Source: a virus
Direction: 5' to 3' (one strand)
IMG/VR virus record: IMGVR_UViG_3300008217_000023
Location: 1-35,958 of that record
DNA length: 35,958 nt
Shown here: in pieces, positions 1 through 35,958 of the stretch
Layout: each line of letters opens with the position of its first letter
Numbering within the stretch: position 1 is the stretch's first letter
The notes under the pieces: generated by a model
Database searches by the model: none
What the model was told of the DNA's origin: nothing
Seen by the model: the letters and a program-made list of their open reading frames with translations, nothing else
Made by a program: the position numbers and the translations under genes

Positions 1-5
1 ATTTA

Positions 6-962
6 ATGTATCTTGATGGTGGTAGTGGCAAATTATTACATATTGATAATAATGCTAATCTTACTCTCAGTGATGATAGGAAAGTAATATTTGGAAATGC
101 AGGTGAATATATAACTGGAGATGGTACTGATCTTGATATCGTATCAAGCAATCATGTTATGGTAGATGCTGGTGGCGATATTACTTTAGATGCTGCTGGT
201 CGGAATGTATTTATTGCTGAGAATGGAACGAATAAATTTAAATATGATACTTATCTAAATACCTTTGAAATTTTTAGCACAGCTAATGCAAGTGATATTT
301 TTAAAATAGATGTTGATGTTGAAGGGGCAACAACCCTGTCAACAACTGATGCCGATACTACTGTTGGTCATTTAACTTTAGATGCAGATGGTGCTATTAT
401 TTCAGATTCCCATTCGGGAAAATTTTTAGCTAAGAAGGCTGGAACAGAATTTAGTGCTGCAAATAGTTCGTATGCAGGGATGATACTTGGATATACAAGG
501 ATTGCGAATGATGGAACAGGACCATCTGATTATATTATACAAGTTAATTCAAGTTCTATGACTGTTCTCCAAACTGTTGATGGAACAGATTTATCTATAC
601 AGTTTATTGTTCCCCCAAGTGGTAACGTAGAAATACAATGTTCCTTCTGGATGTCGGCATTCTCAGATGGTGCGAAGTTTAGTTTATCTACTGACGCATC
701 TTATGCTGAGCTTGGAATAACCCACACTTATGATGCAGATCAGACTATCTATATAGATGAAACTGACCATAATTATAATACAATCAGTTTTTCTGTTACA
801 GGCTTAACAGCAGGAACTGATACTACATATTATTTAGCAGGGTTAGCAAGTGGTGCAGGAGTGATAATTAATCATGGTAGGTTTCGGCTTGGTGGAACTC
901 ATTTTCCACCAATAATAATGAAGGCAATAGCCCTACCTGCAACCATTGTAACAGGAGAATAA
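6..962 (+). CDS. Tail fibre-like structural protein (318 aa)
   Basis: The first half (residues about 1-150) is made of short Asp/Gly/Ala-rich beta-type units such as GGDITLDAAG and VGHLTLDADG, typical of phage tail fibre or spike shafts. The second half looks like a compact beta-rich C-terminal domain with Ser/Thr-rich strands (SFSVTGLTAGTDTTYYLAG). It probably sits at the tail tip and contacts the host. Reading across the window ends, the preceding adhesin gene stops at bases 4-6 and overlaps this ATG as TAATG, so the start at 6 is likely and the gene complete. No good ribosome binding site is visible, so translation is probably coupled. If the window is not circular, the frame is open to base 1 and the gene could be 5'-truncated. 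No specific receptor family is recognised. Confidence 0.7.
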   Translation: MYLDGGSGKLLHIDNNANLTLSDDRKVIFGNAGEYITGDGTDLDIVSSNHVMVDAGGDITLDAAGRNVFIAENGTNKFKYDTYLNTFEIFSTANASDIFKIDVDVEGATTLSTTDADTTVGHLTLDADGAIISDSHSGKFLAKKAGTEFSAANSSYAGMILGYTRIANDGTGPSDYIIQVNSSSMTVLQTVDGTDLSIQFIVPPSGNVEIQCSFWMSAFSDGAKFSLSTDASYAELGITHTYDADQTIYIDETDHNYNTISFSVTGLTAGTDTTYYLAGLASGAGVIINHGRFRLGGTHFPPIIMKAIALPATIVTGE

Positions 963-1027
963 TGGAAGAAACACTTAAAACAACAAGTGCAGGATTAGGT
1001 GGATTCTGGTTATCGCTTTGGAGCTAA
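962..1027 (+). CDS. Tiny hydrophobic-ended peptide (21 aa), possibly a decayed gene
   Basis: The ATG overlaps the stop of the tail-fibre gene as TAATG, as at other junctions here. The product is MEETLKTTSAGLGGFWLSLWS. The Gly-Gly-Phe-Trp-Leu end looks like the entry of a membrane segment, as in small phage holins, but the frame stops at TAA right there. It may be a real micro-peptide, a remnant of a longer membrane protein lost by a nonsense or indel mutation, or chance. The start is supported only by the stop-start overlap. Confidence 0.3.
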   Translation: MEETLKTTSAGLGGFWLSLWS

Positions 1028-1049
1028 TTTTTAAATGAAAGGATACTAA

Positions 1050-1193
1050 GTGACTAAAAAAGAAAAAAAAGAAGATGATAAGTTGACAATAAAAGTTGCA
1101 ATAGATACTTTAGAAAAGCAAATCAATGAACATCAAGTAATATTACTAAAAAAGCAAGGTGCATTAGAAGTATTAAAACAAGTTAAAAGCTAA
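1050..1193 (+). CDS. Small charged helical protein (47 aa)
   Basis: GTG start with a good AAAGGA site about seven bases upstream (near 1038-1043). The product begins MTKKEKKEDDK and continues as one amphipathic helix (VAIDTLEKQINEHQVILLKKQGALEVLKQV) with heptad-like Leu/Ile/Val spacing, so a short coiled coil is likely. Small coiled-coil proteins of this kind occur in phage tail and virion gene clusters, but I recognise no family. It lies between the tail fibre and the 179-aa virion-type protein in the same direction. Confidence 0.6.
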   Translation: MTKKEKKEDDKLTIKVAIDTLEKQINEHQVILLKKQGALEVLKQVKS

Positions 1194-1216
1194 TAATATG
1201 AAATGAGGTAAATAAA

Positions 1217-1756
1217 ATGAATGATCAGTTTCAAATGATACTTGAAACATTGAGGAGATATAATGCTGGAGAATTAGATTTATCAGATGATAAAGCTAAT
1301 CAACTAGCATCTATTGCCTTCCAAATGAAACAACAATTTAAAACTCGTAGTAAACCAATTCGTAAAGGACTATTTGACCTTATAGATACTGCGGCTCTTG
1401 GAATGATTCCAAATAAATGGAGACCTGAATCTCCAGGGCAAGACCTTTATGGTGAATCTGGTGTAGATAAATTTGCTGGTGGTGTAGGAACATTAGGTGG
1501 TATAGCTACTGGTATAGGAGGTGCTTATAAATTAGCAACAAAAGCTCCTTGGATAGCAAATACAACTGGCAATATAGTTGGAAAAGGAGTTAGTAAAGCA
1601 GGTCAATATGGTAGAACAGGAATGGATAAGATAAAATCTACTGCTGGTCTTATAAAAGAAAGAGAAGCAATTAAAAGAGCTCAAGAAATTGCTTCTAAAT
1701 ATTACAATTCTAATCCTTATAATATTGACTTTACAGGTGTTGCATCAGGTATATAA
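1217..1756 (+). CDS. Probable internal virion protein with glycine-rich segment (179 aa)
   Basis: Residues 1-50 form a charged helical module (ILETLRRYNAG ... FKTRSKPIRKGL). Residues 85-130 are glycine-rich and weakly hydrophobic (FAGGVGTLGGIATGIGGAYK), the kind of segment found in phage ejection proteins that enter membranes. The tail is helical and basic. The start has an AGGT site eight bases upstream. Its order of a short N-terminal helical module, a Pro-Val/Ile-Arg stretch and glycine-rich segments is the same as at the N-terminus of the giant protein that starts three bases after its stop, suggesting the two are packaged or ejected together. That role is inferred; no database family is recognised. 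Confidence 0.6.
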   Translation: MNDQFQMILETLRRYNAGELDLSDDKANQLASIAFQMKQQFKTRSKPIRKGLFDLIDTAALGMIPNKWRPESPGQDLYGESGVDKFAGGVGTLGGIATGIGGAYKLATKAPWIANTTGNIVGKGVSKAGQYGRTGMDKIKSTAGLIKEREAIKRAQEIASKYYNSNPYNIDFTGVASGI

Positions 1757-1759
1757 TAA

Positions 1760-4700
1760 GTGTATCAACCAAATCATTTTAATCGTGTCCGTGAGGTTAT
1801 AAATCTTTATAGGTCTGATCCTCGATCCTTTAATGATGAGGAAATAGACGAACTTCAAGAATTAGCCAATGATGTTGGCATAACGTTCAATCCTGTTAGG
1901 AATGAATTAAATATGGCTAACATAGCAAAAACTGCTATGGGTGGCTTTGTTGAAGGATTAACAACTCTCCCAGTAGGTCAAAAACCTCGTACTACATATG
2001 AAGCAATAGCCCATAGTCTAGGTCATCTAGTAGGGTTTGCTCCTTCTATATTAGCTGGACCATTAGGACTTGCAACAAAAGGTACTGCTAAATTAGGTTT
2101 AAAAACAGTTTCTAAAGGATTAGAAAAGGGAGTTAAAGCATCTCAACTTTTAGATAAAATATCAATTCCTATGGTGGCTTCAAGAGCCACTAAAAAAGGT
2201 GTAGATTATGGATTAAAAAAATCTGGTCTTGAGTCTTTAGAGTTTATGCAAAGAGGTGCAAAGACTAGGGGAATATTTGAAGAAGCAGCAGGACTAGGGT
2301 CTGCAGTTGCAGTATCAAGTATATGGAAAGGACCAGATGCAATGCTCGATGGATGGATGGGAGGTGCTATTGCTGGTGGGGCTTTTGGGGGAATTGGGAA
2401 TTTTGTGTCTATAGGGAATAGACTTAAAATGGGAAATGCTTCTCAAAGAAAGACAGCTGAAAAAGCACTTAGAGGAACTATAGGTGCTACTGTATTAGGA
2501 CTTCCCTCTTATCTTCGTGATGAACCCATAGAAATGGTTATATACGAAACTCTCCTCGGTGGTTTCTTTGGGTACAATGCTCGTCCCTCTCACGAAGTAG
2601 AGGGAGGGAAGTTCATCCAGCGATCTTTATATGGAGCTAAAAAAGGTAGAGTATTCTATCCTGAAGGATCTAAAATATGGAATGAAATGCATCCCAAGGC
2701 TCAAGGTTATATTAAAGATCAATCAACAGACTTAGCTAAAACTTGGTTATATAAAAATTTTGATCCTAAATGGGCAAATGATATTGTAGAGAATGATGTT
2801 GTTTCCAAAGCTAAAGATGTTACCAAGATATCTGAGGCTGACAGAGACGCGTCTTATAGAAACCTTGCCTATGAATTATATAAAGAACAAGCTCCAGATA
2901 AAGGAAAGTCTATCCCAGTCCCTCCTAATCTTGAATCAGATATAGAGGATGGTATATATAGAGAAGAATCTACAAACGATATTGTTTATACTGATATAGT
3001 TGGTATGATGAAAGAAATAGGTAGTTCTATTCAGAAAGTAAGTGGTAATGCTAAAATTACACCGAAACAAGTTGCATCAGATATAAATCAAACATTTAAA
3101 GCATCTAAAAATGCAGATGATTTTATCGGTTCTTTAAAAAAATCTCCACTTTTAGGTAAGTCTATTGATAAGAAAATGGAACGAAGATATAGACAGTTTT
3201 ATCACAATAGAAGTAAAGCTCCTAAGAATGTTTATACTGCTACTATAGATGAAAATGGTGCAAAATTAGAAGTATTAAATGGAAGGTGGGAAGGTAAGAA
3301 GATTGGATCTTCTATGGTCGATATGCCTGTTCATTATCTTGATCCTAATGGTAAACACACTGCACTTACTCATATTAAAGTTAAAAGAGGAGATAATTGG
3401 CAGATAGTAAGTCCTTTTAAAACATCAATGATATGGGATGCAGATAATTTTCGATTAGTTTCTGAAAGATCCGTTACAGGGGATGAATATTTCCAGATGG
3501 AATATAATTTACATAAAGGTAATAAGTATATACATGGTGGCAAAAAGGATAATACTGAAATGTGGATTCGGAATTATCATGAAGATGGTTTAAATATAAG
3601 ACCAGAAGAATTAATCAATTTACTTGCTAGAGATCCTAAGGAAAAAGTAGAACTTATAAATAGTCTTAAAGATTCTAGAAGCCTTGCTGATAAATGGTAT
3701 GATATGCATAGAACTGTATATACCAATAAAGCAGAGCTTGATGGTCGTTTAGGAACAATAAGGTCTATGCATGATAAAGCTTGGGTTTCTAATGTTCTTG
3801 TAATGGCAGAAAGAAATGGTCTTCATACAACAGGTAAGCCTCTTACTAAGACTATTAGTAAGTTAATGGATTCTAACTTTGGTAAAAATGTGATTGATTT
3901 TAACAAAAGAGAACAGATGTTATATGATCAATCTATTCCACAGGACCCGACAGTATATTCACAAGTATTACCCGAAGGGAAACTTAGATATATTGTTTTA
4001 AATGATGCTGAAAACAACTCAAAAACAGATGGTTCTGTTATAATGCGAAGGGATGTTTTTGATAAAGGTATAAATAATATGGGACTACCTGAAAAATCAG
4101 GTATGTTAAAATCAGTTTTTGTAGATAAAAATTATCATGGTTTGATTCATGTTAAAAATGGAACACGCAGAGCCAATGATAAATGGGAAAAGTATCTAAA
4201 TGATAACAAAATAGATGCTGTATTCTTTGCCTCTGCAGTTAAACAGAAGGGTGCATTAAAACCAGCTAATTATACTTATAATAAAAAGTCTGGTAACATA
4301 GAAGTTACTCAAGATACTCCAAGTCAAGGAGTAAGTGAGATGCCAGTTCAGAATTTTAGAATCAATTCATCTACCTATGAATCAGATAAACTTGGTGGAG
4401 TAGGTATTGTAAGACAAATGTCTAGTTTACTTAACCATACACAAACACCTGGAATGGCAAAATATTTTTTTGATACAATTATAAAGCCAAGTCTTGAAGG
4501 TGAGCCAAATTTTAATGTCAAGTATAAAACAGATAAAGACATAATGAATGGTTTAAATACCGATCCAGACTTTGTATTTAAAATGCCTATTAAGGAAATA
4601 CAAAAGCATATTAAAGAAGATACTCCTCTTGCTAGGAGAATTAGAAAGCAAATTATTAAATTAGATGAAGAGGGGCAATTATTTGATTATGGAGATAGTG

Positions 4701-7700
4701 ACTTCGGATCATTCCATGAAAGAAATTTAAGACTTCTACGTTTATCAGATGCCAATCATACTACTTCAAACTTTGATAAATATGGTTACAAGTATTGGGA
4801 GCCTACATATAGAAGATTTATAGTCTCTAGATATATGCAGCCTAAATGGAAATCTTCTTCTAAAGCAGTTCTTATTCCCAATACACCAGATATGCCCACT
4901 GTTAAACAGGGTCGTATTAGATTAGATGATGGACAAAGAAGACTTCCTGTTACTATAGAAGGTATGCCAAGTATTAAAACTCTTGGACAATTATATGATC
5001 TATATACAGCAAAAAATACATCAGCTAAAATTAAAAAACAACTGAGTCCACATATGGATTTAACAGTTGTCAGAGTTCCAGCTGATAGTATTTCTGGAAT
5101 TAGAATACTTCGTCTTGATGGATTTACTGGTGAAAGAGGCTTTGGAGCTTTAACTTCTCCTAAAGATGATGTATATCTTGGGGGAGCAGATAAAGACATA
5201 GATTCTGTTTTTATATATCATGGGTTTGATAAGAAGATCAAAAATGCATATGGAAAAAAAGAGAATAAGAATGAATGGGAAGGAAAGGATGCTAAAAGCA
5301 ATGATGATTTGTTTGTTAAAGGCTCAAAAAAAGAACAGGATATATATAAAACAGTATCTTCAAAATTCTCTCCTTCTATGAGAAAATCTGTAGCTGAATC
5401 TGCTGTTAGAGGTAAGGATGGATTAGGGTTTGGTCTTACTGCTAAGAATGTAGTTATGGAATGGGCAGATATAGTAGCACGAAATGGTGGTACAATAACA
5501 CTACCAATGATTTCAAAAAAGTCAGGGCAACAATATGCAACTCTTGAATTGAAATTAAAAGAGAATGGACATGCTAAGCTTCGTGAAATTGGTAGAGATG
5601 TGGTAAACTATAGTGCAGATAGTGCCGACTATCCTAATATGGCTAGTCCTGTTGAATACAGAGATATATTATTTAATTCTGTATTTGAAGCCACTAAAAA
5701 GCCCTATGGTAAAGCAAAATGGTCACCCGAAAAGGGGACATTTCAACATACAAAGAGTACAGAACTTGGCATTGTTAATGAGTTAATTACCTTTATAAAT
5801 CCTAAAGGCAAAGATTATACATTAGGTAAAGCCCATACAATACACGATCTATCTAATTTCTTAAATAAATTTGAAAAGAACGATAGGGGTATTGATAATA
5901 TCCATTCTCATATTGCAAGACAAATGATTAAAGATGGGGTACACAAGCAATTAGAAAGTAATTATAATCTGCTTGAAATGGGTGATGTTGGTAATATTCC
6001 AGTTGATAAGAATGCAGATAAATTAACAGGGATTAAAGACCTTAATCCTATAACTAGAAAACAATTAGATAAAATATTTGAAAAGGGAGGTAATCCTCTC
6101 GACAAAGTTAGAGACTTTGTATATAAAAATATATTTTCTATTGTAAGTAAAGATACAATAGCAAAGAGAGCAATGGATTTAGTTAATCAATTAAAAACTA
6201 TTGAATTGGCTCCATCTAAGATGCAGAAAATGTTAAACAATATTCGTGAAGAAGCTATGCGAATTAAAGCATTAACTTCTAATGATCCAAATCAATTTGA
6301 TAGTTTAGTGCGTACTTACAAGTTGCAATTAGCAAACGATATGGCTAAGGTGAAACTAGATCCAAAGATTGCTCACGAATTGTTAGATATGTGGTTACTT
6401 AGTCCATTCCAATCTATTAGTAATGGCAAAGTTACAAAAACACAAGTTAGTACACTACCTATTGAATCAGATGCGATATCAGATTCTGCTATACGCAAAA
6501 TGCAGACAAATCTCAATGAATATGTTAGACCCTCCCAGCCACCAAAGAAAGTGCCAGAGAGTAAGCCTAAAGAACCTGAGATACCATTTCTAACAGATAA
6601 ACTTGAACGAATGGCTATTACCGAAAAAGATGCTGAAATAGTAGCAGAATTTAGAACAAATCTAGAGAAAAATCCTATGTGGAAGAAACACTTTAGAGAC
6701 ATGTTCACAGAGTTTACAATGCTATCTGAAGGTATTCCAAGAGACGAAACAACTATCAAAATGAATGATCTATATGCTTTAAATAATTATATGAAAAATA
6801 TGCGATCATATCCTGATAGTCCTGAATTACAGAAATCAGTTTATTACAATGATCTCCGAGAAGTAGATAATAAGATGAAGAAATTTGATCTTACAGTTTT
6901 TCCACAATACCAAACCACAGTTATCACAAAGGATGGTCCTGTTAAAAGAACTGTAAAGAGAAGTTTCTCTACACTTGGAACAATGAGAAATTGGTTACAT
7001 AAAGTATTCTATCAACAAGATGCTGTTTTAGAATCAATAGATCCTATTAATGATGAAATATTTAAATTCAGAAAAGAATTAAATGTTACTGATGCAGGTA
7101 TGATCAATGAATTGGTTTACAAATTAAGAGATATGCGTAGACGTGGTCTAGATTGGAATGATATATATAAAGATAAATTATATATTAAAAACAAGAATAG
7201 AAAATTTCTTGTTGATAAAAAGAATATGACATTAGAAGAAATAATCACTAAGACAGATAAAGATTATACTGATGCTTATGAAAAATTTGGTTCCGAATGG
7301 TTATGGACTAAGAATGACAAAGGTGAAGTATTTGATTGGAATAAATTTGAAGGTACAGGGAAGGTAAATAGATATTTAATTTTTGATAAAAACGGGAAAC
7401 TTGATGTTCTTAACTTTTTAAAACAAGCAGTTCTACCTGTTGAGGCAGGTGGAAAGCTTCCTCATATACCTTTAGATACAATACTTCGTTTCCATTATGA
7501 ATATCATATGGAAAAAGTATTAAAAAAATTAACCAAAGATATGCCTTCACAAAACATGTTAAAGTGGAGACGAGAATATAGACAAGGTAAAATGCCTATA
7601 TATGAAGGTCACAAGAAAGTAGGAGAAAAAGAATGGACAAAATATAAACCAATACAACAAATCAAAAGTAATGAATATTTTCCTAAACGATATGGCTTTA

Positions 7701-9805
7701 ATAAAAAAGCACGAAGGGAAATAAATAACTATATTGATATTGAAGCACAGAGAATATATGATGCAGAGTTTAAGAAAACTGGAAGTAAAAAGAAAGCTGA
7801 AAAAGCAATGGAAATTTATAAAGCTAAAATGCACATGGCTGTTGAAGGTTCTATTGCTGAATCCTCTGGTATTGAAACACATATTCTAGATGAAATTGCT
7901 GCCCGTATTGACTATGAGAAATTATCTGCTAGTGAAATTGCTAATAGGCTTCATGATATTGGAGCATTTACTCGTCCTGATTCTTCTATTGAAAGGGTAC
8001 TTGATCTTCCAGTAGGCTTTGATACAAGCCCAGAAGTTATAAATAAATATATGAAACAGATTATTAGATCTCATTACAAACTATTGGGAGCTGCAATGTC
8101 TAACTATCGAATAGATAGTATGATTAAAAATCAAGCCTTTGAAACAGATCTAAATGGTAATAAAGTTAAATATACAAAAGAGCAATTAGCCAAATTAAAG
8201 GAAGATGGTTATAGAAACCATACAGATGTATGGGCTGATTACTTGAGATTTTATGTTCGCGATTCTTTTGGTCATCAAACAACATTTCCTCAAAGGATAG
8301 TAGATTCTATGGGTAAAAATGACTCATTAAAATTAAAGAAAAATTTCTATTATCTTACAAGTGATCAAGCCATTATTAATAGTATAGAATCATTAAATAA
8401 AAAATGGATTGAAAAAACAGGTCATAATTTTCCATTATTAAGAGGAATGCCTAAAGGCAATAGTCCTGAAATACAAAAAGCTAAAGCAGAATTTTATTCC
8501 AGAGTTATACACAAGTGGGGTGGTTTAGAGGCAAGATTCCAATTATTAACACTACTTGCAAATACTGGAACTGCCACAGCTAATGTATTTGGAGGGCAGA
8601 CGATGAATATATCTTCTGCTGGGTTTAGAAATGTAGCCAGATCACACAATATGAAATGGTTAACCAAAAATGTTTTATTAGATAAAAAAGGTAAACCAAC
8701 TATTCATTTAGAAAACGGTGATCCAGTAAAAGATAGGAAATCATTATATAAATGGATTGCAGAACAAGGTGCAATTGATTCCTTTATAAAAAATGAATTT
8801 GAATTAAATGATGGACTTAAAGTAAACATTGGTAAAGAAAAACTAAGAAGTTTAAATAATTTTCGTAAAGAATTAACCAAATTACTAAAGTCTAATCCAG
8901 ATGCTAGAGATGAAACTTTAATGGAATTAGCTAAACGCTATGGAGTTTCAGATTTAATGTTAAAGGCAGGTGGATCATTTATGCAAGGCAGTGAAAGATA
9001 TTTAAGAACTATATCTTTTATGTCCCATGCTCTCCAAGCAAGAGATGCATTTGGGAAGCACGGTGCAGATATAAAATTAGATGATCCTTATGTAGTAGAT
9101 ATGGGACTAAAAGGAATTGAAAACACACAATACCTATATCATTCTGCATTTAGACCTGCATTTATGCGAACATCATTAGGTAAAGTTTTAACCAGATTTA
9201 AACTATTTGCTTTTCAATCTGTTAGGATTCGTAAAGAATATTATAAGATGGCTAAACAGATGGGCTTTGAGGATGATGCTCAAGCTATGAAGAAATTTAA
9301 AAATCTAATGACTGCAGACCTTTTGACCCTCGCCCTGGGCAGTATCTATAAGTACTCTTTATTTGATACTGCCCTACCCCCTCCTTGGGATTGGGCACAG
9401 GAAACAGGTGAATGGTTATTTGGAACTAAACGGGATAAGGAAAGGGCTTTCTTTGGAACATATCCGTACCCACTTGCTCCCTTGCAAGTTATTACTCCAC
9501 CTGTTGCTAGAGTACCGATGGCAATATTTTCTGCAGCACTTAACAATGACTGGGATAGATTTATGGATTACCACTTACATACAATGTATCCTTTTGGAAG
9601 AATTGTCAGAAATTTAGATCGTGTAATATATGATAAGGATGCAGGACCCGACATCATAAATGAAATACCTAGTGGAACTACCTTTGGTAGATTTATGAAA
9701 CAATTTTTTAGAATGCCTGTGAATAAAATTATGTCAAGGCATAAAAGAGATCAGTTGAAAGAACGTAGAACTGATTATATGGAGCAACTAATGGAGGCAA
9801 TATGA
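1760..9805 (+). CDS. Giant virion protein, candidate two-barrel (crAss/QDE-1-type) RNA polymerase (2681 aa)
   Basis: GTG start just after the previous stop; one unbroken 8-kb frame, about a fifth of the genome. Residues 1-45 are a helical module, and 82-106, 176-220 and 238-275 are glycine-rich hydrophobic stretches, as in ejected virion proteins. Residues 745-831 contain NDAE, DGSVIM (757-762), GMLKSVF and SAVK (825-828). Residues 1105-1148 contain RVPADS, GFTG and LGGADKDIDSVFIY with D1144, D1146 and D1148. Known family fact: two-barrel RNA polymerases of crAss-like phages and eukaryotic QDE-1 use a DxDxD loop in the second barrel and a Lys in the first. The match in order and spacing is my inference. 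From about 1300 to the end it is mostly helical and charged, with a hydrophobic conserved-looking stretch near 2517-2580. Alternatives: a polyvalent virion protein whose barrel motifs are chance, or an inactive relative. No T7-type polymerase motif was found. Confidence 0.6.
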   Translation: MYQPNHFNRVREVINLYRSDPRSFNDEEIDELQELANDVGITFNPVRNELNMANIAKTAMGGFVEGLTTLPVGQKPRTTYEAIAHSLGHLVGFAPSILAGPLGLATKGTAKLGLKTVSKGLEKGVKASQLLDKISIPMVASRATKKGVDYGLKKSGLESLEFMQRGAKTRGIFEEAAGLGSAVAVSSIWKGPDAMLDGWMGGAIAGGAFGGIGNFVSIGNRLKMGNASQRKTAEKALRGTIGATVLGLPSYLRDEPIEMVIYETLLGGFFGYNARPSHEVEGGKFIQRSLYGAKKGRVFYPEGSKIWNEMHPKAQGYIKDQSTDLAKTWLYKNFDPKWANDIVENDVVSKAKDVTKISEADRDASYRNLAYELYKEQAPDKGKSIPVPPNLESDIEDGIYREESTNDIVYTDIVGMMKEIGSSIQKVSGNAKITPKQVASDINQTFKASKNADDFIGSLKKSPLLGKSIDKKMERRYRQFYHNRSKAPKNVYTATIDENGAKLEVLNGRWEGKKIGSSMVDMPVHYLDPNGKHTALTHIKVKRGDNWQIVSPFKTSMIWDADNFRLVSERSVTGDEYFQMEYNLHKGNKYIHGGKKDNTEMWIRNYHEDGLNIRPEELINLLARDPKEKVELINSLKDSRSLADKWYDMHRTVYTNKAELDGRLGTIRSMHDKAWVSNVLVMAERNGLHTTGKPLTKTISKLMDSNFGKNVIDFNKREQMLYDQSIPQDPTVYSQVLPEGKLRYIVLNDAENNSKTDGSVIMRRDVFDKGINNMGLPEKSGMLKSVFVDKNYHGLIHVKNGTRRANDKWEKYLNDNKIDAVFFASAVKQKGALKPANYTYNKKSGNIEVTQDTPSQGVSEMPVQNFRINSSTYESDKLGGVGIVRQMSSLLNHTQTPGMAKYFFDTIIKPSLEGEPNFNVKYKTDKDIMNGLNTDPDFVFKMPIKEIQKHIKEDTPLARRIRKQIIKLDEEGQLFDYGDSDFGSFHERNLRLLRLSDANHTTSNFDKYGYKYWEPTYRRFIVSRYMQPKWKSSSKAVLIPNTPDMPTVKQGRIRLDDGQRRLPVTIEGMPSIKTLGQLYDLYTAKNTSAKIKKQLSPHMDLTVVRVPADSISGIRILRLDGFTGERGFGALTSPKDDVYLGGADKDIDSVFIYHGFDKKIKNAYGKKENKNEWEGKDAKSNDDLFVKGSKKEQDIYKTVSSKFSPSMRKSVAESAVRGKDGLGFGLTAKNVVMEWADIVARNGGTITLPMISKKSGQQYATLELKLKENGHAKLREIGRDVVNYSADSADYPNMASPVEYRDILFNSVFEATKKPYGKAKWSPEKGTFQHTKSTELGIVNELITFINPKGKDYTLGKAHTIHDLSNFLNKFEKNDRGIDNIHSHIARQMIKDGVHKQLESNYNLLEMGDVGNIPVDKNADKLTGIKDLNPITRKQLDKIFEKGGNPLDKVRDFVYKNIFSIVSKDTIAKRAMDLVNQLKTIELAPSKMQKMLNNIREEAMRIKALTSNDPNQFDSLVRTYKLQLANDMAKVKLDPKIAHELLDMWLLSPFQSISNGKVTKTQVSTLPIESDAISDSAIRKMQTNLNEYVRPSQPPKKVPESKPKEPEIPFLTDKLERMAITEKDAEIVAEFRTNLEKNPMWKKHFRDMFTEFTMLSEGIPRDETTIKMNDLYALNNYMKNMRSYPDSPELQKSVYYNDLREVDNKMKKFDLTVFPQYQTTVITKDGPVKRTVKRSFSTLGTMRNWLHKVFYQQDAVLESIDPINDEIFKFRKELNVTDAGMINELVYKLRDMRRRGLDWNDIYKDKLYIKNKNRKFLVDKKNMTLEEIITKTDKDYTDAYEKFGSEWLWTKNDKGEVFDWNKFEGTGKVNRYLIFDKNGKLDVLNFLKQAVLPVEAGGKLPHIPLDTILRFHYEYHMEKVLKKLTKDMPSQNMLKWRREYRQGKMPIYEGHKKVGEKEWTKYKPIQQIKSNEYFPKRYGFNKKARREINNYIDIEAQRIYDAEFKKTGSKKKAEKAMEIYKAKMHMAVEGSIAESSGIETHILDEIAARIDYEKLSASEIANRLHDIGAFTRPDSSIERVLDLPVGFDTSPEVINKYMKQIIRSHYKLLGAAMSNYRIDSMIKNQAFETDLNGNKVKYTKEQLAKLKEDGYRNHTDVWADYLRFYVRDSFGHQTTFPQRIVDSMGKNDSLKLKKNFYYLTSDQAIINSIESLNKKWIEKTGHNFPLLRGMPKGNSPEIQKAKAEFYSRVIHKWGGLEARFQLLTLLANTGTATANVFGGQTMNISSAGFRNVARSHNMKWLTKNVLLDKKGKPTIHLENGDPVKDRKSLYKWIAEQGAIDSFIKNEFELNDGLKVNIGKEKLRSLNNFRKELTKLLKSNPDARDETLMELAKRYGVSDLMLKAGGSFMQGSERYLRTISFMSHALQARDAFGKHGADIKLDDPYVVDMGLKGIENTQYLYHSAFRPAFMRTSLGKVLTRFKLFAFQSVRIRKEYYKMAKQMGFEDDAQAMKKFKNLMTADLLTLALGSIYKYSLFDTALPPPWDWAQETGEWLFGTKRDKERAFFGTYPYPLAPLQVITPPVARVPMAIFSAALNNDWDRFMDYHLHTMYPFGRIVRNLDRVIYDKDAGPDIINEIPSGTTFGRFMKQFFRMPVNKIMSRHKRDQLKERRTDYMEQLMEAI

Positions 9806-9945
9806 TCAAGTTAATCGTATTTTCCGTACTACTCAATACAGGAGAGATGCATGCTGTTATGCCCGATGATACGAAAATAGAAGCTCGTAGGCGTGGAGGT
9901 AAGGGCAATAAGAAGCGTAGACGGGGAGGCAATGGATTAAGATGA
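9802..9945 (+). CDS. Small protein with hydrophobic N-terminus and Arg/Gly-rich tail (47 aa)
   Basis: The ATG overlaps the stop of the giant gene as ATGA. The N-terminus (MIKLIVFSVLLNTGEM) is short, basic and hydrophobic like a signal peptide or anchor. Residues 29-47 are strongly cationic (ARRRGGKGNKKRRRGGNGLR region). The combination could be a membrane-acting lysis accessory, a cationic peptide exported or buried in the virion, or a nucleic-acid-binding minor virion protein. It overlaps the next small membrane protein by four bases, so the two are coupled. I recognise no characterised family. Confidence 0.6.
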   Translation: MIKLIVFSVLLNTGEMHAVMPDDTKIEARRRGGKGNKKRRRGGNGLR

Positions 9946-10088
9946 ATTTTATAACAGAATATTGGGAGCAATTAACTGCATTTGTGCTACTAGTTACCAT
10001 TCTTACAAGAATGAGAGTAGACATTGATGTATTAAAAGATAAAGTTAAGGTTCTATTTAACCTATGGAATCAAAAAAATGGAAAATAA
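9942..10088 (+). CDS. Small single-span membrane protein, holin candidate (48 aa)
   Basis: Starts at an ATGA overlap with the preceding cationic protein. Residues 11-22 (LTAFVLLVTILT) form one hydrophobic span, followed by a basic amphipathic helix (RMRVDIDVLKDKVKVLFNLW). Size, single span and charged C-terminus fit small phage holins, and its place at the end of the late rightward operon fits a lysis role. There is no endolysin signature next to it, so the role stays a guess. Its stop overlaps the next gene by eleven bases. Confidence 0.55.
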   Translation: MNFITEYWEQLTAFVLLVTILTRMRVDIDVLKDKVKVLFNLWNQKNGK

Positions 10089-10329
10089 ATCGCCTCAATG
10101 GGCGAAATCTTCCAATGAAAGGTTAAAAGCTTTAGAAAAAGATTCACATCCACCTACTAATTGGGAGGATAGAATAGTCAAAATGGAAGATACTTGGAAA
10201 GAATTATATCATAAACTAGTGTTGGAATTTCACGAAGTAAAAAAAGAGGTAGACTTGCTTAGAACAATTTTACATACCTATTTACCTATAATTGAAGAGA
10301 ATAATGATGATATGGAGGGAACTATATAA
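10078..10329 (+). CDS. Small coiled-coil protein of unknown function (83 aa)
   Basis: The product begins MENKSPQWAKSSNERLKALEKD and has a heptad-like helix from residue 32 to 66 (VKMEDTWKELYHKLVLEFHEVKKEVDLLRTIL), ending in an acidic tail. It has no membrane segment or catalytic motif. It overlaps genes on both sides in the small-protein cluster after the giant gene. The ribosome site is weak, so coupling is likely. Phage genes of this build can be holin partners or tail chaperones; nothing decides between them. Confidence 0.55.
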   Translation: MENKSPQWAKSSNERLKALEKDSHPPTNWEDRIVKMEDTWKELYHKLVLEFHEVKKEVDLLRTILHTYLPIIEENNDDMEGTI

Positions 10330-10540
10330 CCTTATATTTGCTGTATCATTTATATTAGTTGGAAAAATCGGAGACTATTTAGATGAACACCCTCCTAATT
10401 ATACCTGCCCACCCTACTGTGATGTAGATCACAAATGTTTCACAAACCTAAAGGAAAAATCAAATGAAATACGTCCTAGATATGAGTTGGAAAATACTGA
10501 TAGCCTATATACTATATCGGATATTCCTAATAATAACTGA
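10304..10540 (+). CDS. Small membrane-anchored Cys-rich protein (78 aa)
   Basis: A start at ATG 10304 is preferred because GAAGAGA lies a few bases upstream; the frame also allows TTG at 10292. One hydrophobic span (LIFAVSFILVGKIGDYL) is followed by an outward-looking segment with Pro and Cys residues (HPPNYTCPPYCDVDHKC), which suggests a periplasmic part with disulfides or bound metal. That layout recalls spanin-like or secreted lysis accessories but lacks a lipobox, so no spanin call is made. It overlaps the 83-aa gene before it and the 40-aa gene after it. Confidence 0.45.
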   Translation: MMIWRELYNLIFAVSFILVGKIGDYLDEHPPNYTCPPYCDVDHKCFTNLKEKSNEIRPRYELENTDSLYTISDIPNNN

Positions 10541-10586
10541 TTATGTAGAACTAGCCTATGCTATGGCTCGATATCAGTTTCAGTAG
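10464..10586 (+). CDS. Tiny membrane protein at the end of the rightward operon (40 aa)
   Basis: ATG with a clear AAGGA site about eight bases upstream (near 10450-10455). Residues 8-25 (SWKILIAYILYRIFLIIT) form one hydrophobic span with few charges. It lies in another frame within the end of the 78-aa gene and runs 26 bases into the end of the convergent leftward gene that stops at 10561. Nested membrane micro-proteins at this position are typical of lysis cassettes, but no family is recognised. Confidence 0.45.
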   Translation: MKYVLDMSWKILIAYILYRIFLIITDYVELAYAMARYQFQ

Positions 10587-10776
10587 ATTCTATTATAGAA
10601 AGTACTGCATTTATTAACCATTCTTTATCAGCAGAACGAAGAATAAGACCTCCACTTATACCCTTTACAGGATTATAATTAGGATTAACTATAATACAAC
10701 CATTGTTTTCAATGGCTTCTATAATTTGTCTTATTTTGGTTTTTTCTACCCATTTGCTTACATCGTCTATCAACAT
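10561..10776 (-). CDS. Hypothetical protein (71 aa), last gene of the leftward operon
   Basis: A very strong AAAGGAGG ribosome site (complement of about 10780-10788) fixes the ATG at 10776, even though it lies 68 bases inside the preceding gene. The product is a mixed alpha/beta small protein (IRQIIEAIENNGCIIVNPNYNP ... LILRSADKEWLINAVLSIIEST). No motif is recognised. It ends where the rightward late operon ends, so the two transcription units converge and overlap by 26 bases. Confidence 0.6.
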   Translation of the reverse strand: MLIDDVSKWVEKTKIRQIIEAIENNGCIIVNPNYNPVKGISGGLILRSADKEWLINAVLSIIESTETDIEP

Positions 10777-10915
10777 ATACCTCCTTTCGATAACAATTTA
10801 CGCAGTAAGGTGTATTTAAATCTAAAAGAACTGCGTTTTTATTACATTGACTACAACTATTGAAATATGATTTAATAATTTCGTTAGCGTAATTAATTGA
10901 AATGTATCCAATCAT
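10709..10915 (-). CDS. Small zinc-ribbon-type protein (68 aa)
   Basis: Two CxxC pairs (CSQC near residues 21-24 and CVNC near 38-41) spaced about 13 residues apart form a compact zinc-ribbon pattern. They are followed by a basic tail (RKEVYVDRRCKQMGRKNQNKTNYRSH). Such mini-proteins in phages usually bind nucleic acid or a host protein; no partner can be inferred. The start overlaps the end of the upstream gene by 23 bases, and its own end is overlapped by the strongly initiated 71-aa gene. Confidence 0.55.
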   Translation of the reverse strand: MIGYISINYANEIIKSYFNSCSQCNKNAVLLDLNTPYCVNCYRKEVYVDRRCKQMGRKNQNKTNYRSH

Positions 10916-11147
10916 TCATTCGATTATCGGCTCTTGGCTTAACTTTCCAAGAATATACAGGTGTTTTTAAAAACTTGTATATCCACCAACATCGACCATT
11001 ATCACTAGCACTTAGGGCTGCTTTCTCAGTTTGCTGATCAAAAGTCAGCCCCTTGTATTCATTTGTGAATATGCTTTTCCCTGTTGGTCCAGTCTTGAAT
11101 CGACCACGACCCAACCTTGGGAATGTCTTCTTTTTTGGGTATGCCAT
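10893..11147 (-). CDS. Hypothetical basic protein (84 aa)
   Basis: ATG at 11147 with AAGGA eight bases upstream. The N-terminus is basic and Gly/Lys/Arg-rich (MAYPKKKTFPRLGRGRFKTGPTGK), which suggests nucleic-acid contact. The rest is a small Trp-rich domain (NGRCWWIYKFL, YSWKVKPR, NDWIHFN). No family is recognised. It overlaps its upstream neighbour by 89 bases, an unusually long overlap, but both frames show protein-like composition and this one has a ribosome site. Confidence 0.5.
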   Translation of the reverse strand: MAYPKKKTFPRLGRGRFKTGPTGKSIFTNEYKGLTFDQQTEKAALSASDNGRCWWIYKFLKTPVYSWKVKPRADNRMNDWIHFN

Positions 11148-11355
11148 TAGTAAGTTCCTTTATCTTAGTTGGATCAACTTCTGCGTTTCGTATGTATTCA
11201 GCCATATTTATTATCCTCACCATTAGACAAAAAAGGTATCCAACATACCTTTCTTGATCATCTTTTTTCCTCACCCAATACCCGATAAAGCCATATAAAC
11301 ATCTAAAGGCTTCCTTTAAGGTAGATCGTCTGCTATATTCAATGTAGTCAGACAT
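11059..11355 (-). CDS. Hypothetical protein (98 aa)
   Basis: Helical protein beginning MSDYIEYSRRSTLKEAFRCL. The middle part (YVGYLFCLMVRIINMAEYIRN) is amphipathic rather than a clear membrane span. The C-terminus (VGSWSIQDWTNREKHIHK) lies in the region shared with the 84-aa gene in another frame. It overlaps the 69-aa gene before it by 40 bases. No motif is recognised and the function is unknown; it belongs to the small-gene tail of the leftward operon. Confidence 0.5.
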   Translation of the reverse strand: MSDYIEYSRRSTLKEAFRCLYGFIGYWVRKKDDQERYVGYLFCLMVRIINMAEYIRNAEVDPTKIKELTNGIPKKEDIPKVGSWSIQDWTNREKHIHK

Positions 11356-11525
11356 TCTTTTATTGCACCCTCCACATCTATTTTTATATTCCGTAATTGA
11401 TTATCATAATGTGATTGTTTAAGACGTAATGCTTCAATCTCCTTTTGCATCCAGTTAAGTCTTGCATTCACGCCATCTTGCCAATCAGCTTCATAAGTAA
11501 TCTTATCCTTATCAAAAACAGACAA
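11316..11525 (-). CDS. Small coiled-coil protein with TTG start (69 aa)
   Basis: The frame starts with TTG at 11525, overlapping the end of the 30-aa membrane peptide gene, so initiation is probably by translational coupling; no ribosome site is visible. A helix at residues 17-45 (DGVNARLNWMQKEIEALRLKQSHYDNQLRN) has coiled-coil spacing. An internal ATG at residue 26 is the alternative start. The function is unknown. Confidence 0.5.
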   Translation of the reverse strand: MSVFDKDKITYEADWQDGVNARLNWMQKEIEALRLKQSHYDNQLRNIKIDVEGAIKECLTTLNIADDLP

Positions 11526-11604
11526 GATATAATGCTATATAAAAGAGTAATGATATTCCAAGTAAACCTGAAAATACCCTAACTCTCGCCCACTGTACTT
11601 TCAT
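11512..11604 (-). CDS. 30-aa membrane peptide
   Basis: ATG with a strong GGAGG site eight bases upstream (complement of about 11612-11617). The product has a basic N-terminus (MKVQWARVRV) followed by one hydrophobic span (FSGLLGISLLFYIALYLVCF) that runs to the end. This is a clean small inner-membrane peptide, overlapping the 95-aa gene upstream and the 69-aa gene downstream. Possible roles include membrane modulation or superinfection control; none is shown by sequence. Confidence 0.5.
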   Translation of the reverse strand: MKVQWARVRVFSGLLGISLLFYIALYLVCF

Positions 11605-11866
11605 CAATAATACCTCCATTGAAAAATTCATAAGTTTCTATCATTTCACCTGTGGAAGTGGCTACATTGATAATGATACCATTATCTGTTGCATCCACAT
11701 CTACTCTGTAATAATCGGTTTCTATAGCGATTGAGTCCAAGTTCAAATTTGCTATAGCCACTTCCAAGGCATCTGTATATTTAGAACGAGTAGCACCTGT
11801 ATTCATTATTTTCTGCAATACTCCTTTCAGATTTTGCAAAATATCGACTGTAGGTGTATCTTTCAT
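11579..11866 (-). CDS. Hypothetical protein (95 aa)
   Basis: Starts at ATG 11866, overlapping the stop of the nuclease gene by four bases. The N-terminal half is helical (VDILQNLKGVLQKIMNTGATRSKYTDALEVAIANL). The C-terminal half looks like beta strands with acidic loops (YYRVDVDATDNGIIINVATSTGEMIETYEFFNGG). It has no cysteines, membrane segments or catalytic motif. It is co-transcribed with the PDDEXK nuclease and primase-helicase, but no role is inferable. Confidence 0.55.
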   Translation of the reverse strand: MKDTPTVDILQNLKGVLQKIMNTGATRSKYTDALEVAIANLNLDSIAIETDYYRVDVDATDNGIIINVATSTGEMIETYEFFNGGIIDESTVGES

Positions 11867-12204
11867 TTTTTCGATATTAAATCCATAAAATGATCAAGAG
11901 GCATACACGCCCAAGGCTCTGTTCCATTACGTTTTACTACAATCAAAGGAATTTGATTGTCTATTATATTCTCTTTAGCTTGTTCAGTAGTTTTCCAAAA
12001 CTGAAGTCGTTCAACATTTTTACACTCAATAGCATATGGAATCTTCAAACGGGCTTGTGGGGACAAGACTATATCTTGCCCCACCATACCCATTGTTTGG
12101 GATTTAATGTCATCTTTATGTAGTTTAGGAAATACATCTCTCAACATATCTCTAACGAAGTTTTGCAGTTTTCTACCTTTAGCTTTAGACGATTTGATAT
12201 TCAA
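11863..12204 (-). CDS. PDDEXK-type endonuclease (113 aa)
   Basis: Begins with a basic helix (KAKGRKLQNFVRDML). Then come MGMVGQDIVLSPQAR with candidate metal ligand D44, and IPYAIECKN with E60 and K62, giving the D...ExK core of the PD-(D/E)XK nuclease fold. The end (LIVVKRNGTEPWACMPLDHFMDLI) resembles small phage and VRR-NUC-like or resolvase-like nucleases. It probably cuts or resolves DNA intermediates during replication and recombination, fitting its place next to the primase-helicase. The start is TTG, overlapping the previous stop as TTGA, so it is probably coupled. Substrate specificity is unknown. Confidence 0.75.
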   Translation of the reverse strand: MNIKSSKAKGRKLQNFVRDMLRDVFPKLHKDDIKSQTMGMVGQDIVLSPQARLKIPYAIECKNVERLQFWKTTEQAKENIIDNQIPLIVVKRNGTEPWACMPLDHFMDLISKK

Positions 12205-12386
12205 GGTATAAGTTTATTCCACCAAATACTTGTACCAAACCTAATGTCTATTGGTCCTAAGGACAAGCTTAATTCTGCATGATCTCCCTGCGATACATAC
12301 CAATGTATAGCAAAACCGAACACCCATAGGAAGACAATCTGCAAAAGCATATTTCCACCTTTATTGAGGTATTTGAACTTAATCAT
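12201..12386 (-). CDS. Small membrane protein (61 aa)
   Basis: Residues about 13-28 (LLQIVFLWVFGFAIHWYV) are one membrane span, followed by an ordered tail (AELSLSLGPIDIRFGTSIWW). ATG 12386 overlaps the primase-helicase stop as ATGA with GGAG nearby. An internal ATG at residue 13 also has a good GGTGG site, so two forms are possible. It lies between the primase-helicase and the nuclease. The function is unknown. Confidence 0.55.
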   Translation of the reverse strand: MIKFKYLNKGGNMLLQIVFLWVFGFAIHWYVSQGDHAELSLSLGPIDIRFGTSIWWNKLIP

Positions 12387-14146
12387 AGCATCTCCTGTTT
12401 AAATTCCATAGTTTCTCTATCAAACTTAAATGCAAGTGTAAATCCACTTTCATCTCTAGAGGCTAATGATCTTACTCTCCGTTCGATTGAATCCAATTGA
12501 CCTTCTATACCAATCATTTTATCAGCTTTCTGTTCTAAAGCAGAATTGCCTTTTGCAGAATGAACTGATAACATTGGTACATGCTGTAATCCCATTGATG
12601 CATTTTTCGAGATGTGATTTATTCCGATTATTATAACATTAAGATCCTGTGCCATTTGTTTTAATGCCATGGCAATTCTCTCTTGTTTCTTAAACGGATC
12701 AAATACTCCCTTAACTTCCAAACCATCTAAAGTATCAATGACTATCAACTTAGATTGTTGTTTCAGTATTTCATCTTTAAGACTATCTAGATCACATTTA
12801 GTCAAAACAGATATATGCTTAATTGAACTCATATCAACATCATCATTACGAATACCATCATAAACAGTTTGTTTATCCATGCTATTACCTATCTGTATGA
12901 ACCTTCTGAAGATTAATTGTGCATGAACCTCTAAAGACAAGAACAATGTCTTTAAATGTCGTGTCTTAACAACAAGATTCTGAACCCAAGCAGTCTTACC
13001 AAGCTTAACATCTCCAATTACAATTGCTAACTCTCCTGGATTGAACTTATATGAAAACCCAAGCTTATACATATCAGCAAGATCAAATGAATATTCGTGA
13101 TCTCTCAATACGAAATCCTTTAATTTCTGTGCTAACATTTCAGTATTCAATGACTGTATGCCATAATTTTTATACTGATAGTATCTACAGCGAGAATCAC
13201 AATACTTATCCATTATAGGATCTGAACAAGAATATCCGTCATGCTCCCAACTAAACACCGATTTAGTTATAGCTTTTCTTTCTTTAGCTTTTAGAGAAGG
13301 TACATATAATTTTGCAAGATTGTTTACACCATCTTCATTTATACCAGATCTTCTCCAACTATTAGCCATACGGAGTAATATCGGATGTCTAGCTCCTTTA
13401 TTATTTGCAACAGGAATCATCTTCTGTACACATATAACATGAGGAACATATCCATTTATATCCTTTACTTCTAATGATATTTGCTGTGGTTGTTCAACTG
13501 CTTTTAAATGCTCTATTCTTAATTTCCAAGTTGGTTCAACTTCTACAATAGGCTTTGGCTGATAATCTTTTCTAATGAATTTAGATGCTATTTCTTCAAC
13601 AGCATCATAACTGAAATTTTCCATTTCATCCATCATTAAAGGTGTTTTATACAATTTAGATTTATTATTAATCGTATGATTTACACGAATAATACGACCT
13701 TTATCATATATATTATCTATTTCATTACCAAATTCCTTATGTAATGTTTGCTTAACAACTTGTGGAAGATTTTCAGATGGTTCAAAACCATAGTAATCTG
13801 GCATTTCTATATGAAAGCCTCTCCCTGAAAACCATATTTGTATATGTTCTTTGTTTACACCCATACTTATTAAAGTTTGTACAAATGCCCGTGTTCTATC
13901 CATCGTAAATGGACCCGAATCTTCTTTTCTATCAATATCAAATATGATATGTTTTAATTTATACATACCATTATAATCTTTGATAGATGTAAAGTTTTCA
14001 GAACAATGATCTTCTAAAATGAACATAGATCTATATAATTCATCTTTATCATTTATATACTTTACCAAGTTGGAATAAGGAATAATCTTACCTCTTGCAG
14101 ATACTTTCCCTACTGCAATTTCTATGAGATTTTCATTAAAGCCCAT
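12383..14146 (-). CDS. Archaeo-eukaryotic-type primase fused to a RecA-like helicase (587 aa)
   Basis: Residues 60-165 carry the primase signature: FDID with D70 and D72 as metal ligands, SGRGFH at 107-112, then RIIRVNHT (151-158) and LYKTPL. A middle segment has PHVICVQKM and a GARHPILLRMA motif, plus C239, C307, C316 and C320, resembling a PriL/PriCT-type metal-binding helper domain. The C-terminal part is an SF4 RecA-fold helicase with Walker A GDVKLGKT (378-385) and Walker B LIVID (467-471). It should synthesise primers and unwind DNA at the phage fork. No DNA polymerase gene is present, so the host polymerase is probably recruited. The start is firm (AAAGGA six bases upstream). That the Cys set binds an Fe-S cluster or zinc is inference. 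Confidence 0.9.
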   Translation of the reverse strand: MGFNENLIEIAVGKVSARGKIIPYSNLVKYINDKDELYRSMFILEDHCSENFTSIKDYNGMYKLKHIIFDIDRKEDSGPFTMDRTRAFVQTLISMGVNKEHIQIWFSGRGFHIEMPDYYGFEPSENLPQVVKQTLHKEFGNEIDNIYDKGRIIRVNHTINNKSKLYKTPLMMDEMENFSYDAVEEIASKFIRKDYQPKPIVEVEPTWKLRIEHLKAVEQPQQISLEVKDINGYVPHVICVQKMIPVANNKGARHPILLRMANSWRRSGINEDGVNNLAKLYVPSLKAKERKAITKSVFSWEHDGYSCSDPIMDKYCDSRCRYYQYKNYGIQSLNTEMLAQKLKDFVLRDHEYSFDLADMYKLGFSYKFNPGELAIVIGDVKLGKTAWVQNLVVKTRHLKTLFLSLEVHAQLIFRRFIQIGNSMDKQTVYDGIRNDDVDMSSIKHISVLTKCDLDSLKDEILKQQSKLIVIDTLDGLEVKGVFDPFKKQERIAMALKQMAQDLNVIIIGINHISKNASMGLQHVPMLSVHSAKGNSALEQKADKMIGIEGQLDSIERRVRSLASRDESGFTLAFKFDRETMEFKQEML

Positions 14147-14421
14147 GACTTTTCCTTTGTTCCTTGAGTGTAAAGACTGCGTACATCATCAATTCCTATA
14201 TCCTTATACTGCTCATCTGAACGGATTTGCCTCCATAGTCTTGAAGCTGTAGAGGGGAGTAGCGTTACTCCCCAATACAACTTTGCGTAACTAGGAAAAT
14301 CACTTTCAAATTCGTGACTAGCAACCCTTACACCTGCACCTTTTGGAATTGGTTCATGAGTAGTCATTTTATGCTTCAACCATTCCAACATGATGAATTT
14401 GTGGGTTAATTTAGCTTTCAC
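14122..14421 (-). CDS. Hypothetical protein next to primase-helicase (99 aa)
   Basis: GTG start overlapping the previous stop as TAGTG, and 25-base overlap with the primase-helicase start. The product begins MKAKLTHKFIMLEWLKHKMTT, then PKGAGVRVASHEFESDFPSYAKLYWG and TASRLWRQIRSDEQYKDIGIDDV. The last part could be a small winged-helix or HTH-like module. Tight coupling to the primase suggests a replication accessory such as a loader or adaptor, but this rests on position only. Confidence 0.55.
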   Translation of the reverse strand: MKAKLTHKFIMLEWLKHKMTTHEPIPKGAGVRVASHEFESDFPSYAKLYWGVTLLPSTASRLWRQIRSDEQYKDIGIDDVRSLYTQGTKEKSWALMKIS

Positions 14422-15059
14422 TAGGTAGGCAGTCCCTCATGTACATCTGCATGTTGTTCAGGTTCAGTAGCAAATGTTTCCTTTACCTTACCTGCAAGTG
14501 GATGTTCATCAGTTCCTGGCTGTAAGAAATCCTTTACATATACTCTACCTTGATCATTCTGTTGAGTATCCTTTAGGAATTTTGCTATGAGCATATCATC
14601 CATACCTGTCTTTTCAGTATTATTGAATTCTACCCACCTTGGATCACCATTCTTATCAGTTCTTTTATTAGAACGATATTTAAGTCTACAGAATGTCTTA
14701 CCCACTAGATTATCAATAAATTCTTGTGGAAGAACTGCAGATTGAGGTGTTTGTCCTTTTGGACATTCAATAGGCGTACCACAAGCACGGAATAACATTC
14801 CTACACTACTCCATACTGTTGACCATCCATCAATTTCACCAGTTGTTTCATTTTTCTTATATGAACCACCTAGATACCAATCAGGATAGAAGTCTTTACC
14901 TATATCTAGAGATAATGTCATACCTAAATCATCTGGAAAGTTTCTCCATTCCTGAGTCTCACAATAGTGAGCTTTTGCTTCACGAATTGTAACTGTTTCA
15001 GTAAAATAGTTTCTAGATGTATTATCACTACTGCCTGTTTTTGTTGACGCTTGTATCAT
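14421..15059 (-). CDS. Putative ssDNA-binding or recombination accessory protein (212 aa)
   Basis: Lies between erf and the primase region, with a four-base overlap with erf. The product has beta-type segments (YFTETVTIREAKAHYCE, LGMTLSLDIGKDFYPDWYLGG, FCRLKYRSN) like phage OB-fold or DUF-type single-strand-binding proteins, and a long polar tail. In many phages an Erf or RecT annealase is paired with its own ssDNA-binding protein, which is the main reason for this guess. I cannot point to a diagnostic motif, so the function is weakly supported although the gene itself is clear. Confidence 0.5.
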   Translation of the reverse strand: MIQASTKTGSSDNTSRNYFTETVTIREAKAHYCETQEWRNFPDDLGMTLSLDIGKDFYPDWYLGGSYKKNETTGEIDGWSTVWSSVGMLFRACGTPIECPKGQTPQSAVLPQEFIDNLVGKTFCRLKYRSNKRTDKNGDPRWVEFNNTEKTGMDDMLIAKFLKDTQQNDQGRVYVKDFLQPGTDEHPLAGKVKETFATEPEQHADVHEGLPT

Positions 15060-15583
15060 ACTGTTACCTTTGCCCCTTCAGGACTTTTCGTCCTATTTGT
15101 AGTAGCTTTTGGTGGAGCTACTGTTGACTCGGCATCGTCATCTAATTGACCAATACCAACCATTGCTGCAAGAGTATATCTCCTGCCATAGGTCATCGCT
15201 GAACCTATACCATGATTATCTGCCTTACCAAGCGATAATCTCACTGCATTTCGCATCCATTCACCTGAATCATGTGTTAATTGAGTCCAAACATAAAATC
15301 CTGCTGATTTGATACAAGTCCAAGAACCTTGAGTTGTTGCTATACCATTCTTACCAAGAGTATCTTGTGTTGCATCAATAACTTCAAATATATCTGAATA
15401 TGTATGACCCTTGAAATAGCCACTTGCTTTATTTTTCTTAGCACCTTTTAATTCTGTTTGTGCTTTAGCTAAAGCTTTTGCTATTTCACCAACGGTGGGG
15501 GATTGTGCATTTAACTGAAAGATTTCATTTACTATATTCTGTGGAGATTCATTTTCATGAACCTTTTCTTTGGTTTCTGTCAT
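15056..15583 (-). CDS. erf: Erf-family single-strand annealing recombinase (175 aa)
   Basis: Matches the ERF superfamily: ALAKAQTEL near residue 37, a Lys-rich segment before YSDIFEVID, GIATTQ, WTQLTHDSGEW (99-109), then GSAMTYGRRYTL (127-138) and an acidic GQLDDD end (145-150). Erf proteins form rings that anneal complementary single strands; in P22 they circularise the genome by recombination between terminal repeats, which fits a phage with a circularly assembling map. The polar Thr/Lys-rich tail is short. It overlaps the 212-aa gene by four bases and follows a long-stem element at 15629-15699. Confidence 0.88.
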   Translation of the reverse strand: MTETKEKVHENESPQNIVNEIFQLNAQSPTVGEIAKALAKAQTELKGAKKNKASGYFKGHTYSDIFEVIDATQDTLGKNGIATTQGSWTCIKSAGFYVWTQLTHDSGEWMRNAVRLSLGKADNHGIGSAMTYGRRYTLAAMVGIGQLDDDAESTVAPPKATTNRTKSPEGAKVTV

Positions 15584-15628
15584 ATTTCTATACCTTTAAT
15601 TTAAACAATTAAGATGATTTATTCAACA

Positions 15629-15699
15629 AAAAGGGAAGACTGACAATACGGAGTTAAATGTCCCAAATGACAATTGTTGTCCTTATCTGCTTCCCTTTT
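15629..15699 (-). other. Long-stem structured element upstream of erf
   Basis: AAAAGGGAAG (15629-15638) pairs perfectly with CTTCCCTTTT (15690-15699) and encloses about 51 bases with smaller self-complementary pieces (GACAA/TTGTC near 15669-15681). In the leftward RNA the stem is followed by a T run and leads into the erf ribosome site. It could be a terminator or attenuator for the ParB-like gene, an RNase processing site, or a regulatory RNA. It is one of several similar elements in this operon. Confidence 0.5.
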
Positions 15700-15714
15700 C
15701 ATTATCCTCCGAGC

Positions 15715-17364
15715 TTACTCAGATTGATACTGATTATGCAATCTATCCCAAAGACCTGAATCTTTAGCCTTAAATACCTCTTTAAGCCTAAATAAACGAT
15801 ATTTGGCAATACTACCTGACTTTGCAATATGATCAACGATTTCATCCTTTTTCTTCAAGTTACATACACTACTAAACAAATAAGCATCTTTCAAATGAGC
15901 AGTCTTGAAACATTGAAGTATTGTAGTTCTGAATTCAACATTCTTACCATTATCTTCTTCAAAGTTCTTATGTATCCATTGTTGAAGTGTTGGTAATTCA
16001 TGGAAATTGGCTAATTGGCTTAATTCACGAACTGTCATTACACTAGTACAGAATTCCATCCAATGAGATACAACTGCATGCCCAATATCCATTTTTCTTA
16101 CACTTTTAGTTAGAATGTCTTCAAAATCAAGATGTCTTGTTGAATCAGAAACATTCCAACAGGAAGTATGTTTTGAATAGTTTTTCTTAATCAACCCAAA
16201 AGTATCCTCATTATAAGGCACTCCTTTTAGTACAAGCTCACGATATGCAGGGACTACAATTCTTGCAAGTCTAGTTCCATATCCTTTCCATGTACTATAT
16301 TGTGGAGTTTCTTCATTTCTATCATTACCATTGATTGTACTTGAAGCCTTAGTATGTTTGGATTCCTTTATTGTTGGATTTGCGAAATCACCATTCCAAG
16401 CAACGACATTCCTGAGATATTTTGTAATATCTTTTACTATAAAAGGCTTATTCCAATCTAACTTTCTATTTGCATTATCCCAAGAATTTAACTCTGGATC
16501 TACCTTTAGTTTTCTCATTACTTCCATAACTTCAGGATACTTCTGTTCACAGCAATATTGTACAAAGTCGAAATCAATATCAATAACTAACCCAGCAAAC
16601 AAACCAACTGTTTTCTTGGTAAGTTTATATTCATTCCAATATTCATTTGTTTCTTCTTTGGTAAATATTTTACGCACATCGTCCATATCAGGAGTATTAT
16701 TTTTAAGAAACCCTAACAAAGCACCAATACGAAGATCATCTGTCTGTGCTTGTTTTCGAAATTTCTCTATTTTAATATGCCAATACTCACAATATTTATC
16801 AATTGCTTTCTTTTGCCGAGCAAGACTATACATGGATATCTGACGAAGATCTTTAGTATTTTCATCTATTAAACATCCTGGCACAAGTAAATCTTTATGC
16901 AGGTTGATAAGACGAAGTCTTCCAGCAATCCAATTGGTAGTTTTACCAAACTTGAAACTAAGATCTTCATAAGTAGCATCTGGGAAATCTTTAACAATAC
17001 CCTTTAATGCCATTACTTCTTCATAGATTGACATATCAATTCTAAACATATTTTCAGAATATTGTAACAATCTTAAAGCCTGATCATCTGGTTTATCTAT
17101 AACTCTAACAGGTATAGAATCATGTTTCAATTCACGACAAGCTGAAAATCTTTTGTGACCTAATAAGACGATATGTCTACCATCATCATCTTTATATACA
17201 ACTATAGGCTGTAAAAGACCGACTTTGTCGATATTTTCTTTAAGTCTGCTAAATTCATCAGACTTGTTGTTTATTTTTCTTATATTCGATTTAGTGGATA
17301 TAATACTTGTCATCAAGTGAGTTATACCCTCTGTTCTTGTTGGAACAACTGCATTTTCTGCCAT
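15715..17364 (-). CDS. Large ParB/Srx-domain protein (549 aa)
   Basis: Residues 20-90 are a ParB N-terminal domain: LKENIDKVGLLQPIVVY, then VLLGHKRFSACRELK (67-80) and IPVRVID. Residues 101-116 (QYSENMFRIDMSIYEE) and a helix-turn-helix at about 132-155 (YEDLSFKFGKTTNWIAGRLRL) complete the ParB/KorB core. The remaining about 390 residues are helical and unassigned, so it is longer than usual phage ParB-like proteins. Family members bind DNA and may bind or hydrolyse CTP; phage versions are thought to act in replication, nucleoid handling or regulation. ATG follows AAGGAGAGA. No parA is present, so classical partition is unlikely. Confidence 0.8.
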   Translation of the reverse strand: MAENAVVPTRTEGITHLMTSIISTKSNIRKINNKSDEFSRLKENIDKVGLLQPIVVYKDDDGRHIVLLGHKRFSACRELKHDSIPVRVIDKPDDQALRLLQYSENMFRIDMSIYEEVMALKGIVKDFPDATYEDLSFKFGKTTNWIAGRLRLINLHKDLLVPGCLIDENTKDLRQISMYSLARQKKAIDKYCEYWHIKIEKFRKQAQTDDLRIGALLGFLKNNTPDMDDVRKIFTKEETNEYWNEYKLTKKTVGLFAGLVIDIDFDFVQYCCEQKYPEVMEVMRKLKVDPELNSWDNANRKLDWNKPFIVKDITKYLRNVVAWNGDFANPTIKESKHTKASSTINGNDRNEETPQYSTWKGYGTRLARIVVPAYRELVLKGVPYNEDTFGLIKKNYSKHTSCWNVSDSTRHLDFEDILTKSVRKMDIGHAVVSHWMEFCTSVMTVRELSQLANFHELPTLQQWIHKNFEEDNGKNVEFRTTILQCFKTAHLKDAYLFSSVCNLKKKDEIVDHIAKSGSIAKYRLFRLKEVFKAKDSGLWDRLHNQYQSE

Positions 17365-17385
17365 TGTCTCTCCTTTTTTAGTTAA

Positions 17386-17562
17386 CTAGTCAACATCTTT
17401 TTTAAATTCATAATCATCATGGTCTGTTGGTTCAGGTACAAAATCTGCGTTTTCTTTACAATTTGAACAAACACCTGAATAATCACCATCTTCTTTTAAA
17501 TATATTCCGTGAGGACCTGTTAGTCCAAACAATGCGTTAGCACTACAACATTTACTTATCAT
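17386..17562 (-). CDS. Small zinc-ribbon protein (58 aa)
   Basis: Begins MISKCCSANALFGLTGPHGIYLKEDG, with CC at 5-6 and CSNC at 32-35, a classical short phage zinc-ribbon with a Gly-rich turn between the pairs. The tail is acidic. The ATG overlaps the stop of the upstream basic protein as ATGA. It sits directly before the ParB-like gene in the transcript. It probably binds metal and mediates a protein or nucleic-acid contact. Confidence 0.6.
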   Translation of the reverse strand: MISKCCSANALFGLTGPHGIYLKEDGDYSGVCSNCKENADFVPEPTDHDDYEFKKDVD

Positions 17563-17720
17563 TTTTTTCTGTCCTTATATTCAAATCCAAAAGGATAGGG
17601 GGTCTTACGACTATTTCGCTTCTTGGCAGCTTTTTCAATTGCCCTTTTTGCTTTATATTCTTCTACATCTGTACTTAATATTTTAAGTTTTTTCTTTCGT
17701 TTTTTAAATCTTTTAATCAT
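17559..17720 (-). CDS. Very basic small protein (53 aa)
   Basis: The product starts MIKRFKKRKKKLKIL and stays Lys/Arg-rich (EEYKAKRAIEKAAKKRNSRK), ending PYPFGFEYKDRKK. It lacks cysteines and membrane segments. Charge suggests DNA or RNA binding or a link to the transcription or replication machinery. Its stop overlaps the ATG of the zinc-ribbon gene (ATGA), which supports both as real genes. It is the first gene after a 440-base structured non-coding stretch. Confidence 0.55.
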   Translation of the reverse strand: MIKRFKKRKKKLKILSTDVEEYKAKRAIEKAAKKRNSRKTPYPFGFEYKDRKK

Positions 17721-17744
17721 ATTTAATGTAATACCTTAAATTAT

Positions 17745-17850
17745 GAGCAGATAGCTATTGGGGTTAGCATACATATGTTGGCATTAAGCTCTACAATTAC
17801 TGGAATCCACCAACTATGCCGTATTCATCAAGATTGAAGCGTATCTGCTC
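17745..17850 (-). ncRNA. Candidate structured RNA, 106 nt, closed by a 9-bp stem
   Basis: GAGCAGATA (17745-17753) pairs perfectly with TATCTGCTC (17842-17850). Inside, GCATA and GTTGG (about 17767-17781) pair with CCAAC and TATGC (about 17810-17819), making a second 10-bp stem with a 5-base bulge. The outer stem closes the whole non-coding unit, unlike a simple terminator. The transcribed strand is probably the leftward one. Function unknown. Confidence 0.4.
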
Positions 17851-17870
17851 AGATTATATTATATCGGAAT

Positions 17871-17901
17871 ATGGGGGATACAGCCTCACTATACCCCCCA
17901 T
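17871..17901. other. G/C-tract hairpin
   Basis: ATGGGGG (17871-17877) pairs with CCCCCAT (17895-17901) across a 17-base loop. On neither strand is it followed by a proper T run, so it is not a standard terminator. It directly follows the 106-nt element in base order. Confidence 0.45.
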
Positions 17902-17910
17902 CTCCTTCTC

Positions 17911-17984
17911 AAGAACCTTCTGTGTTCTGTTACCAAGCGAGAACCACAGGATTGGAAAATCTTGGTTTAAGTGTCACAGTTCTT
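17911..17984. ncRNA. Candidate H-type pseudoknot element
   Basis: CTGTGTTCT (17920-17928) pairs with AGAAC-CACAG (17940-17949) with one bulged base. The loop sequence ACCAAG (17932-17937) is complementary to CTTGGT (17961-17966) downstream, giving a pseudoknot. AAGAAC (17911-17916) and GTTCTT (17979-17984) close the whole. Pairings hold on either strand, so orientation is uncertain; leftward is expected from the flanking genes. Confidence 0.35.
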
Positions 17985-18065
17985 AATTTTTGTGGGCGAT
18001 TTATTTAATTGTTCTTACACCCACGTCAGAACATTCAAAGCAGGACTTATACCATAATAGGTTTG

Positions 18066-18078
18066 CCTACTTTGTAGG
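18066..18078. other. Short hairpin with 3-base loop
   Basis: CCTAC (18066-18070) and GTAGG (18074-18078) form a 5-bp stem around TTT; on the leftward strand the loop is AAA. A 5-bp stem with 3-base purine loop is the format of N4-type virion RNA polymerase promoters, though here the loop is not GNA. It could be chance. Confidence 0.3.
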
Positions 18079-18139
18079 GGGTAATGCAAGACTATTATAC
18101 TCCGACTTCAGTCTTATCCAATCATCACCCCCCCTGATC

Positions 18140-18155
18140 ATCTGCCTTAGCAGAT
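18140..18155. other. Hairpin just after the DUF932 stop
   Basis: ATCTGC (18140-18145) pairs with GCAGAT (18150-18155) around CTTA. In the leftward direction it lies just beyond the DUF932 stop, where a terminator would be expected, but a G tract rather than a T run follows, so termination is doubtful. It might stabilise the 3' end of the mRNA. Confidence 0.35.
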
Positions 18156-18163
18156 TACCCATT

Positions 18164-18973
18164 CTATGCTCTTGCGTGTCCATATTCTAACATACCATCA
18201 ACAAACAGAGCATTATTATCATATTGAGCAACAGTTGGTTTATCAGAATGCCATAATATATTTGTACCTGCATTCAGAAATTCCCATCCTGTTCTTTCAT
18301 CATCAGCCCAAAACTTATCCATGATTTTACCATATATACTAACAGGGATGTCGTCAATATAATTCTTACGGATACATTCTAATGCATCCATATCTAATGG
18401 TACAAGCAACTGTTTAGCAGACTCTATCCAGTTATTAAGCTTAGCTGGACCAGACTGAAGAAACTGAGCTGCGTTTTGTGCTTCATCTTGCCACCCAGCA
18501 TTCTGTTGAGTATGCTTAAATCTGAATGTATTAAACATTGTTTTACTTAACATACCATTAGTGCATATAAGCCTGTTAACGAACATAAACAGACTAAATG
18601 CTTTACTACCATCATAACTATTCCATGCACCAATACCAAGGTTTACTGCATCACCAACATCAACTTCACCTACTACATTTTCAGTTGTCATTGTGTACAT
18701 GTAAGCTTTACCATTAAAGAAGTATCTTGAATTATCAAACTTAAAATTGGTTTGATCTGCTAAATCATCGACAATATTCTTTACTTCTTCATTGGGTATA
18801 AGCAAATAGTTACTAGAAACAGGCTTACCACAATTTATCATTTCAGTATGCATGTTTCCTTCTTTATCTCTATATTCTTGTTCCACATGCACCTGAAAAT
18901 ATCCCGTATCTATGCCATTGGCAATAGCTGGTTGTTTATCTATAGGTGTATATGGATTAAGTGTATTTATCAT
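18164..18973 (-). CDS. DUF932 phage/plasmid-like protein (269 aa)
   Basis: The pattern GIGAWNSYDGSKAFSLFMFVNRLICTNGM (central part), with the Asn-Ser-Asp-Gly-Ser core, an Arg before C-x-N-G-M and a following KHT segment, fits the DUF932 (phage/plasmid-like TIGR03299) family. Members are widespread in phages and plasmids; their biochemical role is not firmly known. The length of 269 aa is near the usual. It is followed by the structured non-coding stretch and preceded by small genes of the same operon. The start at 18973 lacks a strong ribosome site. Confidence 0.75.
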   Translation of the reverse strand: MINTLNPYTPIDKQPAIANGIDTGYFQVHVEQEYRDKEGNMHTEMINCGKPVSSNYLLIPNEEVKNIVDDLADQTNFKFDNSRYFFNGKAYMYTMTTENVVGEVDVGDAVNLGIGAWNSYDGSKAFSLFMFVNRLICTNGMLSKTMFNTFRFKHTQQNAGWQDEAQNAAQFLQSGPAKLNNWIESAKQLLVPLDMDALECIRKNYIDDIPVSIYGKIMDKFWADDERTGWEFLNAGTNILWHSDKPTVAQYDNNALFVDGMLEYGHARA

Positions 18974-18987
18974 ATAAAATAGGGATC

Positions 18988-19167
18988 TTATGATTCTGAA
19001 TCTACTCTTGAAACATCTTCATCAGTTTTCTTACATAGATATGTACAATATCCTGTAGTCCAGAGTTCATCACCCATATCTTCCATTTTACTATATTCTT
19101 CTATCAGCATATGATTTCCACACAAATTACAGATTTTTGTGCCATCATGTAAGGTTTTAACTGACAC
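18988..19167 (-). CDS. Small zinc-finger-like protein (59 aa, start uncertain)
   Basis: CNLCGN and CTYLCKK supply four cysteines about 30 residues apart, a zinc-finger pattern. The C-terminal tail is acidic (DEDVSRVDSES). I prefer GTG 19167, which overlaps the preceding stop by 11 bases. A TTG at 19221 would add 18 basic residues but would overlap the preceding gene by 65 bases. Function unknown. Confidence 0.5.
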   Translation of the reverse strand: MSVKTLHDGTKICNLCGNHMLIEEYSKMEDMGDELWTTGYCTYLCKKTDEDVSRVDSES

Positions 19168-19372
19168 CGAAGTCTTTCTGTATATTGCTTGAAACTTCAA
19201 GTGCTTTTTTCTTCCATTCAATGATTGCTTTACGCAAATGATTACTTACATCATCTTCTTGAAGAACATCACGAAGTAAATCATTAGCTCCTTGTAGTAA
19301 TTCAGTTACATATTTAAAGGTTTTCATTGATTTTTCTATATTCTCTATTGTTACTTCTGTTACATCTGCCAT
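19157..19372 (-). CDS. Small helical protein (71 aa)
   Basis: ATG with a GAGG site seven bases upstream. All-helical, charged sequence (EVTIENIEKSMKTFKYVTELLQGANDLLRDVLQ ... RKAIIEWKKKALEVSSNIQKDF) with a likely coiled coil. No motif is recognised. It immediately follows the long-stem element 19392-19492, whose structure could govern its expression. Confidence 0.55.
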   Translation of the reverse strand: MADVTEVTIENIEKSMKTFKYVTELLQGANDLLRDVLQEDDVSNHLRKAIIEWKKKALEVSSNIQKDFGVS

Positions 19373-19391
19373 TTAACAATCCTCAGTTTAT

Positions 19392-19492
19392 GTCAATAGA
19401 TAGACAGGGCTGGCATAGCCTTTTTATCCTGATTTAATAGATATGTGGTTGCTAATTAACCCACTCCATATCTCGCCAATCTACCTATTGAC
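19392..19492 (-). ncRNA. Candidate structured RNA, 101 nt, closed by a 13-bp stem
   Basis: In the leftward strand, GTCAATAGGTAGA pairs with TCTATCTATTGAC over 13 positions with one G-U; read on the other strand the same position is an A-C mismatch. That favours a working RNA in the leftward transcript. Inside are GATATG/CATATC and GGC/GCC hairpins, making a three-way junction likely. It lies between two coding genes with no obvious open frame. It is not a tRNA by loop sequence. Confidence 0.45.
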
Positions 19493-19495
19493 TAT

Positions 19496-19639
19496 TTATT
19501 GAATATCATCTTCTTGTGGTAAGGGGAGATTAATACCACAATGGATACATACCATATTCTCCCGAACATTGGTATCTTCCTCTGCAGGTATCCACTCCCC
19601 TTCATGTTTACAGTTTAATTCCTTCATGTAATTAAACAT
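19496..19639 (-). CDS. Small zinc-ribbon-like protein (47 aa)
   Basis: MFNYMKELNCKHEGEWIPAEED is followed by MVCIHCGINLPLPQ. CxH plus CxxCG is a common phage zinc-ribbon pattern. A longer reading (from 19771) is rejected because its first 44 residues are only the shadow of the 73-aa gene; ATG 19639 follows that gene's stop closely and is the likely start. The role is unknown. Confidence 0.5.
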   Translation of the reverse strand: MFNYMKELNCKHEGEWIPAEEDTNVRENMVCIHCGINLPLPQEDDIQ

Positions 19640-19643
19640 TGGA

Positions 19644-19865
19644 TTACTTATATTCTTTTGAATCTTCGAAAGGGGGGCACGGATCGCCTTCCATAGCAAT
19701 TCTTGCCATGTCGTCCATCTCTGCCTCATCTTTTGCAATGATCTCATCAAGATCGCCCACAAAGTCATCAATGATCTTCACAGATCGTGCACTCAGGCAA
19801 GATTGTGAGTCCTTTAGGTTTACGATGAATGCCCTTACTTTCATGATTGTGTCTATGTTTATCAT
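19644..19865 (-). CDS. Hypothetical acidic protein (73 aa)
   Basis: A strong GGGAGG site five bases before ATG 19865 fixes the start although it lies 98 bases inside the 103-aa gene. The product (MINIDTIMKVRAFIVNLKDS ... KIIDDFVGDLDEIIAKDEAEMDDMARIAMEG) is helical and acidic. No motif is recognised; acidic small phage proteins sometimes mimic DNA, but nothing here shows that. Confidence 0.6.
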   Translation of the reverse strand: MINIDTIMKVRAFIVNLKDSQSCLSARSVKIIDDFVGDLDEIIAKDEAEMDDMARIAMEGDPCPPFEDSKEYK

Positions 19866-20079
19866 GTATACCTCCCTTTATATCAGATAGATAGTTTAAG
19901 ATTTCTTCAGCCATAATATTTGCAGTATTCTCATCAAATACTAATGAATAATAACCATTATTATGTGTATTGGATACAAATATCATTGCTTCATCTGGAT
20001 TTTTGAGAACTATACTCACACAACTCCCATGAGCTTTTTTAACCCTAATATCCATTAAACCACTTTTCACTATTTTCAC
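19768..20079 (-). CDS. Hypothetical protein (103 aa)
   Basis: GTG start overlapping the previous stop as TAGTGA. The N-terminal two thirds look like a small alpha/beta domain (SCVSIVLKNPDEAMIFVSNTHNNGYYSLVFDENTANIMAEEILNYL). The last about 30 residues (His/Lys-rich, ending CTICEDH) share DNA with the 73-aa gene in another frame. No family is recognised. Confidence 0.5.
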   Translation of the reverse strand: MKIVKSGLMDIRVKKAHGSCVSIVLKNPDEAMIFVSNTHNNGYYSLVFDENTANIMAEEILNYLSDIKGGIHDKHRHNHESKGIHRKPKGLTILPECTICEDH

Positions 20080-20396
20080 TATACGACCCTCCTTGTATCA
20101 ATATTAAATGCATAATTTAACCTATTTGTAGCATATGTAACCTTACTACATATAAGCAAATCAAGATCTCTACCTTTATACCATTTATGACCAAACTTTT
20201 TAAGTCTTTCGTTGTAGCCACTATGCTTATTTTCTCTTTTGAACTTTAATAGTTCCTTTTTAGACATAGCTCTTACATCATCATACTTACTTGGTTCAGC
20301 AACAAATATAGGTATAGCTGGTAATAAACGAAAATAACCCATAACAAGACGCATATATTCATAGTGTCTTCTGTGTCCTTCTTCGTTCATAGTCAT
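20079..20396 (-). CDS. Hypothetical basic protein (105 aa)
   Basis: Begins MTMNEEGHRRHYEYMRLVMGYF, rich in Arg, Lys and Tyr, with KKELLKFKRENKHSGYNERLKKFGHKWYKG in the centre. It has no membrane or catalytic signature. It overlaps neighbours on both sides by a few bases, so it belongs to one translation-coupled string (20671 to 19768). The function is unknown. Confidence 0.55.
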   Translation of the reverse strand: MTMNEEGHRRHYEYMRLVMGYFRLLPAIPIFVAEPSKYDDVRAMSKKELLKFKRENKHSGYNERLKKFGHKWYKGRDLDLLICSKVTYATNRLNYAFNIDTRRVV

Positions 20397-20671
20397 TGAT
20401 TTCTTTTAATTGAAATTACTGCCTCTGGCAACAATTCCAATGCATCTAATACATGGTTAATCTTCATTTTCCTAACCCTGTCATACTCTCTAATAACATT
20501 TAAAACACCTTCTTTATCAGGCATTTCTATTACTACATAGTATGTGGGTCTATTATTGAGCTTATCAATACCCTTCTGTGCATATTTACCTGTAACACGC
20601 ACAATTGTATCAAAAGCCCATGCAATACCACCTAATGCTCTAGCTGTTCTAGAGACTGAATGAGTATTCAT
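20393..20671 (-). CDS. Hypothetical protein (92 aa)
   Basis: The leader AAAAAGGAGAGAACCA before the ATG is nearly identical to the one of the 45-aa gene at 21883, giving a strong ribosome site. The product has a helical N-terminus (ARALGGIAWAFDTIVRVTGKYAQKGIDKL) and a beta-alpha C-terminal part (TYYVVIEMPDKEGVLNVIREYDRVRK). No motif is recognised. Upstream lie a terminator (20785-20824) and the 14-base repeat, so it may begin its own transcript. Confidence 0.55.
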   Translation of the reverse strand: MNTHSVSRTARALGGIAWAFDTIVRVTGKYAQKGIDKLNNRPTYYVVIEMPDKEGVLNVIREYDRVRKMKINHVLDALELLPEAVISIKRNQ

Positions 20672-20752
20672 TGGTTCTCTCCTTTTTATTAAGAATTAGT
20701 TCAATATATAAGGGATATACATACAATCTTGACTAGTAAATTTACAACTTTT

Positions 20753-20766
20753 CAGGCTTTTTTTAA
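20753..20766 (-). promoter_or_regulatory. 14-base repeat TTAAAAAAAGCCTG, copy 1
   Basis: Identical on the leftward strand to copy 2 at 21198-21211. It lies about 80 bases before the start codon at 20671; copy 2 lies about 80 bases before 21119. Both follow a terminator hairpin. Same sequence and same distance suggest a promoter or protein-binding element. No sigma-70 consensus is obvious around it. Confidence 0.4.
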
Positions 20767-20784
20767 AGTACCCATTTAAATGGG

Positions 20785-20824
20785 AGTAAAAAAAAGGGAT
20801 ACAGGCTTTTAGTCTGTATCCCTT
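20785..20824 (-). terminator. Intrinsic terminator
   Basis: A perfect 11-bp stem, AAGGGATACAG (20794-20804) with CTGTATCCCTT (20814-20824), is followed on the leftward strand by eight Ts. It begins four bases after the stop of the gene at 20829. This is the clearest terminator in the window. Confidence 0.85.
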
Positions 20825-20828
20825 ATTA

Positions 20829-21119
20829 TTAGCAACCCTGTGGAATTGCTATATCATCGATGTCATTGCTATTCTGCTTGGATTCCTTAAATGCTACAAG
20901 CATTCCCTCGAACTTGGTAGATCTTATAACATCACCAAGAAAATCCATTTTACGAGCAATAGCTGTACAACGAGCAATAACTCCTTCATCAGATAGTGGC
21001 TGGTCTTCACCAACTTTATCTCTCATCAATTCAATATTGAAGAATAGATAATCAGCTATCTTATAATCAGCAGTTTTGTTTTTGCCCTGAACAGCAGTTA
21101 TTCCTGTTACTTTTGCCAT
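20829..21119 (-). CDS. Hypothetical protein (96 aa)
   Basis: ATG 21119 is chosen because AAGGAG sits about nine bases upstream; a GTG at 21128 is too close to that site. The product begins MAKVTGITAVQGKNKTADYKIADYLFFNIELMRD, followed by helices with RCTAIARKMDFLGDVIR and an acidic end. No known family is recognised. It is flanked by a long-stem element upstream and a strong terminator downstream, so it forms a nearly monocistronic unit. Confidence 0.6.
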   Translation of the reverse strand: MAKVTGITAVQGKNKTADYKIADYLFFNIELMRDKVGEDQPLSDEGVIARCTAIARKMDFLGDVIRSTKFEGMLVAFKESKQNSNDIDDIAIPQGC

Positions 21120-21132
21120 AATTACCACTCCT

Positions 21133-21197
21133 TTTTAAGTAAGGTAGTTAGTTGGACGGAGTTGTCCATAGACAAGGGATCTTCCCGTTACTTAAAA
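21133..21197 (-). other. Long-stem leader element before the 96-aa gene
   Basis: TTTTAAGTAA (21133-21142) pairs perfectly with TTACTTAAAA (21188-21197). Inside are TTGTC/GACAA and GGGA/TCCC hairpins. The outer stem touches the ribosome site of the gene starting at 21119, so folding could hide or expose it. It resembles the element 15629-15699 in size, 10-bp outer stem and a shared AACTCCGT on the leftward strand. Confidence 0.45.
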
Positions 21198-21211
21198 CAG
21201 GCTTTTTTTAA
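21198..21211 (-). promoter_or_regulatory. 14-base repeat TTAAAAAAAGCCTG, copy 2
   Basis: Identical to copy 1 (20753-20766). It directly adjoins the long-stem leader 21133-21197 and is about 80 bases before the start codon at 21119. Confidence 0.4.
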
Positions 21212-21253
21212 TGTTGGTCTTTTTAAATGTCTTTATTAGTTGATACATGAGGG

Positions 21254-21284
21254 AAAATAAACCCAAGGCTTTAGCCCTGGGTTT
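21254..21284 (-). terminator. Intrinsic terminator or attenuator
   Basis: AAACCCA-AGGC (21259-21269) pairs with GCC(C)TGGGTTT (21274-21284) around a 4-base loop. The only imperfect pair is G-U in the leftward RNA but A-C on the other strand. A short T run follows (ATTTTCCC). Confidence 0.65.
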
Positions 21285-21454
21285 ATAGGTTATCCTTGAG
21301 ATTAAAAAGTATCCCAATGCCTGTTCGCCACGTATAACAGGTTTCATTACCAATCGTATAGTACTGTCACAGCAGCACGTATGGTGGGGCTAATATCATT
21401 GGGAATAGTATCTCCAAACCAACTATATCATATGTATAAACAAGGGAGAAATGG
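21285..21454 (-). ncRNA. Non-coding stretch with candidate structured RNA (21313-21403)
   Basis: CCCAATG (21313-21319) pairs with CATTGGG (21397-21403), enclosing a CCTGTT/AACAGG hairpin (21320-21341). CCAC in its loop can pair with GTGG near 21380, a possible pseudoknot. CACGTAT occurs twice inside. There is no open frame of note. It lies just downstream of the 76-aa gene's stop. Confidence 0.4.
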
Positions 21455-21685
21455 CTATAGAGGTGGAAGTTTCCTGCTTTCATCAATCAAAGGTTTAACA
21501 TTCTTGTCAAACTTCTCTTTTTGAATGCCATTTTGTTGTTCTTTCCAATGCTTATAGCAAAGGTCAACAGGTTTACTCTTTGTAAGAACAATCCTGCTTT
21601 TGATAGGTTTACCACATTCTCTACATTTAACAGACTGATGTAAGTCAGTATGAGGATAATGTTTACCTTTTATTGTTTTTTTCAT
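21455..21685 (-). CDS. Small zinc-ribbon protein (76 aa)
   Basis: MKKTIKGKHYPHTDLHQSVKCRECGKPIKSR carries CRECGKPI, and a later DLCYKHW supplies a Cys and a His, giving a CxxC...CxxxH zinc site. The C-terminal half is helical and charged. The ribosome site is AGGAG (ATAGGAGTATGTA before ATG). It is preceded by its own hairpin-T-run unit, so it may be expressed separately. It probably binds nucleic acid or a host factor. Confidence 0.6.
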   Translation of the reverse strand: MKKTIKGKHYPHTDLHQSVKCRECGKPIKSRIVLTKSKPVDLCYKHWKEQQNGIQKEKFDKNVKPLIDESRKLPPL

Positions 21686-21713
21686 TACATACTCCTATTT
21701 ATTATAAATAAGG

Positions 21714-21737
21714 GAAAAAGAGGGGAGGACGACCCCC
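21714..21737 (-). terminator. Intrinsic terminator
   Basis: A GGGG/CCCC stem around 21722-21737 is followed in the leftward strand by TCTTTTTCCC. It lies after the 45-aa gene. The sequence after the T run (CCCTTATTTATAATAAATA) closely matches that after the terminator at 21922-21945. Confidence 0.65.
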
Positions 21738-21745
21738 ATCTTTAT

Positions 21746-21883
21746 TTAGTCCTGATATTCTTCATTAAGACTGTCTGTTGCTACTTTATCACAACAATCA
21801 GTACAACAAATATCACTACTATTTGGCAATAATACCATATCATCACCAAGTACTACCATATCACCACATATTTCACATTCCAT
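21746..21883 (-). CDS. Cys-rich zinc-finger mini-protein (45 aa)
   Basis: MECEICGDMVVLGDDMVLLP is followed by CCTDCCDK: six cysteines in two clusters (CxxC and CCxxCC). The rest is acidic. The leader AAAAGGAGAGAACCA before ATG is a strong ribosome site, shared with the gene at 20671. Metal binding is likely; the partner is unknown. Confidence 0.6.
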   Translation of the reverse strand: MECEICGDMVVLGDDMVLLPNSSDICCTDCCDKVATDSLNEEYQD

Positions 21884-21921
21884 TGGTTCTCTCCTTTTAT
21901 TTATAGTATCATAAATAAGGG

Positions 21922-21945
21922 AAAAAGAGGGGGATTAACCCCTCC
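21922..21945 (-). terminator. Intrinsic terminator
   Basis: GAGGGG (21927-21932) pairs with CCCCTC (21939-21944), followed in the leftward strand by CTTTTTCCC. It separates the 113-aa gene from the 45-aa gene. Confidence 0.65.
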
Positions 21946-21956
21946 GAATGGATATA

Positions 21957-22298
21957 TTACCATTCAATTCGTAATTTAGGCAACGAATTAAGAGCCTTGG
22001 AGAATTTCAGTAATACTCTCACTAACCAGAATGACTTAACATAAATCAGTTCTTTATAGGCATCGTGGTTCTCTGCCTGTAGTTTACTGACTTGTTCTTG
22101 TAATTCTACATTAGTATCTGTTAATGATTTATTCATAGTTGTTACTTGATTACATCTTTTCTGTGCGTCAAGATAATCACTAACAGCATCTTGAAGTTGA
22201 TTATGTAATTCAAGAGGCGTTACTTCAGGTATAAATGAATCAACATCAAAATCGTCCATCATCTTCTTTACATTTTTATCATATGGTTCAGCCATCAT
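21957..22298 (-). CDS. Hypothetical coiled-coil protein (113 aa)
   Basis: The central region (NQLQDAVSDYLDAQKRCNQVTTMNKSLTDTNVELQEQVSKLQAENHDAYKEL, about residues 33-85) is a strong coiled coil. The C-terminus (YVKSFWLVRVLLKFSKALNSL) is an amphipathic basic helix, perhaps membrane-associated. ATG 22298 has AAGGAG eight bases upstream; a second ATG follows directly. It is the second gene of the leftward unit. The function is unknown. Confidence 0.6.
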   Translation of the reverse strand: MMAEPYDKNVKKMMDDFDVDSFIPEVTPLELHNQLQDAVSDYLDAQKRCNQVTTMNKSLTDTNVELQEQVSKLQAENHDAYKELIYVKSFWLVRVLLKFSKALNSLPKLRIEW

Positions 22299-22331
22299 GT
22301 ATTTTACTCCTTATTTTATTATATACAGGGG

Positions 22332-22359
22332 AAAAAGACAAGGACTAATGTCCCTGTCT
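22332..22359 (-). terminator. Intrinsic terminator
   Basis: AGACAAGGAC (22336-22345) pairs with GTCCCTGTCT (22350-22359) with one position that is G-U in leftward RNA but A-C in the other direction. CTTTTTCCCC follows. It lies between the first and second leftward genes. Confidence 0.7.
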
Positions 22360-22365
22360 TTCAGA

Positions 22366-22521
22366 TCATACCACAGTTTCAGAAGCCTTTACGACTTCAG
22401 GATCAACGTAGTTTATCTTGGCAACAACCTCAAGACGATCAGCAGAGTTATAACCATGCATGAATGCAATACTAATCTCATGAGTTGTTTTACCTAATTT
22501 GGATATTAGTCGTTTAAACAT
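22366..22521 (-). CDS. First leftward (early) gene, 51-aa hypothetical protein
   Basis: ATG 22521 has AAGGAGAGA upstream. The product (MFKRLISKLGKTTHEISIAF ... RLEVVAKINYVDPEVVKASETVV) is small and alpha/beta, with a basic N-terminus. Being nearest the divergent control region it should be the first early gene expressed, a place often used by phages for host-takeover proteins. No family is recognised. Confidence 0.6.
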   Translation of the reverse strand: MFKRLISKLGKTTHEISIAFMHGYNSADRLEVVAKINYVDPEVVKASETVV

Positions 22522-22569
22522 TAATATCTCTCCTTATATATAAGTTAGGGTTAATTCCCTATATAACAG

Positions 22570-22600
22570 GGAAAAAAGAGAGGATGGTCTGACCTATCCT
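22570..22600 (-). terminator. Leader attenuator before the first early gene
   Basis: AGGAT(A)GGT CAG ACCATCCT on the leftward strand forms a stem with one bulge and a 3-base loop, followed by TCTCTTTTTTCCC. It sits between the hairpin-rich control region and the first leftward gene, so a transcript from there must read through it. It may be an attenuator. Confidence 0.6.
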
Positions 22601-22704
22601 TATATATTGTTAGTAGAACTACCATACAGAAGGGATTATGGAAGGATTATAGCAACACCCTACACACACACAGGGGTGATGTGGTAGGTGGGTGAGAGGT
22701 AGCG

Positions 22705-22718
22705 TATCGGAGACGATA
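22705..22718. other. TATCG/CGATA hairpin
   Basis: TATCG (22705-22709) pairs with CGATA (22714-22718) around GAGA. It is a short perfect stem at the left part of the cluster. Confidence 0.4.
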
Positions 22719-22752
22719 GACTACGATAGGGTAGTGACTACATCCCCTCCTG

Positions 22753-22786
22753 CCTCGGGGGTCAGCCAAAGGCTGATGGGCGAGGC
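22753..22786. other. Two-stage hairpin with AAA loop
   Basis: TCAGCC (22762-22767) pairs with GGCTGA (22771-22776) around AAA. Outside an internal loop of G tracts, GCCTCG (22752-22757) pairs with CGAGGC (22781-22786). It is the strongest hairpin in the cluster. Confidence 0.6.
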
Positions 22787-22793
22787 GAGTGGG

Positions 22794-22829
22794 ATGGGTG
22801 GGGAACCCATAGGTTAATGCAATTAACCT
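22794..22829. other. Two abutting hairpins, second with GCA triloop
   Basis: ATGGGT (22794-22799) pairs with ACCCAT (22805-22810) around a 5-base loop. Immediately next, AGGTTAAT (22811-22818) pairs with ATTAACCT (22822-22829) around GCA. They touch with no spacer. Confidence 0.55.
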
Positions 22830-22840
22830 CAACCCTTGGT

Positions 22841-22855
22841 TTCAACGAAGTTGAA
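22841..22855. promoter_or_regulatory. C(GAA)G triloop hairpin 1
   Basis: TTCAAC (22841-22846) pairs with GTTGAA (22850-22855) around GAA, with a C-G closing pair. In phage N4, early promoters are hairpins of 5-7 bp with a C(GNA)G loop read by the virion polymerase as single strand. The match is in form only; a start site has not been shown. Confidence 0.5.
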
Positions 22856-22856
22856 C

Positions 22857-22883
22857 CCCACCCATGCCGAAGGCAAGGGGGGT
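22857..22883. promoter_or_regulatory. C(GAA)G triloop hairpin 2
   Basis: TGCC (22865-22868) pairs with GGCA (22872-22875) around GAA, again closed by C-G. CCC/GGG and CC/GG extend the stem outward past single mismatches. The loop centre is 22 bases from that of hairpin 1. Confidence 0.45.
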
Positions 22884-22993
22884 ACCATTACCCTATCAAA
22901 GACACATCCATTCTAGATATATTTTTGAAACAATATTCATCCCTGAGAGTTAAATAGATTGTATAACGACCCAATTTACAGGAATTTATAATT

Positions 22994-23188
22994 ATGACAA
23001 TGAAAGCATATAACCCTTTAACAGGAAAGTTGGAAGACATCTCTGCAGAGGAAATAGAGGTTTTATGTGCATTACAGGATCAATTCACTAAAGATGCTGA
23101 AATGTTATTGGCAGAGACAGAAATAGTCCGATCTATACTAGATCGACATTTATCTGATGATAAAAAAGAAGATGTATGTACGGATTAG
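22994..23188 (+). CDS. First rightward gene, hypothetical helical protein (64 aa)
   Basis: MTMKAYNPLTGKLEDISAEEIEVL begins a short beta-turn and then two helices (EEIEVLCALQDQFTKDAEMLLAETEIVRSILDRHL). It is acidic, with no motif. AGGA is about ten bases before the ATG at 22994; ATG 23000 is the alternative. As the first gene before the terminase genes it could be a packaging accessory, but nothing specific shows that. Confidence 0.55.
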   Translation: MTMKAYNPLTGKLEDISAEEIEVLCALQDQFTKDAEMLLAETEIVRSILDRHLSDDKKEDVCTD

Positions 23189-23268
23189 TCTATAGGTTAT
23201 AGTATATAGCAATAGACCATTGCTATATTATAGTATAATAATATAGACTATATATAGACTATAGACTA
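23186..23268 (+). other. Highly palindromic AT-rich element between genes
   Basis: TAGTCTATAG (23186-23195) pairs with CTATAGACTA (23259-23268). Inside, TATAGCAAT (23205-23213) pairs with ATTGCTATA (23219-23227) around a 5-base loop, with further TATAGT/TATAGACTA repeats. It begins at the stop codon of the 64-aa gene and ends just before the ribosome site of the TerS candidate. It may be a packaging-site, origin or mRNA processing element. Confidence 0.5.
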
Positions 23269-23281
23269 ATAGGAGATAGAT

Positions 23282-24049
23282 ATGGACAAAGTTAGTAAGA
23301 CAGTTAATGGCAAGAAGACTATCTTACCTGTATATACTGAACAAGAGGCTAAGGAAAGGGGTATAGCCTATAAACCTTGGAAAGAGTGTAGTAAAGGGGA
23401 GTATGGAATATCTGATGATGGATATGTATCTGAGTGTATCTACATGAGATCTTATGAAGGGCAGAGGAATAAGTATGCAAATTTTGGTTTTGGTGTATCT
23501 TGGGTAAATAAGTACTCAAGTATCAAATACGAAGAGAACAAGGCTTACAGAACCTATGGAAAGGTAAATCCGTCCTCAACCTGGCAAGACAGGGAAGCAA
23601 AATCACTTCGAGGCAAAAGAGCTGTTGAAGCCTATGTTACTCAACTCTTATCTGATGAACCTATAAATTGGGATATTATAGGTAGAATATACCGAACGGA
23701 CCAAAAAATCCCTGCCGCAACAGTAAGAAGACTCTTTAAAGAGGAAAAGATAAAGAAGATGATAGATAAAAAGATAGAAGAAGTTTTAACAAGCAAGGGT
23801 ATTACACAAGAGTTTGTATGCGATATAAACCTTGATGCCCTTGAATTAGCTAAAACTAAGGGAGATGCAGGAATAATGCATCGAATAGGTGGTACATTTG
23901 CCGATTGGCTTGGTATGGGTGCAGGTAAAAAGGTCGTGACTGATAGGCTAGAGATGGATATGACCAAGCAAATTGAAGAAACAATAGGCAAAGAGACCGA
24001 AAAGAGAAAGGTAGCAATTGAAAGAAAAACAGAATCACCCGACACCTAG
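23282..24049 (+). CDS. Probable terminase small subunit (255 aa)
   Basis: Placed directly before DUF3310 and TerL, the normal site of TerS. Residues 1-110 contain YGISDDGYVSECIYMRSYEG, resembling a small DNA-interacting beta unit. Residues 108-180 are helical (RGKRAVEAYVTQLL ... IIGRIYRTDQKIPAATVRRLFKEEKIKKMIDKKIEEVL), like the DNA-binding and oligomerising part of small terminases. The tail is charged and helical. TerS recognises the packaging site and recruits TerL. The sequence itself is not diagnostic, so the call rests mostly on context. AGGAGATAG precedes the ATG. Confidence 0.6.
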   Translation: MDKVSKTVNGKKTILPVYTEQEAKERGIAYKPWKECSKGEYGISDDGYVSECIYMRSYEGQRNKYANFGFGVSWVNKYSSIKYEENKAYRTYGKVNPSSTWQDREAKSLRGKRAVEAYVTQLLSDEPINWDIIGRIYRTDQKIPAATVRRLFKEEKIKKMIDKKIEEVLTSKGITQEFVCDINLDALELAKTKGDAGIMHRIGGTFADWLGMGAGKKVVTDRLEMDMTKQIEETIGKETEKRKVAIERKTESPDT

Positions 24050-24317
24050 TCCAAAAGCTATTGGTAAACTATTTGATTTGGATAAAAAGAAAAAACTTGA
24101 GATAAAAGACGATGTAAACCATCCAGACCATTATACTATGGGAATTGAGGTGACAGACTTCGTTGCATCTTGGGAAATGGATTGGTTTAGGGGTAATATC
24201 TTAAAATATGTCGTTAGATGCCCATTTAAGAACAATCCTCTAAAGGATTTGAAAAAAGCTAAATGGTATCTAGATGATCTTATCGAAAGAGTAGAAGATG
24301 GCAAATACATCCTCTAA
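24018..24317 (+). CDS. DUF3310 protein (99 aa)
   Basis: NHPDHYTMGIEVTDFV (34-49), GNILKYVVR (59-67) and DLKKAKWYLDDLIE (77-90) are the signature of DUF3310 (SaV-like), a small phage nucleotide-kinase-associated family of uncertain function. TTG start with AAGG seven bases upstream; it overlaps the TerS candidate by 32 bases and TerL by 20. Its position between terminase genes is unusual, as DUF3310 mostly sits among metabolism genes. Confidence 0.85.
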   Translation: MKEKQNHPTPSPKAIGKLFDLDKKKKLEIKDDVNHPDHYTMGIEVTDFVASWEMDWFRGNILKYVVRCPFKNNPLKDLKKAKWYLDDLIERVEDGKYIL

Positions 24318-25800
24318 TAAAGATATAATTAATTCTTTAAAAGGGGATATGATCCTTTTTGGCAAGGTAGTAATGCCGAATATGTTTACTGTAGACTCTC
24401 CAGACTTTCATCATGAGGTTGGAAGTATCCTTTTAGACGAAAATGAAAAACAAATCAATATAATTGCACCGAGAGGACATGCTAAATCCTCTATTGTTGG
24501 TGGCGTATTTCCCTTATATCACATATTGTTTGATAAAGGACCAAAACTTATTGTACTTGTATCCAGAACTCAAGATCACGCAATTAAACTTCTTGGTACT
24601 ATTAAAGATGCTCTTGATTATAGTGATCAATTAAAATCGGTATTTGGATATTGGGGGATGCATAGTGCTAAATCATGGGCTAAATCAGAAATAATTCTAA
24701 AAGATGGATCCATGATTGTATGTAAAGGAACGGGACAACAGCTTCGTGGAATAAAACATGGTAATCAGCGACCTACCCTGATTATACTAGATGATCCAGA
24801 AGATGAGAATAATACTAAGACTTCTGAAGCAATGGAACAGAATTTACGTTGGTTACTACAATCTGCTGTCCCATCCTTAGATCCTGTCAAAGGGAGGTTG
24901 GCAGTTATCGGAACTCCTATACATCAAAGATGTATTGTAGAAACTTTGAAGGATATGAAAGGTTGGCTTAATAGATGCTATAAACCAGATATGGCTGGTG
25001 GTAAAGCATTATGGGAAGCATGGCAACCTATAAAAAAACTGGTACAAAAAAAGGATGAACTCAGCTCAATAGGGCGAGTATCTGTTTTTTATAGAGAATA
25101 TCTCTGTGAGGTAGTGGGAGATGAAGATCAGCTCTTCAAGGAGGAGTACCTTCAGAGTTATGAGGGAACAATTACTACCAATGATAATGGTAGTTATCTT
25201 AAAATTACAAAATTAAATAATAAGAAAACCTATGAGGAAAGACCTGTTAATGTATTTATTGGTATAGATCCTGCTTCTTCGACCCGACAAACTGCCGACT
25301 TCTCAACAATTGTCCCTGTTGCAGTTGACAAAGAAGGAAATAGATTTGTATTACCATATTTTCGGAAACGGGTCTCTCCTATGGTTTTAGCTAATAATAT
25401 TATAGAATATGCTAAATTGTATAAACCTACCAAAACTAGGATAGAATCTGTAGGTTATCAGGAGATGTTGAGAGAATATGTACGAGATAAGTGCGAAGAA
25501 GAAGGAATGTTCATATCAGGATTGGAAATAAAAGAAAATCCTAGAAATTCTAAATCTGCTAGATTAGAAACTATGGAACCTGTTTTTGCACAAAAGAAAG
25601 TATTTATTGAATCTTCTATGGAAGATCTTAAAAATGAACTTTTATTATACCCCAGATCAAAACATGATGATCTTTTAGATGGAATGTACTATGCTATGAA
25701 AGGATGTTACAGTCCTTTTCATTCTGGATCTAGCTATGATAAAGTTAAGAAAGAGAGCAAAATTAAAAGATTTATAGATAATTCTTGGCTAACAGCATAG
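24298..25800 (+). CDS. terL: Terminase large subunit (500 aa)
   Basis: ATPase part: Walker A APRGHAKSS (57-65), Walker B LIILDDPEDE (161-170) with the catalytic Glu at 168, and coupling motif GTP (205-207). Nuclease part (RNase H fold): IGIDP with D324, RIESV with E383, and KHDDLLDG with D457/D458. It translocates DNA into the prohead and cuts it at the portal. The length is normal. The start overlaps the DUF3310 gene. Confidence 0.95.
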   Translation: MANTSSNKDIINSLKGDMILFGKVVMPNMFTVDSPDFHHEVGSILLDENEKQINIIAPRGHAKSSIVGGVFPLYHILFDKGPKLIVLVSRTQDHAIKLLGTIKDALDYSDQLKSVFGYWGMHSAKSWAKSEIILKDGSMIVCKGTGQQLRGIKHGNQRPTLIILDDPEDENNTKTSEAMEQNLRWLLQSAVPSLDPVKGRLAVIGTPIHQRCIVETLKDMKGWLNRCYKPDMAGGKALWEAWQPIKKLVQKKDELSSIGRVSVFYREYLCEVVGDEDQLFKEEYLQSYEGTITTNDNGSYLKITKLNNKKTYEERPVNVFIGIDPASSTRQTADFSTIVPVAVDKEGNRFVLPYFRKRVSPMVLANNIIEYAKLYKPTKTRIESVGYQEMLREYVRDKCEEEGMFISGLEIKENPRNSKSARLETMEPVFAQKKVFIESSMEDLKNELLLYPRSKHDDLLDGMYYAMKGCYSPFHSGSSYDKVKKESKIKRFIDNSWLTA

Positions 25801-25846
25801 TATAGGGTAAGTTTTATAGAATATTAGGAACTTTTACAGTTTACAA

Positions 25847-25866
25847 TAGTTAACTTTAGTTAACTA
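25847..25866 (+). other. TAGTTAAC hairpin before the portal gene
   Basis: TAGTTAAC (25847-25854) pairs with GTTAACTA (25859-25866) around TTTA. It lies in the 84-base gap between terL and portal, 18 bases before the portal start, so it could affect portal translation or mark a processing point. Confidence 0.4.
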
Positions 25867-25884
25867 GTCCTATATAGGAGTTAA

Positions 25885-28101
25885 ATGTCCCAAATCATTG
25901 ATCCTGAAGTTCGCTTAACACAGCAACTTCTACAAGAATATTCGTCTGCCCGTGAAGACTGGGCAAGACAAGCAACTGAAGATAACGAGTTTAGAAATGG
26001 AAATCAATGGCAAGATGTCCATGCTAAAACACTTCGTAATCGAAATCAAGAACCTGTTGTAGTAAATGTAGTTCATTCTGCAGTTGAACAGGCTAAAGCC
26101 CTCCTTACCACTAATAAACCTAAATTTCAATCTACAGGTAGAGAAAATAGCGATATAAAAACAGGTCGTGTCTTTTCAGATCTAATGACCTATGTTTGGG
26201 ATAACTCTAATGGCAATGTTCATTTAAAACAAGCTGTTGATGATTATTATGTAAAAGGCATGGGCTGTCTATATGTTAGCTATAATCCACATTTTGATTA
26301 TGGTAAAGGTGAAATTACCTTAAAGGCTATAAATCCACATGATATATATATAGATCCTAATTCTCAAGACCCCTTTTGTCAAGATGCATCTTCCATTATA
26401 ATAGGGAAGAAGCATATGAGAAGTCAACTTTTAGCAGCTTACCCCTCATATGAAGAACAAATTAATAAAGCTCAGGCTACTTCATATCTACCTTCGGAAA
26501 ATCCAGTAAGATCAGGTATCAATCAAGTTGTTCCAACTAATTCACAAAAAAAATTTTCCGATGATGATGAGGAGTTAGAAGCTTTTGAACGACTTACAAA
26601 GGTTAAGGTTCCATATATAAGGGCATATAATCCTTATTTAAATCGTGAGGATATTTTAACAAAAGAACAATATGAAATATACATACAATCTCCTGCCTAT
26701 AAGGTTATTACAAAAGCTGGTGAGAATTATGAAACTGATTCTCGTTCTATAAATCAATTAGATATTATGGTTGAAAGGTTCGGGGAAGTATGGCACATGG
26801 TTCCAGATATGATGACAGGACAACCAGTTCCTGTTAGCGGACCAGAATCTCCTAATATGATTCCTGATTCTACTACAATAGTTGAAAAGACATCATTTGC
26901 TGATATGATTCAGGATGAAAAAATTAAAACAAACGAATGTTCAGTAGATCATGTAAAATGTTACTTCTCTATAGGAAATGAGTTATTATTTGAAACTATT
27001 TATGCTGTTGACCATTATCCATTAGTTCCTATAATGAATCGTCATAATAGGAATCCTTACCCAATTTCTGATGTAAGGCTAGTTAAAGGACTTCAAGAGT
27101 ATATAAATAAAATAAGATCTCTTATAATAGCACATGCCTCCTCTTCTACAAATGTAAAACTTTTAATCCCTAGAGGTAGTATGGATAAAAAACACTTGGA
27201 AGAGGAGTGGGGGAGAGCTGGAACTGCTGTAATCGAATATGATCCAGAATTGGGTCAACCTATCGTAGCAGGTCCCATTCCCCTTCCAAATGAACTTTAT
27301 AAAAATGAAGCTGAAGCTAAGCAAGATATAGAAAGAATACTTGGAATATATGCACTTATGCAAGGAGATCAGGGTGCAGCTCCACAAACATACAAGGGTA
27401 CAGTTGCACTAGATGAATTTGGACAGAGAAGAATTAAATCTAAAAAGGATGATGTAGAATCTGCATTAAATCAATTAGCCAAAGTCGTTATTGCTTATAT
27501 GCAATCTTATTATACTAGTGAAAAAGTGATGCGTCTTTTGCATCCAAATACAGCTCCTACTGAAATAGTTATTAATAAAGATATATATGATCCTATTACA
27601 GGGGCATTTTTAGAAAGACTAAATGATATAACAGTAGGGAAATATGATATCATTTGTGTTTCAGGTTCAACCCTTCCATCTAATAGGTGGGGGCGTTTTG
27701 AATATTATATGCAATTATATGAAAAGGGTATAATTGACCAAGTTGAAGTTTTAAAGCAGACTGATGTCGCAGATATGGAGGGTGTACTTGAAAGGGCAGA
27801 TCAAAGAAACCAGATGTCTCAAAAGATTCAAGGGCTTGATGAAGAGATTAAAAAGCTCAAGGGCGATCTGCAGACTGCACAAAGAGAATCTCTCCATGAC
27901 CGTAAGAGAGTGGAATTAAAAGATTTTGAGAAAAAACTTGCAAAAGCTGAAGCCAAAGTTGAAATGGCTGCAAAGCTTTATGATGCAAGGTCCAAGGATG
28001 AACTAGGCAAACTAAAAGAAGCTGTAAAGGATGTGACTTCCGAGTCGGATTCAGAAAACAGTCAATCTCAGATGAATGCCGCACTTCTAGGACTTGATTA
28101 G
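25885..28101 (+). CDS. P22-like portal protein (738 aa)
   Basis: N-terminal residues (EYSSAREDWARQATEDNEFRNGNQW), QEPVVVNVVHSAVEQAKALL, and INPHDIYIDPNSQD near residue 152 are typical of the podovirus P22-type portal family; the size fits as well. The C-terminal about 100 residues form a long coiled coil (near 640-700: IQGLDEEIKKLKGDLQTAQRE and after), as in the barrel of P22-like portals. It forms the dodecameric DNA channel at one vertex and the base for adaptor proteins. AGGAG precedes the ATG. Confidence 0.9.
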   Translation: MSQIIDPEVRLTQQLLQEYSSAREDWARQATEDNEFRNGNQWQDVHAKTLRNRNQEPVVVNVVHSAVEQAKALLTTNKPKFQSTGRENSDIKTGRVFSDLMTYVWDNSNGNVHLKQAVDDYYVKGMGCLYVSYNPHFDYGKGEITLKAINPHDIYIDPNSQDPFCQDASSIIIGKKHMRSQLLAAYPSYEEQINKAQATSYLPSENPVRSGINQVVPTNSQKKFSDDDEELEAFERLTKVKVPYIRAYNPYLNREDILTKEQYEIYIQSPAYKVITKAGENYETDSRSINQLDIMVERFGEVWHMVPDMMTGQPVPVSGPESPNMIPDSTTIVEKTSFADMIQDEKIKTNECSVDHVKCYFSIGNELLFETIYAVDHYPLVPIMNRHNRNPYPISDVRLVKGLQEYINKIRSLIIAHASSSTNVKLLIPRGSMDKKHLEEEWGRAGTAVIEYDPELGQPIVAGPIPLPNELYKNEAEAKQDIERILGIYALMQGDQGAAPQTYKGTVALDEFGQRRIKSKKDDVESALNQLAKVVIAYMQSYYTSEKVMRLLHPNTAPTEIVINKDIYDPITGAFLERLNDITVGKYDIICVSGSTLPSNRWGRFEYYMQLYEKGIIDQVEVLKQTDVADMEGVLERADQRNQMSQKIQGLDEEIKKLKGDLQTAQRESLHDRKRVELKDFEKKLAKAEAKVEMAAKLYDARSKDELGKLKEAVKDVTSESDSENSQSQMNAALLGLD

Positions 28102-28142
28102 TTGTTGCTGATAATAACAAACAACGGAAGGAAAGTAAAACA

Positions 28143-29090
28143 ATGGAAAATAATCCAATAGAAACCCGTAATGCTGATAGCCCACCTCTAGAGGAAACAA
28201 GTATTCCTGTTGAAAATACAACAGGGGTAATTCCTGCAGGAGAAACGCCAGTTGAGAATACTCAACCGTTTGGGGTGGTAGATCCAATTGCAAATGAAGG
28301 GTTACCCACTCATTCCACAATGCCTGTGGATAATGAGAAAACTGAGGAAGCTTCTCAGGAAGAAACTCTTGCAAAAGATGATCCGAGTCGTCATGAGTAT
28401 TGGCAGTCTCAACACGATAAGGTAATTAGTGAGAATAAAAATCTCCAAGAACAGCTTAATAAAGCTGGAGATTTAAAAGAACTTGAACAGTTTATTAATA
28501 ATAATCCACAAGTTCTTGATAATATTCAATCGCTTTCCAATGGTACTCCACAGGTTCAGCCTCAAGAGGCAAATCAAAAAGACCCATTGCAGAAACCTTT
28601 ACGTCCACAGAAGCCAGGTTCATACAACGAGGTCGATGCGTTTAATGATCCCGATAGCGAGTCTTTTAAATTTCGTATTGCAAAAGACCAATATCAAGAC
28701 CAAATGTTAGATTATTATGAGAACATAGAGGAACACAGAACAAAGCAGATGCAAACCCAACAGCAACAACAAATGGTTGAGCATCAGCAACAAACTGCAT
28801 ATACTCATGCTCAAAATCAATGGGGATTTGATGCTAATGAAGCGGCTGAATTTGTTCGCTGGGCAGAAAATCCACAAAACATTACTCTTGATGCACTTGG
28901 TCGATTGTTTCGATTAGCAAAGGCTCCATCTCAACAAGAGTCTCAAGTTGAAACGAAAGTTAGACAGATGGATCAGCAGAAAGAAAGATTACAGGCTCCA
29001 CAAACAACAACTGTTCAGCCTGGAAAATCTGCTCCCACAATGTCTGATGAAGATAGTTTCAACGCAGGACTTTTAAGTAATAGGAGATAA
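28143..29090 (+). CDS. Scaffold-type protein (315 aa)
   Basis: Between portal and capsid, where the scaffold gene belongs. It is polar and low in complexity: Pro/Glu/Thr-rich N-terminus (1-80), a helix (HEYWQSQHDKVISENKNLQEQLN), a Gln-rich tract (TQQQQQMVEHQQQ), then a helical C-terminal domain and a Gln/Lys-rich end. This composition is typical of internal scaffolds that guide prohead assembly and leave before packaging. AGGAAAG is upstream. No protease is seen near it. Confidence 0.8.
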   Translation: MENNPIETRNADSPPLEETSIPVENTTGVIPAGETPVENTQPFGVVDPIANEGLPTHSTMPVDNEKTEEASQEETLAKDDPSRHEYWQSQHDKVISENKNLQEQLNKAGDLKELEQFINNNPQVLDNIQSLSNGTPQVQPQEANQKDPLQKPLRPQKPGSYNEVDAFNDPDSESFKFRIAKDQYQDQMLDYYENIEEHRTKQMQTQQQQQMVEHQQQTAYTHAQNQWGFDANEAAEFVRWAENPQNITLDALGRLFRLAKAPSQQESQVETKVRQMDQQKERLQAPQTTTVQPGKSAPTMSDEDSFNAGLLSNRR

Positions 29091-29096
29091 TAAAAA

Positions 29097-30392
29097 ATGG
29101 CAGCTAAAATATTAGAAGCCTCAGGTGTGCTTTACACCGATCGAAGGGACTTCTACATTGATCCACAAGTTGTTAAAGAACTGTGGACTGATGTAGCCCC
29201 CTTTACAACCGTGCTTTCCAATAAGGAAACACGGGCAACAAATGACCCAATCTTTAAGATGTTTGAACATCGTAATCCTTGGGTTAAACAACAATGTACT
29301 GTTGATGGCGATATTGCAGCTCTTGCAGATGGTAATACTCTCTCAGCAGAATGTGCAGTTGATGCTATTGTTGGTATGAATAGTGAAGTTGATGATTCTT
29401 GGCTTGGACTTCTATTCGAAGTCTGGGATTCAACATTAACAACTAATAGAGGTAATATTGTTGTATCAACCGTTGAAAGTACGTCATCGTTTAAGTTTAA
29501 AAACATGACAGGTTCTTCAATTGATGTGGCTGATAATGACATATTGATAGTAGTTGGTAATGCACATGGTGAGGGAACGGAAGCTCCTGAAGCATGGGCA
29601 GACGAACTGAAAACTGTTTGGAACTCTTGTCAGATTTTCAAGACACCTCTTGAAATCACAGGAACTCTCTTACAGGCTTCTCTTCGTGGTGAATCTTCAG
29701 AACTAGCCCGTTTGCGTAGTCAGAAGAATCAGGAACACAAGATGCAAAAAGAAAAAGCATTCTTATTTGGAACAAGGGTTGGTGGTACTAACCTTGATCC
29801 TAATGATGCTGATACTTTTGCAGATGGTGGTAGAACTGATTCAGGTTCGAAGTTAATCCGTTCTTGCTATGGCATGGTAAGTGCAGTTAATGAATATGGA
29901 AACACTTCAGGAGATGACCAGAATGTATTTTCTGTGACAGGCTCTACATATTCATATTCAGATTTCGTGGATGACATGGAAAAAGTATTCCAGTATATCC
30001 CTGAATCTGGAGTGAAACGTGCATTTGTTGGTGCTGGTGCTTTAGGTTATTGGTCTAAAATGGCAGGTAACTCAGGCATGGCAGGTTCCTCTGGATGGAC
30101 TGTTAATGTTGGCGATATGAAACGCGATTCTCTTGGGTTCAATTATAGAACTCTTGAAACACCTCATGGTATGCTTCAGTTGATTCCAACTCCAGCATTA
30201 CGTGGACCATATAATGGTTACATGATGATTGTTTCAGAAGAAAATCTGTTTCATGCTCAATATCGTAGTCCAATGTTCCAAGCTAACATCAAGACAGAGA
30301 ATGCTTATGATGGTGTGAAAGACCAATACTTCTCAGACGAAGGAGTTGGTATATCACTAATTGAAAGTCATCATCTGTTCAAGATCGCATAA
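29097..30392 (+). CDS. Major capsid protein (431 aa)
   Basis: The product (MAAKILEASGVLYTDRRDFY ... TPLEITGTLLQASLRG ... ELARLRSQKNQEHKMQKEKAFLFG ... TPHGMLQLIPTPALRGPY) resembles the DUF5309/SU10-type HK97-fold major capsid proteins of podoviruses. It follows the scaffold by six bases and precedes decoration and adaptor genes. Residues 110-165 form a beta insertion (STVESTSSFKFKNMTG), perhaps a surface domain. Length and neighbours fit. ATG with GGAGATAA upstream. Confidence 0.88.
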   Translation: MAAKILEASGVLYTDRRDFYIDPQVVKELWTDVAPFTTVLSNKETRATNDPIFKMFEHRNPWVKQQCTVDGDIAALADGNTLSAECAVDAIVGMNSEVDDSWLGLLFEVWDSTLTTNRGNIVVSTVESTSSFKFKNMTGSSIDVADNDILIVVGNAHGEGTEAPEAWADELKTVWNSCQIFKTPLEITGTLLQASLRGESSELARLRSQKNQEHKMQKEKAFLFGTRVGGTNLDPNDADTFADGGRTDSGSKLIRSCYGMVSAVNEYGNTSGDDQNVFSVTGSTYSYSDFVDDMEKVFQYIPESGVKRAFVGAGALGYWSKMAGNSGMAGSSGWTVNVGDMKRDSLGFNYRTLETPHGMLQLIPTPALRGPYNGYMMIVSEENLFHAQYRSPMFQANIKTENAYDGVKDQYFSDEGVGISLIESHHLFKIA

Positions 30393-30406
30393 GGGAGGGC
30401 TAAACA

Positions 30407-30826
30407 ATGGCTAGACCTTATCTTAGTGGTACAAGTGGTGGTATAAAATCACTTACTGCCAGTGAAACATTGACAGCGTCTGATAGTGGGAAAGTAATAT
30501 TTTTTACACCTCCAAATGGTGCAGGTGATTTAACTGTTACTTTACCAGCTTGTGTTATAGGAACGGAGTTAAGAATCGTCCAAATAGGAGATTATGATAC
30601 AGCAATATGCAAAGTGCTTTCTGCTGAAGGAAATAATTTCGTGGGTGGTGCAATGGCTCAAACAGGAGCTGGTGATAATGCTGGTCCAAATACTGACTAT
30701 ATTCAGTTTGGCTCTGGTACTGTTGCTGGAGACTATGTTTCTTTGGTATCTGATGGTTCAAAATGGTATGTTCTTGATAGTTTTTCTAAACTAACTACTA
30801 ATGGCATATCTTTTAAATCATCATAA
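30407..30826 (+). CDS. Candidate head decoration protein (139 aa)
   Basis: Ser/Thr/Gly-rich small beta protein (SLTASETLTASDSGKVIFFTPP ... DLTVTLPACVIGTELRIVQIGDYD). It sits directly after the capsid with GGGAGG upstream, where capsid-binding decoration or stabilising proteins usually lie. The motif TASDSGKVIFF is common in short phage structural proteins with a jelly-roll-like unit. The assignment is by position and composition. Confidence 0.6.
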   Translation: MARPYLSGTSGGIKSLTASETLTASDSGKVIFFTPPNGAGDLTVTLPACVIGTELRIVQIGDYDTAICKVLSAEGNNFVGGAMAQTGAGDNAGPNTDYIQFGSGTVAGDYVSLVSDGSKWYVLDSFSKLTTNGISFKSS

Positions 30827-30837
30827 TAACAATAACT

Positions 30838-30863
30838 TGGGTGGGAAAGCAATTTCCCACCCA
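30838..30863 (+). terminator. Strong GNRA-loop hairpin (terminator or 3' stabiliser)
   Basis: TGGGTGGGAAA (30838-30848) pairs perfectly with TTTCCCACCCA (30853-30863) around GCAA, a GNRA tetraloop. Only TTGTTG follows, so termination is likely weak. It would raise capsid and decoration mRNA stability relative to the genes downstream. Confidence 0.55.
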
Positions 30864-30879
30864 TTGTTGAAGGAATTAA

Positions 30880-31908
30880 ATGAGTTTAAAAACAAGAATA
30901 GTTGGCTTAGTAGGTACACCTACATCAACTGATGCTGAAATAACCCAATATATTCAGGATGGAATTGTAGATGTTGTTAATAAGTCTTTAGCGAAATCTC
31001 CAGAGGCTGCAAGAGAATTTTCAAAAGTACACACTGTTTCTGATGCTAATGGTGTTCCTATTAATGGACCAGAAGCTATAACTTCAGTATTTCTTAATAA
31101 TGTAGAAGCGACCGAATTTAGAAGGAATAATAAAAAATCTGCTGTAGTAGCTAGTAGCATTCATTATAGGACTGCTAGTAATCCAGGTTTTTTTACTGAA
31201 AATGGATCTGTATATATTGTTCCATATCCTAGTGTTAACAGTTCTGCAGCAATTACAAGCTATGCAACATATAGTGCTGGTACAAGAACCAAAGTAACAT
31301 CTACTGCTTCACATGGTTTAGTTACAGGTTCTTTAATTACAATAGCAGGTTGCGATATATCTGCATATAATGGAGATTGGATTGTAACTGAAACTGTTGA
31401 TGAGGATGAATTTGTAATTAATGTAGCCTTTGTAAGTGTTGCATCTACACAAGGAACATTTACAGGTGTATCAGGTGAGGTGAATATGATAGGATATGAT
31501 ACTACTGCAGCTCAAGACAGTACTAGCATTCTTAATATGCCAGATTATCGAGAAAATTCTGTCATACTATATGCATCTACAAGATGTTTATTAGCAAATA
31601 TGTCTTTACTTACATATGACATGTTAAATGGTATAGACCATGCATCATATACTGCTCCTGTAGTTTTCCCCGATTTTCAAAAAGCTATTGATTATTTAAA
31701 TGTTGATGATATTGAACTTGTTCAGTCTCAATTAGCTTTAATTAATGTTCAATTAGGAGAATATTCAGGTAATCTTCAAAATTCATTAAATAAATTTAAT
31801 AAAGAAAGTCAGGAGTATCAGGCTGAAGTACAAGCTAAACTTGCTGAGTTTCAACATACATCTGCTAAATACCAATTTTTAAAACAAGAGTATTTGGAGA
31901 GTATCTAA
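30880..31908 (+). CDS. Head-tail adaptor-type protein (342 aa)
   Basis: Residues 1-55 (TRIVGLVGTPTSTDAEITQYIQDGIVDVVNK) match the start of a gp4/adaptor-like helical domain common in podoviruses. Residues 125-210 hold an inserted beta domain (TRTKVTSTASHGLVTGSLITIAGCDISAYNGDW) of the kind used for small virion surface modules. The C-terminus (IQ-rich, NVDDIELVQSQLALINVQLGEY ... KFNKESQEYQAEVQAKLAEF) is a long coiled coil. It probably connects portal to tail. Overlaps the next gene by one base. Confidence 0.65.
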   Translation: MSLKTRIVGLVGTPTSTDAEITQYIQDGIVDVVNKSLAKSPEAAREFSKVHTVSDANGVPINGPEAITSVFLNNVEATEFRRNNKKSAVVASSIHYRTASNPGFFTENGSVYIVPYPSVNSSAAITSYATYSAGTRTKVTSTASHGLVTGSLITIAGCDISAYNGDWIVTETVDEDEFVINVAFVSVASTQGTFTGVSGEVNMIGYDTTAAQDSTSILNMPDYRENSVILYASTRCLLANMSLLTYDMLNGIDHASYTAPVVFPDFQKAIDYLNVDDIELVQSQLALINVQLGEYSGNLQNSLNKFNKESQEYQAEVQAKLAEFQHTSAKYQFLKQEYLESI

Positions 31909-32441
31909 TGCCGAGTAATAATAATGATATTAGAATTTCAGGAACCATGACTGCTATTGCTGTTTTAGATGAAACATTAAATGGCGTGGCGTATGAAGCC
32001 AAAGTTGTTGATAGAAATGTAGAATCTGTTGGTGGACAAATTGTATGGACTGGGTCTGATGGTTACAATGATGACGCAGCTTGTAAATGGACTAACAAAC
32101 AAATTGTAGTTAGTTCCTTTACAACACTACATGATAATACATGGTCTAATGCTGTTGTTCCAGTAGGAACTATTCCTGTGAAGGTAAGAGGATTGGCAAT
32201 GAAGTACAATTCTAAAGTTGGATCTCCTGGAAAAATTATTATCTCTGTTAGGACTGGCTCTACTGAAGTTCCTCTTTGTGCTTTAGATGTGGGTGAAGGA
32301 TGTGCAATCCCATTAAATGCTGCTGATGGTAATGGATTTGCCAATGCAGATGTTAATGGTCTTATAGGAATTAGGCAGATTGGTAATGATGTAAGTAACT
32401 ATGGTTTAATAACACTTGCCCTCTTGGGTAAAAATTCATAA
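31908..32441 (+). CDS. Tail or virion structural protein (177 aa)
   Basis: Beta-rich, Gly/Val/Asn-rich sequence (GTMTAIAVLDETLNGVAYEAKVVDRN ... VKVRGLAMKYNSKVGSPGKIIISVRTGSTEV), no cysteine cluster or enzymatic motif. The ATG overlaps the stop of the adaptor gene as TAATG. It lies in the tail gene series. No family is recognised. Confidence 0.6.
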   Translation: MPSNNNDIRISGTMTAIAVLDETLNGVAYEAKVVDRNVESVGGQIVWTGSDGYNDDAACKWTNKQIVVSSFTTLHDNTWSNAVVPVGTIPVKVRGLAMKYNSKVGSPGKIIISVRTGSTEVPLCALDVGEGCAIPLNAADGNGFANADVNGLIGIRQIGNDVSNYGLITLALLGKNS

Positions 32442-32452
32442 GGGGATAAAAG

Positions 32453-32623
32453 ATGGCTGATAAAATAAATGAAACAACAGTATATTATACAACTGGTGGA
32501 ATTAAAACGGATCTTACAGTTTCTGAGGGCGATTTAATCCCAGATGACGTAAGGCTAACAAAAGTATTTGTTAGAGGTTCTGATGGTGATAGATATTATA
32601 GAATAATTTTAACGAGACCATAA
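32453..32623 (+). CDS. Small structural-region protein (56 aa)
   Basis: GGGGATAA precedes the ATG. The product (MADKINETTVYYTTGGIKTD, then LTVSEGDLIPDDVRLTKVFV and RGSDGDRYYRIILTRP) is a short beta protein. No family is recognised. Its place between tail structural genes and its good ribosome site make it a real gene. Confidence 0.6.
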   Translation: MADKINETTVYYTTGGIKTDLTVSEGDLIPDDVRLTKVFVRGSDGDRYYRIILTRP

Positions 32624-32624
32624 T

Positions 32625-32780
32625 ATGAAGACAAAAGCTAAGGTAGGAATTGGAGATTGTATAACAGTAACAGTAACAGACGGAAATGGAAAGCAATCTA
32701 ATGTTGAATCAATAGATGGACTTCCAAGCATAATAAAAAAATATTTTAAGGATAAAAAGGTAAATAATAATGATAAATGA
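32625..32780 (+). CDS. Small basic protein (51 aa)
   Basis: Follows the previous stop by one base and overlaps the start of the next gene by 11. The product (MKTKAKVGIGDCITVTVTDG, NGKQSNVESIDGLPSIIKKYFKDKK) has a short beta unit and a basic tail. No motif. It may be a tail accessory. Confidence 0.5.
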   Translation: MKTKAKVGIGDCITVTVTDGNGKQSNVESIDGLPSIIKKYFKDKKVNNNDK

Positions 32781-33396
32781 TATTAAAGGCGAAGTTACCA
32801 TTAGGACCTTTGATACTATCGATATAAATAATTGTGTTCCTGATAATAAGTATCAAGTTTCTGAAAACAAAGTCCAAAATACTATCGAACCTACATGGAT
32901 CACAAATATAATGGCAGCACTAAACAATAGAGGTGTTGTGTGGGATGCGGAGAATATATCTCCTGCATTTGGACAATATAATAATACTGTTCATCCAATT
33001 CAAAGAGTTTGCAAGAATTTAGATCCTAATGGATCTTTTACTCATACATTATATACTGGTGGTGGGGATCAAGGCGACGCTAATCTCATGTATGTGATGA
33101 TTGGTCTTGAAAATGGTAATGATGAAAAAGCTTTAGGATTAACAGTTAGTGGTCCTGTGTCAGGGGCTATTGTTGGAGACACCTATGAAATGACAGTTAC
33201 AAACTATTTTTATGGGATGTCTTCTCCTAATTTCACTAAAGCAGAAATGGGTACTTTAAAAACTTGGGATAATGAAGCCTCAAGTAATGATGGAGAATGG
33301 ACATGGTGGCAAAAAATGGCATCAACTACTGGTCTTTCTATTAATCCTGCCATCTATCAATCAAGTTCAGTGGCATGGAAAATTATATTATCATAA
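32770..33396 (+). CDS. Tail structural protein (208 aa)
   Basis: Begins MINDIKGEVTIRTFDTIDINN and has Asn/Gly/Thr-rich beta segments (GSFTHTLYTGGGDQGDANLMYVMIGLENGND, AIVGDTYEMTVTNYFYG) and a Trp-rich end (NDGEWTWWQKMASTTG). It shares with the following 196-aa protein an opening of the form G-hydrophobic-beta strand, polar gap and a helix ending in xAALx, which suggests paralogy. Likely a tail tip or fibre-attachment protein. Confidence 0.55.
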   Translation: MINDIKGEVTIRTFDTIDINNCVPDNKYQVSENKVQNTIEPTWITNIMAALNNRGVVWDAENISPAFGQYNNTVHPIQRVCKNLDPNGSFTHTLYTGGGDQGDANLMYVMIGLENGNDEKALGLTVSGPVSGAIVGDTYEMTVTNYFYGMSSPNFTKAEMGTLKTWDNEASSNDGEWTWWQKMASTTGLSINPAIYQSSSVAWKIILS

Positions 33397-33412
33397 TAAG
33401 GAATATAAAGAT

Positions 33413-34003
33413 ATGAATACAGCAGGAATAATGAGTGGTAAAATAAAAGTAGAGGTTCATAACAAACACAACGAACTTACCCATCTAGAAGAAAAGAGTA
33501 ATACAATAGTTGCAGCAACTGTTCAAAAACTTGGTGCTGCCCTTTGTACTTATAATTATAATTGGGAAGGTGATAGCACTAATACAAGTACTATCATAGC
33601 ATTAGAAACACTACCTGCATATCAAGCCACAGCTCAAGCACTTTGTGTTACAGGGTTGTCAGGTGCAGATATAACATACAATGATACTGATGATTCAGAC
33701 TGGGAATCATATGGTGGAATATTAATCAAAAATACTAGTTCACAAACGGCATGGATGGCAAGCAGTATACCGCCTTCTTTTAATGATACAAATGACGAAA
33801 TTACTATTGCTGGTAGTGTAACGGGTGTTTCAACAACATGGGCTACAGCTGAATTGGGTGCATTAGCAGAGTACGACACTGGTGGTAATGGTACTCCAAC
33901 ATGGTGTACAAAATGGGCTGATGGTGACTTTACAGATACAGCAGTAGATGTTGCAGACACAATTACAATTACTTGGACATTAACGTTAAATGAGGTTACA
34001 TAA
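33413..34003 (+). CDS. Tail structural protein (196 aa)
   Basis: ATG 33413 is preferred over an in-frame start at 33272, which would overlap the preceding gene by 125 bases. The product (MNTAGIMSGKIKVEVHNKHNEL ... IVAATVQKLGAALC ... TYNDTDDSDWESYGGILIKN ... FTDTAVDVADTITITWTLTL) ends with a TITITWTLTL strand as in tail proteins that bind a common scaffold. Its stop overlaps the adhesin start as TAATG. Confidence 0.6.
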   Translation: MNTAGIMSGKIKVEVHNKHNELTHLEEKSNTIVAATVQKLGAALCTYNYNWEGDSTNTSTIIALETLPAYQATAQALCVTGLSGADITYNDTDDSDWESYGGILIKNTSSQTAWMASSIPPSFNDTNDEITIAGSVTGVSTTWATAELGALAEYDTGGNGTPTWCTKWADGDFTDTAVDVADTITITWTLTLNEVT

Positions 34004-35958
34004 TGCCAGGTGTTGTAGTAAATGAGCCAAGTAGCGGAGATATATGGACACCACAATCTACGCAGACGATAGAATGGGTTGATTCCACCTATTCTGGAGA
34101 ATCTGATACTTGGACTATTAAGCTTTATAATGGCGTTACTGTTGAGCAAACTATATGTACTTATCAACAGATTGAACCCGTTCTTTCTAATTTTGAATTA
34201 GATTTTACTTTACTTAGTGGTATTGGGGGTTCAGGTACAAATTATAGAATCCATGTTAGAAATGATGGAAATACTGGACTATTCTCTTCTGGCTATAGTG
34301 ATTATATTTCAATTGGTGCTCCAACAACCCTTACTATTGATGAACCAAATGGAGGTGAGAATTGGTATGTGGGAGATACTCATGATATTGAATGGTCTCA
34401 TTTTGGAGGATCAGGAACTGTTGATTTAGTACTATTCAAAGGGGGTACCCAAATTGAAGAGATTGCCTCTGGTATAACAAACGATGATTCCTATAGTTGG
34501 AATATTTCTGAAGATTATATTCCTGGTACCGATTACAGGATCTATATTAGAGATTCTAATAATGCAGCAATCTCTGATTTTAGTAATTCAAGTTTCACAC
34601 TTCTACAACAGACAATCACAGTTCTCAGTCCAAATGGTGATGAAGATTTAACATCGGGAGAAAATCATACTATAACATGGACATCTGCTGGTGGTTCTTG
34701 GGCTACTGCAGACATTAGATTATATAGAGGTAGCAACCTAGTTGAACATATATCCGATACTAGTAATGATGGATCTTATGTATGGATGAATATCCTAGAT
34801 CCTGGTGAACCTTATATTGGAACTGATGTCTTTAAAATTAGAGTTTCTAAAAATTCAGACCTCAATATTTATGATGAATCCGATAGTAATTTTTCAATCA
34901 ATTATCCTAATTTAGTAATTACCAGCCCAAATACTAATGTTAGTTGGCAAACTGGGACTACTCATAATATTACATGGAATCCTGCAGGAGTAACAGGAAA
35001 TATAAAACTTGAACTTTGGAAACATAGTGGATGGGATAGCGATATTGCTAATAATATCACAAACAATGGAACTTATAGTTGGGATATTCCAGCAGGTCAA
35101 TCAGAAAGTTCAAATTATAGAATTAAAATTATCTCCCTAAGTAATGAAGAGATAAATGATTTATCTGATGTTTATTTCTCAATTTATAGACCCGATTTGA
35201 CCATTACAAGTCCTGATGGTTTACCCTCAGGGTCTCCAGAGGCACAAACACTATTAAATGGAACTACTCATACGATTACATGGAACTCTGAAGGAACCAT
35301 GTCTAATGTTGCAATATATCTTTATAGAGGAAGTTATTTAGATGAAGTAATTGAAGCAGGTGTTTCTAATTTAGGGGAATATGATTGGGCAATAGAAGAT
35401 ATAACTCCTGCTAGTGATTACAAAATTAAAATTATATGGACACAGTCTAGTTATGTATATGACTATAGTAATTATTATTTTAGTATTCAATCACCTCCTC
35501 CAATACCAAGAAGCCTTTCTGATGATTTTGACATAGATGATTCTGTATCTACAGCTACAGGAGCAGGGGCTACAGAATCAAGTGAAGATTCCTTAATTTT
35601 TTCTGATATAATAGATAAAATAATTCGCAGTAGTCGTGCCATCAATGATTCATATGATATAGATGATTCTGTGTCATCAAGTATAGAGACAGGAATCGAA
35701 TTTGTATTAGATACTAATTCTGCTTTATTCATAGAAGAGTTAAATAAATTTATTGAAAAAATAGAGTTATTACATGAGGATCTCTTAATTGAGGATATTA
35801 CTAATATAAGTTTAGATAGTCCTATTGATAATGATGAAAGTGAATCTATGGGACTTTCTGAACTATTAGTAAAAATAATAGAAAGACTAAAATTATTATC
35901 AGATAATTTTTCTATTGATGAACAAGTTGAAATAGATACAGGCAGTCTAGAATTAACA
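34003..35958 (+). CDS. Multi-domain adhesin with Kre9/Knh1-like repeats (652+ aa, runs to window end)
   Basis: Five tandem units of about 95 aa (near 34006-34320, 34330-34605, 34609-34905, 34912-35185, 35196-35490) follow a SPNGGE-x-W ... G-x-T-H-x-I-x-W ... LYRG ... NDGSYxW-x-I ... YRIxI pattern. It matches the Ser-Thr-rich/Kre9-Knh1 N-terminal-like domain known from surface proteins. The end (from about 35518) has three acidic copies like DDFDIDDSV and DSYDIDDSV, with helices between. Such repeats form an extended beta stalk for surface binding, so a tail-fibre or spike role is likely. No stop appears by 35958; across the join it would read one Ile codon and TAA, giving 653 aa. Confidence 0.8.
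   Translation, partial: MPGVVVNEPSSGDIWTPQSTQTIEWVDSTYSGESDTWTIKLYNGVTVEQTICTYQQIEPVLSNFELDFTLLSGIGGSGTNYRIHVRNDGNTGLFSSGYSDYISIGAPTTLTIDEPNGGENWYVGDTHDIEWSHFGGSGTVDLVLFKGGTQIEEIASGITNDDSYSWNISEDYIPGTDYRIYIRDSNNAAISDFSNSSFTLLQQTITVLSPNGDEDLTSGENHTITWTSAGGSWATADIRLYRGSNLVEHISDTSNDGSYVWMNILDPGEPYIGTDVFKIRVSKNSDLNIYDESDSNFSINYPNLVITSPNTNVSWQTGTTHNITWNPAGVTGNIKLELWKHSGWDSDIANNITNNGTYSWDIPAGQSESSNYRIKIISLSNEEINDLSDVYFSIYRPDLTITSPDGLPSGSPEAQTLLNGTTHTITWNSEGTMSNVAIYLYRGSYLDEVIEAGVSNLGEYDWAIEDITPASDYKIKIIWTQSSYVYDYSNYYFSIQSPPPIPRSLSDDFDIDDSVSTATGAGATESSEDSLIFSDIIDKIIRSSRAINDSYDIDDSVSSSIETGIEFVLDTNSALFIEELNKFIEKIELLHEDLLIEDITNISLDSPIDNDESESMGLSELLVKIIERLKLLSDNFSIDEQVEIDTGSLELT

Follow-up and report, generated by a model that had tools for sequence, protein, structure and literature searches.

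The locus raises the question of whether the giant protein encoded at the far end of a phage late module contains an RNA polymerase and, if so, whether this polymerase would be carried within the virion. The window, by which we mean the whole stretch of DNA analysed, is a 35,958-bp fragment and its relatives measure 44–50 kb; both may be incomplete. A sequence-only reading had placed the two barrels of crAss-like virion polymerases in the central part of the protein, and the residues it quoted were found in the translation at 757–762 (DGSVIM), 825–828 (SAVK), 1105–1110 (RVPADS), 1121–1124 (GFTG) and 1140–1148 (LGGADKDID). The features considered are collected in Table 1.

Table 1. Features of the giant gene and of the late module in the window (res., residues of the giant protein)
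Feature	Position	Strand	Remarks
Large terminase subunit, start of late module	24298..25800	+	phrog_38, E 2.7e-74
P22-like portal	25885..28101	+	PF16510, E 4.4e-59
Major head protein	29097..30392	+	phrog_1328, E 4.7e-13
Adjacent upstream protein, 179 aa, Gly-rich	1217..1756	+	Counterpart of relatives' small proteins with the N-terminal motif of the giant
Giant protein, 2681 aa, GTG start	1760..9805	+	N-terminal virion-type region, central two-barrel RNA polymerase (predicted), long C-terminal region
N-terminal region, res. 1–480	1760..3199	+	~45-residue motif YRxNPxxFxxxxxDELxxLA, Gly-rich hydrophobic stretches; proposed virion/ejection part
RNA polymerase core, res. 480–1400	3197..5959	+	AlphaFold2 model; fold matches 6VR4 and QDE-1
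First barrel (DPBB-B-like), res. 749–830	4004..4249	+	Invariant D757, K784, K799, K828
Second barrel (DPBB-A-like), res. 1098–1155	5051..5224	+	RVPADS...LGGADKDID; hhalign to crAss-like enzymes
Metal-binding triad D1144, D1146, D1148 (DKDID)	5189..5203	+	In 79 of 79 sequences
Bridge helix and trigger-loop region, res. 1200–1300	5357..5659	+	SPSMRK...GKDGLG...SADSADYP; hhalign, long helix in model
C-terminal region, res. 1481–2681	6200..9802	+	Mainly helical; AlphaFold2 pLDDT 77.5

Relatives and conservation of the active-site motif

The DxDxD motif occurs once in the giant protein, and 57% of composition-preserving shuffles of the protein also contained one, a frequency at which we set the motif alone aside as evidence of a polymerase. 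When an RxP 30–45 residues upstream was included, the proportion of shuffles was 2.9%. Because its chance frequency is high the motif is weak by itself, and its significance comes from conservation and alignment.

With the giant protein as sole query, nothing rose above noise in Pfam, PHROGs, PDB sequences or IMG/VR, and tblastn of 50,697 phage records with the protein, its parts and its distant members returned no relative. A terminase query yielded 53 IMG/VR contigs, and a homologue of the giant protein was present in 6 of the 27 records examined. These six homologues, chosen independently of the motif via the terminase gene, were 24–35% identical to the window protein. All kept D757, the three first-barrel Lys and the three Asp; the triad is DKDSD in five, and the most divergent one has the canonical DVDGD. 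Contig G045, reached via the terminase alone, had DKDID like the window.

A profile search gave 127 relatives of the giant protein, and 79 sequences were aligned. Invariant wherever covered were D757, K784, K799, K828, R1105, P1107, G1113, R1115, G1142, D1144, D1146, D1148 and D1287, with the three first-barrel Lys (K784, K799, K828) found in 78 of 78 sequences. The triad read DKDSD in 38 sequences, DKDAD in 24, DVDGD in 8 and DKDID in 6. The second search for relatives used patterns containing the Asp residues, so that their conservation there is partly built in; the conservation of the Lys residues and of D1287 lies outside this bias. More than 100 related marine contigs encode the giant protein, and those lacking the gene apparently end before its expected place and are therefore no counter-examples.

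Conservation of the three Asp had been suggested as a check on the polymerase assignment, and all three were kept in every homologue. The catalytic Asp and Lys are invariant although overall identity falls to about 20%, as selection for catalysis gives, and this argues against the view that the fold has lost its catalytic activity and survives in the virion for structural purposes or for DNA ejection. We consider a dead fold very improbable, even with a giant protein of virion type and an unusual DKDxD in place of D[FY]DGD, both of which would suit it.

The top matches in BFVD were two unnamed deposited giants (A0A516LW39 and A0A516LAI4), followed by crAss-like proteins and then by phage proteins named RNA-dependent RNA polymerase. 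Since unnamed UniProt homologues exist, sequences of this family have already been deposited. The polymerase family is new to the annotated resources searched, and the survey in PMC10770324 may already list a member.

Profile comparison with crAss-like virion polymerases

The comparison set consisted of eleven crAss-like enzymes from deposited genomes. A seven-sequence core of the window family was aligned to them locally by hhalign around DPBB-A with a score of 53.5 (E 2.7e-5), against 23.8 for the best of 60 block shuffles, 15–22 for the reversed profile and 16–21 for other segments of the giant protein. The global alignment of the same core extended over 591 columns (95.9% probability, E 2.9e-9), and with 79 sequences the local E value was 4.5e-6. 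Taken apart, the first barrel matched the crAss DPBB-B region (E 6.5e-4; reversed control 0.65) and the bridge-helix region matched its crAss counterpart (E 0.008; reversed 0.5), with controls for these separate comparisons at E 0.2–0.8 overall. The co-linear match spanned both barrels and the bridge-helix region. An hmmsearch of PDB chains with a 49-sequence family profile did not find 6VR4, the structure of the phi14:2 virion polymerase gp66, and gave helical chance matches only.

The residue pairs aligned between the window protein and gp66 were D757/D962, K784/K1012, K828/K1065, Q886/Q1116, R1105/R1322, P1107/P1324, G1142/G1359, the triad Asp with D1361, D1363 and D1365, G1223/G1548 and D1287/D1612, and nearly all of these gp66 residues are shared by all eleven crAss-like enzymes. 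K799 was displaced in the 79-sequence alignment; a nearby Lys (K1027) is invariant in the crAss-like enzymes. The sequence-only reading had claimed a match in order and spacing, and this held against gp66 (RIP...GSDFDIDK, with K1012, K1065 and D1361/D1363/D1365). Its choice of K828 as the first-barrel Lys agrees with the pairing to K1065, invariant in the crAss-like enzymes, and its choice of D1144, D1146 and D1148 as the metal triad agrees with the pairing to the three gp66 Asp.

The window protein and gp66 are alike in being single-chain, giant late proteins with the same barrel order and sequence-profile homology, and equivalents of gp66 D962, K1012, K1065, Q1116, R1322, D1361, D1363, D1365, G1548 and D1612 are conserved in the window family. 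They differ in that identity is about 10% and the window family has DKDxD and different flanking regions. At the second triad position most window-family members have Lys (mostly DKDSD, DKDAD or DKDID), whereas Phe or Tyr occupies it in the crAss-like enzymes collected (D[FY]D[IV]D). The triad of P23-45 gp96 is DFDGD (PMC10770324).

Predicted structure of the polymerase core

The AlphaFold2 model of residues 480–1480, built from 49 sequences, had a pLDDT of 86.3 and a pTM of 0.86. The best PDB match of the core model in Foldseek was 6VR4 (E 2.3e-9), followed by QDE-1, RDR2, cellular large subunits and the P74-26 enzyme. Using VIA-align, we obtained Z scores of 17.0 for QDE-1 (573 residues, 5.3 A), 13.7 for P32 gp64 and P74 gp62, 12.2 for 6VR4 (755 residues, 5.1 A) and 11.4 for P23-45 gp96. 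A long helix at model positions 726–762 lies in the bridge-helix region. The prediction that a structural model would reveal two-barrel polymerase architecture was thus borne out. QDE-1 and RDR2 have the same fold and are eukaryotic free enzymes, whereas the window's enzyme forms part of a giant protein of a phage.

The best 50 fold matches were RNA polymerases throughout, and the bridge-helix region and Lys pattern match those of crAss-like enzymes. Both results argue against a chance motif or a different double-psi barrel enzyme, for example a PolD-like DNA polymerase, and we regard either as extremely unlikely. Such a reading could draw on the frequency of DxDxD alone by chance, and on the scan of window ORFs, which showed no DNA polymerase. 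PolD itself was set aside, with none among the fold matches listed.

Both barrels, the catalytic Asp and Lys, the bridge-helix region, the fold and the clade-wide conservation are supported by these computations, and on the predicted model it is close to certain that the central part of the giant protein is a two-barrel RNA polymerase core. The core is complete within a single chain and of the same type as that found in the particles of crAss-like gut phages.

Flanking regions and probable packaging in the virion

The N-terminal region was present in 76 of the 79 proteins, with the other three cut by contig ends, and both the N- and C-terminal regions are conserved in nearly all members. At least nine relatives encode, just upstream of the giant gene, a protein that starts with the ~45-residue motif of the giant (E 6e-8 to 1e-3). 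The upstream protein of the window scored under the threshold and its motif was assigned by visual comparison, and both this protein and the giant run on into Gly-rich hydrophobic stretches. The simplest reading is that the motif common to the two proteins would act as a packaging or ejection signal.

The model of the C-terminal region resembles phage giants with large polyvalent protein domains, and its comparison with the PDB gave no chain above Z 6. For one member of the family, phrog_11358 matched the same part at 1.5e-7. A likeness to PLxRFG/DarB-like proteins was not used (E about 1).

Packaging of the giant protein in the virion is likely because the polymerase sits in the middle of a giant multi-domain protein with conserved flanks, is encoded at the end of the virion module, and is preceded by an N-terminal motif shared with the neighbouring protein. 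A two-barrel polymerase that is made late and acts inside the cell, in late or replication-linked transcription, without being packaged would fit the precedent of P23-45, which also has a non-virion two-barrel polymerase (PMC10770324). A fusion of 2456–3412 residues (the range of the complete homologues), with conserved ends and a place at the end of the virion module, is not what an intracellular enzyme would suggest, and the motif in common with the neighbour and the resemblance of the C-terminal model to other phage giants likewise speak against it. We therefore judge an unpackaged enzyme unlikely.

Among known systems, P23-45 gp96 is a two-barrel polymerase fused to a giant virion protein, the tape measure (PMC10770324). 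Both gp96 and gp64 of this phage are two-barrel polymerases like the window's, and a place within a giant virion protein, as gp96 has, is proposed for the window's enzyme; gp96 lacks a clamp and lies in a long-tail tape measure, whereas the window phage has P22-like head genes and no tape measure was identified in it. The N4 virion RNA polymerase is T7-like, with a fold unrelated to the two-barrel enzymes, and offers a functional analogy. Its T7-like domain (PF00940) was found neither in the window nor in 7 relatives, with a T7 positive control at 1e-110, and a polymerase of N4/T7 type was set aside. RNA_pol_Rpb1_5 (PF04998) was also absent from the window, in keeping with the earlier remark that no other RNA polymerase was visible there. 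N4 (Schitoviridae) ejects its giant virion RNA polymerase with its DNA (PMC12633501).

Our main reading, to which we give a probability of about 0.8, is that the giant protein is a two-barrel RNA polymerase, most likely packaged, with flanks for packaging and ejection, which enters the cell early and transcribes the early module; we infer its catalysis, packaging, ejection and early-gene role. The protein would be packaged in the particle, its N- and C-terminal regions would serve packaging and ejection, and the polymerase would enter the cell together with the first DNA. It would then transcribe the leftward early module (helicase-primase, ERF recombinase, ParB-like and small genes), and this early transcription would precede or dispense with the host polymerase. 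Entry with the DNA and transcription of early genes would be analogous to the virion polymerases of crAss-like phages, P23-45 and N4 (PMC7886860, PMC10770324, PMC12633501). The packaged-polymerase reading predicts early transcription without host polymerase in phages of the clade.

Phage genome, clade and host

The late module runs from the terminase through the portal and major head protein to the giant gene at its far end, and the leftward module encodes DnaB-like helicase-primase, ERF, ParB-like and DUF932 proteins. Relatives of 44–50 kb have a similar layout, with the giant gene also at the end of the late module; terminal repeats, looked for in the relatives as proof of completeness, were not found. 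Terminase, portal and capsid belong to phrog_38, phrog_156 and phrog_1328 here versus phrog_6681, phrog_6547 and phrog_11589 in phi14:2, so the window phage is not a crassvirus, and the sequence-only reading was right that crAss-like head genes are absent. Crassviruses are ~100 kb, whereas the clade of the window phage, with its P22-like portal, is about half that size (~45–50 kb).

Two-barrel polymerases carried in the virion have been characterised from crAss-like phages and from Thermus phage P23-45. If small marine phages with non-crassvirus head genes have one throughout an abundant clade, the enzyme would be either ancient or passed from one phage lineage to another. Among small phages, injected RNA polymerases are probably much commoner than known. 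The family also provides a very divergent new sequence set with which the ancestry of cellular and RNA-interference polymerases can be traced.

The terminase clade comprises at least 570 stretches in IMG/VR. Among 84,980 bacterial and archaeal genomes the sole relative was a 46-kb contig of the Prochlorococcus single-cell genome AG-436-M02 (QCPL01000010.1), which is a hint toward Prochlorococcus as host but could also be a co-sorted particle. Two 2OG-Fe(II) oxygenases are encoded on this contig. In the Prochlorococcus-cell phage (L189) the late module includes a second giant ORF of 2169 aa (7589–14098, − strand) with no Pfam match. One contig of 89,793 bp (G042) carries two different clade terminase genes, with 63% and 64% identity to that of the window, and is either a chimeric or joined assembly or two phages.

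Hairpin elements in the early module

In the window (21694–22600, − strand) a hairpin with a T-run, followed by a conserved block, CTCTTTTTCCCYTRTWTAT, stands before each of the small early genes. The same hairpin type was observed in two relatives, G032 (22500–24470, conserved block GCTCTTTTTTTATGTTAA) and G031 (40090–44460, conserved block CTCTCCCTTTTTTATGAACTA). These elements lie about 25–45 nt upstream of the start codon; G028, G033 and G039 have few or no such elements, and the five late modules tested have none. The elements could serve the phage polymerase as promoters or could end transcription between short units. We offer as a tentative and rather doubtful extension that these small (~45–50 kb) marine phages, some perhaps on Prochlorococcus, form a major unrecognised clade in which infection would start with the phage's own ejected DKDxD two-barrel polymerase, acting on clade-specific hairpin/T-run promoters or terminators. 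Between the early and late modules of the window, at 22640–22900, lies a GC-rich non-coding stretch of structured appearance.
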